Assembly: GCF_036057275.1 (NCBI RefSeq)
Contig: NZ_CP107945.1
Location: 7,378,001 to 7,442,000 of the forward strand
Reading direction: 5' to 3'
Length of the DNA stretch: 64,000 nucleotides
From: Streptomyces sp. NBC_00390
GTDB lineage: Bacteria > Actinomycetota > Actinomycetes > Streptomycetales > Streptomycetaceae
Shown: positions 1 to 64,000 of the stretch, one piece after another
Numbering within the stretch: position 1 is the first letter of the stretch
Layout: each line of letters starts with the position of its first letter
The notes under the pieces: model-generated
What the model was told of the DNA's origin: nothing
Databases searched by the model: none
What the model saw: only the letters and a program-made list of their open reading frames with translations
Position numbers and translations under genes: made by a program

Positions 1-97
1 GGATCGCAGCGTGACCGCCGGTGAACCCTGAGTGACGTGAGACCAGCGTGAACCATCACCCACAGGTCCGCAACTCGCGCTGCGTGCAGGCGCGCTG

Positions 98-418
98 TCA
101 GCTGCTGCCGCCCGCGCCGCGCACGGCGTCGAGGAAACGCCCAGCCAGGGCCCGTGCGTCGGGCCGGTGGTTGCGCTGGCCCATGGTCAGGCGGTACCGC
201 TTGCCGTTGAGGGTGGCGACCGTGCTGTCGTCGCCCGCGAACCACGGCCTGCCCGCCGTCACCGCGCGGACCGGCGCGCTCTCGATCACCCGGCCGTAGC
301 TGGTCATGAGGGCCAGCCTGCCGTCCTTGATCAGCACTTGCCCGGCCCGGGTGAGCGAGCGCGGCCAGCGCTCGATCCGTACGCCCGTGGCACTGAACTC
401 GGGCTCTGCCGTAGCCAT
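98..418 (-). CDS. Small conserved hypothetical protein
   Basis: A 106-residue protein of unknown function. The start is the ATG at 418 (MATAEPEF...), not the longer open frame upstream, because the purine-rich AAGGGGG lies just 5' of it. No membrane segment or signal peptide is seen. The body is rich in short beta-strand-like stretches with basic residues and could be a small beta-sandwich or PH-like fold, but this is a guess. It is transcribed divergently from the PLP enzyme at 689, with about 270 bp between them that would hold both promoters. The gene looks intact; the function is not recognised. Confidence 0.6.
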   Translation of the reverse strand: MATAEPEFSATGVRIERWPRSLTRAGQVLIKDGRLALMTSYGRVIESAPVRAVTAGRPWFAGDDSTVATLNGKRYRLTMGQRNHRPDARALAGRFLDAVRGAGGSS

Positions 419-688
419 CGTGTCTCCGCCCCCTTCGCAGCGACTTCTGAGGGAAGTCTGCACAACCTGCGCCGTGTGCACCAGTACGTGTGGATGGTGC
501 CACCACGTAACGGGCCGCCGCCGCAAGGCATTCCCAAGGTACCCCTATGGGTCCCCAAAGTGAACGTTTGCCCAGGTGAGGGGCTTACTGTTGCAGAAGG
601 GGGCGGATGGACGGCCGGGGCGGGACAAGGCCTCCCGGGCGCTGCCTGACCGGGTGGCGGCGGGACGACGAGGCGAGGAACAGGGCAC

Positions 689-1822
689 ATGAGCAGAGTC
701 GAGAAGACGGTTGCGGGCGAGGCGGTGGCCACCGTCGACGTGGACCGCAGCGACGCGGAGTACCGGGCATGGCTGAAAGAGGCCGTGCGTAAGGTCCAGG
801 CGGATGCGAACCGTTCCGCGGACACGCATCTGCTGCGCTTCCCGCTGCCCGACGAGTGGGGCATCGACCTGTACCTCAAGGACGAGTCCACCCACCCCAC
901 CGGCAGCCTCAAGCACCGCCTGGCCCGCTCGCTGTTCCTTTACGGGCTGTGCAACGGCTGGATCAGACCCGGCAAGCCGGTCATCGAGGCGTCCAGCGGC
1001 TCGACCGCGGTGTCCGAGGCCTACTTTGCCAAGCTGATCGGTGTTCCCTTCATCGCCGTGATGCCGCGCACCACGAGCGCGGAGAAGTGCCGATTGATCG
1101 AATTCCACGGCGGACAGTGCCACTTCGTCGACGACTCCCGGAAGATGTACGAGGAATCGGCCGCGCTGGCCGAGCGCACCGGCGGGCACTACATGGACCA
1201 GTTCACCTATGCCGAGCGGGCCACCGACTGGCGGGGCAACAACAACATCGCTGAATCGATCTATCAGCAGCTGCGCCTCGAGCGCTATCCGGAACCCGCC
1301 TGGATCGTCGCCACCGCGGGCACCGGCGGTACATCGGCGACCATCGCCCGCTACGTGCACTACATGCAGCACGACACCCGCATCTGCGTGCCCGACCCGG
1401 AGAACTCCTGTTTCTTCGACGGCTGGACCCAGGGCGATCCGTACGCCACGAGCGACTGCGGATCCCGGATCGAGGGCATCGGCCGGCCCCGGATGGAGCC
1501 GAGTTTCGTACCCGGAGCGATCGACCGGATGATGAAGGTGCCCGACGCGGCGAGCATCGCGGCCGTACGCGCCCTGGAGGTCGCCATCGGCCGTAAGGCG
1601 GGCGGCTCCACCGGCACCGGTCTGTGGAGCGCGCTGAAGATAGTCGCCGAGATGGTGGCCTCGGGGCAGCGCGGGAGCGTGGTCACCCTGTTCTGCGACC
1701 CGGGCGACCGCTATCTCGACAAGTACTACTCCGACGAATGGCTGGCGCGGCAGGACCTGGACATCCGCCCGTACGCGGCCGCCATCGACCGGTTCCTCGA
1801 GAGCGGCGACTGGTCCTGCTGA
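689..1822 (+). CDS. Cysteine synthase/CBS-family PLP enzyme, Cds1-like cysteine desulfhydrase
   Basis: A 377-residue fold-type II PLP enzyme of the cysteine synthase family. The Schiff-base lysine is K75 in TGSLKHR, the substrate loop is ASSGST at about 101-106, the phosphate-binding loop is GTGGT at 211-215, and the pyridine-N serine is in GGSTGTG at about 305-311. Overall features, including the C-terminal GDRYLDKYY segment, recall the mycobacterial L-cysteine desulfhydrase Cds1, which releases sulfide, pyruvate and ammonia from cysteine. The specific reaction is inferred from resemblance; another beta-replacement activity is possible. The gene stands alone, converging on the SRPBCC gene at 1869-2351. 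Two more members of the superfamily occur in this window, at 39209 and 53634. Confidence 0.8.
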
Positions 1823-1868
1823 CCGGCCCGCGTACGGCGTGAGCCGGAACGCGGTGGGCCAGGGCGGC

Positions 1869-2351
1869 TCAGGACGCGGCGGACCTGGCCAGCCTGCGGT
1901 CCAGATTGCGCACCGCGTCCTTGAAGGCGCGCCCGAATCCCGCCCGGCCCAGCCGCAGTACGGCCCGCAGCGGCGCGGGCCCGTCGGCGGCGAAGGTCCA
2001 CTGCACCCGTGTGCCCGTCGCGGTCGGGGTCATCCGCCACTCCTCCAACAGCGCCTGCAGACCAGGGGCGTTGGTCTCGTCCACGCGGTACGCGTAGCGG
2101 GTGCCGGGCTCCTTGGCCATGATCCGCTCGGCGAACACCGTCCCGCCCCTGAGCCTGACCTCACGGCCCGAGCCCCCGTCGGTGGGCCGGGCCGCGGTCA
2201 CGGCCGTGAACCACGCCGGCCAGGCGGCGACGTCGTCGGCGAGCGCTGTGTACACGGCGGAGGGGGAGGCTGCCACTTCGGCGGAGAAGACCAGCCGCAG
2301 CGGAGCGGTCTCGACGAAGTCGAGCTCTACGGGGCGCAGCCGGCGTGCCAT
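1869..2351 (-). CDS. SRPBCC family protein
   Basis: A 160-residue soluble protein with the polyketide cyclase/START-like pattern: an N-terminal strand, the segment SPSAVYTALADDVAAWPAW at about 30-48 typical of the family's first helix, a strand-rich middle, and a long amphipathic C-terminal helix. The fold encloses a hydrophobic ligand cavity; the ligand cannot be told from sequence. It lies downstream of and on the same strand as a second SRPBCC gene (2470-2946) and a DeoR-type regulator (2959-3816), so the three may be one transcript. There is no sign of damage. Confidence 0.8.
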   Translation of the reverse strand: MARRLRPVELDFVETAPLRLVFSAEVAASPSAVYTALADDVAAWPAWFTAVTAARPTDGGSGREVRLRGGTVFAERIMAKEPGTRYAYRVDETNAPGLQALLEEWRMTPTATGTRVQWTFAADGPAPLRAVLRLGRAGFGRAFKDAVRNLDRRLARSAAS

Positions 2352-2469
2352 GGGTGCGTACCTCCAGCGGAGCGCAGGGGTGGGGCGGGGGCCGCCACCC
2401 TATAGGGCGGCTCGTCGGATGTCCGCACCCCCGGGCGGTCGATCGGACGTCCGCCGCCTCGGCAGTCGG

Positions 2470-2946
2470 TCAGCCGGCCGGAACCCGGGCGAGCAGTCCG
2501 TCGAGCGCGCGGCCGAACACCCGCCGGCCCACCCGCGCCACCAGCGGATCGAGCAGCCGAGGCAGATGCCGGATCCGCAGGTCCTCCGTCCATACGACCA
2601 CCGAGCCCGAGTCGCTGTCCTTTCCCGAGCCGCCGTCCGGGCCCCCGGGGATCACCTCGACCTCCGCCCAGCCCGTGATCACCCGACCACGCTTGACCAG
2701 CCGGCAGACCCCGGCACGGCCTGCCTGCGGCGGCTCCCAGCGCACGACCTCCATGGGGTCGTCGAAACCGCAGCGTCCGATCCCGCTGCGCACCACGAAT
2801 ACAGTGCCGACCCCGGCCGGCGCGGGCGTCGTGACCCGGGCCGAGGTCAGCGGCATCTGTGCGGCATGGGCGGACCAGTCCGTCACCCGCAGCCAGCAGG
2901 CCTGGGCCGGCAGGGCGGTGGCCCGGGTGATCCGAAAGACCGTCAT
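2470..2946 (-). CDS. SRPBCC family protein (second copy)
   Basis: A 158-residue SRPBCC-type protein beginning MTVFRITRATALPAQACWLRVTDWS. The W-x-x-VTDW element and the later EVVRWEPP and VVVWTEDLRIR strands fit the family. An internal low-complexity loop (GGPDGGSGKDSDSG, about 102-115) replaces one connecting turn. Only 12 bp separate it from the 3' end of the DeoR regulator, so co-transcription is likely. The ligand and role are unknown. It is not close in sequence to the neighbour at 1869-2351, so a recent tandem duplication is unlikely. Confidence 0.75.
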   Translation of the reverse strand: MTVFRITRATALPAQACWLRVTDWSAHAAQMPLTSARVTTPAPAGVGTVFVVRSGIGRCGFDDPMEVVRWEPPQAGRAGVCRLVKRGRVITGWAEVEVIPGGPDGGSGKDSDSGSVVVWTEDLRIRHLPRLLDPLVARVGRRVFGRALDGLLARVPAG

Positions 2947-2958
2947 GCCCTGCCCGCC

Positions 2959-3816
2959 TCAGTCGTCCTGGGCGTCGGCGGTCCCGGTCTGCGCCTCGGT
3001 ACCGCCCGCCACGACCAGTCCCGGCAGGTGTTCCGCCATCTCCGTGCGGGCCGCGGCCGAAAGGCCCACGTCCGTCACCAGGGTGTCCACATCCGTGAGC
3101 TGCGCGAACGAACTGAGGCCCACCGTCCCCCACTTGGTGTGGTCGGCGACCACCACCACCCGGCGCGCGGCCTGGACGAACCGCCGGTTCGTCTCCGCCT
3201 CCGCCAGATTCGGGGTGGACAGACCCGCCTCCACCGAGATGCCGTGCACACCGATGAACAGCATGTCGAAGTGGAGTGAGCGGATGGCCTGGTCGGCCAC
3301 CGGGCCCACCAGCGAGTCCGACGGTGTACGCACCCCGCCGGTCAGCACGACGGTCGCCGCACCGGGGCGCGGGCCGCCCGGCCCGCCGGCCCGCTGCGCC
3401 GAGTGGAAGACGTCGGCGACCCGTACGGAGTTGGTGACCACCGTCAGGTCGGGCACCTCCAGCAGATGGTGCGCCAGCGCGAAGGTCGTGGTGCCGCCGG
3501 ACAGCGCGATCGCGCTGCCGGGTACCGCCAGCCGCGCCGCGGCCCGCGCGATGTCCTCCTTGGCACTGAGCTCCAGCGCCGACTTGGCCTCGAAGCCGGG
3601 CTCGTGCGTGCTCGCCTCGACTACCGGCACCGCGCCACCGTGGACCTTCTCGAGGACCCCCTGCCGGGCCAGGGCGTCCAGATCCCGTCGCACCGTCATG
3701 TCGGAGACGTTGAGCCTGCGGGTGAGTTCATTGACCCGTACCCCGCCGCGCCTGCGCACCTCGTCCAGGATCAGGGCGCGCCGCTGCTCCGCGAGCAGGT
3801 TCTGGTTGTCGCTCAC
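2959..3816 (-). CDS. DeoR/GlpR family transcriptional regulator
   Basis: A 285-residue repressor-type regulator. The GTG at 3816 (VSDNQNLLAEQRRALIL...) is taken as the start because it places the DeoR HTH at the N-terminus, as is usual; GGAAGGA lies about 12 nt upstream. The HTH_DeoR wing contains RRLNVSDMTVRRDLDAL at about 30-46. The C-terminal DeoRC sugar-phosphate sensor domain follows, with SGGTTT near 112, LTGG and the DHTKWG motif near the end. The family usually senses phosphorylated sugars and controls adjacent catabolic genes, but only two SRPBCC genes lie downstream, so the target is unclear. Confidence 0.88.
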   Translation of the reverse strand: MSDNQNLLAEQRRALILDEVRRRGGVRVNELTRRLNVSDMTVRRDLDALARQGVLEKVHGGAVPVVEASTHEPGFEAKSALELSAKEDIARAAARLAVPGSAIALSGGTTTFALAHHLLEVPDLTVVTNSVRVADVFHSAQRAGGPGGPRPGAATVVLTGGVRTPSDSLVGPVADQAIRSLHFDMLFIGVHGISVEAGLSTPNLAEAETNRRFVQAARRVVVVADHTKWGTVGLSSFAQLTDVDTLVTDVGLSAAARTEMAEHLPGLVVAGGTEAQTGTADAQDD

Positions 3817-4063
3817 CGCCGGGGCCGGTCCTTCCGTGTCGTCGCCGTACCGTCCTCGCCGTACCTCGCCTCGCAGGGCTGTACGTGGCTGTACGTCGCC
3901 TGTGGCCAAGGCTTCCCATCCTTGCACGCGCTTCCGCGGTACGGGCTCGGGGGAGATTCCGTGAGAGCCGTGCGGCGAACCGGCACGATCCGGGATTCTG
4001 GCCACGAACCGCCGAGCGGCTGCGCACCGATCGATCCTCCCATCGAGAGAGCGAGTCACAGAA

Positions 4064-6466
4064 GTGACCCCTGGCACCGAGGCGTCCTACGACACCGAGG
4101 CACCGCACAGCGGGGGACCGGCGCTCGAACTGCTGGTCCACGGCGTCGGCGGAGCCACCCCCCAGGACATGCTGCGCGACCCCCGCACGGTGCGGATCAC
4201 CGGCGACGAGAAGGCCGCGGTCCACCGGCGCACCGACGACGCCGAGGCGGAGCGCCACCCGCAGGACTACCGGGAGCGCCCCATCCGGGAGGCGTACTGC
4301 TGGTCCAACCTCACCTCCGGCAACGGAGCTCGGGCCCTGTGGCTGCTGCTGCTTCCGTTCATGGTGGTCAACCTCGCGCACTGGATGCGCCCGAGGGCCA
4401 CGGGGCTCCGCAGGACCACCCGGCTGTACGGGGTGCTGGTGCGGCTCGTGGCGCTGAGTCTCACCGTGCTGCTGACCGCCGCCGCCTGCGAGGTCGCGCT
4501 CGATCTGCTGGCCTGGCAGTGCGCCGGCTCGCCCGACTGCAGCGCCGAGCGGTCCTGGCTCGGCTTCATGTCCAGTGCCCAGGGCGGCTGGTGGTCCCAG
4601 CCGGGGCGGCGCCTCGCCCTCGCCTCGGCCGTGCCGGCAGCGCTGGTCGCCCTGCTGTGGTACCTCTCCAACCGCACGTGGAGCGCGTACGAGTCGCAGC
4701 GCCCGCCGACCGGCGACGAGTGGCGGGCGTGCGGCGACGTCGAGGACGACTACGGCCAGGGCGAGGAGGAGGCCGAGCGCGCCGGGACCGGTGCGGATGC
4801 CGCGTCCGCCGCCGAGCCCGTCGTACGGCCGGCCCTCGGGCGGCCCGGGTTCTGGTACGGCCGCCGTCTGGTCGCCCGGCTGCGCGCCGCGCACACCGCC
4901 GCCGGAGTGCTGACCGTCGCCGCCGCGGTCGCCGGAGCGGCTGCCCGTCACGACCGCGGCGCCGACAACGGCGTACTGGAGCTCAGCGGCATGCTCCTCG
5001 AGGGCGCCCTCGCCGGGGCCGGGCTCGCCGTACTGTGGGTGGTACTGCGCAGGGGGCGCAGCGAGAAGCGGCTCGACGCCCGGCTCGACAAGGCGACGGT
5101 GCGCCACCTGCCGGGCGCCGCCGTCACCCTGCTCGCCCTGTCCTTGGTGTACGCGTCCTGGTCACGCCCCGGCTGGGCCTCCGCCGGCCCCCTTCCCGGC
5201 GATGTCACCTTCCGTGTCATCGTCCTCGCCCAGGGCGCACTGGTCGTCGCCCTCGCCGTCGCCGCACGGGCACTGCACCGCCGCGCGCGCCATCCCCGCA
5301 CCGTCCTGCACGGCTTCGGCGGCCCGGCCGTCGCCATGCTCGCCTGCGCCCTCGGCGGGGTGATGACCGGCGGGGTCGCCCAGCGTGTCGCGGACTGGCT
5401 GGACCGCTCGGGCACTCCGGGGATGGACGACCAGGGGGCCATCCCCGGACCCCCGGTGCTGCTCAGCTGGCAGGCATCCGTCATCCCGGTCCTGCTCGTC
5501 GTGCTGCTGGTGCCGGCCGTGGTCCTCGTGGTCCGCACCTGGCTCGCCGCCCGCGCTCTGCGGCCGGCCGTCGAGTCGGACTACGGCGAGGACCGGCCCG
5601 ACACCGTCCGCACCCGCAGGATCGCGGGGACCCGGGCACGCGCCGCGCTCACCGACGCCGCACCCGGTCTGGTCGGCATCGTCTCCGGGGCCACGCTGCT
5701 GCTCGGGGCGGGCGCGGTCGGCGGGGCGTGGGTCAGCGGTGAGGTGCCGGGCCTCGCCTTCGGGACCGGCGGCACTCTCGCCGAGTCCGCCGCCGGGACC
5801 GCACAGGCGCTGGGCTCCTGGCTGATCGGCTTCGGCTTCATACTGTTCGTGACCATGGGCCGGCGCGCCTATCGCGACGCCTCCGCCCGGCGCACCATCG
5901 GCATTCTGTGGGACGTGGGCACGTTCTGGCCGCGGGCCGCCCATCCCTTCGCCCCGCCCTGCTACGCGGAACGCGCCGTACCCGATCTCACCTGGCGCAT
6001 GTGCACCTGGACGGCCCGCACCGGCGGACGGCTCGTCATCTCGGGCCACTCGCAGGGCAGCGTGCTGGCCGCCGCGGCCGTGTGGCAGCTACCCGCGGCC
6101 ACCCGCCGCCGGGTGGCGTTACTGACCTACGGCTCGCCGCTGGAGCGACTGTACGGCCGCTGGTTCCCGGCGTACTTCGGGACGGATGCCCTGCGGGAGC
6201 TGCGCAGCCAGATGGACTGCTGGCGCAATCTGTACCGGCACACCGACCCGATCGGCGGACCCGTGCTGATTCCCGCCGAGGGCCGCCATCGCGAGGTGGA
6301 CCGGGAGGAGCTCAAGGACCCTGTCGTGTACGGGCGTTCGGACCGGTACCCGCTGCCCGAGCCGATCCTCGGACACTCCGACTACCAGGCCGATCCGGCG
6401 TTCGCGGCCGAGCGCGGCGAGCTGCTGGAGCGTCTCGGACCGACCGTGCCCCGGCAGGCCCGCTGA
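4064..6466 (+). CDS. Large integral membrane protein with alpha/beta-hydrolase (lipase-like) motif
   Basis: An 800-residue protein starting at the GTG at 4064. The N-terminus has LLVHGVGG (about residues 23-30), typical of the oxyanion strand of alpha/beta hydrolases. The middle (about 95-600) is a series of hydrophobic segments separated by acidic or basic loops, giving roughly eight to ten membrane spans. Near the C-terminus a GHSQG nucleophile elbow (S663) is followed by a TYGSPLERLYGRWFP lipase-like stretch and a histidine-containing tail (GHSDYQ). So one hydrolase domain appears to be split by a large membrane insertion. The substrate is unknown; an ester or lipid is a reasonable guess. 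It is divergent from the DeoR gene and converges on the gene at 6479. Confidence 0.75.
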   Translation: MTPGTEASYDTEAPHSGGPALELLVHGVGGATPQDMLRDPRTVRITGDEKAAVHRRTDDAEAERHPQDYRERPIREAYCWSNLTSGNGARALWLLLLPFMVVNLAHWMRPRATGLRRTTRLYGVLVRLVALSLTVLLTAAACEVALDLLAWQCAGSPDCSAERSWLGFMSSAQGGWWSQPGRRLALASAVPAALVALLWYLSNRTWSAYESQRPPTGDEWRACGDVEDDYGQGEEEAERAGTGADAASAAEPVVRPALGRPGFWYGRRLVARLRAAHTAAGVLTVAAAVAGAAARHDRGADNGVLELSGMLLEGALAGAGLAVLWVVLRRGRSEKRLDARLDKATVRHLPGAAVTLLALSLVYASWSRPGWASAGPLPGDVTFRVIVLAQGALVVALAVAARALHRRARHPRTVLHGFGGPAVAMLACALGGVMTGGVAQRVADWLDRSGTPGMDDQGAIPGPPVLLSWQASVIPVLLVVLLVPAVVLVVRTWLAARALRPAVESDYGEDRPDTVRTRRIAGTRARAALTDAAPGLVGIVSGATLLLGAGAVGGAWVSGEVPGLAFGTGGTLAESAAGTAQALGSWLIGFGFILFVTMGRRAYRDASARRTIGILWDVGTFWPRAAHPFAPPCYAERAVPDLTWRMCTWTARTGGRLVISGHSQGSVLAAAAVWQLPAATRRRVALLTYGSPLERLYGRWFPAYFGTDALRELRSQMDCWRNLYRHTDPIGGPVLIPAEGRHREVDREELKDPVVYGRSDRYPLPEPILGHSDYQADPAFAAERGELLERLGPTVPRQAR

Positions 6467-6478
6467 GGCCCTTCGCCG

Positions 6479-8890
6479 TCACGGCAGCTCGGGCAGGTCT
6501 TCCGGGTAGAGCAGGGTCAGGTCGTCGGTGCTGGTCTCCGCCAGCTCGGCGACCCGGCCCGCATGCCGCTCCACCATCGACTCGAACGTCTGGCGCGCGG
6601 TACGGCCGTTGCCGAACGCGGGCCCCTTGGGCAACTCGGTGAAGTACTTCAGCAGCGCCTCGTCCGTCCCCGGGGCGAGGCGGTACTCGTGCTCCTCGGC
6701 CTGCTGTTCCACGATCCGCAGCAGCTCGTCCGGCACATAGTCCTGGAAGGTGATGGTCCGTGAGAAACGGGAGGCGACACCGGGGTTGACCGACAGGAAG
6801 CGCTTCATCTCCGCCGTGTAACCGGCAACGATCACCACGACCGCGTCACGGTGGTCCTCCATCAGCTTCACCAGTGTGTCGATTGCCTCCTTGCCGAAGT
6901 CCCGGCCGGAGTCCTCGGGCGACAGGGCGTACGCCTCGTCGATGAACAGCACACCACCGCGCGCCCGCTCGAAGGCCTCCTGGGTGCGGATGGCGGTGGA
7001 CCCGATGTGCTCGCCGACCAGATCCACCCGGGACACCTCGACGAGATGGCCGCGCTCCAGCACCTGGAGCGAGGCCAGGATCTCGCCGTAGAGCCGGGCC
7101 ACGGTGGTCTTGCCGGTGCCGGGGGAGCCGGTGAAGACCAGATGGCGGCGGACGGAGGCGGCCTTGAGCCCGGCCTCCTGGCGGCGTCTGCCCACCTCGA
7201 TCATGTTGGTGAGGCTGCGGACCTCGCGTTTGACGCTCTCCAGGCCCACCAGAGCGTCCAGTTCACCGAGTACCACGCCCGAGTCGCGTGAGCCACCGGC
7301 CGGCGCCGCGGCCTCGGGTGGCGACTGGGCCACCCGCCCGCCCGGGACGGGGGAGAGGAGACCGGGGGACTGCGTGGCGGTGAGCACGGAGGTGGCGGCG
7401 GGCTCGGCCTTGGTCCGGACACCGCTCTCGTCGCTGGTGCAGTCCTCGACGACCGGGCCGTCGTTCTCGCCGAACTCGTAGCCGCCGCGGGCGCACCGCT
7501 CGGTGCGGCACCCGCTCAGCGTGGTACGGCAGCCGTCCATCACATGGAAGCCGTAACCGCCGCTGCCGGTGACCCGGCAGCCGCGGAAGGTGCCGCGGCC
7601 CTCGGCGGAGACATAGAAACCGGCTTCGGCGGGAGCGGTGACGGTGCAGCGATCGATCAGCGGATCGGCGCCCTTGGTGACGATCACTCCGGTCTGCGCC
7701 GCGTCGATGGTGCAGCCGCTCAGGGTGCCGCCGCTGCCGTGGTCACGGAACCAGGCACCGGTGGAGACCTCTCGGATACGGCAGTCGTCGAGTTGCGCGG
7801 TGGCGCCGTCGCTCACCGACACCGCCGTGTTGCGCACCTGCGAGATGTCGCTGTCGACGACGTCGGCGCGCGAACCGCGGTCCAGCACGAACAGCGCGTC
7901 GGGGACGTCGTGCAGCCGGCAGGAGTCGAGGACGGCACTCGCGCCGTCGCTGACCCAGACGGCCGGATAGTCGCCCGTGCTGTCGTGGATCTCGCACCGG
8001 TTGGCGTCCACGCGGGTGCCGGGGTCCCACACGGACAGACCGTTGCGCCCGAAGTGGCGCACGGTGGAGCGGGTCAGCGTGAGGACCGAGCGCGAGCGCA
8101 GATCGATCCCGTTCTCCGGTACGTCGTGGATGGCGCAGTCGGAGAGGGTCAGCACGGCGTCGGTGTCGAGCGTGATCCCGTCGCCCGAAGTGCGGTGCAC
8201 GGACGAGTCGGTGAGATGGGCCGTGGCGCGCGAGGCGATCTGCACACCGGTGCCCTTGATCTCGTACACCTCGCAGCCGATCGCCTCCAGACCGGTGCCT
8301 TCGCCCGAGACGGTCAGGCCACCGCCCGACGCATGGTGCACCCGGCAGCGCTCCAGCCGCGGGTGCGCGCCGCCGCGCACCGAGATTCCCGACTGCCCGG
8401 CCGAGACCACCTCGCAGTCCTCGAACACCCCGCCCGCGCCGTCCAGTACGCCGATGCCGACGCCCGCGGGATTGTCGACCGTGCAACGGCGCACCGTCGG
8501 GCGGGCGGCGCCGCGTACTTCTATGCCGGCTGCCGAGCGTGTGACGATCCGCAGATCGGCCAGCTCGGGTGTGCCGTCCTCGACGAGGAGCGCGGGCGCG
8601 GCCGAGTCCTGGCCCTCCACATGCAGATCCTGGACGGTCGCGGAGGCACGCACGGTGAGCGGTACGCCGTCCGCCGGCGCGATCCGCACCGAGCCCGCCG
8701 CACCCTCGGCGCCGCGCAGCGTCACCGCCCGCTGGACGACGAGGTTCTCGCGGTACGTCCCCGGTGCCACGGTGAGGATGTCGCCGTCGGCGGCGGCCTC
8801 CAGGGCGGCGGCGAGGGAGGCGTACTCGCCCGTGCGGCGCCGCCACCGCGATGTGCCGGTGTGCGTCACCTGGACCGTGCCCTGTGCCAT
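6479..8890 (-). CDS. Right-handed beta-helix repeat protein fused to CbxX/CfqX-type AAA+ ATPase
   Basis: An 803-residue two-part protein. The ATG at 8890 (MAQGTVQVTH...) is preceded by GAGGTGGGGGCAG. Residues about 10-490 are a parallel beta-helix: about 20 imperfect coils of 22-24 residues with alternating C/V/I positions (for example VRRCTVDNPAGVGIGV, LSDCAIHDVPENGIDL). A Pro/Ala linker follows. Residues about 550-800 form an AAA+ module with Walker A GSPGTGKTT near 590, Walker B VLFIDEAYAL near 645, and sensor and arginine-finger segments as in CbxX/CfqX and type VII EccA ATPases. It may use ATP to remodel a partner bound by the helix. No ESX genes are nearby. Confidence 0.85.
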   Translation of the reverse strand: MAQGTVQVTHTGTSRWRRRTGEYASLAAALEAAADGDILTVAPGTYRENLVVQRAVTLRGAEGAAGSVRIAPADGVPLTVRASATVQDLHVEGQDSAAPALLVEDGTPELADLRIVTRSAAGIEVRGAARPTVRRCTVDNPAGVGIGVLDGAGGVFEDCEVVSAGQSGISVRGGAHPRLERCRVHHASGGGLTVSGEGTGLEAIGCEVYEIKGTGVQIASRATAHLTDSSVHRTSGDGITLDTDAVLTLSDCAIHDVPENGIDLRSRSVLTLTRSTVRHFGRNGLSVWDPGTRVDANRCEIHDSTGDYPAVWVSDGASAVLDSCRLHDVPDALFVLDRGSRADVVDSDISQVRNTAVSVSDGATAQLDDCRIREVSTGAWFRDHGSGGTLSGCTIDAAQTGVIVTKGADPLIDRCTVTAPAEAGFYVSAEGRGTFRGCRVTGSGGYGFHVMDGCRTTLSGCRTERCARGGYEFGENDGPVVEDCTSDESGVRTKAEPAATSVLTATQSPGLLSPVPGGRVAQSPPEAAAPAGGSRDSGVVLGELDALVGLESVKREVRSLTNMIEVGRRRQEAGLKAASVRRHLVFTGSPGTGKTTVARLYGEILASLQVLERGHLVEVSRVDLVGEHIGSTAIRTQEAFERARGGVLFIDEAYALSPEDSGRDFGKEAIDTLVKLMEDHRDAVVVIVAGYTAEMKRFLSVNPGVASRFSRTITFQDYVPDELLRIVEQQAEEHEYRLAPGTDEALLKYFTELPKGPAFGNGRTARQTFESMVERHAGRVAELAETSTDDLTLLYPEDLPELP

Positions 8891-9019
8891 CGTGCTGCTC
8901 TGCCCCCACCTCGTGATTCGTGCACCGCCGCGTCGCTGAGGGGACGCCTCCCCGGACCCCCGTGGGGGTCGCACCACCGTAGCGCGCGCAGGGCGCCGGA
9001 GTTGACGGGACGGAGCAGG

Positions 9020-9628
9020 TCAGCTGCCTGCGCCGGTGCGCCCCCAGTCGGGACCGACCGCGGCCCAGGCCCGGTCCAGGTCGGCGAGTCTGTGTCGTAC
9101 CAGCCCCCATACGGCGAGCCGTCTCGCGCATTCCACGAGGCCGCCGGCGATCAGCGCGGCGCCGCTGCCGGCGAGGGCCGCATGCACCCGGACGGACGCC
9201 GGGTCCATCGGACGGTGGACCAGGAGGCCGGACGCGTCGGTCCATATCGTGAAGGTGTCGCCCGGGCGGGCCGTGCGCTGCCGGGTGGTGACCGTGCCGG
9301 TGTGCGAACTGCCGTCGGGGGCCGTCCACTTCGCCACGACCAGACTGCGGACGTCCTCGGAACGGCCCGTCTCGGGATCGAAGCCGGGGGTTTTGGGGTG
9401 GGGCGCCGGCCGTACCACCGTGGCCTTGGTCGCCGTCCGCCCCAGGCGCTGGACGCGTGCCGATTCGCGCAGGGACTCCTCACTGAGCGAACCCGCTGTC
9501 CACCCGGCCACGGGTACAGCGGTGACAAGAAGCAGGGCGGCGGCGAACGCCACCCATGCCTCGAGGAGATCGGTGGCACGGCACAGCGGATTGTGCCGCC
9601 AGCGCCAGAGGCCAACAACTGCTCGCAC
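9020..9628 (-). CDS. Rv1733c-family membrane protein
   Basis: A 202-residue protein starting at the GTG at 9628, preceded by AAGGGGGG. The opening WRWRHNPLCRATDLLEAW and two membrane segments (about 23-43 and 151-166) enclosing an extracytoplasmic beta-rich domain are the hallmark of the actinobacterial Rv1733c family, which is abundant in Streptomyces and of unknown biochemical function. The domain carries GDTFTIWTDASGLLVHRPMDP, a family signature. It is monocistronic, between the beta-helix/AAA gene and the MOSC gene, all on the minus strand. It looks intact. Confidence 0.85.
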   Translation of the reverse strand: MRAVVGLWRWRHNPLCRATDLLEAWVAFAAALLLVTAVPVAGWTAGSLSEESLRESARVQRLGRTATKATVVRPAPHPKTPGFDPETGRSEDVRSLVVAKWTAPDGSSHTGTVTTRQRTARPGDTFTIWTDASGLLVHRPMDPASVRVHAALAGSGAALIAGGLVECARRLAVWGLVRHRLADLDRAWAAVGPDWGRTGAGS

Positions 9629-9816
9629 GGTCTGCTGCCCCCCTTCCGTGTCCGTTCCGTAATATCCCGGAGAGGCTCTGCATGTGGGCGGGTTGAGAGA
9701 AGAGAGAGCTACGTCACCCTTGCGGTGCGGCCGCGTCACCGGTCGCACGCGGCCGTCTCGTGCGGGGTTCCCCGCCGAGGGGCGCACGGACGGTGCTTCG
9801 CAGGCCGGCGGGTGCG

Positions 9817-10659
9817 TCAGGGCGTGGCCGGCGCATCGTCGAGAACGGTGACCGCATCGCCCTGGCGGATCGGTCCCGGCACTTCCGGCACGAGGTACTG
9901 GCCGAAGGCGAGCCGGTCGCCGATGCGGCGATGACGGGCCAGCGTGCGCAGCGGTTCCTTGCCGCGCTCGGCGGTGCGCTGGTCGGTCGTGGTGATGACG
10001 CAGCGGCCGCAGGGCTTGGTCACCCGGAAGGTGACCCCGCCGATGGCGATGCGCCGCCAGCCGTCCTCGGCCCACGGTGCCGTGCCCGCCACCACGACGT
10101 TCGGCCGGAACCGGGTCATGGGCAGCGGACCCTCGTCGGCGTGATCGCCCTGTGCGATGAGGGAATTGAGGGCGTCGAGCGAGGTGAGGGTGGTGAGCAG
10201 CAGCGGTGAGGAGTCGCCGAAATGGACCGTCTCCCCGGCGCGGGCGTACGCGGGATCGAGCGGACGCCGGTGGGCGGGGTCGTCGAGATGGACCAGCCGG
10301 ACCTGCGCACCGAGGTACGTGCTGAACCAGTCGTCGGCAGGCCCCTCGGCGGGCACCGCCTCGACCTTGTCCCCGAAGACGTCCGTGACCACCGTGTCCC
10401 GCGGCTCGGGCACGGCGACGGTCAGCGGCACCTGCCCCGGTGCGGTCAGCCGGATGGCGCCGCCGGGCAGCGGCTCGGCCCGCGCCGGGGCCATGCGCGG
10501 ATACCGGCGCTGGGTGAGGACCGTGCCCGATGCGTCGACCAGTGCCCAACGGCGGTCTCCTGCAAGCCCCCACGGCTCCACGACCGCCTCACCGGGCGCG
10601 CACCCCGCCAATGACTTGACCGGGTGGACATGAAGTGAATGCACGACAGGCTCGGACAT
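9817..10659 (-). CDS. MOSC domain protein (mARC-like molybdenum-cofactor protein)
   Basis: A 280-residue protein with an N-terminal MOSC_N beta-barrel (HSLHVHPVKSLAG at about 7-19, WGLAGDRRWALVD) and a C-terminal MOSC domain. The cofactor-ligand cysteine is expected in KPCGRCVITTTDQ (about residues 215-227). The family (YcbX/YiiM/mARC) binds molybdenum cofactor and reduces N-hydroxylated compounds. The electron-donor domain (2Fe-2S ferredoxin) found at the C-terminus of YcbX is absent, so a separate partner would be needed. The ATG at 10659 gives the usual HVHPVKS start. Confidence 0.88.
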   Translation of the reverse strand: MSEPVVHSLHVHPVKSLAGCAPGEAVVEPWGLAGDRRWALVDASGTVLTQRRYPRMAPARAEPLPGGAIRLTAPGQVPLTVAVPEPRDTVVTDVFGDKVEAVPAEGPADDWFSTYLGAQVRLVHLDDPAHRRPLDPAYARAGETVHFGDSSPLLLTTLTSLDALNSLIAQGDHADEGPLPMTRFRPNVVVAGTAPWAEDGWRRIAIGGVTFRVTKPCGRCVITTTDQRTAERGKEPLRTLARHRRIGDRLAFGQYLVPEVPGPIRQGDAVTVLDDAPATP

Positions 10660-10718
10660 GGCCCCATGGTGACACCCGGCACCGTCAGGCGGTCGGCAGA
10701 TCTGTCCGACCAGTCAGT

Positions 10719-10744
10719 CGGGCCGGTCAAAAAAAGCCGGCCCG
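10719..10744 (-). terminator. Possible terminator between two minus-strand genes
   Basis: An 8-bp perfect inverted repeat (CGGGCCGG / CCGGCCCG) encloses a loop that contains seven A on the plus strand (T on the minus). It sits just downstream of the gene at 10750-11205. The T run is inside the loop rather than after the stem, so the termination role is only plausible. Confidence 0.35.
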
Positions 10745-10749
10745 GCCCG

Positions 10750-11205
10750 TCAGTACCCCCGGCTCTGGTACGGGCGGTTGTACGGGTCCTCGTAGGGTGC
10801 GGGCGCCGGGGCGGGACGTGCCGCGGCGGGACGCATGGCTTCGTAGCCGGTGGGCACCGGACGCGACGGCTGCGACTGGTACTGCGTGGGCGCGTAGCCC
10901 CGCGGTGCGACCGCCTGCTGCGGGATGTACGGAGCGGGCGCCTGCTGCAGCGGGACGGGCTGCTGCATGGGCTGATACATCGGCTGGGGATAGCCGTAGG
11001 CGGGAGAGGGGCCCGCCGGAAGGGCGGGGAGCGCCGCAGGGAGCGCCGGCAGGTAGCTGTTGCCGGTGTCGTATGCGGCAGGCACTCGGATCGGGGCGAT
11101 CTGAGGCGTGCCCCGCTCCGCGACCAGGGAGTCGTAGATCGGGGTGTCGGGGAACGACGGCGCGGAGTAGTAACCGCCGCCATAGGTGGAGCGGGGGGAG
11201 GTCAT
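10750..11205 (-). CDS. Pro/Gln/Tyr-rich hypothetical protein (DUF6643-like)
   Basis: A 151-residue low-complexity protein. Its N-terminus (MTSPRSTYGGGYYSA, then FPDTPIYDSLVAERG) matches my memory of a Streptomyces family catalogued as DUF6643. The rest is a proline-, glutamine- and tyrosine-rich tail with repeated YxQP/YxP units ending PYNRPYQSRGY. No membrane segment is seen; such tails are often disordered and mediate self-assembly or protein contacts. The ATG at 11205 is chosen for the conserved N-terminus. The function is unknown. Confidence 0.7.
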   Translation of the reverse strand: MTSPRSTYGGGYYSAPSFPDTPIYDSLVAERGTPQIAPIRVPAAYDTGNSYLPALPAALPALPAGPSPAYGYPQPMYQPMQQPVPLQQAPAPYIPQQAVAPRGYAPTQYQSQPSRPVPTGYEAMRPAAARPAPAPAPYEDPYNRPYQSRGY

Positions 11206-11458
11206 GGCACATAAGTTAAGCCCACGATGTGCTGGTTGGGGAGCCCGATAAGAGGGTTGTTTCTGCAGCTGTGAGTGACGGTGGATCCCTAATGTGAGCG
11301 AATCTGGCAAAAACGGTCGTCCCGCAGCGCATGAATCCTGTAAAGGGCGAGCTGAGAGCGGGTTACCGATGGGTCGGTGGGTCGCCGAGCGGGTCTGGGC
11401 AATAGGTTGAAGCCCAAAATGAACTTCCAGGTGACCGAGACTCGAGATGGGGGCGAGC

Positions 11459-12736
11459 ATGCCCATGCTTAAAGGGGCCAATACTTCGGTGCCCGCGCAG
11501 CGCGTTCGCGTCGAATTGGGATGGGGAGCGGGGCAAGGGGTGCCGGACGTCGACGCGTCGGCGCTCCTCCTTGCCTCCGGCAAGGTCCGATCGGACGCCG
11601 ACTTCGTCTTCTACAACCAGCCCGACCATGCCTCCGGCGCCGTGCACTACGAGGGGAAGCAGACCACGGCGGACTCGGTGACCGACGCGGTGACGGTCGA
11701 CCTCGAACGGGTGGAGAGCGCGATCGAGACGATCGTGCTGGCGGCGTCGGCCGACGGCGGCACCTTCGGCCAGGTCCCGGGGCTGCACATCAGGGTGCTC
11801 GACGCGGCGTCCGGGGCCGAGATCGCGCGGTACGACAGCGCCGACGCCACGGTCGAGACGGCTTTCGTCCTCGGAGAGCTCTACCGGCGCCAGGGCGCCT
11901 GGAAGTTCCGCGCCGTGGGCCAGGGCTACGGGAGCGGACTCGCGGGACTGGCGACGGACTTCGGCATCACGGTCGACGAACCGCAGCAGCCGACGCCACC
12001 GCCTCCCGCACCGCCCGTCGCCGCCCCTGTACCGCCCGCCCCGATGGCACCCCCGCCGCCGCCCCCGCCCGGAGCGGCCGCCACCGCTCCGCCCGCGCCC
12101 GTACGTCTCACCAAGGTCACCCTGACGAAGGACGCCCCGTCCGTCTCCCTCACCAAGCAGGGCGGCACCTCCGGGGCGATGCGCGTCAACCTCAGCTGGC
12201 AGGTACGCAAGCAGTTCCAGGGCTGGGGGGCCAAGCTCGGCCGGGCCGTCGCCATGCACGGCGATCTCGACCTCGACCTGTGTGCCCTGTACGAACTGAC
12301 CGACGGCCGCAAGGGCGTCGTCCAGGCCCTCGGCAACGCCTTCGGCGCGCTCCACCAGCCCCCGTACATCCATCTCGACGGCGACGACCGCACCGGCGGC
12401 ACGCCCGGCGAGAACCTCACGATCAACCTCGATCACAAGAACGAGATCCGCCGCGTCGTCATCTTCGTGACCATCTACGCGGGGGCCCGCAGCTTCGCCG
12501 ATCTGGACGCGACGGTGACACTGCAGCCCCAGAACGGCGCGGCCATCGACTTCTCGCTCGGCGAGTGCACCGTGCCGTCGACCGTCTGCTCGCTCGCGCT
12601 GATCACCAACACCGGCTCCGACCTCGTCGTGCAGCGCGAGGCCCGCTTCCTCGTTCCCGAGCGGGGCGTGAGCCCGCAGCGCACCATCGACTACACGTAC
12701 GGGTGGGGCATGAACTGGACACCGGGCAGGAAGTGA
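11459..12736 (+). CDS. TerD family protein with two TerD domains
   Basis: A 425-residue protein of the tellurium-resistance TerD/TerZ family. The start is the ATG at 11459, placed behind GGGGGCGAG; an in-frame ATG at 11447 is possible. Domain 1 (about 1-172) has the Ca2+-binding signature region [10 protein letters not shown] and the later [21 protein letters not shown] proline-rich linker (about 177-215) follows. Domain 2 (about 218-425) has [31 protein letters not shown] and GEN, again Ca2+-binding positions. TerD proteins are linked to stress sensing, phage inhibition and development. Double-TerD forms are common in Streptomyces. No other ter gene is nearby. Confidence 0.87.
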
Positions 12737-12739
12737 CCC

Positions 12740-13912
12740 TCAGCGGTCGGGCGCGGCCTCGGGGCGTGCGTAGGTACGTCCCTTCCAGGCCGCGCCCCGG
12801 CCACGGTGGTGCTGTACCGCCGAGTCCACTGTCATCAGCAGGTACAGCACGGCGGTGAACGGCAGTGTGGGAGCGAGCAGAAGCGGCTGGCGGTAGTGGC
12901 CCAGCATCGGCAGATACGTTGCCGTCATCACTGCCCAGGCCAGGCCCCCGGCCCAGGCGGCCGGGCCGTCGCCGGTCGCCAGACCGGTGAACAGCGCCAC
13001 GGGCGGAACGAGATAGACCAGCACCAGACCGGCCACTGTCCCGGCGAGCAGCAGCACGCTGTGGCGCAGCTGGGCGTACGCACTGCGGGAGACCATCCGC
13101 CACAGATCCGCCAGCCGCGGATACGGGCGCATGCTGTACACCCCGTCCGCGAGGCCCAGCCAGATCCGTCCGTCCGATTCCCGCACGGCGCGTGCGAGAG
13201 AGACATCGTCGATCACGGCCTGGTGGATCGAGCGCGGAACGTCCGCCCGCCGCGCACTCTCGGCGCGCAGCAGCACACAGCCCCCCGCCGCCGCGGCCGT
13301 CCGCGACCCGGCCCTGTTGACCCGGCGGAACGGATACAGCTGGGAGAAGAAGTAGACGAACGCGGGCACCACCAGCCGCTCCCACCCGCTGGCGACCCTC
13401 AGCCGCGCCATCTGGGAGACGAGATCCAGGCCGTTCGCGTCGGCGGCGGCCACCAACTCGCGCAGACTGTCCGGGTTGTGGGCGATATCGGCGTCCGTCA
13501 GCAGCAGATACTCCGGATCGCCGGCGCCGGCCAGCGCCATGCCGTGCCGCAGCGCCCACAGCTTTCCCGTCCAGCCGGGCGGGGGATCCCCGGGAACCGC
13601 CACCCGCAACGGCAGTCCGCCGTACCGGCCGGCCAGCGCACGGGCCACATCCCCGGTGCCGTCACTGCTCCCGTCGTCGACGAGCACGATCTCCGCCCGT
13701 CCGGGATAGTCCTGCGCCAGCAGGGACGGCAGGGTCAGCGGCAGCACCTCGGCCTCGTCCCTGGCCGGCACGACGACGGCGACATCCGGCCAGCGCACGG
13801 GGGCCGCGCGGGGCGGCAGCCGCTGGTCCGTACGCCAGAAGAAGCCCTGCCCGAGCAGCAGCCATCCCCATGCGGCAAGCGACGCCACGGCGGTCCAAGC
13901 AACAGCGCTCAT
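12740..13912 (-). CDS. Family 2 glycosyltransferase, HpnB-like
   Basis: A 390-residue GT-A fold glycosyltransferase with an N-terminal membrane anchor (about 5-22) and about three C-terminal membrane spans. Motifs: VVVPARDEAEVLPLTLPSLL (about 46-65), VDDGSSDGT (nucleotide binding), TDADI (the DxD-type metal site), and the downstream Q/R-rich region IDDVSLARAVR. PPGWTGKLWALRHG and YAQLRHSVLLL are typical of the hopanoid-associated HpnB family and of carotenoid glycosyltransferases. No hopene or carotenoid genes are nearby, so the acceptor is unknown. It converges on the TerD gene with 3 bp between stop codons. Confidence 0.82.
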   Translation of the reverse strand: MSAVAWTAVASLAAWGWLLLGQGFFWRTDQRLPPRAAPVRWPDVAVVVPARDEAEVLPLTLPSLLAQDYPGRAEIVLVDDGSSDGTGDVARALAGRYGGLPLRVAVPGDPPPGWTGKLWALRHGMALAGAGDPEYLLLTDADIAHNPDSLRELVAAADANGLDLVSQMARLRVASGWERLVVPAFVYFFSQLYPFRRVNRAGSRTAAAAGGCVLLRAESARRADVPRSIHQAVIDDVSLARAVRESDGRIWLGLADGVYSMRPYPRLADLWRMVSRSAYAQLRHSVLLLAGTVAGLVLVYLVPPVALFTGLATGDGPAAWAGGLAWAVMTATYLPMLGHYRQPLLLAPTLPFTAVLYLLMTVDSAVQHHRGRGAAWKGRTYARPEAAPDR

Positions 13913-13970
13913 CCGCCGCAGTCTGCCCCACGGCGGTCGTGCCGCAAGGGCGGTCGACTATGGTGACCGG

Positions 13971-14765
13971 GTGAAGATCGCGCTCATGGACTCCGGAATC
14001 GGCCTGCTCCCGGCTGCCGCCGCGGTGCGTCGGCTGCGGCCCGACGCCGATCTTGTCCTCTCCTCCGACCCCGACGGCATGCCCTGGGGCCCCCGAACAC
14101 CCGCAGGCATCACCGAGCGTGCGCTCGCAGTGGCCCGGGCAGCGGTGGCCCACGGCCCCGACGCGCTGATCGTCGCCTGCAACACCGCGTCGGTGCACGC
14201 CCTGGCCGCCCTGCGCGCGGAGCTGGAGCCCCGGATACCCGTCATCGGCACCGTCCCCGCGATCAAGCCGGCCGCGGCCGGTGGCGGTCCCGTCGCCATC
14301 TGGGCCACCCCGGCCACCACGGGCAGCCCCTACCAGCGCGGCCTGATCCGCGACTTCGCCGGTTCCGTCGAGGTCACCGAGGTCCCCTGCCCCGGGCTCG
14401 CCGACGCCGTCCAGCAGGCCGACGAGAGTGCCGTCGACAAGGCGGTCGCCGCCGCGGCCGCGCTCACTCCCGCCGGTGTACGGGCCGTCGTCCTGGGCTG
14501 CACCCACTACGAGCTGGTCGCCGAGCGCATCCGGGCCGCCGTGCAGGATCCCGCGGAACCGCCCGTCGTGCTGCACGGATCGGCCGGTGCGGTCGCCGCC
14601 CAGGCCCTGCGGCGCGTCGGCATCGCCGCCGCCCCTGAAGCGGAACCGAGCGATGGGCTCACCGTGCTGCTCAGCGGACGGGAAGCCGTACTGCCGGAAT
14701 CCGCTCTTCGCTATGCCGAAGGCCGCTTGCTGCAGGCGATCGACTCGGTCCGCCGACCCGTCTGA
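13971..14765 (+). CDS. Aspartate/glutamate racemase family protein (MurI-like)
   Basis: A 264-residue protein of the cofactor-independent racemase family, starting with GTG. The N-terminal DSGIG (D7, S8) and the two catalytic cysteines in ACNTAS (C70) and GCTHYE (C177) are all present, which supports an active racemase. It is shorter and less conserved than housekeeping MurI, so it may be a paralog acting on glutamate or another amino acid. It is divergent from the glycosyltransferase at 12740 with about 58 bp between starts. Confidence 0.8.
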   Translation: MKIALMDSGIGLLPAAAAVRRLRPDADLVLSSDPDGMPWGPRTPAGITERALAVARAAVAHGPDALIVACNTASVHALAALRAELEPRIPVIGTVPAIKPAAAGGGPVAIWATPATTGSPYQRGLIRDFAGSVEVTEVPCPGLADAVQQADESAVDKAVAAAAALTPAGVRAVVLGCTHYELVAERIRAAVQDPAEPPVVLHGSAGAVAAQALRRVGIAAAPEAEPSDGLTVLLSGREAVLPESALRYAEGRLLQAIDSVRRPV

Positions 14766-14840
14766 CGGGCAGAAGCGGAATCCCCGTCCCGGGTGGCGGG
14801 ACCGCTGCTCGACCAGCGGATGCTGGGTACTCTCCTAAAC

Positions 14841-15419
14841 ATGAGGCACCACTCCGATCGCCAGGGGCACGGCCTTGAATCCGTCCCCGAGGTCTGGACC
14901 GGCCGCGCGACCAACCGTCTGCAGTGGCTGCTCGCCATGGCAGGTGCGGCCTGCCTGGCACTCGGCGTCGAACTCGCCGTCGACTCCAGCTGGGCCACGG
15001 GCATCGTGCCGCTGCTGATGGCCGTGATCGGCTGCGTGGCGGCAGGACTGCTGATGCTCTACGGGACCATCGCCTTCGTCCATGTCGCCGTCAAGGTCGA
15101 CAGGAACGCCCTCGAGGTGCGCTGCGGCCACATGGGGCTGCCGCGCCGCCGTATCCCGCTGGCCCAGGTGGTGGGCGTCGAGGTGGTGCCCCAGGTGACG
15201 CCGCGGGAGTGGGGAGGATGGGGACACCGCTGGCGTCCTGAGCGGGGCACTGCTGTGATCGTGCGACGTGGGGAGGGCATCCTCGTCACGCTGGCGGACG
15301 GCAGGACGTTCACGGTGACCGTCGACGACGCGGAGACGGCGGTCCGGGTCATCCGGTACCGCCTGAACCGGGCGGACACGGGGACCGGGACCGGCACCGG
15401 CACCCCGATAGGGGCGTAA
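14841..15419 (+). CDS. Membrane protein with PH-like domain
   Basis: A 192-residue protein starting at the ATG at 14841 (MRHHSDRQGHG). Two membrane segments (about 30-48 and 56-80) form a hairpin; the C-terminal part has regular strands (KVDRNALEVRCGHMG, RRIPLAQVVGVEVV, VLVTLADGRTFTVTV) like a bacterial PH-like domain. The tail has (TG)n repeats encoded by a GACCGG/CACCGG run near 15380-15405. The function is unknown. It lies 75 bp after the racemase-like gene and may be co-transcribed. Confidence 0.65.
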   Translation: MRHHSDRQGHGLESVPEVWTGRATNRLQWLLAMAGAACLALGVELAVDSSWATGIVPLLMAVIGCVAAGLLMLYGTIAFVHVAVKVDRNALEVRCGHMGLPRRRIPLAQVVGVEVVPQVTPREWGGWGHRWRPERGTAVIVRRGEGILVTLADGRTFTVTVDDAETAVRVIRYRLNRADTGTGTGTGTPIGA

Positions 15420-15590
15420 CGCGTCCCGCGCCGTGCCCGATCAGGGATCAGCGGCCGGTCGGCGACGACGGGCGACCGCGGACGGCCGACCACCGGCCGC
15501 CTGGGTCTCGCGTCGTGGAGTGTTCCGCCGCCCCGACAGCAGGCTCCGGCGCCCGCGTGCCGCGGAGTGGCTCCCTCGGTGAAGGCTCTC

Positions 15591-16679
15591 TCACGGGCGG
15601 CTGTCCGCCTGTGTCCTGTCCGGCCGCGCGGTGCTCGCCGCCACCCGTTCGGAGCAGCCGTCGCCCGCCACGCGCGCCGTCGCCAGTCCTGCCAGCAGGC
15701 CCGCCCCCGCCGTCACGGGCGTGAAGCTCAGTGCGTTGCCGACCGTCGCGAGGAACGCGAGCGCCGTGAGTGCCGCGCCCGCGCCGAGGACCACCGCCGT
15801 GGGGCGGGGCGAGCGCCACAGGCCGTGCAGGATCCAGCCGAAGGCTCCCGCCAGCAGTGCCACTCCCACCACGCCCTGCTCTGCCGCCTGCTGCAGCGGC
15901 GCCGAGTGCGGCTTGCCGTCAGAACCGAGTGACTGCTGTGCCGTGGCGCTCAGTTTGCCGAAGCGCTCCGGCCCGACCCCTCGGACAGGGTTCTCTTCGG
16001 CCAGCTCCACCGCGTCGTGCCACAGCGCCACCCGGTTGGGCGTGAGCGCACCTTCGAGTGAAACCGTGAGCCCGCCCGGCAGCGCATCCGCGGCCATGCC
16101 CCAGGCCGTGCCGGCCACCAGGCCGCTCGCGAGCGCCAGTCCCACCAGTGCGGGGGCACGCCGGCGGATCCGGGTCGCGGCAAGCGAGCACAGCACAACA
16201 GCGAGGCCGGCCACCGCACCGGACAGCGACCCGATCGCCACGGCCACACAGGCCACGGCGAGCGCCAGCAGTCGCAGGGCGAGCCGCAGCCAGACGGGAC
16301 GTGCGGCCGACGCGGCGCAGCAGGCCGCGCCCGTGGCCAGCACCAGCAGCGCGGCGGTCGCACCCGTGTGTCCGGGCTGGGAGGCGCCGCCCGCGGTGGC
16401 CCCGGGGATGCCCTGGCCGGAGGCGATCGCCAGACCGAGCCCGCCGAGTGCCGCGGCAGCGGCGGCGGCGACCGGTAGAACGCTGGCGCAGATACGGCCG
16501 AACGCATACCCCGCAGCGACGGCGAACACGGCGAGCAGCACACCTTCGGGCCGGGACTCCCGCCCCGCGGCGCTGACCAGCGACCACACGGCGCATGCGC
16601 CGAGTACGACAGCACCGGCGACGTCGGGCACCCTGCCGCGCTCCCGTGCCACGGACCGTGCGTCCGGTGCATCTCCCAT
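15591..16679 (-). CDS. O-antigen ligase-like (Wzy_C) membrane protein
   Basis: A 362-residue polytopic membrane protein with about nine hydrophobic segments and one large extracytoplasmic loop. The loop contains NRVALWHDAVELAEENPVRG and GPERFG, followed by HSAPLQQAAEQGVVG, which is the signature of the O-antigen ligase/Wzy polymerase superfamily. In Streptomyces such proteins may attach or polymerise a cell-envelope glycan; the substrate is unknown. It is divergent from lnt with about 200 bp between starts. Confidence 0.78.
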   Translation of the reverse strand: MGDAPDARSVARERGRVPDVAGAVVLGACAVWSLVSAAGRESRPEGVLLAVFAVAAGYAFGRICASVLPVAAAAAAALGGLGLAIASGQGIPGATAGGASQPGHTGATAALLVLATGAACCAASAARPVWLRLALRLLALAVACVAVAIGSLSGAVAGLAVVLCSLAATRIRRRAPALVGLALASGLVAGTAWGMAADALPGGLTVSLEGALTPNRVALWHDAVELAEENPVRGVGPERFGKLSATAQQSLGSDGKPHSAPLQQAAEQGVVGVALLAGAFGWILHGLWRSPRPTAVVLGAGAALTALAFLATVGNALSFTPVTAGAGLLAGLATARVAGDGCSERVAASTARPDRTQADSRP

Positions 16680-16885
16680 TCATCGCCCCCGTATCCCCGC
16701 CGACCCCAGAGTATGACGGGCCCCATGCGCATCAGGACGGGCCGGGGGCCGGCGCACACGGTAACTGCAGTCGTGGCGGTTTGGCACCGCTATGCGCAGG
16801 AACGTTGCTGCAAAGTCCACCCACCGCACTGCCCGGCACCCACCGCACTGCCCGGCCCACAGCGCACCGCCGTAGACTCCGCCAG

Positions 16886-18505
16886 GTGAGTGCCACCATC
16901 ACCCCCGTCGACACCACCCGCCCGGCCCCCTCGGCCGGACGACCGCTGCTGCAGTGGCTCGTACGGCCCGGCGCTGCCGCGCTCTCCGGTGTCCTGCTCT
17001 TCCTGAGCTTTCCGCCACGGCCCCTGTGGTGGCTGGTGCTCCCCGGGTTCGCCCTGCTCGGCCGGACCCTGCGCGGGCGGGGCCCGAGGGCAGCGCTGGG
17101 TCTCGGGTATCTCGCCGGTCTCGGATTTCTGCTGCCCCTGCTGATCTGGACCGGCGTGGAGGTCGGCCCGGTGCCGTGGCTGGCACTGGCCGCGCTGGAG
17201 GCGCTGTTCGTCGCCGTCACCTGCGTGGGGATCGCCGCGGTCTCCCGGCTGCCGGTGTGGCCCCTCTGGGGAGCGGCCGTCTGGATCGCCGGCGAGGCGG
17301 TCCGCGCACACGTGCCGTTCGGCGGCTTCCCCTGGGGCAAGATCGCCTTCGGGCAGGCGGACGGGTTCTTCCTGCCGCTCGCGGCCGTCGGCGGAACACC
17401 CCTGCTCAGTTTCGCCGTCGCGCTGTGCGGTTTCGGTCTGTACGAGACCCTCCGCCAGGTGCTCGTACGGCGCCGCACCGGCGAACTCCCGCGCGGCACG
17501 GCGGTCGTGGCCCTGCTCTGTCTCCTCGTCCCTGTCGTCGCGGGTCTCGCCGCCCGTCCCCTCGTGGACGACTCCGCCGAGGACGGCACCGCGACCGTTG
17601 CCGCGATCCAGGGGAACGTGCCGCGCCTCGGATTCGACTTCAACGCCCAGCGCCGTGCGGTGCTCGACAACCACGCCGAACGCACGGAGCAGCTCGCCGA
17701 CGACGTGGCGGCGGGCAAGGTGCCCCAGCCGGACTTCGTCCTGTGGCCGGAGAACTCCTCCGACCTCGACCCGTACCGCAACGGCGACGCACGCAGGGTC
17801 ATCGACGCGGCGGTGAAGGCGATCGGCGTGCCGACCGTCGTCGGAGCGGTGGTCACCCCCGAGACCGGCAAGCTCCGCAACACCCTCATCGAGTGGGACC
17901 CGGCGCGCGGTCCGGTGGACACGTACGACAAGCGCCATGTCCAGCCCTTCGGCGAGTACATCCCGCTGCGGCCTCTCGTGCGGATCTTCAACGCCGACGT
18001 CGACCGCGTCCGCCGCGACTTCGGACCCGGTCACAAGGTCGGGGTCTTCGACCTCGCGGGCACCAAGGTCGGCCTGGTCACCTGCTACGAGGCCGCCTTC
18101 GACGACGCGGCCCGCGACACCGTCACCAACGGCGCCCAGCTCATCTCCGTACCGAGCAACAACGCCACCTTCGGGCGCAGCGAGATGACCTACCAGCAAC
18201 TGGCGATGTCCCGGGTCCGGGCCGTGGAGCACAGCCGGTCGGTCGTGGTTCCCGTCACCAGCGGCGTGAGCGCGGTCATCATGCCGGACGGGCGCATCGT
18301 CCAGCAGACCAAGATGTTCACGCCGGACGCGCTGGTCGCCGAGGTGCCGCTCCGCTCCTCGCTGACCCCTGCCACGCGCCTCGGCGTCTGGCCGGAGGTG
18401 GCGCTGCTGCTGCTGGCGGCCGGGGCGCTCGGCAAGGTCACCGTCTCGGCCGTGCGCGGGTGGCGGCAGCGGAAGGCCGGCCGGGGCGCCGCTGACGCCG
18501 GTTAG
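16886..18505 (+). CDS. lnt: Apolipoprotein N-acyltransferase
   Basis: A 539-residue integral membrane enzyme that adds the third acyl chain to the N-terminal cysteine of lipoproteins. The start is the GTG at 16886 (VSATITPVDTT). About six N-terminal membrane helices precede a nitrilase (carbon-nitrogen hydrolase) domain from about 235 to 505, and one C-terminal helix follows. The catalytic triad is visible: E289 in WPENSS, K349 in YDKRH and C400 in TCYEAAF, with FGEYIP after the lysine. The gene is intact. A substrate lipoprotein in this window is the binding protein at 43462. Confidence 0.92.
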   Translation: MSATITPVDTTRPAPSAGRPLLQWLVRPGAAALSGVLLFLSFPPRPLWWLVLPGFALLGRTLRGRGPRAALGLGYLAGLGFLLPLLIWTGVEVGPVPWLALAALEALFVAVTCVGIAAVSRLPVWPLWGAAVWIAGEAVRAHVPFGGFPWGKIAFGQADGFFLPLAAVGGTPLLSFAVALCGFGLYETLRQVLVRRRTGELPRGTAVVALLCLLVPVVAGLAARPLVDDSAEDGTATVAAIQGNVPRLGFDFNAQRRAVLDNHAERTEQLADDVAAGKVPQPDFVLWPENSSDLDPYRNGDARRVIDAAVKAIGVPTVVGAVVTPETGKLRNTLIEWDPARGPVDTYDKRHVQPFGEYIPLRPLVRIFNADVDRVRRDFGPGHKVGVFDLAGTKVGLVTCYEAAFDDAARDTVTNGAQLISVPSNNATFGRSEMTYQQLAMSRVRAVEHSRSVVVPVTSGVSAVIMPDGRIVQQTKMFTPDALVAEVPLRSSLTPATRLGVWPEVALLLLAAGALGKVTVSAVRGWRQRKAGRGAADAG

Positions 18506-18549
18506 ATCCGGGCCCGAGTGCGGGGCAGGGGCCCGTTAGGGTCGACGCC

Positions 18550-19032
18550 ATGGGCACCCCTGACTTCATCCGAGAGATCCGGGCCACCGCCGGACACCAG
18601 CTGCTGCTCCTGCCGGGCGTCAGTGCCGTGGTCCTCGACGACGAGGGACAGGTACTGCTCGGCAGGCGCGCCGACACCGGCACATGGTCGATCATCGGCG
18701 GGATCCCGGAACCGGGCGAGGAACCGGCTGCCACGGCGGAACGCGAGGTGTACGAGGAGACGGCGGTGCGCTGCGTCGCGGAACGCGTCGTGCTGGTGCA
18801 GGCGCTGCCCAAGCCCGTCACCTACCCCAACGGCGACCGGTGCCAGTACATGGACGTCACCGTGCGCTGCCGGGCGGTGGGCGGCGAGCCCCGGGTGAAT
18901 GACGACGAGTCGCTGGAGGTGGGTTTCTTCCCGCTGGACGCGCTGCCGGAGCTCAAGCCCTTCGCAACCTTCCGGATCAAGCAGGCACTCACCGATGGAC
19001 CGGCATGGTTCCAACCCACCACCGAGCGATGA
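18550..19032 (+). CDS. Nudix hydrolase
   Basis: A 160-residue Nudix pyrophosphohydrolase. The Nudix box begins at GGIPEPGEEP (about residue 55) and continues with EREVYEETAV, fitting GX5EX7REUXEEXGU with A in place of the last G. The protein starts MGTPDFIREIRATAGHQ. The substrate cannot be assigned. It lies 44 bp after lnt on the same strand, with a start close enough for shared transcription. Confidence 0.85.
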   Translation: MGTPDFIREIRATAGHQLLLLPGVSAVVLDDEGQVLLGRRADTGTWSIIGGIPEPGEEPAATAEREVYEETAVRCVAERVVLVQALPKPVTYPNGDRCQYMDVTVRCRAVGGEPRVNDDESLEVGFFPLDALPELKPFATFRIKQALTDGPAWFQPTTER

Positions 19033-19087
19033 AGTATGGGTGGGGACCACATCGGTCAGCGGATCATCGCTGCTTAGGGTGCCCATC

Positions 19088-19891
19088 ATGACCGCGCCCA
19101 CCACTTCAGGTCCCGCACCGCACTCCGTCACGCTCGATCTCGGCGGCAGAACCGCACTCGTCACCGGCGCCGCGAGTGGCATCGGCCGCGCCTGCGCGCT
19201 GCGGCTCGCAGCCGCCGGGGCGAAGGTCAGGGCCGTCGACCGGGACGCCGACGGGCTCGCCTCCCTTGCCGAGGGGATCACCGGCCTGGCGGGCGCCCTG
19301 GAACCGCTGGTCCTGGACCTGACCGACCTCGAAGCCGCCGAGGCGGCCGCGGCCGGTACGGACATCCTGGTCAACAACGCGGGGCTGCAACTGGTCCGGC
19401 CCATCGAGGAGTTCCCGCCGGACGTCTTCCACACCGTGCTCACCGTGATGCTGGAAGCGCCGTTCCGGCTGATCCGGGGCGCGCTGCCGCACATGTACGC
19501 CCAGGGCTGGGGCCGCATCGTGAACCTCTCGTCCGTCCACGGGCTGCGCGCCTCCGCCTACAAGTCCGCCTATGTGGCGGCCAAACACGGGCTCGAAGGG
19601 CTCTCCAAGACCGCGGCGCTCGAAGGCGCACCGCACGGGGTGACCTCCGTGTGCGTCAGCCCGGGCTATGTACGCACCCCCCTCGTCGAGAAGCAGATCG
19701 CCGATCAGGCGGCCGCCCACTCGCTGCCCGAGGACCAGGTGCTCACCGATGTCCTGCTCAAGGATTCCGCGATCAAGCGGCTCGTCGAACCGGACGAGGT
19801 CGCCGAAGCGGTCCTCTACCTGTGCTCGCCACAGGCATCCTTCATCACCGGCACCTCGATCGCTCTCGACGGCGGCTGGACCGCACACTAG
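19088..19891 (+). CDS. SDR-family dehydrogenase, probable 3-hydroxybutyrate dehydrogenase
   Basis: A 267-residue classical short-chain dehydrogenase starting at the ATG at 19088. The cofactor site is TGAASGIG (about 23-30), the NNAG motif is at about 96-99, the catalytic serine is in NLSSVHG and the YxxxK pair is in YVAAKHG. The C-terminal part (SPGYVRTPLVEKQI, the helix before KRLVEPDEVAEAVLYLCS, and the final ALDGGWTAH) is characteristic of D-3-hydroxybutyrate dehydrogenase, which links hydroxybutyrate to acetoacetate with NAD. The exact substrate is inferred. Confidence 0.82.
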   Translation: MTAPTTSGPAPHSVTLDLGGRTALVTGAASGIGRACALRLAAAGAKVRAVDRDADGLASLAEGITGLAGALEPLVLDLTDLEAAEAAAAGTDILVNNAGLQLVRPIEEFPPDVFHTVLTVMLEAPFRLIRGALPHMYAQGWGRIVNLSSVHGLRASAYKSAYVAAKHGLEGLSKTAALEGAPHGVTSVCVSPGYVRTPLVEKQIADQAAAHSLPEDQVLTDVLLKDSAIKRLVEPDEVAEAVLYLCSPQASFITGTSIALDGGWTAH

Positions 19892-19970
19892 CGGCGCGTC
19901 CCGCGGATAGGCCGGCTTCGTTGTCCACAGGGCTGGTGCCACCACCCGTACGACAGGTAATCCTGTGTCC

Positions 19971-21902
19971 ATGTCCCACGATCAAGCCCCCTACCTGGAG
20001 CTCCTCGCACGCGGCGCCGCCGCTGAGGCGTACGACAGGCCCGTGCTGCTCGCCCGTGCGAGCGGCGCGGGCCCCGAGGCGCTTGCCGCGCTCGAGCACG
20101 CCAAACAGCTCGCGCTGCGGGTGCGCGCCGAGCTGGAGGGGCGACGGCGCCGCGAGGCGGAGCTCTCCGCGCTCTTCGAGACCGCGCACGACCTCGCGGG
20201 GCTGCGCGACCTCGACGCCGTGCTCCGGGCGATCGTGCAGCGCGCCCGCTCCCTGCTGGGCACCGAGGTCGCGTACCTCAGCCTGAACGACCCGGTGGCC
20301 GGCGACACCTATATGCGGGTCACCGAAGGCTCGGTGTCCGCGCGCTTCCAGCAGGTACGGCTCGGGATGGGGGAGGGGCTCGGTGGACTCGTCGCCCAGA
20401 CCGCCCGCCCGTACGTGACCGACAGCTACTTCGACGACGCACGCTTCGAGCACACCCGCTCCATCGACGCGGCCGTCAGCGACGAGGGGCTCGTCGCCAT
20501 CCTCGGCGTACCGCTGATGCTGGGCAGCCAGGTCATCGGCGTGCTGTTCGCCGCGGACCGTCGTGCCCGGGTCTTCGAACGCGAACAGGTCGCGCTCCTG
20601 GCCTCGTTCGCCGCGCATGCCGCCGTCGCCATCGACACCGCGAATCTGCTCGGCGAGACCCGTTCGGCACTTGCCGAACTGGAGCGTGCCAACGCGATCA
20701 TCCAGGATCACAGCGGCGTCCTCGAGCGGGCGTCGGAGGTCCACGACCGGCTCACCGAGCTCGTGCTGCGCGGCGGAGGCGTCCACGACGTCGCCGCCGC
20801 GCTGTCCGAAGTCCTCGACGGGACCGTCGAGTTCACCGAGAGCCCGCCGGAGGCCGGCAGTGCCGACGGCCACGCCGGCCGGCACGGCGAGGACTGGATA
20901 GCCGAGGTCTCGGCCGGCGGCGAGGTGTTCGGCGCGCTCGTGCTGCGCGGCCACCCCGACCTCGACCCCGTCGACCAGCGCACCCTGGAGCGCGCTGCCA
21001 TGGTCACCTCGCTGCTGCTGCTCGCCCGGCGCTCGGCGCACGACGCCGAACAGCGCGTGCGCGGCGAACTGCTCGACGACCTGCTGGACGCGCCCGACCG
21101 CGACCCCGTGCTCCTGCGGGAGCGGGCCGCCCGCCTGCGTGCCGACCTGGACGCGCCCCATGTGGTCCTCGCCGCCCGTCTCGACGGCCCTGGCACGGAC
21201 CCGGGAACCCGCGACGTCGCCTCCCGTGAGACAGCGCGAGGCGGCTCCGCCCGCGACTCGGCGGCCCGCGAGACGGCGGACCGGCAGCGGCTGTGGTCCG
21301 CCGCCTCGCATCTGGCCGCGACCCGCTCGGGCCTCGCCGCCTCCCGGGACGGCGGCACCGTCCTGCTGCTCCCGCTGGGCCCCGGCGACACCCCCGCCGA
21401 GCTCGCCCGCCAGGCCGCCCGGCAACTGGGCGGCACGCTGCGGGAGTCGGTCACCGTCGGGGCCTCGTCCCCGGTGGCCTCCCCGGCAGCCACCCCCGGC
21501 CCGATAGCGGGCGCCTACGAGCAGGCCCGCCGCTGTCTGGACGCGCTGCGGCTGCTCGGCCGCTCCGGCCAGGGCGCCGCGGCCCAGGACCTGGGCTTCC
21601 TCGGGCTGCTGCTCGCCGACCCGGGCGACATCGAGGGCTATGTGCACCGCACCATCGGCGCGGTCGCCGACTACGACCGGCGGCGTGGCACCGACCTGGT
21701 CGGCACGCTCGCCGCGTACTTCGCCAGCGGCATGAGCCCGGCCCGTACGAAGGACGATCTTCACGTCCATGTGAACACGGTGGCCCAGCGCCTGGACCGG
21801 ATCGGCCGCCTGCTGGGCGCGGACTGGCAGTCACCGGCCAGATCGCTCGAGATCCAGCTGGCGCTGCGGCTTCACGCGATGTCGGCCCTCGCCCCGGACT
21901 GA
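19971..21902 (+). CDS. PucR/CdaR-family regulator with GAF domain
   Basis: A 643-residue transcription factor. The ATG at 19971 is used; a GTG two codons upstream (19965) is an alternative. A GAF domain (about 65-225; VAYLSLNDP, GLVAILGVPLMLGSQVIGVLF) follows an N-terminal helical stretch. A coiled region leads to a GGDEF-like CdaR segment (about 375-500). The C-terminal PucR HTH contains LAAYFASGMSPARTKDDLHVHVNTVAQRLDRI (split here as TKDDLHVHVNTV and QRLDRIGRLLG). The family senses small molecules and activates catabolic genes. No obvious target flanks it; the MHS transporter on the other strand is a candidate. Confidence 0.85.
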   Translation: MSHDQAPYLELLARGAAAEAYDRPVLLARASGAGPEALAALEHAKQLALRVRAELEGRRRREAELSALFETAHDLAGLRDLDAVLRAIVQRARSLLGTEVAYLSLNDPVAGDTYMRVTEGSVSARFQQVRLGMGEGLGGLVAQTARPYVTDSYFDDARFEHTRSIDAAVSDEGLVAILGVPLMLGSQVIGVLFAADRRARVFEREQVALLASFAAHAAVAIDTANLLGETRSALAELERANAIIQDHSGVLERASEVHDRLTELVLRGGGVHDVAAALSEVLDGTVEFTESPPEAGSADGHAGRHGEDWIAEVSAGGEVFGALVLRGHPDLDPVDQRTLERAAMVTSLLLLARRSAHDAEQRVRGELLDDLLDAPDRDPVLLRERAARLRADLDAPHVVLAARLDGPGTDPGTRDVASRETARGGSARDSAARETADRQRLWSAASHLAATRSGLAASRDGGTVLLLPLGPGDTPAELARQAARQLGGTLRESVTVGASSPVASPAATPGPIAGAYEQARRCLDALRLLGRSGQGAAAQDLGFLGLLLADPGDIEGYVHRTIGAVADYDRRRGTDLVGTLAAYFASGMSPARTKDDLHVHVNTVAQRLDRIGRLLGADWQSPARSLEIQLALRLHAMSALAPD

Positions 21903-22138
21903 TCGTCCGCCGGGAGCACCGGGAGCACCGGGAGCACCGGGAACCGCCCGGGCCGCGCGGTTCCCGGGTGGACGGCGACGCATGCACAGCGGCGGCTCGC
22001 ACCCCGGGCGTGGAGCCCCCGTGGGGCCGGCGCCTGCCGGGCCGGCGCGATACCGCACGGCCTGCCGCTTTCCGGCGCGGGCAGACACAGCTCCGCTGCG
22101 GCGGCTCAACTCGTCGCCGATCCTTCGTCCCGACGCGA

Positions 22139-22170
22139 GAGACCGCGCGGACCCCTGTCCGCGCGGTCTC
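22139..22170. terminator. Strong bidirectional hairpin terminator
   Basis: A 14-bp perfect stem (GAGACCGCGCGGAC and its complement) with a CCCT tetraloop lies between the convergent regulator (ends 21902) and MHS transporter (ends 22210). There is no T run, as is common for Streptomyces terminators. The 21902-22138 interval also has three tandem GGGAGCACC units near 21913. Confidence 0.75.
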
Positions 22171-22209
22171 CGCACGCTTGCCTGCGCTTCCTTGGGCCCG
22201 ACACACCCG

Positions 22210-23601
22210 TCAGGCGGTGCTCGCATCCGCGGTGGCCTGGGCGGCGGGTGCTGCCTCCGCCCTCTCCGGAGTGTCGTCCACCGCACTCAGGTCGCGGTGA
22301 CGTGTCTCCTTGGCGCAGCCGATGGCCACCACCGTGAGCAGCGCGGCGGCGATCACGTACAGCGCGATCGGCGTCGAGGAGCCGTAGTCGTCGAGCAGAG
22401 CGGTCGCGATCAGCGGCGCGGGGGCACCTGCGGCGACGGAGGAGAACTGCGCGCCGATGGAGGCTCCGGAGTACCGCATCCGGGTCGCGAACATCTCGGA
22501 GAAGAACGCCGCCTGCGGCGCGTACATCGCGCCGTGCAGCACCAGGCCCACGGTGACGGCGAGCACCAGCGAACCGAAGGTCCCCCGGTCGATGAGCGCG
22601 AAGAACGGGAACATCCAGGCACCGACGCCGATCGCACCGATCAGATACACGGGGCGGCGTCCGATGCGGTCCGAGAGAGCGCCCCACAGCGGGATCACCG
22701 CGAAGTGCACGGCGGAGGCGATGAGGACGGCATTGAGCGCGGTCTGCTTGCTCATCTCCACGGCGGTGGTCGCGTAGACGAGGATGAACGCAGTGATCAC
22801 GTAGTAGCTGATGTTCTCCGCCATGCGCGCGCCCATGGCGATGAGGACATCGCGCCAGTGGTGCCGCAACACGGCGACCAGCGGCATCTTCTCCGTCGTA
22901 CCGGCAGCCGCCTTGCGCCCCTCGGCCTGGGCCAGTGCGGCCTTGAAGACGGGCGATTCATCGACAGAGAGACGAATCCACAGGCCGACGATCACCAGCA
23001 CGCCGGAGAGCAGGAACGGTATGCGCCAGCCCCACGAGATGAACGCGGCGTCCGAGAGCAGCGCGGTGAGCGCGGCGAGCACACCGGTGGCGAGCAGCTG
23101 CCCGGCGGGCGCGCCCGTCTGCGGCCACGAGGCCCAGAACCCGCGACGCTCGGCATCACCGTGCTCGGACACCAGCAGGACGGCTCCGCCCCACTCGCCG
23201 CCGAGCGCGAAGCCCTGCACCAGCCGCAGCACGGTCAGCAGGATCGGTGCGGCAGTGCCGATGGTGGCGTGCGTGGGCAGCAGGCCTATCGCGAAGGTGG
23301 CGCCGCCCATCAGCAGCAGGCTGAGGACCAGCAGCTTCTTCCGGCCGAGCCGGTCGCCGAAGTGTCCGAACACCAGCGCACCGAGAGGCCGGGCGGCGAA
23401 GCCGATGGCGTAGGTGAGGAAGGCGAGCAGGGTTCCGACGAGCGGATCGGAGCCGGGGAAGAACAGCTTGTTGAAGACCAGCGCGGCTGCCGAGCCGTAG
23501 AGGAAGAAGTCGTACCACTCGATGGTGGTGCCGATCAGGCTCGCGGCGACGATGCGCTTGAGTGAACTGGGGGTGGGTGGAGCGGTTGCCGAGGCAGCCA
23601 T
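22210..23601 (-). CDS. MHS-family MFS transporter (metabolite:H+ symporter)
   Basis: A 463-residue 12-helix transporter. The ATG at 23601 (MAASATAPPTPSSLKR) is chosen; GTGGTGACC immediately upstream offers GTG alternatives. The MHS family signature is clear: ASLIGTTIEWYDFFLYG in helix 1, FGHFGDRLGRKKLL in the helix 2-3 loop, and LVQGFALGGEWGGA in helix 4. Relatives import shikimate, alpha-ketoglutarate, proline/betaine or citrate; the substrate is unknown. The first 31 codons and 5' leader are duplicated as a remnant at 31691-31863. Confidence 0.87.
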   Translation of the reverse strand: MAASATAPPTPSSLKRIVAASLIGTTIEWYDFFLYGSAAALVFNKLFFPGSDPLVGTLLAFLTYAIGFAARPLGALVFGHFGDRLGRKKLLVLSLLLMGGATFAIGLLPTHATIGTAAPILLTVLRLVQGFALGGEWGGAVLLVSEHGDAERRGFWASWPQTGAPAGQLLATGVLAALTALLSDAAFISWGWRIPFLLSGVLVIVGLWIRLSVDESPVFKAALAQAEGRKAAAGTTEKMPLVAVLRHHWRDVLIAMGARMAENISYYVITAFILVYATTAVEMSKQTALNAVLIASAVHFAVIPLWGALSDRIGRRPVYLIGAIGVGAWMFPFFALIDRGTFGSLVLAVTVGLVLHGAMYAPQAAFFSEMFATRMRYSGASIGAQFSSVAAGAPAPLIATALLDDYGSSTPIALYVIAAALLTVVAIGCAKETRHRDLSAVDDTPERAEAAPAAQATADASTA

Positions 23602-23908
23602 GGTCACCACTTCCGAGCGGGGACGGGGACGTTTACGTGTCGCCACACCGTAGAAACGCGCAGGTCAGTGGCACATGTGCTGGGACACCATACTTCGGCC
23701 GCCCGCTGTGCGCGCGACCACCATGATGGGAGTGCGGGGCTGGGGCAGGGTCGAATTGGCGCAGGGAAGGGGCCTGCCGGAGTCGCGCGATACGCCACAG
23801 TTTGGTGACCCGCTGCTGATTCTCGTGCTGGTTCGGTGCTGACCTGAAACCCCACGTCAGCACCCCTGATCACCTCTCCCGTGCTGACTTGGTGCTGACT
23901 ACGCAGCG
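23602..23908. other. Intergenic leader of MHS transporter and island boundary
   Basis: About 300 bp without a gene. It holds the leader of the minus-strand transporter, whose first 85 bp recur at 31784-31863, and the GTGCTGAC repeats at 23835-23899. It marks the change from intact chromosome to the decayed island. Confidence 0.5.
23835..23899. repeat. GTGCTGAC repeat cluster
   Basis: GTGCTGAC occurs three times in direct orientation (23836, 23881, 23892) and once inverted (GTCAGCAC, 23856). The first and the inverted copy make a 9-bp stem, GGTGCTGAC/GTCAGCACC, with a 12-nt loop. The cluster lies just 5' of the truncated glutathione transferase. It may be a recombination or regulatory site. 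Confidence 0.5.
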
Positions 23909-24643
23909 TTGAGCTTTGACATTCCGTACGGATGGGGATATCGGCAAGGCGCTCGCCGACGGCTGCCGGGACAACCCGGGGGTGGACACTCCACGCTGCG
24001 CCGACTGTACGAGGCCAGTTCGCACCGGTACCCCGGAGCGGCCGCGGCGCCAGTGCTCAGCGACGACTGGACGGGACGGATCGTCAGCACGTACACCCCC
24101 GACATCCTTCGTGACCTGGCCCGACGTTTCGGCGGCGACGGCCCCTACTGCCCCGCGCCGTACCCGCATGGTGCCGAAGCGGAGGTCGCGGCCGTCGGAC
24201 GTCTGTGTGAGCAGGGCATCAACGAAGCCGCACAGTGCGCCGGGCAGGCCGGCACCGACCGTACGGCGCGTGACACCGCCCTCGGCTCCTTGCTCCGCGT
24301 ACTGGATTCACTTGAGCGGCGGCTCACCCGTCAGGACCACATCCTGGGCGACGAATTAACCGCTGCCGATGTGCAGTTGTGGGTGACCCTGGTACGGCTC
24401 GACACCGTGCACCGCTGGCACCTGGAGGCCGCCACAGTGCGCTGCATCGCCGACCATCCGTGCCTGTGGTCCTACGCGCGGCGACTGGCCGCCCACCCCG
24501 CCTTCGGCTCCCACATCGACCTCGACGGCATCGCCCGCAGGCACCACGCACACTGCCAGGGGCAGGAGGACGCCGGAGCGGCAGTGCAGATCCTGGACTG
24601 GGCGGCACACGCACCGGACAGGGTGACGACCCGGTTCGGCTGA
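23909..24643 (+). pseudogene. 5'-truncated glutathione S-transferase-like (glutathionyl-hydroquinone reductase type) gene
   Basis: An open frame of 244 residues from a TTG. From about residue 30 (LRRLYEASSHRYPG, PVLSDDWTGRIVS) it resembles the ECM4/YqjG glutathionyl-hydroquinone reductase family and carries the all-helical GST C-terminal domain (ILGDELTAADVQLWVTLVRLD). The N-terminal part with the catalytic CPW motif is missing; no CPW-like sequence is found in any forward frame over the 270 bp upstream. The first 29 residues have no family character. So the enzyme is probably inactive, a remnant truncated at the island edge. A functional short form is less likely but not excluded. Confidence 0.65.
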
Positions 24644-24748
24644 GCATGTCGGATTCGCTCGCCCGAACGCCCCATTGACGACCGGTGACGGAGTCATGTG
24701 GCACGTACGGGCCAAGGGCGATGCCCGTACCAGCTCCGGGTCCGTATC

Positions 24749-24905
24749 TCATTCTCGACGTTTCAGCGTACGTGCCACGCGTGGGAGTTCCTCGTGCGCC
24801 AGTCGGCCGGCCAGGGCGCCGCCGAATACGACGAGGCCGACGTCGACCAGCCAGGCTGGAGGACCAGGAGGGTTCCGATGGCGCCGTAGGTGACGGCGTT
24901 GGAGC
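24749..24905 (-). pseudogene. Fragment of YihY/BrkB-type membrane protein
   Basis: On the minus strand, AVTYGAIGTLLVL (from about 24900) continues in another frame as AWLVDVGLVVFGGALAGRLAHEE and ends at a TGA at 24749. Together these match the last membrane segment and tail of YihY (formerly ribonuclease BN) proteins, with one frameshift between them. Nothing upstream restores the rest of the gene. The identification rests on about 45 residues and is tentative. The rest of 24644-24997 holds no gene I can see. Confidence 0.4.
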
Positions 24906-24997
24906 GTCTTCAGCACGGGCGCCCCCTCCAGGTGAGCCGCTGTGGGCCGAGCCCGATGCACGGCGAGCAAGCCAGAAGTGGGGCCCGGCGACCGTGG

Positions 24998-25714
24998 TCA
25001 GGTGGTCAGGCCGGTGAGGGGTTCGGTTCCGTCGATGAAGGCGCGGGCCAGGTCGGACAGGCGGCGGTTGTGTGCGCGGGCGTAGCCGCGTAGTGCGGTG
25101 AAGGCTTGTTCCATGTCGATGCCCTGGCGTTCTGCGAGTTTGCCTTTGGCTTGTTCGATCAGTACGCGGCTGTTCAGCGCGGTCTGCAACTGTTCGTTGA
25201 GGACGTTGCTGCGGTGGGTGGAGCGTTGCTGCAGGAGGCTGATGGTGGCGACGTCGGCGAGGGCTTGCGCGACGGGTGTGCCGACCGGGTCGAAGGGGCC
25301 TGGGTCGGTGTGGAACAGGTTGAGGGCGCCGACGACCTCGTCCCGCAGGCGCATCGGCAGGGCTTGGACTGCGGCGAACCCGCTGTGGTGGGCCTGCGCG
25401 ACGAAGCGCGGCCAGCGGTCGGCCTCCGTACGAAGGTTGGGGACCGTTACGGGTGCGCCGGTGCGGAAGCATTCCAGGCACGGGCCTTCGTCGTTCTGGA
25501 GCTGGAAGAGCTCGAGCAGGCGTACTTGTTCGTCGGAGGCCGCCATGACGCGGAGTTCGCCGTCCCGGTCGGCGAGCAGCACTCCGGCCGCGCTGGCGCC
25601 GAGCATGCCGACGCACCGGTCGGTCAGCAGACGCAGGAAGTCGATCAGGTCGAAGTCGGCGACCAGATTGTCGGCAAGTTCGACGAAGGTCTTTGCGAGG
25701 AGCCGCTGATTCAT
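24998..25714 (-). CDS. GAF-ANTAR domain regulator
   Basis: A 238-residue protein starting at the ATG at 25714 (MNQRLLAKTFVELADNLV), with AGAAGG upstream. The GAF domain (about 15-160; AAGVLLADRDGELRVMAASDE, FAAVQALPMRLRDEVVGALNLF) precedes an ANTAR RNA-binding domain (about 175-230; VLIEQAKGKLAERQGIDMEQAF, then ALRGYARAHNRRLSDLA). ANTAR proteins bind paired hairpins in leader RNA and prevent termination. It lies 84 bp after a second GAF-ANTAR gene. Confidence 0.9.
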   Translation of the reverse strand: MNQRLLAKTFVELADNLVADFDLIDFLRLLTDRCVGMLGASAAGVLLADRDGELRVMAASDEQVRLLELFQLQNDEGPCLECFRTGAPVTVPNLRTEADRWPRFVAQAHHSGFAAVQALPMRLRDEVVGALNLFHTDPGPFDPVGTPVAQALADVATISLLQQRSTHRSNVLNEQLQTALNSRVLIEQAKGKLAERQGIDMEQAFTALRGYARAHNRRLSDLARAFIDGTEPLTGLTT

Positions 25715-25798
25715 TGTGGACACCTTCTGTTGAGACCAGTCCCGCCGGAATGGGGCGGGAAGTGCAGCGCAGTGCATCCGTCGGCCCATGCGGGGGTG

Positions 25799-26557
25799 TC
25801 AGGCATCGTCATCGCCTTGATCCGGATATGTGTCGGGGGAGAAGCTGAGCCGGCGGGCGACCACGTCGGCGGCCACCTCGGCGAGTCGGCGCCCTTGGGC
25901 ATAGGCATAGGCGCGGAGCCGGACGAAGGCTTCTTCGATGCCGACGCCGAGTTGGACGGTGAGGATGCCAGTGGCCTGGTCGATCTCGGCCCGGTACGCG
26001 CCCAGGTCATCGAAGCGCCCGTCCAGCAGCATTCCGCCGGCCGTCGCGCCTGTCTCGTCGATCTGCGTATCGAGCAGGATCAGAGTCGCGATATCGGCGA
26101 AGGTCAACGCGTCGGCCAGTTTCTCCGCGTCCAACTGGACCGGCACTCGGGAGTACAGGTCCAGAACTCCAGGACTGATCGCCCCCAATTGCAGGGGGAA
26201 GGCGAAGACCGCGCGCGCTCCGGCTTCCAGGGCCGCATCAGCGAACACGGGCCAGCCGTCGCGCAGTTCACCGGTTCGCAGGTCCGGCGTCAAGACGGCC
26301 GCGCCCTGCGTGAAGGCGTCCACGCACGGCCCGTCACCCAGGGTGAGTTGCAGCTCTTCCAACTGCTGGCTGATGTCGTCGGTGCTGCACAACGGATGGC
26401 TGGCCGCCGTCCGGGACATCGCGGACACCCCGGCCCCGCCGATCGACAGGGCTGCCACCGCGGCGGTGCACACATCCACCATGCCGACCCGGGAGCCCCG
26501 TCGGGCTGCCTGCTCGGCGACCAGCACCCGGATCCGGGCCGACCGGCTTTGAGGCAT
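25799..26557 (-). CDS. GAF-ANTAR domain regulator (second)
   Basis: A 252-residue protein starting at the ATG at 26557. That start is set by overlap with the upstream gene's stop (TGATG, one shared base), which indicates translational coupling. The GAF domain spans about 25-170 (TLGDGPCVDAFTQGAAVL, RAVFAFPLQLGAISPGVLDLY). The ANTAR domain follows (YRAEIDQATGILTVQLGVGIEEAF, RLRAYAYAQGRRLAEVA). It is the third gene of a STAS-GNAT-GAF/ANTAR transcript. Confidence 0.88.
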   Translation of the reverse strand: MPQSRSARIRVLVAEQAARRGSRVGMVDVCTAAVAALSIGGAGVSAMSRTAASHPLCSTDDISQQLEELQLTLGDGPCVDAFTQGAAVLTPDLRTGELRDGWPVFADAALEAGARAVFAFPLQLGAISPGVLDLYSRVPVQLDAEKLADALTFADIATLILLDTQIDETGATAGGMLLDGRFDDLGAYRAEIDQATGILTVQLGVGIEEAFVRLRAYAYAQGRRLAEVAADVVARRLSFSPDTYPDQGDDDA

Positions 26558-27219
26558 CACCCCGGCCACCGAGTCCAGTCATGGCGGGCAAGCTTGTTCA
26601 GTCTCATGGTCGTTCGCTCCCCGAAGGGAAGAACCAGCGCACTGAACATGGTGGGGCCGGGCGGCTTCCAGACCTCCCCGATGTCCTGCCATCCCCAGGA
26701 CCGGAAGGCAGCGAGGGACGGATGGTCGGCCTCATCGACCAGGGTGACACCGAGCGACGCATGGTGGTCGGTCAGCAGCCGCTGCTGCAGTCGGCGGGCG
26801 ATGTCATCGTCCTGCTCGTGCGGAGCGACCAAAATCTTGTTGACCGCGAAGGCATTGTCGGACCCGGTGAGTTGCTCGATGCCGGGCGGGAGTGCCCCGT
26901 CGAACCCGAGCCAGCAGAAGCTGTCGCTCCTCACGGGGAATCCGAAAGCACATCCCACCAAGGCAGTTGACTCCGCGATCGCCATGGCGAACCCCGGCCT
27001 GCGGATGTCGCCACTGAGGCGGTGCAGGAACTCTTCCCGGCTGCGGCTACGGTGTCCCTCACTCGGCGACGGGTCCGAGGACTCCAGGTAAAGATCCGCC
27101 AGATTCTCACACAGCTCCTCGGCCTGCCAGCGGTTCACTCGACGCAGCCGCACCGCGTCCATGGCAGACGAATCGGGACCATCAGGGTTCCGCGGCTGCC
27201 CCTGCCGGGACCAGGCCAT
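26557..27219 (-). CDS. GNAT-like acetyltransferase
   Basis: A 220-residue protein. The ATG at 27219 overlaps the STAS gene stop as TGATG and is therefore preferred over the ATG at 27162. The sequence has the GNAT pattern: LRRVNRWQAEELCENLADLYLES near the start, a strand with VGCAFGFPV, then AFAVNKILVAPHEQDDDIARRLQQRLL (the acetyl-CoA loop region, with Q/RxxGxG/A relaxed) and a C-terminal SLGVTLVDEADHPSLAAFRSWGW typical of GNAT beta-6/7. The substrate is unknown. Linkage to STAS and GAF-ANTAR genes points to a stress-signalling role. Confidence 0.75.
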   Translation of the reverse strand: MAWSRQGQPRNPDGPDSSAMDAVRLRRVNRWQAEELCENLADLYLESSDPSPSEGHRSRSREEFLHRLSGDIRRPGFAMAIAESTALVGCAFGFPVRSDSFCWLGFDGALPPGIEQLTGSDNAFAVNKILVAPHEQDDDIARRLQQRLLTDHHASLGVTLVDEADHPSLAAFRSWGWQDIGEVWKPPGPTMFSALVLPFGERTTMRLNKLARHDWTRWPG

Positions 27220-27644
27220 CACAGCACACCGCTCGAGAGGGCAGGCACGACGGGAGCAAGCCGACGCGGCGCGGCTGGGGCGGCCGGGACCGGTCCGCCC
27301 TGGAGAGGAGCGGGCAGGCGTCCGAACGGGAGGCCGAGGAGCAGGAAGCCGGAGCCGGTGAGTTCGACGAGCCGAGCCACCAGCGCTGGCGGGTGATGCA
27401 GTTGGAGGGACCCGCCGGCTGCGGTGGTCTGTTGTGACGCGTGCAGGAAGGCGTTGAGGCCGCTGCAGTCGCAGAAGGTGACAGTGATGAGGTCGATGTC
27501 GATGGTGCGGATGCCGTCGCGCAGGCACCCCTCCAGCGATTCGCGCACCAGTGGGGCCGTGTCGAGGTCGATCTCACCGGCCAGGGTGATCAGCGCTCGG
27601 CTCTCTCTGTCGTGCCGGTAGATGTTCAGCTGCGGAATGGGCAT
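27219..27644 (-). CDS. STAS domain anti-sigma-factor antagonist
   Basis: A 141-residue SpoIIAA/RsbV-like protein beginning MPIPQLNIYRHDRESRALITLAG. EIDLDTAPLVRESLEGCL and IDLITVTFCDCSGLNAFL are the STAS signatures; S61 in DCSGL is the expected phosphorylation site of a partner anti-sigma kinase. The domain ends at about 110 and is followed by a Pro/Ala tail. It is the first gene of the coupled operon, so the phospho-switch and the acetyltransferase and ANTAR proteins are made together. No sigma factor or RsbW kinase is in the window. Confidence 0.9.
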   Translation of the reverse strand: MPIPQLNIYRHDRESRALITLAGEIDLDTAPLVRESLEGCLRDGIRTIDIDLITVTFCDCSGLNAFLHASQQTTAAGGSLQLHHPPALVARLVELTGSGFLLLGLPFGRLPAPLQGGPVPAAPAAPRRLAPVVPALSSGVL

Positions 27645-28049
27645 GGCGCCTCGGTTCAGGAGACCAACCGGGCAACGGATCCGGCGGTGCCGGACTTCCG
27701 GCGCCCCGTGACGTGCTCCCGGCAGGGGACGTACTTTCGGCGGAGGCGGGCGAATGACCGATCCAGCAGCCTGTGTACCAGGACAGGGGACCCACCCAGT
27801 TCCCTCCAGGGGGATGCGCCGGGTGACCGGACGAAAGATCCGCTCCCCGCAGCCATCTGTGTTGAGCAACAACATGCCGCCGGGGTCTGGGACGTCCACA
27901 CAGCAGCATAGTCCTCGGTCCGGTCCCACGGACGGCCGAAAGCCCTCATTCTGAGGGACTGGACGCTGTCCAGGCGGCGGCAACGCGTGTACATATCCGT
28001 TTCGCCGCAGGGTACTTGGGGACGTACACCACCTGCGGTAGACGGTCGA
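27645..28049. other. Gene-free stretch upstream of the STAS operon
   Basis: About 400 bp with open frames but no recognisable protein. It should contain the promoter for the minus-strand STAS operon. I see no strong hairpin and no convincing promoter hexamers. Confidence 0.4.
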
Positions 28050-28309
28050 CATGAGCAGACCTGGCGCCCCCGTCACCTCGCCCGGACCCTCTACAACATC
28101 CTCCTGCCCCCTTCTTCGAATGAGGCATCGCGCTGTACGACCTGGAAACCGACGTCGTTGTCGCCGGCCGGAAGCCGCTGCGTGACCTCTTCGCCGATCT
28201 GGCCGGGCTTCTCTCCAAGGCCGGCCGTCAACTCGTCAAGGACTACGTCCTCTTCCCGCTCCTCGCAGGCCCCCCTGCGCTTCCGTGCCTGCTGGGCAAC
28301 CTCACAGCA
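28050..28309 (+). pseudogene. Fatty-acid desaturase fragment
   Basis: Forward frames give HEQTWRPRHLARTLYNILL, then after a frameshift FFE-stop-GIALYDLETDVVVAGRKPLR and AGRQLVKDYVLFPLLAGPP, ending near LLGNLTA. This is the middle to late part of a membrane acyl desaturase (the FFEWGIALxDLE and KDYVLxPLLxGP blocks). The codon expected to be TGG is TGA at 28121-28123, and a frameshift lies just before it. Neither the N-terminal histidine boxes nor the C-terminal part is found nearby. It is a clear pseudogene remnant of about 85 residues. Confidence 0.7.
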
Positions 28310-28441
28310 CCGGCCCACTGTCACGGCAGTACGGCTCGACCTGGGGGTGCATCCTGCGCTACGCACTGCCGTCCACTGACCTGGCTCTCTCGGCCCCTGA
28401 CAGGGCGCCTGGTTCCGCGGGCGGGACGGTCCAGGCGCCGG

Positions 28442-28594
28442 TTACCTGTGGCTGGGGGCGGACCGGCCACCGCCGCGGACGGCGAAGCTGAGGATCCAGA
28501 CGGCCACGAGTACGACCGCGACGTACCACAGCATCAGGATCGGGAAGCCGAGCCCGAACAGAGTCAGCAAGAGAAGAAGCATCCAGAGAAGCAT
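28442..28594 (-). CDS. Small hydrophobic membrane protein (copy 1)
   Basis: A 50-residue protein, MLLWMLLLLLTLFGLGFPIL and on, with two membrane segments (about 2-17 and 19-39) and a short basic tail. Streptomyces genomes carry many such 'hydrophobic proteins', often near CsbD and other stress genes; the role is unknown. The gene and its 5' flank are duplicated at 29592-29975. Confidence 0.7.
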   Translation of the reverse strand: MLLWMLLLLLTLFGLGFPILMLWYVAVVLVAVWILSFAVRGGGRSAPSHR

Positions 28595-28690
28595 GGCCAG
28601 GCCTCCAGCTCGCGGAAGATTGTTTGTGTTCCGCGGGGTCCCGGCGAAGCGGAAGGAGGAGGACTTCGCCCGGAGTATCCGAAGCGTCAT

Positions 28691-28740
28691 AGCCCTGCGC
28701 CGTCGTCGTCAGTCAACGCCGGGCAACGTCTCCTGTCAAC
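28691..28740 (-). promoter_or_regulatory. Conserved 50-bp upstream block (copy 1)
   Basis: Read on the minus strand, two GTTGAC units about 22 bp apart are followed by GACGACGACGGCGCAGGGCTATG. The block recurs at 29873-29922 upstream of the second hydrophobic-protein gene with few changes. TTGACT with GCTATG at 17-bp spacing would make a possible promoter. Confidence 0.4.
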
Positions 28741-28749
28741 GGGCCGGTA

Positions 28750-29205
28750 GGACGGAGGAGTTCTGTCGGCGACGCTTGAGCTGGGGCCGCTGGTGTGAGG
28801 AGCACCCTCGGTGGAGGCCCGGCCGGGGCGGTGGCAGGAGACATGCGCTGCTGTGCGCATTCGGGGTCGTACGTCATTGCGTGCCACTTCCCTACGCGTG
28901 GTGGCGGCTGCGAGCCACGGCGTGTGTCGATGGTCGTCGGGGAATTGCTGGCGGTGTCGGCCCGAGTCGGCCGACTGTTCGGTGATCAGTGCGTCGAAGA
29001 GGCCGCGGGCCTCGACCATGGCCTCCGGCATCTCTTCCGTGCCGCGCTGGCCACGCACCGCCGTGTGCATCCTGCGGTGGCCCTCGACACGGTCGGCGTG
29101 GTGCACCGGGATCGCGGGTCTCTGCTCCTCGAACTGTTCGCCGTCGGGGGAAGCCTCGGTCTTCTGCCAGCAGCGCGTCGGCCTCGGTGGCCGCATGGCT
29201 CTCAT
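28750..29205 (-). other. Coding-like stretch without recognisable product
   Basis: Minus-strand codons from about 29196 to 28950 (RVEGHRRMHTAVRGQRG, EEMPEAMVEARGLFDALITE) have the third-base G/C bias of real Streptomyces genes. The frame then runs into low-quality sequence towards 28690. It may be a hypothetical protein or the remnant of one; no family is recognised. No other gene is seen between the hydrophobic protein and CsbD. Confidence 0.3.
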
Positions 29206-29314
29206 GTCGTAGGTCGCTCTGCTGCATTCCCATCAACCCGCTCGGCTCGTGCTCCGCATCGGTGCCTGCCGGGTGGTGCCCACGCGACGTGGGCACCACC
29301 CGGGGAGGTCGCGG

Positions 29315-29488
29315 TCAGCGCCTGAACGCGTCCTTGGCCTTCCCGCCGGACTGCTTCAGGTTCCCGGCGACTCGGTCGGTCTTCCCTTGCCTCTTCAGCC
29401 GCCTGCTGCGGGCGGCTCGGCCGATGCTTTCCGTGATCCGGCCCTTGAGTTCCTGTGCCTTGTTCCTGACCTTCTGTCCAAAGCTCAT
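29315..29488 (-). CDS. CsbD family stress protein
   Basis: A 57-residue basic protein: MSFGQKVRNKAQELKGRITE, then KRQGKTDRVAGNLKQSGGKAK and the ending DAFRR. CsbD-like proteins are general-stress-induced and widespread; the molecular role is unknown. The gene looks complete. A second member at 30836 has lost its frame. Confidence 0.85.
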   Translation of the reverse strand: MSFGQKVRNKAQELKGRITESIGRAARSRRLKRQGKTDRVAGNLKQSGGKAKDAFRR

Positions 29489-29591
29489 GGCTGTCCTCTG
29501 TTCGTCCACTGGGTGAGGCTCGGGTGGGGCTCCCGCGTGGGGTTGCCGTGCAACTTGCGATTCCCGCGCGTGGGATAGGGCCCGGTACGGG

Positions 29592-29774
29592 CTACGCGCG
29601 GCTTCGGCCGTATCGACGCCCGCCACGACTGCGACCACCACGGCGGCCGCGCATGGCGAACCCGGCGATCCAGACGACCAGTAGCACCAACGCGACGTAC
29701 CAGAGAATCTGCATGGTGAAGCCGAACCCGAACACAATCAGGATCAGCAGAAGGAGAAGAACCCAGAGCAGCAT
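29592..29774 (-). CDS. Small hydrophobic membrane protein (copy 2)
   Basis: A 60-residue paralog of the protein at 28442: MLLWVLLLLLILIVFGFGFT followed by a second hydrophobic segment (ILWYVALVLLVVWIAGFAM) and an Arg/Gly-rich tail (RGRRGGRSRGGRRYG). Its 5' flank matches that of copy 1, so the two arose by local duplication. It is probably membrane-embedded; the function is unknown. Confidence 0.7.
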   Translation of the reverse strand: MLLWVLLLLLILIVFGFGFTMQILWYVALVLLVVWIAGFAMRGRRGGRSRGGRRYGRSRA

Positions 29775-29872
29775 GGCTGCGCCTCCACGCGGTCACAGGG
29801 ACATGTCCTGCGTTCCGCGGGGGCTGGGCGAAGCGAAGGTGAAGGCTTTGCCCGGTGATTCCGGAGCACCAC

Positions 29873-29922
29873 AGCCCTACGCCGTCGGCGTCAGTCAACT
29901 CCGGTCGGCGACTCCTGTCAAC
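29873..29922 (-). promoter_or_regulatory. Conserved 50-bp upstream block (copy 2)
   Basis: The counterpart of 28691-28740, with the same paired GTTGAC units. It overlaps the last codons of the small membrane protein at 29895, so it may serve both as coding end and as upstream signal for the gene at 29592. Confidence 0.4.
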
Positions 29923-30194
29923 GTGGCGGAGCTGCTGGGGAGTTGTGCCAAGGCGGTTGGGGCCGCTGGTGTCGACGGAGCCTCGGCAGGGGCTTCCGCC
30001 GGCTCCTTGGGCGGTGGGAGGACATGGTCCTCCCACCAGGACAGGCCCATCACGGTGCCGAGCAGGACGAAGGGGACTGCAGCCGGAACGATCAGCGCGT
30101 ACATGCGTACCGCCAATTCTCGGATACGTGCGACGTGGCGGGCAGCGGAAAGGGTGCCCAAATGGGGCGCATCGGGGCGGCGCCGGAATCGCAT
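29895..30194 (-). CDS. Small one-span membrane protein, hypothetical
   Basis: A 99-residue protein: MRFRRRPDAPHLGTLSAARH, a membrane segment (MYALIVPAAVPFVLLGTVMGL, about 31-50) and a Pro/Ala/Glu-rich tail. The codon bias supports expression. No family name is known to me. It lies among stress-type small proteins on the same strand. Confidence 0.55.
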   Translation of the reverse strand: MRFRRRPDAPHLGTLSAARHVARIRELAVRMYALIVPAAVPFVLLGTVMGLSWWEDHVLPPPKEPAEAPAEAPSTPAAPTALAQLPSSSATLTGVADRS

Positions 30195-30835
30195 GGCGAA
30201 GGCGACTGCGGAACGGCCACGCTCGTGACGAGGCGGGCTCCGGCATCGATGCGCAAGGTGCGCTCCGAGGGAGCGCGGTGACTTCTCGACGCTGCCGGGG
30301 GCCCGGGCCGCACCACACAAGCTAGTCGTCGACGCACTCCCTGAACAGGCGTCAGGGACATCTGGCGACGGGCGGGGCTGTCCCACGCAGAGCTGCTTGC
30401 GGCGTACGGGCAGGACTACGCCGGTGGGAGAGTCGCAAGCCCCGGCAGCGATGACCTGTTCCGCTCCGAGGAGCTCGTGGCGCACAGAGGGGCCGGTTTG
30501 TTCCCCATAGCCCTGGGGGCTCTCCACTGGGCGGCGGGGAGGCTGCGGAAGGTCAAGCCGAACGCGCCAGGAGACGGCGGCGGCCGGCGAGGGGTGCGAC
30601 GAGCTGATCGACCAACGAGAGACCCCCAGCGCAGGAACGCCGAATGCACAGGGGAACCACTCACTCCAAGGCGATCGCCCTCTCGACCGGGGCGCGGTCG
30701 TCGGAGCGGGCCGCACTGGTTCGGGCACCGATCCGCTCCCCAGTAGGCCGCATCCGCACGCGAAGGTCGCTCACCGGCAGGCGGCCACCGATGTCCCCCT
30801 CGCACCCCAGCAGAAACTCACCCAGGTGGCCAGCC
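30195..30835. other. Stretch without a recognised gene
   Basis: About 640 bp. A plus-strand frame near 30361-30560 (RRAGLSHAELLAAYGQD) has reasonable codon bias but no start, family or clear end. The 36-bp element at 30438 repeats at 31292. The interval also supplies the leader of the CsbD-like gene at 30836. Confidence 0.35.
30438..30473 (+). repeat. Short direct repeat, copy 1
   Basis: AGCCCCGGCAGCGATGACCT followed by GTTCCGCTCCGAGGAG is found again at 31292-31326 with small changes, where it forms the leader of the small membrane gene at 31334. This suggests a local duplication. Confidence 0.5.
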
Positions 30836-31008
30836 ATGAGTGTCGCGAAGAAGATTGCGCACAAAGCCGAGGCGGTGAAAGGCGGCGCCAAGAAGACTGT
30901 CGGTCGCGTCCCCAGCAGTCGGCGCCTGCAGGCCGAAGGCCGCGGTGGTCAGGCGAAGGGCAACATCAAGGAGGCCGGAGCGAAGATCAGGACTCCTTCA
31001 AACACTGA
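30836..31008 (+). pseudogene. CsbD-like gene with a 3' frameshift
   Basis: MSVAKKIAHKAEAVKGGAKK, then GRVPSSRRLQAEGRGGQAKG and NIKEAGAKI follow the CsbD pattern. The expected ending, KDSFKH and a stop, is present in another frame at 30991-31008. One base is missing near 30988-30990 (ATCAGG where ATCAAGG would restore the frame). As it stands, translation continues to 31285 and adds about 90 unrelated residues. The core is intact, so partial function is possible. Confidence 0.7.
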
Positions 31009-31012
31009 CCAC

Positions 31013-31180
31013 TCAGCCCCGCACCAGCCGGTGGAGCGGCACCAGGTCAAGTCCCGCTCCCCGGCACCTGGAGAAGGCGCGGGCGTAGGACCGGAACTCC
31101 GTATTGATGCGCACCTTGTTGGGGCCGGTGATGTACGGCTGGGCGCACATGTGGGCCAGGTCCTCCAGCTGTTCGCGCAT
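31013..31180 (-). pseudogene. C-terminal remnant of an unidentified gene
   Basis: A 55-residue frame, MREQLEDLAHMCAQPYITGP, then NKVRINTEFRSYARAF and LDLVPLHRLVRG, with very strong third-base G/C bias. An in-frame TGA lies eight codons upstream (31202-31204), so the preceding part of the gene is gone or shifted. I do not recognise the family. Confidence 0.4.
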
Positions 31181-31213
31181 GGACTCGTCCCCCAGCTGGT
31201 GTCAAGTAGGGGT

Positions 31214-32356
31214 CTACGCTCGGCAGTACGAGTCAACAGGGGGCGCTATCCGCAGCCCTTGGGCAGCGGCTACGCTGTTCGGTGAGGCCCCAGCCCCCGG
31301 CAGCGATGACCGTTCCGCTCCGGGAGGCCCGACATGTTCGTTCTGCTTCTCATCTTCGTGGTGGCTCTGATCGGCTTCGGCTTCCTCAACCCTATGTGGT
31401 GGGTGGCTGCGGGCGTGTTGATCTTTGGCCTCGCCCACTTCGGCCGTGGTGGTTCCGGGCGCCGGGGCCATGGTGGCGATCCCGATTACCGGGACTACCG
31501 GGACTACCGCGATCAACAAGACCGCTGGGACCGCCGATACAGTAGGCAACGCCGGAGCCGCTGGAATCGCCAGGACCGTCGGGACCACGATCATCGCGGG
31601 TGAACGGTTGGGTGACCCTGTATCCAGGCGCTTGCAGGTGTGCTTCGCTCCGGCGCAAAGTCGCAGGTCCTGGCTCTGATCGGATGAGTTGTCGTACCAC
31701 TCGATGGTGGTGCCGATGAGGCTGGTGGCGACGATGCGCTTGAGCGAGCCGGGCTCGGGCGGGGCGGTTGCGGGGGCTGCGATGGACACCACTTCCGGAC
31801 AGTTGGCGGGGACGTTTCCGTGTCGCCACACCGTAGGAAGGAGCAGGTCAGGGGCGTATGTGGAGCGCCGCGCCTCCTGGAGCGGGAAATAGTCTCCCGG
31901 CCGCGTCGAGCGCCGCCACACGTACACCGCTGTCGCCATCACGAGGATCAGCCCCGCCAGGACGAGCAGTTCGATCCCCTCGACGTTCCACCGGAAGGAC
32001 TTCTCCGCCTCGGCCGTCACGATGAGCACCTTGCGGATGCCGGCAATCAGGCCGACGACGAGGAACGGCTCCGCGTCGAGGGTCTGGTTCCTGATGGTGA
32101 GGCGGACGGTGTGGAGCAGCTCGGCCACGATGAACAGCACAAGGCCGTTGTCCAGGGCGGAGAGAACGACCGTCTCCTCGCGGTACGGCCCCTGGATCGA
32201 CCTGATGACGTCGTGGACGACCCCGACGGTCAGGAGCCCCGCGAGCAGTACGAGGAGCGCCGCGACGACGAGGTGGATGCCGTCCTCGATGAGCTGCAGA
32301 AGGCCTTGTACCCGGCCGCCCTCGATCTTCGGGAGAATGGGTCGCACAGTCAGCAT
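31214..32356 (-). CDS. PsiE-family membrane protein fused in frame to a transporter remnant
   Basis: The first ~165 codons (32356 to about 31865) encode a PsiE-family (phosphate-starvation-inducible E) protein with four hydrophobic segments: MLTVRPILPKIEGGRVQGLL, then LVVAALLVLLAGLLTVGVV, LDNGLVLFIVAELLHTV, EPFLVVGLIAGIRKVLIV and LLVLAGLILVMATAVYVW. A stop would be expected soon after RRSTRPGDYFPL. Instead the frame runs through the leader and first 31 codons of an MHS transporter copy (31863-31691) and on into noncoding sequence to 31214, giving 380 residues. The PsiE part is probably functional; the extra tail is likely an accident of recombination. Confidence 0.65.
   Translation of the reverse strand: MLTVRPILPKIEGGRVQGLLQLIEDGIHLVVAALLVLLAGLLTVGVVHDVIRSIQGPYREETVVLSALDNGLVLFIVAELLHTVRLTIRNQTLDAEPFLVVGLIAGIRKVLIVTAEAEKSFRWNVEGIELLVLAGLILVMATAVYVWRRSTRPGDYFPLQEARRSTYAPDLLLPTVWRHGNVPANCPEVVSIAAPATAPPEPGSLKRIVATSLIGTTIEWYDNSSDQSQDLRLCAGAKHTCKRLDTGSPNRSPAMIVVPTVLAIPAAPALPTVSAVPAVLLIAVVPVVPVIGIATMAPAPGTTTAEVGEAKDQHARSHPPHRVEEAEADQSHHEDEKQNEHVGPPGAERSSLPGAGASPNSVAAAQGLRIAPPVDSYCRA
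31292..31326 (+). repeat. Short direct repeat, copy 2
   Basis: The partner of 30438-30473. The sequence ends in CGGGAGG, eight bases before the ATG at 31334, and so provides the ribosome-binding site of that gene. Confidence 0.5.
31334..31603 (+). CDS. Small membrane protein with Arg/Asp/Tyr-rich tail
   Basis: An 89-residue protein with two N-terminal hydrophobic segments (FVLLLIFVVALIGFGFL, WWVAAGVLIFGLAHF) and a highly charged tail with YRD repeats (DYRDYRDYRDQQDRWDRR). Such small proteins are seen in several Streptomyces genomes; the function is unknown. CGGGAGG upstream of the ATG supports the start. Confidence 0.65.
   Translation: MFVLLLIFVVALIGFGFLNPMWWVAAGVLIFGLAHFGRGGSGRRGHGGDPDYRDYRDYRDQQDRWDRRYSRQRRSRWNRQDRRDHDHRG
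31691..31863 (-). pseudogene. Remnant of MHS transporter 5' end
   Basis: The segment matches 23511-23685 (leader plus first 31 codons of the intact MHS gene). Here the start codon position reads ATC instead of ATG (31781-31783). The protein similarity, SLKRIVATSLIGTTIEWYD, stops abruptly after EWYD, where helix 1 should continue. Confidence 0.8.
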
Positions 32357-32589
32357 GCTATGGGTGCCCCGGCCCGCCGGCGCGGCGTGCTGCCGAACGG
32401 GTGGACGAGCGGATCCCTCCCTGTGGCGGCAGCCTGGGGGTTGAAGGCGACCTTCACCGAACTCGCCGCGGTGGGAGACGGACCGCCGTCTCGTAACGGG
32501 GCCGGCCGGATGAGGAGTGGGCGATCCTTGCCCGATGTGGTTGCCTTTCTGTCGCCGGGATGGTGGTCACCGGGTGAGTGGGTGGGTGA
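32357..32589. other. Short intergenic stretch
   Basis: About 230 bp upstream of the PsiE-like gene and downstream of the DUF2267 gene, both on the minus strand. No gene or strong hairpin is visible. Confidence 0.4.
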
Positions 32590-32985
32590 TCAGGCGGGCT
32601 GGGGGCGTCCGAAGAGGAGGTCGTAGCCCGCGGGGAGCTGGAGCAGGATCTGCCCCAGCAGGTCGTCACCGGCCGCGTCGGCGGCTGTGCTGAGGACAGC
32701 GCTGACGTCCCAGGCCGCGGTCTGCTCGGTGGCCCCCTCGATCCAGGCCGCCGTCGCCCGAACGAACCGCTCCGGTGGCAGCGGCTCGGCGCTCTGCAGC
32801 GGGTTGAGGAGGACTAGGGCGAAGACTTCCGGCAGGCGCGCCGCGAGCTGGGCGCGCACCTCGCCGACCAGGTGCGCCCCCAGCAGGGCGAGCACCACAC
32901 GGGCCGCGCGTTCCGCTTCCTGCAGGCTGCCGTACTCACCGCGTTCCTTCACCCGGTCGAGGAACGCCTCGCGTCGCAGAGTCAC
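32590..32985 (-). CDS. DUF2267 domain protein
   Basis: A 131-residue all-helical protein: TLRREAFLDRVKERGEYGSL, EAERAARVVLALLGAHLVGE and a second similar half (PPERFVRATAAWIEG, DDLLGQILLQLPAGYDLLFG). This is the DUF2267 pattern. The GTG at 32985 is preferred to the one at 32994 because AAGAGGG is then at proper spacing. It lies 90 bp after the Hsp20 gene on the same strand and is probably co-expressed as part of a stress response. Confidence 0.82.
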   Translation of the reverse strand: MTLRREAFLDRVKERGEYGSLQEAERAARVVLALLGAHLVGEVRAQLAARLPEVFALVLLNPLQSAEPLPPERFVRATAAWIEGATEQTAAWDVSAVLSTAADAAGDDLLGQILLQLPAGYDLLFGRPQPA

Positions 32986-33075
32986 CGCCGCCACCCTCTT
33001 GCGTCGATGGGCTGCGGAGGACGGGGGAGATCAGTGACCCGTCCTCCGCAGCTGTTGGCTTTTGTCGTGCGCGGG

Positions 33076-33507
33076 TCAGCCGGAGATCTCCCTGCGGCCG
33101 GATCCGTCGCCGATGGCGATCTTGCGGGGCTTGGCGCGTTCCGCGATCGGGATCCGCAGGGTCAGCACCCCGGCGTCGTAGTCGGCCTCGATGTGCTCGG
33201 TGTCCAGCGTGTCGGCCAGCACGACCTGGCGGGAGAAGACGCCCAGCGGCCGCTCCGAGAGATCCATCTGCACGTCGTCGGCCTTCGCCGCGGGCCGGCG
33301 CTCGGCCTTGACGGTCAGCATGTTCCGCTCGACGTCGATGTCGATCGCGTCCGCGCTGACGCCGGGGATGTCGAAGGCCACCACGTACCGCTCGCCCTCG
33401 CGGTAGGCGTCCATCGGCATCGGGGACGGCCGCGACCAAGTGCCCGGGCCCATCAGCTGCTGAGCCAGCCGGTCCAGCTCACGGAAGGGGTCAGTGCGCA
33501 TCAACAT
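33076..33507 (-). CDS. Hsp20/alpha-crystallin small heat-shock protein (HSP18 type)
   Basis: A 143-residue chaperone. It starts [19 protein letters not shown]; the ATG at 33507 has GGAGG ten bases upstream. The alpha-crystallin domain spans about 38-135, with [18 protein letters not shown] at its start and [14 protein letters not shown] (the conserved GVLT region) near its end. It holds unfolded proteins under heat stress. It diverges from an HSP18-type regulator at 33637, and a perfect palindrome between them is the likely operator. Confidence 0.93.
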
Positions 33508-33573
33508 CGTGAAAACACCTCCAGCAGGTTCGGGCAGTTGCTGCCAATGCGCTTCACTGAAACCGTTGTAACA

Positions 33574-33592
33574 TGTCATCCAATGGATGACA
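33574..33592. promoter_or_regulatory. Perfect palindromic operator between Hsp20 and its regulator
   Basis: TGTCATCCA-A-TGGATGACA is a 9+1+9 perfect inverted repeat. GATGACAAGC, which includes its right arm, recurs at 33612-33621. It sits in the 130-bp divergent gap between hsp20 (minus) and the HSP18-type regulator (plus) and is the obvious binding site for that regulator. Confidence 0.75.
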
Positions 33593-33636
33593 AGCACGGA
33601 GTCGTCCAGTCGATGACAAGCCCGAGGGGGGTGCCC

Positions 33637-34290
33637 GTGACAGCAGCGGACCAGCCGGCCCCGTCCAGCGCCGACGGCCGAAGCCCGGCCTCGTTCCTCG
33701 CCGCCGCGGCGGCCCTGCAGGCCATAGACGACGCCTTGCAGGCCGCCCGGCAGGAGACCTCCGACACCCCCGCCGCCAGCCCCGGCGCGGAGCAGGCCCT
33801 GGCCTCCCTGCTGCTGCTGCGGCAGGTCCGCCAGCAGCTCGCCGGATGGGAGACCGGCCTGATCGAAACGGCCCGGCACGCGGGAGCCAGCTGGGCCGAC
33901 CTCGCCCACCCCCTCGGCGTCGCCAGCCGCCAGGCCGCGGAACGTCGCTATCTGCGAAACCGGCCCGGCCCCGCCGGAACCACGGGCGAACAACGCGTCC
34001 AGGCCACCCGCGAACGCCGCGCCGCCGACCGCACCCAAGCCGAATGGGCCCGCCGTAACGCCGCCGACCTGCGCCGCATCGCCGGCCAGATCACCGCCCT
34101 CACCGACCTCCCCACCGCCGCCCGCCGCCCGCTCGACCAACTCCTCGCGGCCCTCGCCCACAACGACCCCGCCGACCTCATCCACCCCCTCAACGCAACC
34201 CGCCCCCACCTGACCACCACCCACCCCGACCTCGCCGCCCGACTCGACACCCTCACAGGTCCCGCCACGGCCCCGCCCCCACCCGACTGA
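33637..34290 (+). CDS. HSP18-type transcriptional regulator
   Basis: A 217-residue protein. The GTG at 33637 ([14 protein letters not shown]) has GAGGGGG just upstream; in-frame starts at 33583 and 33613 would overlap the operator. The middle has [20 protein letters not shown] and [24 protein letters not shown] (an HTH, about 86-110), then a basic stretch rich in R/A and a C-terminal helical region. This matches the 'HSP18 transcriptional regulator' family found beside small heat-shock genes in Streptomyces. The likely role is repression of the divergent hsp20 and of itself until heat stress. Confidence 0.8.
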
Positions 34291-34414
34291 CCGAACACCC
34301 GCGTCGGAGCAGGCGACCATTCCGGACACCCGCGTCGGAGCAGGCGACCATTCCGGACACCCGCGTCGGAGCAGGCGACCATTCCGGACACCCGCGTCGG
34401 AGCAGGCGACCATT
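34291..34414. repeat. 31-bp tandem repeat, four copies
   Basis: Four head-to-tail units starting CCGGACACCCGCGTCGGAGC and ending AGGCGACCATT, directly after the stop codon of the regulator. Units start at 34291, 34322, 34353 and 34384. The first unit has A for G at its fourth base; the others are identical. There are no spacers. The unit length is not a multiple of three, so the array is not coding. Confidence 0.95.
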
Positions 34415-34454
34415 CCGGCATCGGGTATCCCGCGTACTTCCTGGTCCTGGCACG

Positions 34455-34821
34455 GTGACCCTCATGCAACCGCTGCCCACCCCGTGTCCGCCCGGCCTGG
34501 TCCCGGACGCCACCGACGTCGACGCCTTCAACGCCGCCTGCCGGCGGGCCAAGCAGCAGCACCAGGTGTTCGTCGCCGTCGAGGAGCAGGGCCGGCGGTG
34601 GCCGGTGAAGGCCGACACTCACCGCGGGACCGGAGTGCGACGCGATCCGCGCGGCCGTCATCCAGCTCATCCGCTCCCGCCAGATCCGCGCCGACTCCTC
34701 GGCCGGCTCGATCTACCTCGTGCTGTACGGAGAGCGGGCCCGTGACCCGGCCGCCGCGCTGCACGCCGCCCTGTACGGAGACCTCGGTCCCCTGACGCGC
34801 GCCGTACCCGAAACATCCTGA
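34455..34821 (+). pseudogene. Frameshifted hypothetical protein
   Basis: The first half (MQPLPTPCPPGLVPDATDVD, AFNAACRRAKQQHQVFVAVE) reads in one frame to about 34622. The rest (GPECDAIRAAVIQLIRSRQI, SSAGSIYLVLYGERARDPAA, ending at the TGA at 34819) reads in another. Both halves have strong codon bias. Together they would make a small soluble protein of about 120 residues of unknown function. A one-base deletion or two-base insertion near 34623-34627 explains it. Confidence 0.65.
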
Positions 34822-34862
34822 CCACGGCGGGACCGGCGCAGCCCTGCCCCGGCACCGCAAGA

Positions 34863-35438
34863 TCAATCTCGTCGACGACCATGGCTCCATCGATCCATAG
34901 GACCGACCGACCTCCTGGTGATGCTGGGCGGGGAGTACGGACCCCCTTCTGACTGGAACTCCTCCCACCGGCTGTGCCCGTCCTGGTGCCCGGTGTGCCG
35001 GGCCGGCATCTGCAGCCACTCCGCTCGCCCGAGCTTCAGCCACAGCCACAGCCACCCCATCGCCGCGGAGACGGCGAGTGAGGCGATGAGCCGTGCGCCA
35101 ACCATCTCCGGACTGCCCGGGAAAGCAACGGCAGTTGCGGTCAGCACGATCGGGTTGACGGCGGGCGCGGACAGGAGGAACGCGAAGGCGGCAGCCGGTG
35201 TCACACCCCGCCGGATCAGACTCCCGGCCACGGGTACCGAGGCGCACTCGCAGCCGGGCAGCTCGATCCCGGCCGCGCTCGCCACCGGCACCGCGAAGGC
35301 GGGGTTGGGCGGGAGCGCCTTACTGCACGCATGCGCCGGTACGAAGGCGTTGACCGCTCCGGAGATCAGCACGTCGGCCACTGTGGCGGGGCGCACGGTG
35401 TACGAGGGGCGCGGGGCGTTCTGCGGGGCGTCGGTCAT
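34863..35438 (-). pseudogene. Truncated permease (DUF318/YraQ-like)
   Basis: From the ATG at 35438 the frame reads MTDAPQNAPRPSYTVRPATV, then AAGIELPGCECASVPVAGSL, IRRGVTPAAAFAFLLSAPAV and NPIVLTATAVAFPG. This is the first CEC-containing half of a DUF318/YraQ-type permease (normally about 300 residues with two such halves). The first helices appear shortened, and after HSRWEEF the sequence leaves the family and stops, so the second half is missing. The protein is unlikely to transport. A plus-strand open frame over the same region is its shadow. Confidence 0.65.
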
Positions 35439-35463
35439 CGTGTAACTCCTTTTCGCTGAGAAC

Positions 35464-36920
35464 TCATTCGTTGGGGACTCGAGGTGTCGGCAGGCCGGGC
35501 CCGTCGCAGTGCACATCCGTCACCGGGACGCTCCCGTCGACCAGATAGGCGGCGGCGGCGCCGTCCACGCACGCGTTGCCCCGGCTGGCGAACACGCCGT
35601 GCGAGTAGTCGTCGTGGAGCGTGACCAGGCGCGAGCCGGGCAGCCGCTTCCGAAGCTGCCGGGCACCCTCGGCGGGTGTGACGGGGTCGTGTTCGGAGGC
35701 GATCAGCAGCACCGGGGGCACCACGGAGCTGCCGAGCCGGGTGCTCTGGGCGGGTATGTGGTGCCCGTACGCGCAAGCCGCCGCTTCGATTCCTGTGACG
35801 ATCGGCTGCGGTTCGAGACGCCGCAGGCGCCGGAGGTCGGCCGTGACCCGACCCGGCGTCGGACCGGGCCCGTCCGCGCACTTCACGACGCGGCTCGCGG
35901 ACTCATAGGTACGTGACGCGGCGCCGTCGAAGGGGGTGGCGGGGCGCAGGAGTTCAGCGCTGCCGTCGTGCAGGTACGCACGGACGCCTGCCGCGAGGCC
36001 CTCCCAGCGTTCCGTGCGGCCAAGCGCCCGGTACACGGCACGGTCGAACTCGGCAGGACCGATGCCGTCCACGGGGCGGGCTGCGAGTTCCTGACGCGCC
36101 CGCCTGTAGGCGGAGCGGACCTGACCGGCGCTGCCGCCGAGACCGAAGCGTTCTTCGTGCCGAGCGGGCCAGGCGAAGAACACTGGCGCGGCAGTGCGCG
36201 GCTCTGCCGCAGGTCGAAGTCGTACCACTCCCCGGGGCCGACGACGCTGTCGAGCACCATACGGCCGACGTGCTATGGGAAGGGCGCGGCATAGGCGGCG
36301 CCGAGGTAGCTGCCGCAGGAGACGCCCAGGAAGTCGATCCGCCGTTCGCCGAGTGCGGAGCGTATGGCGTCCATGTCCCGGGCGGTCTGAGTGGTCGACA
36401 GATGCGCCGGCGCGTCGCCGACGCCGGCGGCGCAGTCGTCCGCCATGCGCCTCAATGAGTCGAGGTACGCCTTTTCCGCGGTGTGGCCGGACGGTACGGG
36501 CTCCGCTCCGGGGTTGTCGAAAAGGCCGCCCATCGGGCCACAGTCCGCGGGCGCGCTCTGGCCGGTGCCGCGGGTCGAAGTCGATGACGTCGTAGGAGCG
36601 GCGAACGCGCTCGGGCAACTTGGCCCGTTTGGTGACGGCGTACGCCAGCCCAGGGCCACCGGACCCGCCGGGTTCATCAGCAGAATGCCGCGCCGCTCCT
36701 CGGGTGGCCCCGAAGCGCGTACGCGCGAGACGGCGATGCTGATGCGCTCGCCGTCCGGGTGTTCCCGGTCGAGCGGGACGCTCAGCCACCCGCACTCCAC
36801 CCGATCGGGGGAGTCCGGGCCCGGCATGGACTCCGGGCAGGGACCGAAACGCGGGGATGGAGCGGGGGTGGTGGTGGCGTGGCCCGGGACAGCCGGGACC
36901 AGAGCGGCGGTGGTGGCCAC
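35464..36920 (-). pseudogene. Secreted alpha/beta hydrolase (TAP-like peptidase) with several frameshifts
   Basis: Parts of one hydrolase appear in three minus-strand frames in the right order: PAPSPRFGPCPESM and ILLMNPAGPVALGW; then KLPERVRRSYDVIDFDPR; then DCGPMGGLFDNPG and FLGVSCGSYLG (nucleophile elbow); then MVLDSVVGPGEWYDFDLRQS; then FAWPARHEERFG through SEHDPVTPAEGARQL and DYSHGVF (acid and histidine). At least four frameshifts are needed. The family is the tripeptidyl-aminopeptidase-like secreted hydrolases. It is not expected to make protein. Its 5' end faces the Zur-like box at 36998. Confidence 0.75.
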
Positions 36921-36997
36921 GAGTGCGCAGAGAACGTTCCGGTGGCGTACAGCGGGAGTCGCGGGTCTCGCATTCAGAGAATCGACGCTGGATCAGA

Positions 36998-37022
36998 TGA
37001 CAATGAAAACGATTGTCGATAA
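36998..37022. promoter_or_regulatory. Zur/Fur-type palindrome upstream of the ATP-grasp operon
   Basis: TGACAATGAAAACGATTGTC is markedly AT-rich for this genome and contains the inverted repeat GACAAT-n7-ATTGTC. TGAAAACGATTGTCG (37004-37018) agrees at 11 of 14 positions with the 7-1-7 pattern TGAAAAT-n-ATTTTCA that I recall for actinobacterial Zur boxes. It lies 86 bp before the first gene of the ten-gene operon. Zinc control is inferred. Confidence 0.55.
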
Positions 37023-37107
37023 CGTGGGTCTCCGTCAAGGCGGCCCGTCCCGGACGGGTGCCGCCGACACCTCATGAGTCCAACCCGCGTTCTGAGAAGA
37101 GGAAGAC

Positions 37108-38364
37108 GTGGCCCATCTGCTGATGGTCGAGAGCTGGGTCGGATCGATGAGCAGGCTGCTGCCAAGAGCGATCCGCGAGGGCGGGCACGAATTCACCTTC
37201 CTCACCCGTGATCTGCACCACTACTTGCGTTCCGCCCCTGAGGGCACCGGGCACCCGCTGCTCGCGGCACACAACGTGCTGACCGCCGACACCAACGACA
37301 TCGAGACGTTGCTGCCCCTCGTGGAGCGCGCCCACGGTGCACTGGGCTTCGACGGGGTGATCACCTCCTGCGACTACTACCTCCCGACGGCCGCACGGAT
37401 CGCCGGACGCCTCGGGCTGCCGGGCCCCGCTGCCAAGGCGGTCGAGAACGCCTGCCGCAAGGACGCGACCCGCCGTGTCCTTTCCGATGCCGGAGTGCCG
37501 GGGCCCCGCTTCGCGGTCTGCGCGGACTGGGCCGAGGCCGCCGATGCGGCGCGGGAGATCGGCTACCCGCTGGTTCTCAAGCCCGTGGACCTGTGCGCCG
37601 GGATGTTCGTACGGCGCGTCGACGACGAGTCGGAGCTGACCCGCGCCTACAGGGCGCTCGCGGACTTCCCAGTCAACGCGCGAGGCCAGCGCCGCGAGCC
37701 CGTGGTCCTGCTGGAAGAGCTGCTCCGGGGGCCGGAAGTCAGCGTCGAGACCGTGTCGTTCGCCGGGACGGCGCGGGTGGTCGGGGTGACCGACAAGAGC
37801 GTCGGTGGGGCGCCGGCGTTCATCGAGACCGGCCATATGTTCCCCGCGGAGCTCGCTGCCGCTGACGCCGGGGCAGCTGCGGAGACGGCTGTTCGAGCGT
37901 TGAAGGCCCTCGGCCTGGACGGGGTCGTGGCGCACACCGAGATCAAGCTGACGCCCGGCGGGCCCCGGGTGGTGGAGGTCAACCCCCGTCCCGCCGGCAA
38001 CCGCATTACCGAACTGGTCCGCCATGTGACGGGGATCGACCTCGCCGCCGCCTGCGTCGACGTGGCCCTCGGCCGCGAACCGGACCTGCGCCGACGAGCC
38101 ACCGGCCTGCGCAGCGCGGCCATCGGATTCCTGGTGCCGGACACCGGGGGAGTACTCGAGGCCATCGATGGCGCCGACGACGTACGCACGGCAGCGGGCC
38201 TGCTGGAGCTCCAGCTCGAGGAACCCGGCAAGGTCGTCAGGGCAGCGGGCAGCAACAACGAGTACCTGGGCCACGTCATGGCCGCCGACGCCGAGGGCCT
38301 CGGGGCCCGCGACCGGGTCGAGACCCTGCTCTCGGCACTCTGCCCGACGGTGGTCGGCCGATGA
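37108..38364 (+). CDS. ATP-grasp domain ligase
   Basis: A 418-residue carboxylate-amine ligase starting at GTG, with GAAGAGGAAG upstream. Domain order: a Rossmann-like pre-ATP-grasp domain (MLMVESWVGS region, ITSCDYYLPTAARIAGRLGL), the ATP-binding region (RKDATRRVLSDAGVPGPRF, YPLVLKPVDLCAGMFVRRV, VLLEELLRGPEVSVE) and a metal/nucleotide site near the C-terminal part (VAHTEIKLTPGGPRVVEVNP, RPAGNRI). The family joins an amino acid or other acid to an amine through an acyl phosphate. It is the first gene of the operon and overlaps the next by ATGA. I infer it assembles the small molecule made here. Confidence 0.85.
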   Translation: MAHLLMVESWVGSMSRLLPRAIREGGHEFTFLTRDLHHYLRSAPEGTGHPLLAAHNVLTADTNDIETLLPLVERAHGALGFDGVITSCDYYLPTAARIAGRLGLPGPAAKAVENACRKDATRRVLSDAGVPGPRFAVCADWAEAADAAREIGYPLVLKPVDLCAGMFVRRVDDESELTRAYRALADFPVNARGQRREPVVLLEELLRGPEVSVETVSFAGTARVVGVTDKSVGGAPAFIETGHMFPAELAAADAGAAAETAVRALKALGLDGVVAHTEIKLTPGGPRVVEVNPRPAGNRITELVRHVTGIDLAAACVDVALGREPDLRRRATGLRSAAIGFLVPDTGGVLEAIDGADDVRTAAGLLELQLEEPGKVVRAAGSNNEYLGHVMAADAEGLGARDRVETLLSALCPTVVGR

Positions 38365-39212
38365 CCGCCATCACCCGCACGAACATCACCGCGTCCTCCT
38401 ACGACGAACTCGTCGACCGCGTGCTCCGCGGCGGCTTCGGACCCGACCCGAGGACTCAGCGGATTGCCGTGGCGTTCACCACGCGCCAGGCCGTACGGCA
38501 TGACGGGCGCAGCGGCGGCTACCGCAACGAAGTGCTGAGCCTGCGCCTGGCCGAAGCCGTGGGCTCGTGCGCGGTCGAGCCCGGTGAGCTCCCCGACAGC
38601 GCCGTCGACGACTGCGTCGGCGCGGACGTCGCCCGGCTCCTGGCCCACGAACTGCTGCCGGTACGGGTGGCCGCACTGGACGCCTACCTGATGCACGTGC
38701 TTCCCCATGGTTCCGCGAGCGGCGCACGGCCGTGTCCGCTCCCCGCCGGGAGCTCACTGGAGAAGTCCCGGGCGAGAGCCGCGGCCGTCACCGGTCTGCT
38801 CGACGTCCGCCCAGGGCGCACCGTCCTCGTCGTCGGCGTGGTCAACTCGCTGCTGGAGGCGCTGCGCGCACGCGGTCTGGCGTACATACCCTGTGACCTC
38901 AAGGGCGGCACGACGGAGTGGGGCGAGCCGGTACGGACCGACGCGCTGGCAGAGCTGGAGTGCTGTGACGCCGTCCTCGCCTCGGGTATGACGCTCGGCA
39001 ACGGAAGCTTCGAGCCGCTGCGCGAGCGCGCAATGCGCCTCGGTAAGCCGCTGGTCATGTTCGCCCAGACCGGCAGCGCGGTGCTTCCGCGCCTCATCGG
39101 CGCCGGAGTCAGTGCGGTGTCCGCCGAGCCGTATCCCTTCTTCTGGCTCGACGGCGGGCCCGGGATCGTCCACCGCTACGGCGGCAGTGAGCGCTCCGGA
39201 GCCGCCCTGTGA
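38361..39212 (+). CDS. Rossmann-like DUF364 (putative heavy-metal chelation) protein
   Basis: A 283-residue soluble protein. The N-terminal ~110 residues resemble the DUF4213-like cap (SYDELVDRVLRGGFGPDP). The C-terminal Rossmann-like part has PGRTVLVVGVVNSLLEALRA, IPCDLKGGTTEWGEPV, CCDAVLASGMTLGNGSFEPL and PLVMFAQTGSAVLPRL, which fits DUF364 (PF04016), annotated from structure as a putative heavy-metal chelation domain. The enzyme activity is unknown. It starts inside the stop of the ATP-grasp gene and ends inside the start of the PLP gene, so the three are coupled. Confidence 0.7.
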   Translation: MTAITRTNITASSYDELVDRVLRGGFGPDPRTQRIAVAFTTRQAVRHDGRSGGYRNEVLSLRLAEAVGSCAVEPGELPDSAVDDCVGADVARLLAHELLPVRVAALDAYLMHVLPHGSASGARPCPLPAGSSLEKSRARAAAVTGLLDVRPGRTVLVVGVVNSLLEALRARGLAYIPCDLKGGTTEWGEPVRTDALAELECCDAVLASGMTLGNGSFEPLRERAMRLGKPLVMFAQTGSAVLPRLIGAGVSAVSAEPYPFFWLDGGPGIVHRYGGSERSGAAL

Positions 39213-40300
39213 CCACGGCTGTCCTCAGCCCCGCGGGCAACCGCGGACTGCTCGCCCTGCTCGGCCGTACCCCCCTCGCCCGCATCACCGTCGACCTGCC
39301 CTGCCCCCAGCCCGGCTTCTGGGCCAAGCTGGAAGGTCTCGGCGCCGGCGGCATGAAGGCGCGAGCCGCCGTCTCCATGCTGCTCGGAGCCAAGGAGCGC
39401 GGCGAACTGCGGCCCGGCGCCCCGGTGGTGGAGTCCACCTCCGGAACACTCGGCATCGGGCTGGCCTTCGCCGGCCAGGCCCTGGGGCATCCGATCGTGC
39501 TGGTCGGCGACACCGAGCTGGAGCCCTCGATGCGACAGCTGCTGCGCGCATACGGGGCCCGGCTGGAGCTGGTCGACCGCCCAGCGGCCGAGGGCGGCTG
39601 GCAGGCCGCCCGCCTGGCCCGGTTGCGTGCACTGCTGACATCGCTGCCGGACGCCTACTGGCCCGACCAGTACAACAACCCCGACAACATCGCCGGTTAC
39701 GCCTCCCTCGCCGCCGAGCTGGCCGTACAGCTCGACCACCTGGACGTGCTGGTGTGCAGCGTCGGCACCGGCGGCCACAGCGCCGGCGTCGTCGGCCCAC
39801 TGCGCCGTCACTGGCCCGGGCTCCGGCTCATCGGCGTGGACGCCACCGGCTCGACGATCTTCGGCCAGCCCGCCAAGCCCCGCCTGATGCGCGGCCTGGG
39901 CAGCAGCATCCATCCGCGCAACGTCGCCTACGACGCGTTCGACGAAGTCCACTGGGTCGGCCCGGCCGAGGCCGCGGACGCCTGCCGGAAGCTCGCTGTC
40001 GGCAACTTCGTCAGCGGCGGCTGGAGCACCGGAGCCGTAGCGCTTGTGGCGGCCTGGGCCGCTCGTGTCCACCCGGGAGCCGTTGTCGCCACCGTCTTCC
40101 CCGACGGGCCGCATCGCTATCTCGGCAGCGTCTACGACGACGACTTCGCCGCCGCCCATGGGCTCGACCTGGCCACCGCGGCCAGGCGTCCCGTCGAGAT
40201 CCCGCATCCGCGGGCCGTGGAGGCCACCGGCTGGGCCCGGTGCCGCGCCGTCACCGACCCGCTGCGCAGCCGAACCCCACGCTTGGAAAAGAGCCCGTGA
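39209..40300 (+). CDS. CysK/SbnA-type PLP-dependent beta-replacement enzyme
   Basis: A 363-residue fold-type II PLP enzyme. The Schiff-base lysine is K50 in GGMKARAA, the substrate loop is ESTSGTLG (75-82), and the phosphate loop is GTGGHSAG (186-193). GGWSTGAV supplies the pyridine-N serine. It resembles cysteine synthase and SbnA, which replace a beta substituent of (O-acetyl- or O-phospho-)serine with an amine or thiol nucleophile. In this operon it probably builds a beta-substituted alanine unit of the final compound. GTGA overlaps mark both ends. It differs clearly from the enzymes at 689 and 53634, so it is not a recent copy of either. Confidence 0.83.
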   Translation: MTTAVLSPAGNRGLLALLGRTPLARITVDLPCPQPGFWAKLEGLGAGGMKARAAVSMLLGAKERGELRPGAPVVESTSGTLGIGLAFAGQALGHPIVLVGDTELEPSMRQLLRAYGARLELVDRPAAEGGWQAARLARLRALLTSLPDAYWPDQYNNPDNIAGYASLAAELAVQLDHLDVLVCSVGTGGHSAGVVGPLRRHWPGLRLIGVDATGSTIFGQPAKPRLMRGLGSSIHPRNVAYDAFDEVHWVGPAEAADACRKLAVGNFVSGGWSTGAVALVAAWAARVHPGAVVATVFPDGPHRYLGSVYDDDFAAAHGLDLATAARRPVEIPHPRAVEATGWARCRAVTDPLRSRTPRLEKSP

Positions 40301-41346
40301 AGGTCAGTCAGCGCACCGTGCGTCTCCAACTCACCGAGCCGCTGCGCATATCCCGGTCGACGATGGCGGGCCGCGAGGCCGTCTGGTTCTTCATCGAACA
40401 CGCAGGCCGCCTAGGCCGCGGAGAGGCCGTCACCAGCGTGTACTACGGCCTCGATGCCGACGCACTCGGGCGACTGCTGCACGCGGAGTCCCAGTGGCTG
40501 GCACGCTTCGCCGAACCGGAGAGCGCCTTGGAGGCCCTGCGCAACGGAGGCCGGGAGAGCACCCCGCCCGCGGTGACCGCGGTCGTCGAGTCCGCGCTGC
40601 TCGATCTCGTGGGCAAGCGCGCAGGCATACCGGTCCACGAACTGCTGGGTACCTCCGCCCGGCCGTCCGCCGCGACTTGCCGCACCATCGGCATCACGTC
40701 GCCGAGGCAGGCCGAAGCCCAGGCCGCCCGCCTGGTACGGGACGGGTTCTCGGCCCTCAAGCTCAAGGCCGGGGCACCGGACCCCGCCGACGACCTGGAC
40801 CGCGTACGGGCGGTGCGGGCCGCCGCCCCTCACGCGCGGCTGCTTCTGGACCCCAATGGCGCCTGGACGGTCAGCACGACCGAGAGGCTGCTGCCCCACC
40901 TCGCGGAGCTGGGAATCGAGGCCGTTGAGCAGCCGATCGCACCCGGCGACCCCGAGGCGCTGGCGAGCCTCGCCGAACGCTCGCCCCTGCCGGTCATCGC
41001 CGACGAAGACGCGGTCGGTCACGAGGACGCTCGCCGACTTGCCGGGCGGGTGCAGGGCATCAACGTCAAGCTCGCCAAGTGCGGCGGCGTCACCGCGGCA
41101 CTGCGGATCGCCGAACTGATCGAGGGCACCGGTACCGAGTTGATGCTCGGCTGCCTGACCGCCAGCACGCTCGGTATCGCCCCCGCCGTGCATCTCGCCG
41201 ATCGAGCCCGGTGGATCGACCTCGACGGGCATCTGCTGCTCGCCCACGACCCGTGGACCGGTATCGGCGGCGCCGACGGCACCGTACGGACGAGCCCGCG
41301 TCCGGGACTCGGCGTGCACCCGCGCACCGAGGAGGACCGAGGGTGA
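40297..41346 (+). CDS. Enolase-superfamily epimerase (dipeptide epimerase-like)
   Basis: A 349-residue enzyme of the mandelate racemase/muconate lactonizing group. The catalytic KxK is KLK (K155, K157). The metal ligands are D185 (LLDPNGAW), E211 (VEQPI) and D236 (IADED). The opposite-face lysine is in NVKLAKCGG (258-264). This set matches L-Ala-D/L-Glu and other dipeptide epimerases, so it may invert a stereocentre in an amino-acid or dipeptide intermediate; N-acylamino-acid racemase is an alternative. It is coupled to its neighbours by GTGA at both ends. Confidence 0.83.
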   Translation: MKVSQRTVRLQLTEPLRISRSTMAGREAVWFFIEHAGRLGRGEAVTSVYYGLDADALGRLLHAESQWLARFAEPESALEALRNGGRESTPPAVTAVVESALLDLVGKRAGIPVHELLGTSARPSAATCRTIGITSPRQAEAQAARLVRDGFSALKLKAGAPDPADDLDRVRAVRAAAPHARLLLDPNGAWTVSTTERLLPHLAELGIEAVEQPIAPGDPEALASLAERSPLPVIADEDAVGHEDARRLAGRVQGINVKLAKCGGVTAALRIAELIEGTGTELMLGCLTASTLGIAPAVHLADRARWIDLDGHLLLAHDPWTGIGGADGTVRTSPRPGLGVHPRTEEDRG

Positions 41347-42602
41347 AGACGTGGCACGAGATACGCGGCTTCCCCCTCGCGATACGGCTCCTCCTGGTCA
41401 ACCAGCTCGGCGTCAACACCGGCTTCTATCTGCTCATCCCGTACCTCGCCGTGCATCTGAGCGAGGACCTCGGGCTGTCGGCCGCTGTCGTCGGCATCGT
41501 GCTCGGCGTACGCAACCTCAGCCAGCAGGGCCTGTTCCTCATCGGCGGATCGGCATCGGACCGGCTGGGAGCGCGCAAAGTCATCATCGCCGGATGCGCG
41601 CTGCGCACCGTCGGCTTCGGGCTCTTCGCTCTCGGCGACGGACTGACGGTGCTGCTGGCCGCGTCCGTGCTCAGCGGGCTGGCCGGGGCGCTGTTCAACC
41701 CGGCCGTACGGGCGTATCTCGCCCTGGAGGCGGGGGAGCGCAAGGCCGAGGCGTTCGCCCTGTTCAACGTCTTCGCGACCACCGGCGCCCTGACAGGGCC
41801 GCTGCTCGGCAGCGCCCTGCTGCTGGTCGACTTCCGCGCCTCCGCGCTCACCGCGGCCGGGATCTTCGCAGTGCTCACGGTCGCCCAGGCCGTTGTGCTT
41901 CCGGCCCGCGAGGTCACACCGTCCGCGAACAGCGTCCTCGGGGACTGGCGCGAAGTGATCGGCAACCGCGGCTTCGTGGCGTTCGCCGTTGCCATGGTCG
42001 GCATGTTCACCATGGAGAACCAGCTGTATCTGCTGCTGCCGGACGGCGCGCGCCGGGCCACCGGCTGGGACGGCGCAGCTGGCATCGTCTTCCTCGTCGG
42101 CACCCTCACCAACCTCTGGCTGCAACTGCGCATTACTCGAGCGCTGAAGAGCACAGGCAGCAGGGCGAGATGGATCAGCGCGGGGCTCACGCTGATGGGG
42201 CTGGCCTTCATACCGCCGATGACAGTGGCGGGGGCCGGGACAGCGCAGGGCGGCGTCGGCGATGCGGTGCTCGGCGCGCTCCCTGTCCTGGCCGGGGCGC
42301 TGCTGCTCTACCTGGGCGTCATGATCGCCCAGCCCTTCGTCATGGAGCTCATCCCCCGCTTCGGCCGCCCGGAGCTCACCGGCACCTACTTCGGGCTGTT
42401 CTACGTGGTCTCGGGCATCGCCGCGGCCGTGGGCAACACGGTCGTCGGCTGGGCCATGGACGCGGGTCAGCGCGCGGGGGCGCAGTGGCTGCCCTGGGCG
42501 TGCTGCCTGGCCTTCGGGCTCATCTCGGCCGCGGGCATCGCCTGGCTGCACCACCTGCGCATCCTTCCCGCCCCCGTGGCGGCCGTACCGGTGCCGGCGT
42601 GA
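41343..42602 (+). CDS. MFS transporter, probable exporter
   Basis: A 419-residue transporter with about 12 membrane segments. It starts at the GTG overlapping the epimerase stop. Motif A-like GGSASDRLGARKVIIAG lies between helices 2 and 3. The sequence resembles drug/metabolite exporters of the DHA1 group (for example NPAVRAYLALEAGERKAEAF). In this operon it would secrete the product before metal capture, the role CntE plays in staphylopine systems. The substrate is inferred from context. Confidence 0.82.
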   Translation: MKTWHEIRGFPLAIRLLLVNQLGVNTGFYLLIPYLAVHLSEDLGLSAAVVGIVLGVRNLSQQGLFLIGGSASDRLGARKVIIAGCALRTVGFGLFALGDGLTVLLAASVLSGLAGALFNPAVRAYLALEAGERKAEAFALFNVFATTGALTGPLLGSALLLVDFRASALTAAGIFAVLTVAQAVVLPAREVTPSANSVLGDWREVIGNRGFVAFAVAMVGMFTMENQLYLLLPDGARRATGWDGAAGIVFLVGTLTNLWLQLRITRALKSTGSRARWISAGLTLMGLAFIPPMTVAGAGTAQGGVGDAVLGALPVLAGALLLYLGVMIAQPFVMELIPRFGRPELTGTYFGLFYVVSGIAAAVGNTVVGWAMDAGQRAGAQWLPWACCLAFGLISAAGIAWLHHLRILPAPVAAVPVPA

Positions 42603-42612
42603 GGAGACACAG

Positions 42613-43404
42613 ATGAGAAACGCAAACCTGCTCACCGACAACCCGGCCCTGTACGAGGCCCGCTTCCCCGACGAGACACGGCGGGCCGGGCGCTGGGCCG
42701 AGGACACTCTGCGGCGGCACGGTGCCGGCCCGCGGGTCCTGGACATCGGCTGCGGCACCGGCCGTGACGCCGCCCATCTGCACGGAGCCGGTCGCAGAGT
42801 CGTGGGCGCGGATCTGTCCGAGGCGATGCTGGAACACGCGCGCGTGCACCACCCCGGTCCGGAATACGTCCGGGCGGACCTGCGCGGATTCGACCTCGCC
42901 GAACGGACCTTCGACGCAGTGGTGTGCCTGGACAGTGCCTTGCTGTACTGCCACACCAACGAGGAGCTCGACGGCTTCCTGGGCTCCTGCCGCACCTCGC
43001 TGGCTCCCGGCGGGCTGCTTGTCGCGGAGATGCGCAACGGGGCCTTCTTCCTCGGCCGCACGGAACTCCTCGACCGTCCGTCCCTCAACGGCTTCACCTG
43101 GCAGGGCACCGCCTACCGGTCCACCACCATCCTGCGCGTGGACCGGGCCGCGCAACTGCTGCGCCGCACCCGTGCATGGACCGCCGACGACGGATCGCCA
43201 CCGGTCGAGCAGCGCTCCGCGTGGCGGCTGCTCTTCCCCCAGGAACTGCGTCACGTCCTCGCCGTGCACGGCTTCGAGGTGCTCGCCCTGTACGACGGGC
43301 CCGGTCCCCGTACGGAGCCGCCGTGGCATGAGGGCGACCTGCCGGCCGCCACGGCCGATGCCGACCGGCTCCATCTCGTCGCCCGCCTCACGCATGCCCG
43401 CTGA
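42613..43404 (+). CDS. Class I SAM-dependent methyltransferase
   Basis: A 263-residue Rossmann methyltransferase. Motif I is VLDIGCGTGRDAAHL (about 40-54); VVGADLSEAMLEHAR (motif II) and FDAVVCLDSALLYCHTNEE (motif IV region) follow. The substrate-binding C-terminal part (FTWQGTAYRSTTILRVDRAA) resembles small-molecule N- or O-methyltransferases. It lies 10 bp after the MFS gene and 57 bp before the binding-protein gene. The likely role is methylation of the operon product. Confidence 0.85.
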   Translation: MRNANLLTDNPALYEARFPDETRRAGRWAEDTLRRHGAGPRVLDIGCGTGRDAAHLHGAGRRVVGADLSEAMLEHARVHHPGPEYVRADLRGFDLAERTFDAVVCLDSALLYCHTNEELDGFLGSCRTSLAPGGLLVAEMRNGAFFLGRTELLDRPSLNGFTWQGTAYRSTTILRVDRAAQLLRRTRAWTADDGSPPVEQRSAWRLLFPQELRHVLAVHGFEVLALYDGPGPRTEPPWHEGDLPAATADADRLHLVARLTHAR

Positions 43405-43461
43405 ACCCCACACATCGTCGCCCCCCACGCCGACATCCGCTCGCACAGCAAGGACACCCTC

Positions 43462-45054
43462 ATGAACGACGTCCCCGTCAACGACTCCCGCTTCCCCGGC
43501 CTTCGCCGCCGGGGCTTCCTCGCCGCAGCCGGAGGCGCGGCCGGACTCGGCGCGCTCGCCCTTGCAGGCTGCGCCGGCTCCGACACCGCAGCCGGCCCCG
43601 CCAAGGCAGACGGCAAGCCCAAGCGCGGCGGACGGCTCCGCGCCGCCTTCGCAGGCGGCGGCGCGAGCGAGACCCTCGACCCGCACCTGGCCAACCTCTT
43701 CGCCGACGCCGCCCGTGCCAAGGCCCTCTTCGACAAGCTCGCCGACTACGGACCGGACCTCTCCGCGCAGCCCCGGCTCGCCTCGGCCTGGGAACCGAAC
43801 GCCGGCCTGGACCGCTGGAACGTCACCCTGCGCAAGGCCGCCTTCCACGACGGCAAGCCGGTGACCGCCCAGGACGTCCTCTACAGCTACCGCCGCATCG
43901 CCGACCCGGCGAAGGCGTTCCGTGCCAAGGCGTCGCTGGAGCCCATCGACCTGAAGGCCAGCAGAGCCCTCGACGCTCGGACCATCGAGTTCGTCCTCAA
44001 GCGCCCGACCGCCGAATTCCCCAACGTGCTCGCCGCGTTCGGCGCGTACATCGTCCCCGAGGGGCTTAAGGACTTCGACAAGAAGCCGGTGGGCAGCGGC
44101 CCGTTCCGTTTCGTGTCCTTCGCGCCCGGCAGGTCGGCTGTCTTCAAGCGCAACGACGCCTACTGGGACGGCGCCCCGTACATCGACGAGCTGGAGTTCG
44201 TCGTGGCCAACGAGGAATCGGCACGCGCCAATGCCCTGCTCGGCGAGCAGGTCGAGTACGCCCACGAACTCGACCCCGCCACCGCCCGCGCCCACGAGAA
44301 CAAGGGGCAGATCCAGATCGTCCGACTGCGCAACAGCGCCATGCAGGGCTTCGTCATGAAGACCGACCGGCCGCCGTTCGACGACAAGCGGGTCCGCGAG
44401 GCGTTCCTCCTGATCGCCGACCGCAAGGAACTGGTCGACGGCGCCCTGTCCGGCGCGGGCGAGATCGGCAACGACCTGTTCGGCAAGGGCTATGAGTACT
44501 ACGCCGGCAGCCTGCCGCAGCGCGAACAGGACCTCGACCGGGCCCGCAAGCTGCTGAAGGAGGCCGGAGCCGAGAAGCTCAAGGTCACCCTCGACACCTC
44601 ACCCGTTGCTGCCGGATTCACCGAGGCCGCGGCGATCTTCCGCGACCAGGCAGCCAAGGCCGGAGTGACCATCGAGATCAGGACCGGCAGCAAGGACAGC
44701 TACTGGAAGGACATCCTCGACTCCGGGACCCTGGCCTCCTACCGCTCCGGAGCCATGCCCATCGAGTCCCACATCTCCCAGCGCCTGCTCACCGATTCCA
44801 CCACCAACGCAACCCACTGGAAGCACAAGAACTTCGACGCCCTCTACCAGCAGGCACAGTCCACCAAGGACAAGAAGGACCGCGCCGCCGTCTACGAGCG
44901 CATGCAGCGCCGCCTGCACACCGAGGGCGGCTTCCTGATCTGGGGCTTCGCCGACTGGATCCTCGGCACCGCCAGCAGGGTGCGGGGCGTCGAGCAGAAG
45001 GCACCCGCCAACTCCCTCGACTGGGCGCGCTTCGACAAGGTCTGGCTGGCGTGA
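43462..45054 (+). CDS. ABC transporter family 5 substrate-binding lipoprotein
   Basis: A 530-residue extracellular solute-binding protein. The N-terminus has a Tat-like RRRGF and a lipobox LALAGC with C37 as the lipidation site. The mature protein shows the SBP_bac_5 pattern: LDPHLANLF, LASAWEPNAGLDRWNVTLRK and AFHDGKPVTAQDVLYSYRRI. The family binds peptides, nickel complexes or opine-type metallophores. It should capture the metal-loaded product outside the membrane and pass it to the permeases below. The next gene starts inside its stop (GTGA). Confidence 0.9.
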   Translation: MNDVPVNDSRFPGLRRRGFLAAAGGAAGLGALALAGCAGSDTAAGPAKADGKPKRGGRLRAAFAGGGASETLDPHLANLFADAARAKALFDKLADYGPDLSAQPRLASAWEPNAGLDRWNVTLRKAAFHDGKPVTAQDVLYSYRRIADPAKAFRAKASLEPIDLKASRALDARTIEFVLKRPTAEFPNVLAAFGAYIVPEGLKDFDKKPVGSGPFRFVSFAPGRSAVFKRNDAYWDGAPYIDELEFVVANEESARANALLGEQVEYAHELDPATARAHENKGQIQIVRLRNSAMQGFVMKTDRPPFDDKRVREAFLLIADRKELVDGALSGAGEIGNDLFGKGYEYYAGSLPQREQDLDRARKLLKEAGAEKLKVTLDTSPVAAGFTEAAAIFRDQAAKAGVTIEIRTGSKDSYWKDILDSGTLASYRSGAMPIESHISQRLLTDSTTNATHWKHKNFDALYQQAQSTKDKKDRAAVYERMQRRLHTEGGFLIWGFADWILGTASRVRGVEQKAPANSLDWARFDKVWLA

Positions 45055-46004
45055 TCGGACTCCGGTCCTGGGTCGCCCGGCGGCTGCTGCTCGGCGTGGC
45101 GCAGACGGCAGCCGTCGTGCTGCTCGTCTTCGCCCTCACCGAGGCGCTGCCGGGCGACGCCGCAGTGGCGCTCGCCGGCGACCAGCCCGACCCTGAGCGG
45201 ATCGCGGCCATCCGCGAGGCGATGCATCTGGACCGGCCGGCGTACGAACGCCTGGCGGACTGGGCGGCCGGGCTGCTGCACGGCGACTTCGGCACGTCCC
45301 TGGCGTCGGGGCGGCCCGTCAGCACGTACATCGCGGACGGCTTCGGGCCGACCGTGCTGCTCGCCGTGCTCACGATGGTGCTGCTGGTGCCCGCCGGGGT
45401 CGGCCTCGGTGTGCTGGCCGCCCGCCACGAGGGGCGTCTCGTGGACCGGCTCGTCAGTTCGGTGGCGCTGGGCGTGTACGCGGTCCCGGAGTTCGCCTTC
45501 GGCGTGCTGCTGGTCACCGTGTTCGCCCTGCGCCTCGGCTGGCTGCCGCCGACCGCCGTCGGCTACGGCACCGACCTGCTCGCCCACCCCGCGGCGCTGG
45601 TGATCCCCGTTCTCGTCCTGCTGTCGCGGCCGGTATGTTCGCTGGCGCGCCTGGTACGGGCGGGCATGATCGATGCGCTGGCCTCGCCGTACGTCGCCCA
45701 GGCCCGCCGCTACGGCATCTCCGGCGTCCGCATCCGTTACATGCACGCGCTGCCCAACGCCATCGCGCCTGCCGCCCAGCAACTTGCCCGCACGGTCGAC
45801 TGGTTGCTGTGCGGGGTCATCGTCGTGGAGGCGCTGTATGTGATCCCCGGGCTCGGAACGGTGCTGATGAATGCTGTCGCCGAAAGGGATGTTCCGGTGG
45901 TGCAGGGCCTCGCGGTGGTCTTCGGGCTGACCGCTGTCGCCCTCAATCTGGGCGCCGACCTGGTCGCCCACCGCTTCGCGCCGCGGGCGGGGGTGGCCGC
46001 ATGA
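45051..46004 (+). CDS. ABC transporter permease (DppB/CntB type)
   Basis: A 317-residue permease starting at GTG. It has six membrane segments, with the typical opening (GVAQTAAVVLLVFALTEALP), the P-loop-like GDAAVALAGDQPDPERIAAI and the EAA-like cytoplasmic loop YVAQARRYGISGVRIRYMHA. It forms a heterodimer with the next gene product. It overlaps the binding-protein gene and the second permease gene by start-stop sharing. Confidence 0.9.
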   Translation: MIGLRSWVARRLLLGVAQTAAVVLLVFALTEALPGDAAVALAGDQPDPERIAAIREAMHLDRPAYERLADWAAGLLHGDFGTSLASGRPVSTYIADGFGPTVLLAVLTMVLLVPAGVGLGVLAARHEGRLVDRLVSSVALGVYAVPEFAFGVLLVTVFALRLGWLPPTAVGYGTDLLAHPAALVIPVLVLLSRPVCSLARLVRAGMIDALASPYVAQARRYGISGVRIRYMHALPNAIAPAAQQLARTVDWLLCGVIVVEALYVIPGLGTVLMNAVAERDVPVVQGLAVVFGLTAVALNLGADLVAHRFAPRAGVAA

Positions 46005-46816
46005 GACACCGCGCCATGCTCGGTGCGCTGATCGTCGGCGTACCGCTCGCCCTAGCCCTGCTCGGACCGCTGTTCGCCGGAGCCCCTGGCCCACGGGCCG
46101 CCTCCTTCACCCTCGGCGGCGAACACTGGCTCGGCACCGACTTCGTCGGACGGGACGTCTGGCGGCAAGTGCTGCTCGGCGGACGGTCCGTGGTCCTCGT
46201 GGCCCTGGCCGCGACTTCACTGGCCTACCTGGTGGCCCTGCCGGTCGGACTCATCAGCGCGCTCACCCACCGGACATGGCTCGAAGAGCTGCTGATGCGG
46301 CCCGTGGACGTGCTGCTCGCCGTGCCGTCGCTGCTGATGATCCTGCTGGTGGCCGCCGTCTTCTCGCCAGGGGTGGCGGGACTCTCACTGCTTGTGGCCC
46401 TGGTCAACATCCCGGACGCCGCGCGGATCGTCCGCGCGGCCGCGGCCGAAGCTGCCTCACGCCCGGCCGTCGAAGCACTGCGCATGCAGGGCGAGACCTG
46501 GTGGCGCATGGCCGTCGGCTATGTCGGCAGGTCGATCGCGCGCACACTCGCCGCAGACGCGGGCGTACGCCTCACAGGCGCGCTCTACCTGGTGGCCACC
46601 GCGGCCTTCCTCGGCGTGGGAGTCGCGCCGGACGCCTCCGACTGGGCCGTGATGGTGGACCGCAACCGTACGGGCCTGTTCGTCCAGCCCTGGGCCGTGG
46701 TCGTCCCGGCCCTGATGATCGTCGCCCTGACCATGGGCGGCAACCTGCTCTCCGACGCCGTACTGGAAAAGACGCCGTACTGGAAAAGAGGAAACGCACG
46801 TGACCGCGGTCGCTGA
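46001..46816 (+). CDS. ABC transporter permease (DppC/CntC type), 3' end altered
   Basis: A 271-residue permease with the DppC features: a long N-terminal segment, HWLGTDFVGRDVWRQVLLGG and an EAA-like loop (AAEAASRPAVEALRMQGETW). A 17-bp tandem duplication at 46754-46787 shifts the reading frame near the C-terminus. Without it the protein would end ...LEKRKRT at a TGA (46801-46803) overlapping the next start, as elsewhere in this operon. As it is, the last residues are TPYWKRGNARDRGR and the gene overlaps the ATPase gene by 17 bp. The core fold is unaffected. Confidence 0.88.
   Translation: MRHRAMLGALIVGVPLALALLGPLFAGAPGPRAASFTLGGEHWLGTDFVGRDVWRQVLLGGRSVVLVALAATSLAYLVALPVGLISALTHRTWLEELLMRPVDVLLAVPSLLMILLVAAVFSPGVAGLSLLVALVNIPDAARIVRAAAAEAASRPAVEALRMQGETWWRMAVGYVGRSIARTLAADAGVRLTGALYLVATAAFLGVGVAPDASDWAVMVDRNRTGLFVQPWAVVVPALMIVALTMGGNLLSDAVLEKTPYWKRGNARDRGR
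46754..46787 (+). repeat. 17-bp perfect tandem duplication
   Basis: GACGCCGTACTGGAAAA occurs twice in a row (46754-46770 and 46771-46787) at the 3' end of the second permease gene. Because 17 is not a multiple of three, the copy changes the frame and the C-terminus. Confidence 0.95.
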
Positions 46817-48341
46817 GATCAAGGACCTACGCGTCGAGATCGACGGCCGCGCGATCGTCGACGGCGTCAGCTTTCAGGTCCGGCCGGGGAAGGTCACGGC
46901 ACTCGTCGGCGCGTCCGGCAGCGGTAAGACAACCACGGGCCTCGCGCTGCTCGGCGAGTACCCGGCGGGTGCCCGTGTGACTGGTGACGTACGCGTATCC
47001 AACGGCCTCGTCGGATATGTACCCCAGCACCCCGGCGCCGTCCTCAACCCCGCACGCCGGGTCGGCGCGCTGCTGCGGGACATCGCCCGCGAGCAGGGGT
47101 CGGGCCTGCCCAGGCCCGAGCGCCGGGCCGCCGCCCGAACGCGCATCCTGCACGCACTCTCGGCCGCACAGCTCCCGGAGGGCGAGTCCCTGCTTCGGCG
47201 CTATCCGCACCAGCTCTCGGGTGGCCAGCAGCAACGCGCCGTCCTGGCACAGGCACTGCTGCTCGGCGCCAGTGTTGTGGTCGCGGACGAGCCGACCACG
47301 GGGCAGGACGTGCTGACGAAGCGGCACATCGTCGACCAGCTGGCGGCGGTCGCCCGGCAGGGTGTCGCTGTGGTCCTGCTGAGCCACGACCTGGACGTCG
47401 TCCGGGCCCTGGCCGACGAGGTTCTGGTCATGCGCGGCGGCCGAATTGTGGAGGCGGCCCCCGCAGGGCAACTGTGGCTCGCACCGCGACATCCCTGGAC
47501 TGCCGAACTCCTGGCAGCAGACGGGAAGACAGACGACAGCCCGCCCGTGCGCGAAGGACACGTGGCACTCCAGGTACGTGGCCTCACCGCCCGGCACCGC
47601 GACGGCGCCCGCAGTACCAAGGAAGTGGTGCGCATCCCCGAACTCACCCTCCGCTCAGGCGAGTGCCTGGCCGTCGTCGGCCGCTCCGGAAGCGGCAAGA
47701 CAACGCTCGCCCGCTGCCTCGCCGGACTCCACCGGGACTACGCAGGTGAAGTCCTGCTCGACACCACCCCGCTCCCGCGCAGCCTGCGCGCCCGGACCCG
47801 TGAACAACTGGCCGCTGTGCAGTACGTCTTCCAGGACGCGAAGGCCGCGTTCGACGAACACCGACCGGTCCTGGACCAGGTGGCACGCACGGCGGTGCGG
47901 CTGCGAGGAGCGGACCCGCGAGAGGCTCTTGCGGAGGCCTTGAACACCCTGACCGGCCTCGGCCTCACCGAGGAGCTGGCGCGGCGCAGGCCCGGCCAGC
48001 TGTCCGGCGGCGAACTCCAACGGACCGCGCTCGCCCGGGCCCTGCTCGCCCGGCCACGGGTGCTGATCTGCGACGAGATCACCTCCGGCCTCGACACGGT
48101 CACCCGGTGCGGCCTCCTGGACACGCTCGCCGTCCTGCTGAGCGACCGACCCGAACTGGCCCTGGTCCTGATCACCCACGACCTCGACACCGCAGCGACT
48201 GCCGCCCGGATCGCCGTACTGGACGCCGGCGAGCTCATCGAGCAGGGGCCGGCACAACAGGTGCTCACCGCGCCGCGGCACGGATTCACTGCTTCACTCG
48301 TGGCAGGTTCGGCGGGTCTGGTAGCGAATTTCCGTCCCTGA
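46800..48341 (+). CDS. ABC transporter ATP-binding protein with two ATPase domains (DppDF/CntDF fusion)
   Basis: A 513-residue protein starting at the GTG at 46800, with GAGGAAAC upstream. Domain 1: Walker A GASGSGKTTTG (about 36-46), signature LSGGQQQRAVLAQAL and Walker B VVVADEPTTGQD. Domain 2 (from about 255): Walker A GRSGSGKTTLARCL, signature LSGGELQRTALARAL and Walker B VLICDEITSGLD. A single polypeptide thus replaces the two ATPases of Dpp/Cnt systems and would energise the importer formed with the two permeases and the binding lipoprotein. It is the last gene of the operon. Confidence 0.9.
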   Translation: MTAVAEIKDLRVEIDGRAIVDGVSFQVRPGKVTALVGASGSGKTTTGLALLGEYPAGARVTGDVRVSNGLVGYVPQHPGAVLNPARRVGALLRDIAREQGSGLPRPERRAAARTRILHALSAAQLPEGESLLRRYPHQLSGGQQQRAVLAQALLLGASVVVADEPTTGQDVLTKRHIVDQLAAVARQGVAVVLLSHDLDVVRALADEVLVMRGGRIVEAAPAGQLWLAPRHPWTAELLAADGKTDDSPPVREGHVALQVRGLTARHRDGARSTKEVVRIPELTLRSGECLAVVGRSGSGKTTLARCLAGLHRDYAGEVLLDTTPLPRSLRARTREQLAAVQYVFQDAKAAFDEHRPVLDQVARTAVRLRGADPREALAEALNTLTGLGLTEELARRRPGQLSGGELQRTALARALLARPRVLICDEITSGLDTVTRCGLLDTLAVLLSDRPELALVLITHDLDTAATAARIAVLDAGELIEQGPAQQVLTAPRHGFTASLVAGSAGLVANFRP

Positions 48342-48747
48342 CTGGTCGGGGACCGTTGCCTTTGATCTCGCCGTTCCAGCTCCAACGCGGCTGGGGGGTG
48401 GCCTCGTCCCGCAGGTTGCGACGTAGTGCGTGAAGGCTGTGGCGGCGGGGTGATCGTGGCGAACCCCAAGCCGTCGGAGAGTGCTGAGTCCAGCATGTGG
48501 GTCCGGCCCGACCGGATCTGGCTTGCTCGCCGTGCAGCCGGTTCGAACCGGCTGCAGCTCACCTGGAGGGGGCGCCCCATTGCCATGGACACGTTGGTGG
48601 CAGCGACTGCCTCAACCGCGCGACATGGGTTGTCTGAAACCGTTCCGGGTTTGATCGAGGCTCTAGGTTGTGAGTGTGACCTGGGGTTTTGAGTTCTGCT
48701 GGTGGTAGATGGGGGGCTGGCTCCGGGCATAACGTGCAGTCGGTTCT
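48342..48747. other. Intergenic region after the ABC operon
   Basis: About 400 bp without a recognisable gene; a short plus-strand frame from 48426 has no family likeness. It holds the 24-bp palindrome at 48533. Confidence 0.45.
48533..48556. repeat. 24-bp perfect palindrome
   Basis: TGCAGCCGGTTC and its exact complement GAACCGGCTGCA meet without a spacer. The centre, GGTTCGAACC, resembles a tRNA T-loop, but no tRNA surrounds it. It could be a cruciform, a protein-binding site or an attachment-site relic. Confidence 0.7.
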
Positions 48748-48786
48748 CCCCCGGCGCCGTCGGCATGCGCGCGACGGCGCCGGGGG
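48748..48786. terminator. GC-rich hairpin, probable terminator
   Basis: A 15-bp perfect stem (CCCCCGGCGCCGTCG and its complement) with a 9-nt loop lies between the ABC operon and the helicase promoter. It probably stops upstream transcription. Confidence 0.6.
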
Positions 48787-48824
48787 GTGATTCCGGTGTC
48801 CCGATCTCGTTGTTGAACGATCCG

Positions 48825-48830
48825 TATAAT
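48825..48830 (+). promoter_or_regulatory. Consensus TATAAT -10 element of the DEAD-box gene
   Basis: A perfect TATAAT, rare in such GC-rich DNA, lies 87 bp before the helicase start. A good -35 is not evident at 17 bp. Transcription would begin near 48837 and include the hairpin at 48850. Confidence 0.55.
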
Positions 48831-48849
48831 GGGGGCACGCTTCGACGCC

Positions 48850-48883
48850 GCCGGGGCCCGTACCAAGAGGTACGGGCCCCGGC
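48850..48883 (+). promoter_or_regulatory. Leader hairpin of the DEAD-box helicase mRNA
   Basis: GCCGGGGCCCGTACC and its complement form a perfect 15-bp stem with an AAGA loop, 33 bp before the ATG at 48917. It lies inside the predicted leader and could act as an attenuator or as an RNA substrate for autoregulation. Confidence 0.65.
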
Positions 48884-48916
48884 TCGTTCCGGGCGCCAGA
48901 CCGAGGAAGGTTCCCC

Positions 48917-50335
48917 ATGAACGCACCGCTGCCGGCCCCTGCACGCTCCCGTGCCGACAAGCCCCGGCGTGCCACAGCGCCGCAGGGGGAACTGTCGATG
49001 CCACGGACGGTGATCCCGGGCCTGCCGCCGGTCGAGTCCTTCGACGCACTCGGGCTGCCGCCGGAGCTGATGGAGACGATGACCGGCCTCGGGGTGAAGG
49101 AGCCGTTCCCGATCCAGGCGGCGACCCTGCCCAACGCGCTGGCCGGCCGCGATGTCCTCGGCCGCGCGCGGACCGGTTCCGGCAAGACGCTCGCTTTCGG
49201 GCTTGCGCTGCTCGTCCGGACGGCAGGCCTGCGAGCGGAGTCGAAGCGGCCGCTCGCACTGGTCCTGGTGCCCACGCGGGAACTCGCGCAGCAGGTGAGC
49301 GACGCGCTGGCGCCGTACGCGCAGGCGCTGAAGGTGCGGCTGGCGACGGTGGTCGGCGGGTTGTCGATCAACCGGCAGTCGGAGCTGCTGCGGAGCGGCG
49401 CCGACGTGGTCATCGCGACGCCGGGGAGGCTGGCCGACCTGGTGTCACGCCGGGACTGCCACCTGAACCAGGTGCGGATCACGGTGCTGGACGAGGCGGA
49501 TCAGATGTGCGACCTCGGTTTCCTGCCTCAGGTTTCGGAGATCCTGGACCAGGTCCGTCCCGACGGGCAGCGACTGCTGTTCTCGGCCACGCTGGACCGC
49601 AACATCGATCAGCTGGTACGGAGCTACCTGCGCGACCCGGTGCTCGCCTCGGTCGACAAGGTGGCGGGCTCGGTCACCACGATGGAGCACCACGTGCTCA
49701 ACATCCACGCCGCCGACAAGTTTGCGACCGCGACCGAGATCGCCGCACGCGACGGCCGGGTACTGATGTTCCTGGACACCAAGGCCGGCGTCGACCAGTT
49801 CACCCGTCAACTGCGGGCCAGCGGCATACAGGCCGCTGCCCTGCACAGCGGGAAGTCGCAGCCGCAGCGCACGCACACGCTCGCCAGGTTCAAGGACGGT
49901 GAGATCACCGTGCTGGTGGCCACCAATGTCGCGGCGCGGGGGATTCACATCGACGCGCTCGACCTCGTCGTCAACGTCGACCCGCCGGCCGACGCCAAGG
50001 ACTACCTGCACCGTGGTGGGCGCACCGCACGCGCCGGGGAGTCCGGGAACGTGGTCACCCTGGTCACCCCCAACCAGCGACGCGATGTGAACCGGATGAT
50101 GTCCGACGCCGGGATCCGGCCGACTGTCACACAGGTGCGCTCCGGCGAGGAGAAGCTGACCACCATCACCGGGGCGAAGCGCCCGCCGATCGGGGGGAGG
50201 ACCAGCGGCGGCAACGCCCCCTTCCGCGGCCTCGGCACCCGTCCGGGCCGCCCCGCGAAGGAGTCCCGCAAAGCCGCCGAAGCCCGTAAGACCGCGGAAG
50301 CCCGCGCAGCGGCCCGGGTACGCAAGGGCCGCTGA
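48917..50335 (+). CDS. DEAD-box ATP-dependent RNA helicase
   Basis: A 472-residue helicase. Motifs: Q motif FPIQAATLP, I ARTGSGKT, Ia PTRELAQQ, II DEAD in VLDEADQM, III SAT, IV VLMFLDTKAG, V ATNVAARGIHI and VI HRGGRTARAG. The C-terminal tail (about 400-472) is rich in Arg, Ala, Lys and Gly and probably binds RNA. The family unwinds structured RNA in cold shock, ribosome assembly or mRNA decay. AGGAAGG upstream of the ATG supports the start. The leader carries a strong hairpin. Confidence 0.93.
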   Translation: MNAPLPAPARSRADKPRRATAPQGELSMPRTVIPGLPPVESFDALGLPPELMETMTGLGVKEPFPIQAATLPNALAGRDVLGRARTGSGKTLAFGLALLVRTAGLRAESKRPLALVLVPTRELAQQVSDALAPYAQALKVRLATVVGGLSINRQSELLRSGADVVIATPGRLADLVSRRDCHLNQVRITVLDEADQMCDLGFLPQVSEILDQVRPDGQRLLFSATLDRNIDQLVRSYLRDPVLASVDKVAGSVTTMEHHVLNIHAADKFATATEIAARDGRVLMFLDTKAGVDQFTRQLRASGIQAAALHSGKSQPQRTHTLARFKDGEITVLVATNVAARGIHIDALDLVVNVDPPADAKDYLHRGGRTARAGESGNVVTLVTPNQRRDVNRMMSDAGIRPTVTQVRSGEEKLTTITGAKRPPIGGRTSGGNAPFRGLGTRPGRPAKESRKAAEARKTAEARAAARVRKGR

Positions 50336-50411
50336 CGCGGGACGAACCGGCCGGAGAGAGACGTGGCGGGCGGCCTTTGTGCGAAGGCACCGCGCGACGT
50401 CTCGCTGCTGG

Positions 50412-50951
50412 TCAGCGGTTGCTTGAAGTCCCGGTCGACCGTGTCCGCCAGGACCGGGGGTGCGGGCACCGAAGCCGGTCAGGTCCGTAATAGGTCTGCT
50501 TCGGCCTCATCGAGTAGTACAGGTAGTTCCGCTCGGCGGTGGTGCCGGACCAGGCCTGCACGGCGCGCCAGTACCTGGGGCCTTCGCCGGGGGCATCGCC
50601 GTCCGGGTAGAGCACGATGCCCATGACGCCGTGCATCACTTCACGCTCTTCGGTCGTGTAGATGACGTCGGCGCCTTCCCGGTAGTCGATGACGCGTGCC
50701 CAGAACGGCCCGTGCAGGCCGAGCGCCCTGGGCAGCTCCAGGTGGCGGTCGATGAACTCGTCACCGCTGATCATCCCGTCGTGGGCGAACGGCGCCTCTG
50801 CCGCCATGTACGGCATGGCAAACATCTCGCCACGGCTTCTGGCGTGGAGGAAGTCCGCGGCCTCCAGCAGAGTCAGCCTTTCGAGCGATCGCGTCTGGAG
50901 AGACCGCGAGGTCTCCAACTCCTTGGGGGCGTATGCGCCGCAGTCAGTCAT
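50412..50951 (-). CDS. Hypothetical protein
   Basis: A 179-residue soluble protein: MTDCGAYAPKELETSRSLQT, then LTLLEAADFLHARSRGEMFA, FIDRHLELPRALGLHGPFWA and VIYTTEEREVMHGVMGIVLY. The codon bias is good to about 50480. The last residues (CPHPRSWRTRSTGTSSNR) look unlike the rest, so the 3' end may be frameshifted or replaced. No family is recognised. The ATG at 50951 is chosen because upstream codons have poor bias. Confidence 0.5.
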   Translation of the reverse strand: MTDCGAYAPKELETSRSLQTRSLERLTLLEAADFLHARSRGEMFAMPYMAAEAPFAHDGMISGDEFIDRHLELPRALGLHGPFWARVIDYREGADVIYTTEEREVMHGVMGIVLYPDGDAPGEGPRYWRAVQAWSGTTAERNYLYYSMRPKQTYYGPDRLRCPHPRSWRTRSTGTSSNR

Positions 50952-51306
50952 GGAGACACCTGCCAGTTCCGGTGAATCGTTCCCTGTCCCGCTCCGTGGT
51001 CGTTGCCTGCCGCCGGCCGGCCGATGAGGGGGCGGGTGTGATGGCGGCATGCACAGCCTGTTCCAGTGGTCCTGCGCCGGACCAAAACCTTGGCGCCGAC
51101 GGACGGCATGGCCGGGATCCGTCCTTGGCCATATGCTCAAGGGTCGGGGAAGCTGCCCGTTTCAACCATCCGGCAGGTGTCCGGAACCACCCCCGCCGAC
51201 TGGCTGGCGCAGCTCGCCGCCCGGCCGGATTCGGTGTCGGGCACCCGCGGGGCGTCCCTCCGCGTGGTACGAATCGGACAGTGGCCCGATGGCGAGTGGA
51301 GCCCGC

Positions 51307-51972
51307 GTGATCCGGGTATTGGTGGTCGACGATGAGGCCTTGATCCGTACCGGCTTCCAGCGCATCCTCGATGCGGCGGACGGTATCGAGGTCGTGGCTG
51401 CGGTCCCTGGTGGCCAGGCGGTCCGGACGGCCCAGCAGGTACGTCCCGACGTCGTGCTGCTGGACATCCGGATGCCGGACGTGGACGGACTCACCGTCCT
51501 GGCCGGCCTCCGTCGGCTGCCGCACCCTCCGGTCGTGGCCATGCTCACGACGTTCGACATGGACGAGTACGTGGCAAAGGCGCTTCGCTCCGGCGCCGCC
51601 GGCTTCCTGCTCAAGGACACCGACCCTGAGGAGCTTCCTTTCCTGGTGCGGGCCCTGGCCGAAGGCGGCACCGTGCTGTCGTCCAAGGTCACGCGGACGG
51701 TTGTGGACGGCTATCTCGAAGCCGGCTTGCAGGAACCCGCTGCCCGCGGCCTCGGCCGGCTGACCGACCGCGAGCGGGACGTACTCGTCCTCATCGCCGA
51801 GGGACTGTCCAACACCGACATCGCCGCGCGGATGCACCTGAGCACCGGCACGGTCAAGGACCATGTGAGCGCCATCCTCACCAAGCTGGAGGTGGGCAGC
51901 CGCGTCCAGGCCGCCCTGCTCGCCGAACGGGCGGGACTTCTCAGGCCGACGCGGGACCAGGAGGGGGAATGA
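51307..51972 (+). CDS. NarL/LuxR-family response regulator
   Basis: A 221-residue response regulator. The GTG at 51307 (VIRVLVVDDE) has GGAG five bases upstream; an in-frame ATG at 51289 is possible. The receiver domain has the acidic pair D8-D9, the phosphoacceptor D53 (LLDIRMPD), T in MLTTFD and K in LLKDTDP. The LuxR HTH follows (LTDRERDVLVLIAEGLSNTD, IAARMHLSTGTVKDHVSAIL). It overlaps the kinase gene by ATGA and forms a two-component pair. Confidence 0.93.
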   Translation: MIRVLVVDDEALIRTGFQRILDAADGIEVVAAVPGGQAVRTAQQVRPDVVLLDIRMPDVDGLTVLAGLRRLPHPPVVAMLTTFDMDEYVAKALRSGAAGFLLKDTDPEELPFLVRALAEGGTVLSSKVTRTVVDGYLEAGLQEPAARGLGRLTDRERDVLVLIAEGLSNTDIAARMHLSTGTVKDHVSAILTKLEVGSRVQAALLAERAGLLRPTRDQEGE

Positions 51973-53069
51973 CCCCCCGCCACCTGCCCGCCCCGCTGCT
52001 GGACGCCGCCCTCGTCGGAGTCTCGCTGCTCGACGTCTGGGCCAACGTCGGCACCAGCGAGCCGCTACGCCTGGCCTGCGCCCTGGCCGCTGCCCTCTGC
52101 CTTGTGCTGCGCCGTCGCCTTCCGCTGCTGACTTTCCTGCTGACCCTGCCCGCAGTCATGCTCTCCGACGCGGTCTTCGCCGCGCTGGCCGCGCTGTACA
52201 CCCTCGCCTCGCTCACCCGCCGACGCACCCTCCTCACTCTGTGTGCGGTGACGTTCACGATCAGCGACATCACCTCGTGGCCGGCACCGCACTTCGACCT
52301 GCGCACCTCGACCTTGATCACTCTGGGCTACACCGGGGCGACGGCGGGCGCGGCCGTCTTTCTCGGCCAGCTCGTCCAGGCCCGGCGTGACCTGTCGCTG
52401 CGGATCGCGGAGATCTCCGAGGCGCGTGACCACGAGCGGCTGCTGACCGACCAGACCGTGCTGGCAAGGGAACGCGCGCAGCTCGCCCGGGAGATGCATG
52501 ACGTGGTCTCCCACCAGGTCAGCCTGATTGCGGTGCGGGCCGGAGCGCTCCAGGTCGGCACCCGGGACGCCGAGGTCAAGGAAGCCGCAGCCACGATCCG
52601 GCGGCTGAGCGTACAGACCCTGGACGAACTGCGGCACATGGTCAGCGTCCTGCGTGCCTCCGGCGGCCGCCCCACGGAGCTGACCCCGCAACCGTCCCTG
52701 GCCGACCTGCGGCAACTGGTCGACAACAGCGGCATCGAGGCCGAGCTGCAGACGGACCTCCCCGACGGCCTCCCCCCGACCGTCCAGCGCGCCATCTACC
52801 GCACCGTCCAGGAAGCGCTGACCAACGTACGCAAGCACGCCCCCGGCGCCACCACGACGATTCGCATGTCCCACGAGGGCGGCACCGTCCGTGTCACGGT
52901 CACCAACACCGCACCGACCCGGCGCGCTCTTCCTCTGCCCAGTGCGCACTACGGTCTGGTCGGCCTGCGTCAGCGCGCCGCGCTCCTCGGCGGAACCGTC
53001 ACCTCCGGCCCCACGGCCGACGGCGGCTACGAACTTCGCCTGGAGCTTCCGGACATGGTCGCGCCGTGA
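51969..53069 (+). CDS. NarL-type sensor histidine kinase
   Basis: A 366-residue kinase with four to five N-terminal membrane segments (about 8-135) and almost no extracytoplasmic loops, so the sensed signal is probably in or at the membrane. The HisKA_3 dimerisation domain holds the phosphoacceptor H177 in REMHDVVSHQ. The HATPase_c domain follows (VQEALTNVRKHAPGA, HYGLVGLRQRAALLGG). The start codon overlaps the regulator stop. Nearby targets are unknown; the diaminopropionate operon downstream is a possibility. Confidence 0.92.
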   Translation: MTPRHLPAPLLDAALVGVSLLDVWANVGTSEPLRLACALAAALCLVLRRRLPLLTFLLTLPAVMLSDAVFAALAALYTLASLTRRRTLLTLCAVTFTISDITSWPAPHFDLRTSTLITLGYTGATAGAAVFLGQLVQARRDLSLRIAEISEARDHERLLTDQTVLARERAQLAREMHDVVSHQVSLIAVRAGALQVGTRDAEVKEAAATIRRLSVQTLDELRHMVSVLRASGGRPTELTPQPSLADLRQLVDNSGIEAELQTDLPDGLPPTVQRAIYRTVQEALTNVRKHAPGATTTIRMSHEGGTVRVTVTNTAPTRRALPLPSAHYGLVGLRQRAALLGGTVTSGPTADGGYELRLELPDMVAP

Positions 53070-53100
53070 CCGAGATCCCCGGCCCAGTGCCCGGGAGTCG

Positions 53101-53541
53101 TCAGTCCCAGAGTTTGTACGTCACTTCCCGCTCCGTGTGCGCAGGCCTGCTGTCGGTGTAGGTGAGTTGCATCCGGCTGAAGTGCTGGAGCTCAGGATGC
53201 TTCTTCCAGGTCGCTGGGCGGTCGAGCCTCACGGTGACGGGGTAGGAGTGGAATTTGCCCGCGGCGCAGTAGGGCTGACAGTCGTTCACCACGTCGAGTC
53301 CTCTGGCCACTGCGGACGTCGGGCCCCAACTGGACCACTGGAGTTCGGTGAGGCGGTTGTTGCCGTCCCCGCAGGCGAGCAGGAAGTCGGCCGGGCGTAC
53401 TTGTGGTTTCCAGAAACAGTCGACGGCCACCACGTGAGCGGGCGAGGGAGACACTGCGGAAGCGGATGCCGGCACTCCTGCTGTTGCGAGCGCTGCGGCA
53501 GCGCACAACATGACCGCTGTTCTGAGCTTGTTCCTCTGCAT
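53101..53541 (-). CDS. Small secreted protein
   Basis: A 146-residue protein with a signal peptide (MQRNKLRTAVMLCAAAALAT, cleavage probably after SASA). The mature domain is about 115 residues with several cysteines (CFWKP, ACGDGNN, CQPYC) and strand-like segments (RLTELQWSSWGP, FSRMQLTYTDSR). It resembles small secreted Streptomyces proteins of unknown function. It is monocistronic and converges on the kinase gene. Confidence 0.75.
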   Translation of the reverse strand: MQRNKLRTAVMLCAAAALATAGVPASASAVSPSPAHVVAVDCFWKPQVRPADFLLACGDGNNRLTELQWSSWGPTSAVARGLDVVNDCQPYCAAGKFHSYPVTVRLDRPATWKKHPELQHFSRMQLTYTDSRPAHTEREVTYKLWD

Positions 53542-53633
53542 GTCGGCTCCTCAGCTGCCTCTTTTCGAGCCCATGTGGCTCTGCGTGTACACCTTGGTCC
53601 GGCGCGTCACGACGCCCGCCTCCGCCTGCCCCT

Positions 53634-54683
53634 TCACAACCCGCGTCCACGATGTGGCCGGCCGGCCGGCCCGGTGACCGCGTCGACGGCGGAGGGGGAG
53701 GCCGCCAGGGAGAGGGTGTCCGGCTCGTCGGAGCTGAGCACATCGTCGCCGTACAGGCCCTTCAGCCAGTTCGACTGGTAGACGGTGTCGAGATACCGAT
53801 CGCCGAGGTCCGGCGCGATGGCCACCGCGGTGACTTCACGCTCGTCGTGCTCGGCCAGCCAGCCCATCGCGCCGCTGACCACCGTCCCGGTGGAGCCGCC
53901 GAACAGGAAACCGTGCCGGGCCAGATAGTGGCAGGCACGGATGGTGTCCGCCTCCTCGACGCGCAGCACCTCATCCACGTAGGACTCGTCGAGCAGTGGC
54001 GGCCGGATACTCATGCCGAGGCCCGGAATCATCCGGCGGCCCGGCTCACCGCCGAACGCCACCGAGCCGACGCTGTCCACGGCGATGATCCGCACCTGCT
54101 GGTGCCACTGCCGGAAGTAGCGCGCGCAGCCCATCAGGGTCCCGGTGGTTCCGGCTCCGACGAACAGCACGTCCAGTCCCGGGAATTCGCGGGCGATCTC
54201 CGGCGCCGTCCTGCGGTAGTGCGCCTTCCAGTTGCTCGGATTGGTGTACTGGCTGAGCCACACGTACCGGTCGTCGGAGGCACACAGCTCGCGGATGTAG
54301 TCGATCCGCGCTCCGAGGAAACCGCCGTTGGCCTCCTGACCGGCGACGATGTGCACCTGGCTGCCCAGTGCCTCCATCATCAACCTGGTCGACAGGTTGC
54401 AGCGAGAGTCCGTCACGCACAGGAACCGGTAGCCCTTGCTCGCCGCGATCGTGCTCAGCGCCACACCGAGGTTTCCGGACGACGATTCGACCAGGATCGA
54501 ATCCGGCGTCAGGACTCCCTCCTGTTCAGCGGTCTCCACCATCTCGATCGCGGCTTTCAGCTTGATCGAGCCGGCGAAGTTGAAACCCTCACACTTCAGG
54601 AAGAGCGGATGGCCGTAGATCGACCGGAGGTCGACGTAGAGCTCCTCCTCGTTGAAGGCATAGGGGACGGATATGACGGGCAC
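53634..54683 (-). CDS. sbnA: 2,3-Diaminopropionate biosynthesis protein SbnA
   Basis: A 349-residue CysK-family PLP enzyme starting at the GTG at 54683, six bases after GAGGAGG. The Schiff-base lysine is K41 (GSIKLK), the substrate loop is ESSSGNLG (66-73), the phosphate loop is GAGTTGT (176-182) and the pyridine-N serine is S264 in GGST. In staphyloferrin B synthesis SbnA joins O-phosphoserine and glutamate to make ACEGA, which SbnB oxidises to L-2,3-diaminopropionate. The SbnB gene lies directly upstream. The C-terminal ~35 residues after LKGLYG are low-complexity. It is the last gene of the five-gene operon. Confidence 0.87.
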   Translation of the reverse strand: MPVISVPYAFNEEELYVDLRSIYGHPLFLKCEGFNFAGSIKLKAAIEMVETAEQEGVLTPDSILVESSSGNLGVALSTIAASKGYRFLCVTDSRCNLSTRLMMEALGSQVHIVAGQEANGGFLGARIDYIRELCASDDRYVWLSQYTNPSNWKAHYRRTAPEIAREFPGLDVLFVGAGTTGTLMGCARYFRQWHQQVRIIAVDSVGSVAFGGEPGRRMIPGLGMSIRPPLLDESYVDEVLRVEEADTIRACHYLARHGFLFGGSTGTVVSGAMGWLAEHDEREVTAVAIAPDLGDRYLDTVYQSNWLKGLYGDDVLSSDEPDTLSLAASPSAVDAVTGPAGRPHRGRGL

Positions 54684-54896
54684 GGTGGCCTCCTCATCTG
54701 CAGCAGAGCACGTTCGGAACGTCCGTCCGGCCGCATACGGGCTTCTCGCTCTCAGGGGCGGGAGCCTGCGTCCCACAAGGCCGGACGGCGGAACTCTGCG
54801 TCAGTGTCGGTGGTGTCGGGCGCCCAGACGTACGGCGGCTCGACCGGTGATCTCTCACTGGGATTCCTGTACAACCCTCCAGGGCTCGCGGCCAGT

Positions 54897-55931
54897 TCAT
54901 CCGTACCGGCTCAGTTCGTGGAAGAAGTCGTCGACGACGTGCAACTCTCCGGCGCGGGCCACCTCGTCGTAGACCCACTTGCCCACGGCGAGGTCGAGGA
55001 CGCCGAGACCGAAGGGCGAGAACACCACCGTCCGGTCCGCCGGCACCGTCACCCGTCCGGCCATCACGTCGTCCAGCGTGCCGTGCAGGAAGTCCCGGTT
55101 GCCCGTGAGCTGCTCGGCCAGATGCGTCGAGGTGTCGGCCTTCAGACAGTGCTCGATGTCGTCGACGATGTTGGTCGAGGCGAGCACGATCACCGGCGCG
55201 AGGTCGCGCAGTGACACGTGCAGCACCAGTGGATGGTGTGCGAACCACGACAGGTCGCTGACGTGCGGCTGACCGGCGACGGTGGCGAAGACCACCAGGT
55301 CGCTGAGGCGGATCAGCTCCTCGGCGCTGTCGTGCACGGTGATCCTGCCGGCTGTGCCCGACTGTTCCAGGTAACAGCGGAAGCCGGCCGCGCTGTCGGT
55401 GGACAGGTCGTGCACGCCGATCTCGTCGAACGACCAGCCCGTGCCGGCAAGGAAGGTGTGGATGTAGCGGGCGATCAGGCCCGTCCCGACGAACCCGACG
55501 CGTGTCGGCCGCGGCCGGCTGCGGCTGAGGCATTCGGCCGCCGACGCCGCCGACGCGGCCGTCCTGGTGGCGCTGATGATCGAGCTTTCCAGACAGGCGA
55601 ACGGATAGCCGCTGTCGTGGTCGTTGAGGATCAGCACGGCCGAGGCCCTCGGGATGCCCGCCGTCACGTTCGCCGGGAAGCTGGAGATCCACTTCAGGCC
55701 GTCCACCCGCGTCTCTCCGCCGATCGAGGCGGGCAGCGCGATGATCCGGGAGGACGGGCGGTCGGGCAGCCGCAGGAAGTAGGACGGTGGGTTCACCGAC
55801 TGACCGGCGCTGTGCAGCCTGTAGGTGGCCTCGACCAACTCGACGATTTCCTTCTCGCGCCCCTGCAGTACGCGCTGAACCTGGGCACCGGAGATCACCG
55901 CGAACGGTGGCACAGTGAGCGGCTCGGGCAT
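54897..55931 (-). CDS. sbnB: 2,3-Diaminopropionate biosynthesis protein SbnB (ornithine cyclodeaminase family)
   Basis: A 344-residue NAD-dependent enzyme of the OCD/mu-crystallin family. The ATG at 55931 follows GGAG. Motifs: LRLPDRPSSRIIALPASIGG and GLKWISSFPANVTAGIPRAS (the substrate K in GLKWISS), the Rossmann GFVGTGLIARYI (about 145-156), and SLRDLAP. SbnB cleaves ACEGA oxidatively to L-Dap and 2-oxoglutarate. A 213-bp gap separates it from sbnA. The upstream frame is open into the dioxygenase region, but codon bias and the RBS fix the start here. Confidence 0.88.
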   Translation of the reverse strand: MPEPLTVPPFAVISGAQVQRVLQGREKEIVELVEATYRLHSAGQSVNPPSYFLRLPDRPSSRIIALPASIGGETRVDGLKWISSFPANVTAGIPRASAVLILNDHDSGYPFACLESSIISATRTAASAASAAECLSRSRPRPTRVGFVGTGLIARYIHTFLAGTGWSFDEIGVHDLSTDSAAGFRCYLEQSGTAGRITVHDSAEELIRLSDLVVFATVAGQPHVSDLSWFAHHPLVLHVSLRDLAPVIVLASTNIVDDIEHCLKADTSTHLAEQLTGNRDFLHGTLDDVMAGRVTVPADRTVVFSPFGLGVLDLAVGKWVYDEVARAGELHVVDDFFHELSRYG

Positions 55932-55963
55932 TGAGGACTCCGTGGTGAGGGAACGGATGACGG

Positions 55964-56965
55964 TCACCCTGCGGTGCCGTTCGGCGAGCAGTCGGTCAGG
56001 CGCACCGCCTCGGCCATCGCGACCAGCACCTCGCGCGGCCCTTCGAAGGGCTCCCTGCTGTGCGCGGTGCGGATGTTGTCGACGAACAGCAGGTCGCCGG
56101 CCTGCCACGGCTCGCGTGCGGTGCAGTCCTCGTAGACCTTGTTGATCAGTTGCACGACGTCCTCGCCGATGGGGTCGCCTTCGCCGAAGCGGGTGTTGAA
56201 CGGCAGTCCGTCGGCGCCGTAGACGTCCACCAGGTACTCGCGCACCTCGGGGGCCATCGTCCACTCGTTGAGGAACGCGATCTGGTTGAACCAGCAGCGC
56301 CGGCCGGTGACCGGGTGTCGCACGACGGCGCTGCGGCGCTGCCTGGTGTGCAGTCCACCGTCGGGCTGCCATTCGTACTCGATCGCGTTGGCGCGGCAGT
56401 AGTCCTCGATGGCCCCCCGGTCCTCGGTGCCGAACGCTTCGGCCAAGGACGCACCGATCTCGTCGTTGTAGCTGCGGGTGAGCATCCAGCCCTCCCGCGC
56501 GAACCGCTTGGTCAACTCGTCGGGCAGCGCCTCGAGTACGGTCGGTGAGTCGGCCACCGCGGTGGCTCCGCCCTCGGTGGGCGCACTGAGGCACGCGAAC
56601 AGCATCAGGCCGGGGAACTCGAGCCGGTAGCTCAGTTCGTGATGCATGCACATCGGCTGGTTCGGCGGCCACGTCGACGAGGAGTACACGCCGTCGGAGT
56701 AGGCCTTACGGGGGGCGAAGGCCTCCTTCTCGGCCATCGGAGCGGTGGCCAGCCGCTGAAGAACGGCACCGAACTCGGCCGCGTCGCGCAGCTCCAGGCC
56801 ACGGACCAGGACCGAGCCGCGCCCGGCGACGACGGCGCGCAGGGCTTCACGCTGCTCGCCCACCCAGGTTGCCGCGTCGGCCGTGGCCTCGACCCGCAGC
56901 ATGGGAGGTTTGCCGGGTTGTGACTCCACATCGAGCAGTGATGTCGGCAGTGAGGACGGCATCAT
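55964..56965 (-). CDS. TauD/clavaminate synthase-like Fe(II)/2-oxoglutarate dioxygenase
   Basis: A 333-residue non-heme iron oxygenase. The metal triad is visible as H108-x-E110 (MHHELSY) and H302 (NIRTAHSREPF); R311 in FEGPR should bind 2-oxoglutarate. The HxE form and the surrounding sequence are typical of amino-acid beta-hydroxylases of the AsnO/VioC type, which act on free amino acids or carrier-bound residues. In this operon it may hydroxylate diaminopropionate or a precursor. It starts 20 bp after the NRPS stop and ends 32 bp before sbnB. Confidence 0.85.
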   Translation of the reverse strand: MMPSSLPTSLLDVESQPGKPPMLRVEATADAATWVGEQREALRAVVAGRGSVLVRGLELRDAAEFGAVLQRLATAPMAEKEAFAPRKAYSDGVYSSSTWPPNQPMCMHHELSYRLEFPGLMLFACLSAPTEGGATAVADSPTVLEALPDELTKRFAREGWMLTRSYNDEIGASLAEAFGTEDRGAIEDYCRANAIEYEWQPDGGLHTRQRRSAVVRHPVTGRRCWFNQIAFLNEWTMAPEVREYLVDVYGADGLPFNTRFGEGDPIGEDVVQLINKVYEDCTAREPWQAGDLLFVDNIRTAHSREPFEGPREVLVAMAEAVRLTDCSPNGTAG

Positions 56966-56985
56966 GTGTTCCTTTCAGTCGCGGC

Positions 56986-59900
56986 TCAGGAAGAGCCCGG
57001 CCAGTCGGCGGCGCGCAGCACTGCCTTGGCCGCCTCGGTCGGACGGGTGCGCAGGAAGTAGTGGCCGCCGTCGGCGAGCTCGTGCAGGTCGACGTGCTCG
57101 GCCAGGAGCTGCCAGTCGCGGTACCGGCGCGGGAATTCCGCCGTGCTCGGGTCGTCCGCGGCAACGACCACGGTGACCGGCGCGGACAGCCGCACTGTCG
57201 GTGGGGTATCCAGCGCGTCGGCGAAATAGCGGTGTGCGGACACGCAGTCGTGCCGGAAGGCGGCGCCGACCTGCTCGGCGTGGTGCGCATCCAGCTCACC
57301 GAGCTCGGCGTACCCGCTGTCCACGGCCAGCCGTGCGGCGATCTCCGTGTTGCTCCGCTCGGCCAGCTCGGCGATGGCGGCGCGCCGGTCGCCGGCGTCA
57401 CCGAGCAGCTGCGCTCCCAGGAACACCCGCTGGACCTCTACGCCGCGCTCCTGGAGCTGCCTGGCCGTCTCCACGGCCAGTGCGGTGCCCGAGGAGTGAC
57501 CCCACAGCAGGAGCCTGGTCAGACCACGCCGGGTGATCTCGGTGACGATCTGCTCGGCCACCTGTGCCATCGGCACGAACGGCTCGCTCTCGCGGGCCAC
57601 ATCGTGACCGGGCAGCTCTACGGCGTAGACCGATATGCCGCCGGTCGGCAGAGCCCTGGCCATCGGCCGGAAGTTCACGGCGTTGCCGCCGGCACAGGGA
57701 AAGCACAGCAGGGCACCGGACTGCGCCCGGTCCGGTCCCGACAGTGACTGCAGCAGCCCGGACCGCTCGGACCTGCCGTCGACCACTGCGGCCAGATCGG
57801 CGAGGACCGGGTGACGGGTGACGTCCTTGAGGGTCACCGCACGGTCCAGGGCAATGGCCAGCTTCACTGCCGTCAGCGACGTGCCGCCGCGGTCGAAGAA
57901 GTGGTCCCGCCGTCCGATCAGGTGCTGCGGAATGCCGAGCACCTGCTCCCAGGCGTCCGCGATCCGCTGTTCGGCCGGCGTGCTCGGCGCGTGGTGGTCG
58001 GCCTCGACGACGTCGAGTTCTCCGGCGAGCGCGCTCAGTGTCTTCCTGTCGATCTTGCTGTTGGCGGTCAGCGGCAGGTCTTCCCGCCAGTGGAAGGCGG
58101 ACGGGACCATGTACTCGGGCAGCGAGGCACCCAGTCCGTCCCGGAGGACGTCGACCTCCAGGGGCTCGGGTGCGCAGTAGAAGGCCACCAGGTGTTTGCC
58201 TTGGCCGGCCCGCTCGGCGATCACCACTGCGCCGTCGCGGACACCGGGCACCCGCAGCAGGGTGTTCTCGATCTCGCCGATCTCGACGCGGAAGCCACGG
58301 ATCTTGACCTGGGTGTCCCGGCGGCCGAGGAACTCCAGCTTCCCCTCCGGCTGCCAGCGGCCGTAGTCGCCGCCCCGGTAGAGCCGCCGGCCCGCGCGGT
58401 GCGGATCGTCCAGATAGGCCAGCCGGGTGCGTTCGGGGTCGTTGACATATCCGCGCCCGACGCAGACTCCGGAGAAGACGATCGCTCCCGGGGCGCCCAG
58501 CGGAACGGGGGACAGGTGCTCGTCGACCACATAGACATGCACGTTGTTGACGGGGCGCCCGAGCGGGACCCGGTCCCCGTCCGGCACCCGGTCCATCACT
58601 TCGTGGTTCGTGTCGTCCGAGGTCTCGGTCAGCCCGTAGGCGTTGACCAGCTGGATCCTGGGCTCGGCCGTGAACCAGCGCTGGATGAGCTCCTTCTTCA
58701 ACGCCTCGCCGGTGACCGACACACACCGCAGGTCCGGCAGCTCGCGGGGGCGCTGCTCCAGACAGGAGAGCACGACATCGAGGTACGACGGCACCACCTG
58801 GAGCACGGCCACCCGGCCGTCGGTGATCTTGTCGATGAAGCGTTCGACGTCCAGGATCACTTCCTGCTCGACCAGCAGGGTCCGCCCACCGACCAGCAGC
58901 GCCGACAGCAGCTGCCACAGCGAGATGTCGAAGCACTGTGGTGCGGTCTGGGCCACCACCTGCCCCTCGCCGATCCCCAGGTCGTCGATCTTTGCGTAGA
59001 GATGGTTGAGCAGGCCCGCGTGCTCGCACATCGCACCCTTGGGCTCACCGGTGGAGCCGGAGGTGAAGTAGATGTAGGCCAGTTGGTCCGGCGCCACGCC
59101 GACGCCGGGATCACCGTCGCCGTGCTCCTCCTCGTAGGCCGTGTCGACGAAGAGTGTCCGGACCGTGGGCAGTGCGTCGAGGGCCCGATCGAGGGTGGTG
59201 GTGCTGCCTCGTTCGGTCAGTACGAGGGCGCACTCGGCGCGGGAGAGCGTGGTCGCGATGCGCCCGGCCGGGAAATGCGGCTCGATGGGCAGATACACTC
59301 CACCGGCCTTGAAGACCGCCAGGACCGCGGCCAGCCAGTCCAGGTTGCGCTCGGTCACCACTGCGACGACCCCTTCGCGGCGCAGGCCCCGGGCCAGCAA
59401 CGCGCGTGCCACCCGATTGGCACGGGCGTTGAGCTCCTGGTACGTCCACTGCCGGCCGCCGTGCACCGCCGCGACAGCGCCCGGATGCGCCCGCACACGC
59501 TGCTCGAACAACTCGTGCACCCGAAGGTCCGGCAACTCCCGGCACGGGCCCGCCAGCCCGTCGAGCTGGAACCGCAACTCCTCGGCGGACAGCAGACTCT
59601 GCCGCCCGTGCCCGGCATCGGGGTCGGCGGCGATCAGCCCCAGCGCGGCAAGGTGGTAGCCGGCGATACGGGCCGCGCAGTCGGCGTCGAGCACCTCGGT
59701 GCGGTAGCGCAGCCGCAGCCCGAGCCGGCCGCCGTGGTGCGCGAACCCCACCCACAGAGCCGTGTCCTCGGCCGGCTCACCGCCGGCACCGGCCGGATCG
59801 AGCACGGTCTCGAAGAGCGGGCCGGTCAGCCCCAGCTCGCGTCGGAGATCACCGATCGGGAAGTCCTTGTGCGACAGCAGCTCCGACTCGACCTGGTGCG

Positions 59901-60237
59901 CGCTCAGCAGCAGCGTCCGCCACGAGCCCGGATCCGTCGTCAGCCGGCACGGCAACGGCCGGCCGCCCTCCGGCGGAACGTAGCCGGTCACGACCTCCGT
60001 CTCGCCGGACAGCGCGCCAAGCACCTTCGCGTGCGCGGCCAGCAGAATCGAACTGAGCGGCACCGCTGCCTCGTCCGTCAGCCGGCGCAGCGCTTCCACC
60101 ACCTCGTCCGGGACCGCCGCCTCGTGCTCGCAGACGCCCGGCGCCGGACGGAGCGTCCACCGGGGGATCGGGGTGAAACCGCCGGCGAGGAGCACACCGC
60201 GCCAGAAGTCACGGCCGGAGTCCATGTGCGTTTCCAT
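56986..60237 (-). CDS. NRPS with partial condensation, adenylation, thiolation and thioesterase domains
   Basis: A 1083-residue synthetase; the ATG at 60237 follows GGGGAGG. Residues about 1-215 look like the C-terminal half of a condensation domain and lack HHxxxDG. The A domain (about 230-735) has A3 FTSGSTGEPKG, A5 NAYGLTETSDD, A7 YRGGDYGRW, A8 and the A10 lysine in NSKID. The carrier (about 755-825) has S787 in FDRGGTSL. The type I thioesterase (about 835-1083) has GHSSG with S915. By manual alignment to GrsA the pocket reads D-I-W-Q-S-T-A-D-D-K; two acids at the last positions before K suggest a basic side chain such as diaminopropionate. Its start lies inside the 3' end of the preceding gene. 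Confidence 0.88.
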   Translation of the reverse strand: METHMDSGRDFWRGVLLAGGFTPIPRWTLRPAPGVCEHEAAVPDEVVEALRRLTDEAAVPLSSILLAAHAKVLGALSGETEVVTGYVPPEGGRPLPCRLTTDPGSWRTLLLSAHQVESELLSHKDFPIGDLRRELGLTGPLFETVLDPAGAGGEPAEDTALWVGFAHHGGRLGLRLRYRTEVLDADCAARIAGYHLAALGLIAADPDAGHGRQSLLSAEELRFQLDGLAGPCRELPDLRVHELFEQRVRAHPGAVAAVHGGRQWTYQELNARANRVARALLARGLRREGVVAVVTERNLDWLAAVLAVFKAGGVYLPIEPHFPAGRIATTLSRAECALVLTERGSTTTLDRALDALPTVRTLFVDTAYEEEHGDGDPGVGVAPDQLAYIYFTSGSTGEPKGAMCEHAGLLNHLYAKIDDLGIGEGQVVAQTAPQCFDISLWQLLSALLVGGRTLLVEQEVILDVERFIDKITDGRVAVLQVVPSYLDVVLSCLEQRPRELPDLRCVSVTGEALKKELIQRWFTAEPRIQLVNAYGLTETSDDTNHEVMDRVPDGDRVPLGRPVNNVHVYVVDEHLSPVPLGAPGAIVFSGVCVGRGYVNDPERTRLAYLDDPHRAGRRLYRGGDYGRWQPEGKLEFLGRRDTQVKIRGFRVEIGEIENTLLRVPGVRDGAVVIAERAGQGKHLVAFYCAPEPLEVDVLRDGLGASLPEYMVPSAFHWREDLPLTANSKIDRKTLSALAGELDVVEADHHAPSTPAEQRIADAWEQVLGIPQHLIGRRDHFFDRGGTSLTAVKLAIALDRAVTLKDVTRHPVLADLAAVVDGRSERSGLLQSLSGPDRAQSGALLCFPCAGGNAVNFRPMARALPTGGISVYAVELPGHDVARESEPFVPMAQVAEQIVTEITRRGLTRLLLWGHSSGTALAVETARQLQERGVEVQRVFLGAQLLGDAGDRRAAIAELAERSNTEIAARLAVDSGYAELGELDAHHAEQVGAAFRHDCVSAHRYFADALDTPPTVRLSAPVTVVVAADDPSTAEFPRRYRDWQLLAEHVDLHELADGGHYFLRTRPTEAAKAVLRAADWPGSS

Positions 60238-62803
60238 CGGATCCTCCCCTCTGCTCACGGGCTCCACAGTGCTGTTCGCGCACCGGCGTCACGGGGTGAC
60301 CGAGGGCTTGTCGCAGCTCCGAGGCCGGGTTTCCTCCCCACGACGCGTGCGGGGGAATCTCCTCGCCCTTCATGAGGAAGGAGTCAGGCGCGAGCACGGC
60401 GCCGTCGCCCATCGTCACGCCGTAGTGGACGTGAGCGCCGACACCGAGGGTGCAGCCGCTGCCGAGCGTGGTGTGGTCGGACTTGAAGGTGCCGTCCTCC
60501 TGCGAGTGGCACTGGATCTTGCTCCCCGCATTGAGCGTGCAGCCGTCCGCGATGGCGATGAGCGTCCGCTCGGTCAGCATGCAGCCGTCGTCGAAGACCC
60601 TGCTGCCGAGCCGGACACCCAGCAACCGCCAGATCATGTTCTTGAAGGGGGTGCCGTTGAAGACGTTGAAGTACTCGACGGGCACCTTCCAAAGGCGCTC
60701 GTGCAACCAGAAGTTCGGGTCGTAGATGGAACACAACTGCGGTCGCAGTGCACGGAATGCCGTGATGACGCGTTCCACCAGTACGTAGTAGAGCGCGGTG
60801 AACACGAGGGCGAGGGCCAGGGACGCGGCGATCATCATCTGTCCGAGAGCGCCGTACAGCTCGACGGCCGCGAGGCCGAGGAGCGTGAGCACGAACAGGT
60901 GCAGCCACCGCACGAACAGGAACGCACCCATCGTGCGGATGTTGTAGCGGTTCTTCGCGGCGAGGTGGTCGCGCAGGGTGGCCCCGCCCCGCAGATGGTC
61001 GAACCGGCTGTCGCGCTCCACCGACCGGGGAATCTCGAAGCAGGGCGAGCCGAGCAGGCCCACCCCCTCGCGGACCTCGCCGTCCAGCGGAACCATCACC
61101 TTGGTCGCGAGGAGGCAGTTGTCACCCGTCTTGGCCCGCGAAGGATAGGCGATGTTGTTCCCGAGGAAGTTGCGCGGCCCGATCGATGCCTGGGACACGC
61201 AAAAGGATGTGCTCGAGAAGTCGGCGTTGATGATCGAGAGCCCGTCGGCGATCATCGTTCCGCTGCCGACATGGCTCAGGTACGGCGTCTCGTGCTGCAC
61301 TTCCGTGCCGAAGTTGGACCCGGTCTGCTCGACCTGGGACAGGTCGTAACCGAGGCCGCGCAGATAGTGGACGATGTAGGAGCTGTCGCCGAAGAGCCAT
61401 TTGAAGAACTTGATGTTCGTCATGCGTGCGATCGCCCGGTGCACGGAGTAGTGAAAGCCGTACAGCGGATAGGCCTTGTCCGGCTTGATCAGCAGGTTCA
61501 GCAGGCGGGGAACGGTGAGCAGTACGGCGAGGCCCACGATGCCGAAGCCGAGGAAGAGCGCGAGGGAAAGGACCAGCGCGTCGGTGAAGAGCTGCGGCGT
61601 GGTGATCCCCATCGCGTCGAGGCCCGGCACGTTGACCAGAGCAGGGAACACGGCCAGCAGCATGTACAGGCCGCCGACGGTCAGGGGCACGTACAGCAGG
61701 AGCACCTGGAGCACGGTGACGAGGCCGTAGCCGGCCCGGCGCAGCGTGCCGCAGCGCGCCGGCGCGACCCTCACGTAGTCGACCTCCGTGCTCTGCGCCG
61801 GGGATCCGTGCCAGTGCTGGCCGTCGGGGACCACCTGGCCGCTGTGCAGCGACGACGCGTGGCCGAGCTGCGCTCCGTCGCCCATCGACGTGTCGATGTC
61901 GAGCACGGTCTTCTCGCCGATGAACACGTCCCTGCCGAGGGTGACCGGGCCGGTCTGGATACGCCCGGCGTGCGCCCGGTAACAGAGAAGGAACGCTTCC
62001 TTACGGATCACGGTACCGGCGCCGATCGTGAGCAGGTCGGTGCAGACCGGAATGGTTCGGGAGAGGATCGTGACCCCCTTGCCGATCCGCGCGCCGAGTG
62101 CCCGCAGGTACAGCACGTACAGCGGATTTCCGACGAAGAAGATCATCGGGTTGGCGTGGACCAGTGCCTTGACGGTCCAGAAGCGCAGATAGGTCAGACC
62201 CCAGACCGGGAAGTCGCGGGGCTTCCACCGGCCGATGAGGATCCATTTGGCCACGATCGGAAACGTGCACAGGCCGACGAAGCCGATGCCGCCGAAGACG
62301 ACGGAGCGGAGGTAGATGTCGGTGACACCTGAGCCGGCGGAGACCCACTCGTAGCCTCGGGCGACGACAATTCCGGAGAGGTAGCAGTATCCGACGAAAA
62401 TCAGCAACTGCAGTGTTCCGCAGAGGGCGTACCGCAGTGTGCTTGCCGGTGCCACTGCCTCGGTCGACAGCGGGACCGGCGTCTCGACGGGGGTGGGCGC
62501 GGCATCCTCGAAGGCCGTTGCCAGGCTACGGATCGTCGGGTTCCGGTAGATGTCCTTCATCGACACCGACGGCAGGTCCCCCCGCTTCCTGACCCGTGCA
62601 CAGAATTGGGCCATCACCAGCGAGTTGGCGCCGAGGTCATCGAAGAAGTGGCCGTCGACCGGCACCTGCTCGATGCACACGACATCAGCCAGCACATCGG
62701 CGAATTCTCTTTCGATGCCGGTCTTCGGGCCGGTGTATCTGCGTTTGGTGATTGCAGATTCATCCGGCCCGGGCGTCAAGACTTCGACGGAATTTTCCTC
62801 CAT
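60209..62803 (-). CDS. Carrier protein fused to Pls/PosA-type membrane synthetase domain
   Basis: An 864-residue protein. Residues about 25-100 are a carrier domain with S61 in DDLGANSL. About six or more membrane segments then alternate with soluble domains containing left-handed beta-helix hexapeptide repeats (GARIGKGVTILSRT, IGAGTVIRKEAF, TLGRDVFIGEKTVL; a second set near 490-560; a third near 745-825, GSGCTLGVGAHVHYGV). This matches the C-terminal membrane part of epsilon-poly-L-lysine synthetase, in which tandem domains carry out iterative peptide bond formation. No adenylation domain is present; the NRPS downstream supplies it. It is the first gene of the operon. Confidence 0.85.
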   Translation of the reverse strand: MEENSVEVLTPGPDESAITKRRYTGPKTGIEREFADVLADVVCIEQVPVDGHFFDDLGANSLVMAQFCARVRKRGDLPSVSMKDIYRNPTIRSLATAFEDAAPTPVETPVPLSTEAVAPASTLRYALCGTLQLLIFVGYCYLSGIVVARGYEWVSAGSGVTDIYLRSVVFGGIGFVGLCTFPIVAKWILIGRWKPRDFPVWGLTYLRFWTVKALVHANPMIFFVGNPLYVLYLRALGARIGKGVTILSRTIPVCTDLLTIGAGTVIRKEAFLLCYRAHAGRIQTGPVTLGRDVFIGEKTVLDIDTSMGDGAQLGHASSLHSGQVVPDGQHWHGSPAQSTEVDYVRVAPARCGTLRRAGYGLVTVLQVLLLYVPLTVGGLYMLLAVFPALVNVPGLDAMGITTPQLFTDALVLSLALFLGFGIVGLAVLLTVPRLLNLLIKPDKAYPLYGFHYSVHRAIARMTNIKFFKWLFGDSSYIVHYLRGLGYDLSQVEQTGSNFGTEVQHETPYLSHVGSGTMIADGLSIINADFSSTSFCVSQASIGPRNFLGNNIAYPSRAKTGDNCLLATKVMVPLDGEVREGVGLLGSPCFEIPRSVERDSRFDHLRGGATLRDHLAAKNRYNIRTMGAFLFVRWLHLFVLTLLGLAAVELYGALGQMMIAASLALALVFTALYYVLVERVITAFRALRPQLCSIYDPNFWLHERLWKVPVEYFNVFNGTPFKNMIWRLLGVRLGSRVFDDGCMLTERTLIAIADGCTLNAGSKIQCHSQEDGTFKSDHTTLGSGCTLGVGAHVHYGVTMGDGAVLAPDSFLMKGEEIPPHASWGGNPASELRQALGHPVTPVREQHCGAREQRGGSDGNAHGLRP

Positions 62804-64000
62804 GCGAGCTCCCTGAGGAAATATCGACCACCACCGGCCGCCGCGGCCGGCGTCCTGTCCTCGCGCTCGTCGGTGGCCGGAGCGGGTAATCCGGAAGTCA
62901 CGAGGTCGTGAGCTCTTGTCCGGCCACAAATTTCTGACTCCAGTCTCCGCCGTCCACCGTCGGGTTGCCACTCGAAGGCGATTACGTCCTCGAGTGGGAT
63001 CTGACGCCGAATCCGCTGTGCAGTAGAAGCAGCTGCGCTGTAAAAGCAGTGGACGGCATGGCGGTCCACGATCCGCCGCGGTGGCGGCCGCGTGGATGTC
63101 GGCGAACCGCCGGTGACCTCCGCCGACGTGCCGCCCGGATCCGTCCGTTCTCGGCAGCCGTCCGCTGGTCGGGGCGGTGGGCGAGGGTGGGGCGGAACCG
63201 GGTGTGCACGGCCATGTGCATCGGGGTGGGGAACACGGCGTCGCTGCGGGTGGCGTGCGCGTACGGAAAGTGGCACAGTCGTGATCGGCCGCGCGTGCCA
63301 TGAGCCGCTCCGGCAGGTCCGCGAGGGCCGACCGGCTGTGCGAGCACAGGGCGTCCATGCCCGGCGACGGAAGGTGATCAGCCGCTGCCGGCCGCTTCGC
63401 CGCTTCAGGGCGTGCCCTGCTCTTCCGGCGTTGTCCTGCAGCCGGGAGGCGCCGCGCCCTTATGGCGCGGAAGCGCGCCCTGCCCCCACCGCCGGGGCGT
63501 ACTCTCCGCCCCCGTCGCGTGACACCTCGTCATCGACGCGTTCATACACCGGGATCCGGTCCGGATCAGCGTGAACTCTCCGTCTGTGCAAGCGGTCTGA
63601 GACCGGCTGTCACGCCCCGCGCGCGGTAGGCGGCACCCGGTGCTGCTCCGCCGTGCCGTGTCCACCCGCACGTCCCGGTGCTCGCACAGCGGCTCGTCCG
63701 GCCCGGACGAGCCGGGAAGGACGGGGCTTCACACTGTGTGCGTCACGGCAGCACGTCGTGACCACCCGTCCTCGGCGTCATCGTCCGTGTCGCCCCGGCC
63801 CCCGCTGAACGATGAGTTGACGGCGAGCGCCTGCAGGGTGGGCAGCCACTGGCGTGCTCATCTGGTCAGGCCCAGGTCCTGCGTGCTCTGCAGGTGTATC
63901 CGGAGCCCACTGGCTCCACCAGGGTCATGCGGCGGGTCTGCCCCGCGCCTCAATGGGCACACAGGTGGTCGGCCCAGGACCGGGAACAAATTCGTCCGAC
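62804..64000. other. Region upstream of the diaminopropionate/NRPS operon without recognised genes
   Basis: About 1.2 kb. Open frames on both strands lack family likeness and good codon bias. It should hold the operon promoter. GTAGAAGCAG and GTAAAAGCAG recur near 63023-63050, and a 7-bp stem hairpin lies at 63452-63470. No iron box of the DmdR type was noticed. Confidence 0.45.

Follow-up and report, generated by a model that had tools for sequence, protein, structure and literature searches.

A recurrent five-gene cassette of Streptomyces that combines a split Pls-type membrane protein, an A-T-TE synthetase, a TauD-type dioxygenase and SbnA/SbnB homologs

The window, which is the whole stretch of DNA analysed (64,000 nt from Streptomyces sp. 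NBC_00390), contains on its minus strand, at positions 53634–62803, a five-gene operon for a carrier joined to a Pls-type membrane condensation domain (T-Pls), an NRPS with A, T and TE domains (A-T-TE), a TauD-type dioxygenase, SbnB and SbnA. The operon is real and recurs as a cassette. The reading that we favor, at close to an even chance, is that of a self-contained two-carrier line in which L-2,3-diaminopropionate (Dap), once loaded, would be oxidised on a carrier, and T-Pls would link the units to give a cationic oligomer or polymer. Split-type T-Pls occurs in about a third of the sampled Streptomyces genomes, nearly always beside an A-T module, yet we found neither the cassette nor any product of split T-Pls cassettes described in the searchable literature.

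Organization of the cassette

The open reading frames and the Pfam and NCBIfam profiles, on which the domain calls for the five genes are based, place all five genes on the minus strand and agree with the first-pass annotation in the position of the genes, in the A, T and TE domains of the NRPS (1093 aa), in the separate protein that unites a carrier with a Pls-type membrane condensation part (T plus TIGR02353), and in the distribution of these functions over two polypeptides, separate ORFs with one carrier each. The features are:

62942–62973, minus strand: promoter-like element ahead of T-Pls, GAGTGGCA-N19-AGACT (pattern search)
60209–62803, minus strand: T-Pls, 864 aa, in which a free-standing carrier is joined to a membrane condensation domain of Pls/PosA type (TIGR02353 and PP-binding)
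62513–62701, minus strand: carrier T1 of T-Pls (PF00550)
60323–62425, minus strand: Pls-type terminal domain of T-Pls (TIGR02353)
56986–60267, minus strand: NRPS, 1093 aa, degenerate C-like stretch, A, T and TE (Pfam domains)
58054–59508, minus strand: adenylation domain, code DIWQSTADD (domain profile and pocket extraction)
57784–57969, minus strand: carrier T2 (PF00550)
56989–57711, minus strand: thioesterase domain (PF00975)
55964–56965, minus strand: TauD-type Fe(II)/2-oxoglutarate dioxygenase, 333 aa (PF02668)
54897–55931, minus strand: SbnB, putative second enzyme of L-Dap synthesis (TIGR03944)
53634–54683, minus strand: SbnA, putative first enzyme of L-Dap synthesis (TIGR03945)

The start of T-Pls was set at ATG 62803, the listed 1049-aa ORF being an upstream extension of the frame; the length of the NRPS is counted from the first GTG, its exact start being unsure, and the GTG start of SbnA was picked by homology. 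The genes overlap or are separated by 20–32 bp, except for a gap of 213 bp between sbnB and sbnA, and there are zero TTA codons across all five.

SbnA and SbnB are encoded by adjacent genes and exceed the cut-offs of the equivalog models for the L-Dap synthase pair (384 bits against 350 for TIGR03945 and 416 against 327 for TIGR03944), so that by family membership they are the probable source of L-Dap, as had been proposed from the first pass. T-Pls scores 884 bits with TIGR02353 (cut-off 423), the model for the Pls/PosA terminal domain, and the chain bearing T1 lacks an adenylation domain. In 31 relatives its length is 808–878 aa, from match start to first stop. Residues S61, Q764, H766, E769 and K774 are invariant in ten sequences, both split and single-chain, and this common core counts in favor of the reading given above. 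A predicted model with three pairs of long helices is of low confidence (pLDDT 59.4).

The NRPS starts with a condensation-like stretch (residues 13–97; 20.5 bits, under the Pfam cut-off of 30.6) that the first reading had missed. The pocket of its A domain, DIWQSTADD, resembles the serine pocket of EntF (DVWHFSLVD by the same extraction) with an extra acid and would fit Dap, a putative specificity that rests on gene context. The same code appears in 110 of the 111 A domains of the cassette type, counted over overlapping locus sets. Among 20 A-T modules from other clusters it appears in 18, the remaining two having DIWQATCDD. An SbnA-like gene is found in 19 of these 20 stretches, in nine at ≥58% identity and in ten at 30–37%; the latter ten could be ordinary cysteine synthases. 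The pocket code accompanies SbnA-like genes, and its near-invariance makes it a testable signature for Dap activation; neither it nor DIWQSTADDK is mentioned in the searchable literature.

The dioxygenase shows the HxE...H triad plus Arg of the TauD fold, with H108, E110, H302 and R311 invariant across 33 orthologues and alignable with DdaC, and its AlphaFold model (pLDDT 83.5) has 1y0z as top Foldseek match. The first-pass annotation had seen an added dioxygenase; the enzyme is certainly there, but it is not a mere addition, because TauD is also present in 17 of the 20 A-T stretches that do not contain T-Pls. Its recurrence with A-T and an SbnA-like gene in the absence of T-Pls suggests that the monomer may well be oxidised Dap.

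Distribution of the cassette and of solitary T-Pls genes

The five genes were found in conserved order in 74 of the best 80 of 128 loci from relatives; five of the six incomplete loci terminate at a contig end, and the other, L108, has T-Pls alone. Among a second set of 40 loci, which shares species with the first, 31 have the five genes, 27 of them in conserved order and four with sbnA divergent. Such recurrence of the five genes, at 74 of 80 and 31 of 40 loci, is far beyond chance. The TE domain is missing from 15 of 105 complete cassettes (10 of 31 and 5 of 74, in sets that overlap). Neither an exporter nor a PPTase is among the recurrent neighbors of cassette loci, which counts against the favored reading.

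Split-type T-Pls was present in 102 of 295 sampled Streptomyces genomes, with 126 copies. The count took matches of at least 51% identity, omitting three short partial ones (G260:C202, G142:C167 and G139:C665) and five excluded as single-chain by frame length; the 126 were called split by an identity of at least 56%, and the companion set of 142 matches was used whole beside them. An A-T module lies within 1.5 kb of 113 of the 126. Another copy, G262:C139, is a case of a contig break; by contig number and length it corresponds to L116, whose A-T runs to the contig end. The remaining 12 include L042 and L055; for eight of them, the examined stretch of 17–18 kb contains no partner gene of the four. 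All eight genomes with such a solitary T-Pls contain a T-Pls/A-T pair elsewhere (in G262, the pair at the contig break; hypergeometric probability 1.7e-4, a value that ignores kinship), as would be expected if T1 were loaded in trans.

Other exceptions point in both directions. In L074 a natural 2327-aa frame fuses T-Pls, A, T and TauD, a fusion that supports the favored reading; its domain order is unlike that of Pls/PosA. A T-Pls/A-T fusion in L056 and L063, suggested by the lengths of the open frames, was discarded since a stop ends T-Pls ahead of A-T. Conversely, L073 has T-Pls and A-T, with no TauD, SbnA or SbnB in the stretch examined, and this counts against the favored reading. Likewise, in L220, L222 and L223 T-Pls lies beside TauD (73–74% identity) and a different free-standing A protein with code DASVATMRS, with no SbnA or SbnB in these stretches; T-Pls and TauD may thus also work with another monomer, again against the favored reading. 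The T-Pls of L224 has SbnB, SbnA and an A-T remnant nearby.

Comparison with known systems

The poly-Dap enzyme of S. albulus PD-1 is described in the accessible part of PMC4668381 as a single 4338-bp ORF with A, PCP, seven TM helices and three tandem domains. It shares with the cassette the Pls-type terminal domain and a supply of L-Dap from SbnA/SbnB homologs, but it is a single polypeptide without TE, its Dap genes lie elsewhere in the genome, and no dioxygenase is mentioned in that text. The unit spacing given there for poly-Dap is 86.05 Da. The A-T-TE precedent that the first-pass annotation had cited for PD-1 consequently does not hold, and comparison with that locus does not bear out the parallel drawn, the A domain also being of another kind. 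The pocket of PDAP synthetase has Phe and a conserved Glu, according to the portion of PMC10522769 available to us, in whose place the cassette has Ile and Trp. The S. albulus PD-1 accessions for NjxB (EXU92121.1) and one NRPS (EXU92123.1) are nearly consecutive, a hint of an SbnB-X-NRPS group in that strain.

In Pls/PosA enzymes, which make isopeptide homopolymers, A, T and terminal domain are on one polypeptide, the pocket has conserved Asp and Glu (as given in the available part of PMC10522769) and there is no thioesterase, whereas in the window these domains are in separate ORFs, the pocket positions hold D and W, and PF00975 is present. As extracted from sequence, the cassette pocket is different from that reported for cationic homopolymer synthetases. 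The single-chain enzymes compared (L076–L080, L213, Paenarthrobacter, Skermanella and Shinella) have T and terminal domain 43–54% identical to T-Pls (about 29% in L080), but a fused A domain with codes DFECLSVVT, DFEALGTVT, DFECLSASA or DAESIGT. TauD had no match in loci L076–L080, and none is annotated beside the Pls genes of Paenarthrobacter, Skermanella and Shinella. The plasmid-borne Pls of Pseudonocardia (L190) has an adjacent TauD 56% identical to that of the cassette and a Pls part 50% identical; it differs in its fused A domain with code DLER-STTT, in its three carriers and in having no SbnA/SbnB in the stretch. A quick tree puts L190 and L184 within the clade of split proteins, together with L072 and L075 at support 90.

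The nearest logic is that of the dapdiamide cluster of Pantoea plasmids, where a single operon likewise encodes SbnA, SbnB, a dioxygenase of TauD type, A-T and a hydrolase; the cassette contains this same set, with TE. Identities to the cassette are 44% for SbnA, 44% for SbnB and 33% for the dioxygenase (DdaC, over 304 aa); the A domain of DdaD is 30% identical, with code DSEDIGVIN. The dapdiamide cluster includes DdaG as well as ATP-grasp and AsnB-type enzymes and lacks a Pls protein, whereas the cassette has a Pls-type protein instead of ligases: we found no DdaG fumarate ligase, DdaF ATP-grasp or AsnB-type enzyme in the window operon or in recurrent flanking families. In the text available from PMC12451424, DdaC acts on a carrier-tethered Dap derivative. 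Enamidonin, considered as a lead for its enamide, was dropped, there being no dioxygenase in the accessible part of PMC11204786.

Proposed route and alternatives

In the favored reading, SbnA and SbnB would make L-Dap, which the A domain would activate and load onto T2 in cis and T1 in trans, unless T2 passes its load to T1. The dioxygenase would then hydroxylate or desaturate carrier-held Dap, a step suggested by DdaC and by the co-occurrence of TauD with A-T; the Pls-type domain would join the units at the membrane through amide or isopeptide bonds, the result being a cationic oligomer or polymer of short length; and the TE would clear or release chains, probably as an optional function, since several cassettes lack it. 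Two points of chemistry count against this route: hydroxylation of free-amine Dap at the beta-carbon would give an unstable hemiaminal, and DdaC epoxidises the fumaramoyl part and not the Dap carbons, while the cassette has no acyl ligase. If true, Pls-type polymerisation would be able to work apart from its A domain and in combination with oxidation on a carrier, with new polymer chemistry in a compact five-gene system for study.

An unoxidised polymer of Dap, either linear or comb-like, is a rather unlikely product; in that case the two carriers would serve two kinds of bond, and the dioxygenase would be limited to minor modification or to action on the finished chain. The window host does also encode a single-chain Pls (code DAESIGTVV, read as lysine type), in agreement with this alternative; however, the presence of TauD with A-T in stretches without T-Pls indicates that it seems to serve the monomer. 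It is unlikely that T-Pls transfers activated, oxidised Dap to a non-Dap acceptor, be it a lipid, a wall polymer or a small molecule, so that the product would be a conjugate and not a homopolymer. In favor of this, the C-terminus of T-Pls resembles a hexapeptide-repeat acyltransferase, Pls itself esterifies chains with alcohols according to the available part of PMC9606270, and two plasmid-borne solitary copies near metal-resistance genes suggest other uses; but no acceptor-making gene recurs next to the cassette and the known characterised relatives polymerise. Polymerisation is also described in the available part of PMC10522769.

The TE might also free an oxidised Dap amino acid or dipeptide as an antimetabolite, with T-Pls only a membrane carrier or transfer protein, which we consider very improbable. 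Free modified amino acids are known to arise from A-T-TE proteins paired with an oxygenase, and dapdiamide clusters have an alpha/beta hydrolase, but the absence of TE from 15 of the 105 complete cassettes and the conserved core of T-Pls are at odds with this possibility.

Going beyond the favored reading, we propose, as a doubtful extension, that these loci are a class of membrane-bound multi-carrier lines for a homopolymer or oligomer of oxidised (beta-hydroxy or dehydro) Dap, a backbone undescribed in the searchable literature, where also no NAPAA with diaminopropionate was found; one A-T would charge several T-Pls in trans genome-wide, and many cassettes would be switched by a dedicated promoter. 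In 39 regions upstream of T-Pls, mean scores for the consensus boxes of iron, zinc, phosphate and arginine regulation were close to those of shuffled sequence. The pattern GAGTGGCA-N19-AGACT has two matches genome-wide, including that of the cassette, as has its reversed-pattern control. Of the best 80 of 128 loci, 39 have the promoter-like element ahead of T-Pls.

Organization and distribution of the cassette

The anatomy of a five-gene operon proposed in the first-pass annotation was borne out. In the host genome (8.69 Mb; the window is 7378001–7442000 of its main contig), the operon is convergent with a two-component system and preceded by a promoter-like element.

Features of the cassette and its flanks, cassette genes in transcription order
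62942–62973, minus: promoter-like bipartite element GAGTGGCA-N19-AGACT, upstream of T-Pls
62803–60209, minus: T-Pls, a carrier (T1) with a Pls-type membrane condensation domain
60267–56986, minus: NRPS with A, T and TE domains (A-T being its adenylation domain and carrier)
56965–55964, minus: TauD-type dioxygenase
55931–54897, minus: SbnB
54683–53634, minus: SbnA
51049–53069, convergent with the cassette operon: two-component system

The five genes occur in the same order in 74 of the best 80 of 128 named relatives; five of the six incomplete loci end at a contig end, and L108 is a T-Pls alone. Among 40 loci of further congeners, 31 are complete, with sbnA divergent in four, and the other nine comprise five single-chain Pls enzymes, two T-Pls alone (L042, L055), one locus that begins at a contig end (L063) and one with T-Pls and A-T only (L073). 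Carriers outside Streptomyces among those best 80 were Kutzneria sp. 744 (L132) and Actinomadura rudentiformis (L159); a MAG labelled Rokuibacteriota holds a partial copy (L156). A T-Pls-like match turned up in 16 of 394 genomes drawn from the class. Three of the 16 belong to other genera: one single-chain enzyme (L213) and two cassettes (T-Pls 48–49%, A-T 59–60% and SbnB 73% identical; one ends at a contig end), whose genomes each hold an extra T-Pls without partners (L210, L211). The cassette seems self-contained: in counts on 41 loci with a simple gene caller, the commonest non-cassette family (10/41) seems to be a spurious ORF lying antisense to sbnB, and the second was found at 8/41. We found no description of the cassette in the open-access literature searched; it is very widespread and, as far as could be seen, uncharacterised.

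Besides the window cassette, the host contains another that lacks the TE (L041) and a T-Pls standing alone (L042), and its only two SbnA matches above the cut-off are those of the two cassettes. Its single-chain Pls at L208 (G000:C1:1054000-1066000) has the A-domain code DAESIGTVV, from which we read it as an epsilon-polylysine type. Elsewhere in the window, a plus-strand run (37108–48341) contains, by eye, genes for ATP-grasp, SbnA-like (238.6 bits, below the cut-off of 350), enolase-like, MFS, methyltransferase and ABC peptide/metal transporter proteins, and may be a metallophore cluster of the opine or EDDS type.

The element upstream of T-Pls

The pattern GAGTGGCA-N17-21-ARACT occurs once each in 39 of the 80 named loci (best 80 of 128), always on the coding strand, 68–192 bp before T-Pls, and with a spacing of 19 or 20; it was found nowhere else in the 1.69 Mb of these loci, nor in one round of shuffling. 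In the host genome the N18-21 pattern appears twice, including the copy in the window, and a reversed-pattern control also twice; there the count is weak and the position strong. Scanning with a weight matrix built on the 37 sites that have spacing 19 recovers the element upstream in 57 of 79 named loci, a count that includes the training loci, and three of the 22 regions under its threshold (L092, L094, L097) carry the exact pattern with spacing 20. Of the ten TE-less cassettes in L041–L080, L057 alone has the element; it is also absent from the five named TE-less ones, from L076–L079 and from certain cassettes that do have a TE (L050, L064, L072 and several named). Among partnerless T-Pls, the upstream score exceeds that of shuffled sequence for L055 and L108, and not for L042, L161, L162, L210 or L211.

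Adenylation pocket, Pls part and dioxygenase

The pocket code, its letters assigned by alignment, is DIWQSTADD; the same procedure applied to E. coli EntF gave DVWHFSLVD, which is the serine code. Of 111 A domains that are at least 59% identical, 110 share DIWQSTADD, and the remaining one has DIWQSTTDD. Judging from these residues, the pocket is serine-like and small, with one extra acid, and would suit the ammonium of L-2,3-diaminopropionate (Dap); we infer specificity for Dap, which is very probably the substrate. According to PMC10522769, cationic homopolymer synthetases keep Asp and Glu in the pocket, with Phe in the Dap enzyme. The single-chain enzymes compared here have codes that begin with DFEC, DFEA, DAES or, in Pseudonocardia, DLER. 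Because DIWQSTADD lacks the reported Asp/Glu pattern and differs from the single-chain codes, the cassette A domain is of a different lineage. The poly-Dap enzyme of S. albulus PD-1, cited earlier as precedent, does not serve as one: PMC4668381 describes a single ORF of 4338 bp, with no TE and with its Dap genes not nearby.

Dapdiamide loci on two Pantoea plasmids (sbnA-type, sbnB, TauD dioxygenase, NRPS, alpha/beta hydrolase, ATP-grasp, ddaG, asnB) resemble the cassette in SbnA (44%), SbnB (44%) and the dioxygenase (33% over 304 aa), whereas their A domain is 30% identical and has the code DSEDIGVIN. PMC12451424 describes the dapdiamide dioxygenase DdaC as acting on substrate tethered to the NRPS DdaD. 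The cassette dioxygenase retains H108, E110, H302 and R311, and its predicted model matches TauD-fold enzymes (best 1y0z, TM 0.76 on query); oxidation probably occurs on the carrier-bound unit. The cassette is best described as working like a Pls joined to dapdiamide-type logic, and we place it as a member of neither; the chances that the product is polymeric are about even.

Ten sequences compared over the Pls part, L080 at about 29% identity included, agree at 78 positions, among them Q764, H766, E769 and K774. A quick tree left single-chain enzymes outside the split clade (T-Pls without a fused A domain), except for two Pseudonocardia plasmid proteins (L190, L184), each a Pls with extra carriers encoded next to a TauD gene; L190 has three carriers in all. 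The annotation of the ant-derived Pseudonocardia strain EC080619-01 gives an AMP-binding ORF separate from the Pls, perhaps due to a frameshift. L074 has T-Pls, A, T and TauD in one 2327-aa frame, the clearest indication that these parts cooperate.

T-Pls and A-T apart from each other

Taking a T-Pls identity of 56% or more as split, we counted 126 copies in 102 of 295 congeneric genomes, 113 of them with A-T within 1.5 kb. One of the other 13 is a contig break; the remaining 12, including L042 and L055, were inspected, and eight have no partner gene in a stretch of 17–18 kb. Each genome of these eight holds a T-Pls/A-T pair elsewhere, for which the chance given 102/295 is 1.7e-4, a figure that ignores relatedness and duplication. 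The solitary copies fit loading of T1 in trans, and it is highly probable that T-Pls acts jointly with A-T. L220, L222 and L223 show that a different A protein can accompany T-Pls and TauD (73–74% identity): it is free-standing and has the code DASVATMRS, and neither SbnA nor SbnB lies within the stretch; in L224, T-Pls accompanies SbnB, SbnA and a mere remnant of A-T. Two to four tandem carriers are present in L218, L222, L223 (four), L225 and L226. The partnerless T-Pls L161 and L162, each on a Streptomyces plasmid, have metal transport/resistance genes no more than about 10 kb away (CopC and cation diffusion facilitators; a P-type ATPase).

Conversely, 29 of the 142 A-T matches listed have no T-Pls beside them, one (G262:C104) at a contig break. 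Among 20 of these 29 examined for SbnA, SbnB, TauD and the pocket code, 19 have an SbnA-like gene, nine at 58% identity or more and ten at 30–37%; the latter ten could represent ordinary cysteine synthases or an alternative route. SbnB matches occur in 10/20, TauD in 17/20, and the code is DIWQSTADD in 18 and DIWQATCDD in two. A-T and the dioxygenase recur without T-Pls, several in NRPS clusters, and the unit therefore looks modular, with T-Pls one of several consumers. In L167–L170, L178, L179 and L182, a weakly SbnA-like gene shares the cluster with an A-T-TE whose pocket code is the same, and L182 adds a lyase of the argininosuccinate lyase type, a GHMP kinase and an ATP-grasp ligase; these clusters may use another route to Dap. 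In L172, A-T, TauD, SbnB and SbnA adjoin a halogenase of the flavin type (PF04820) and what by eye reads as a P450, and a halogenated, Dap-containing product is possible.
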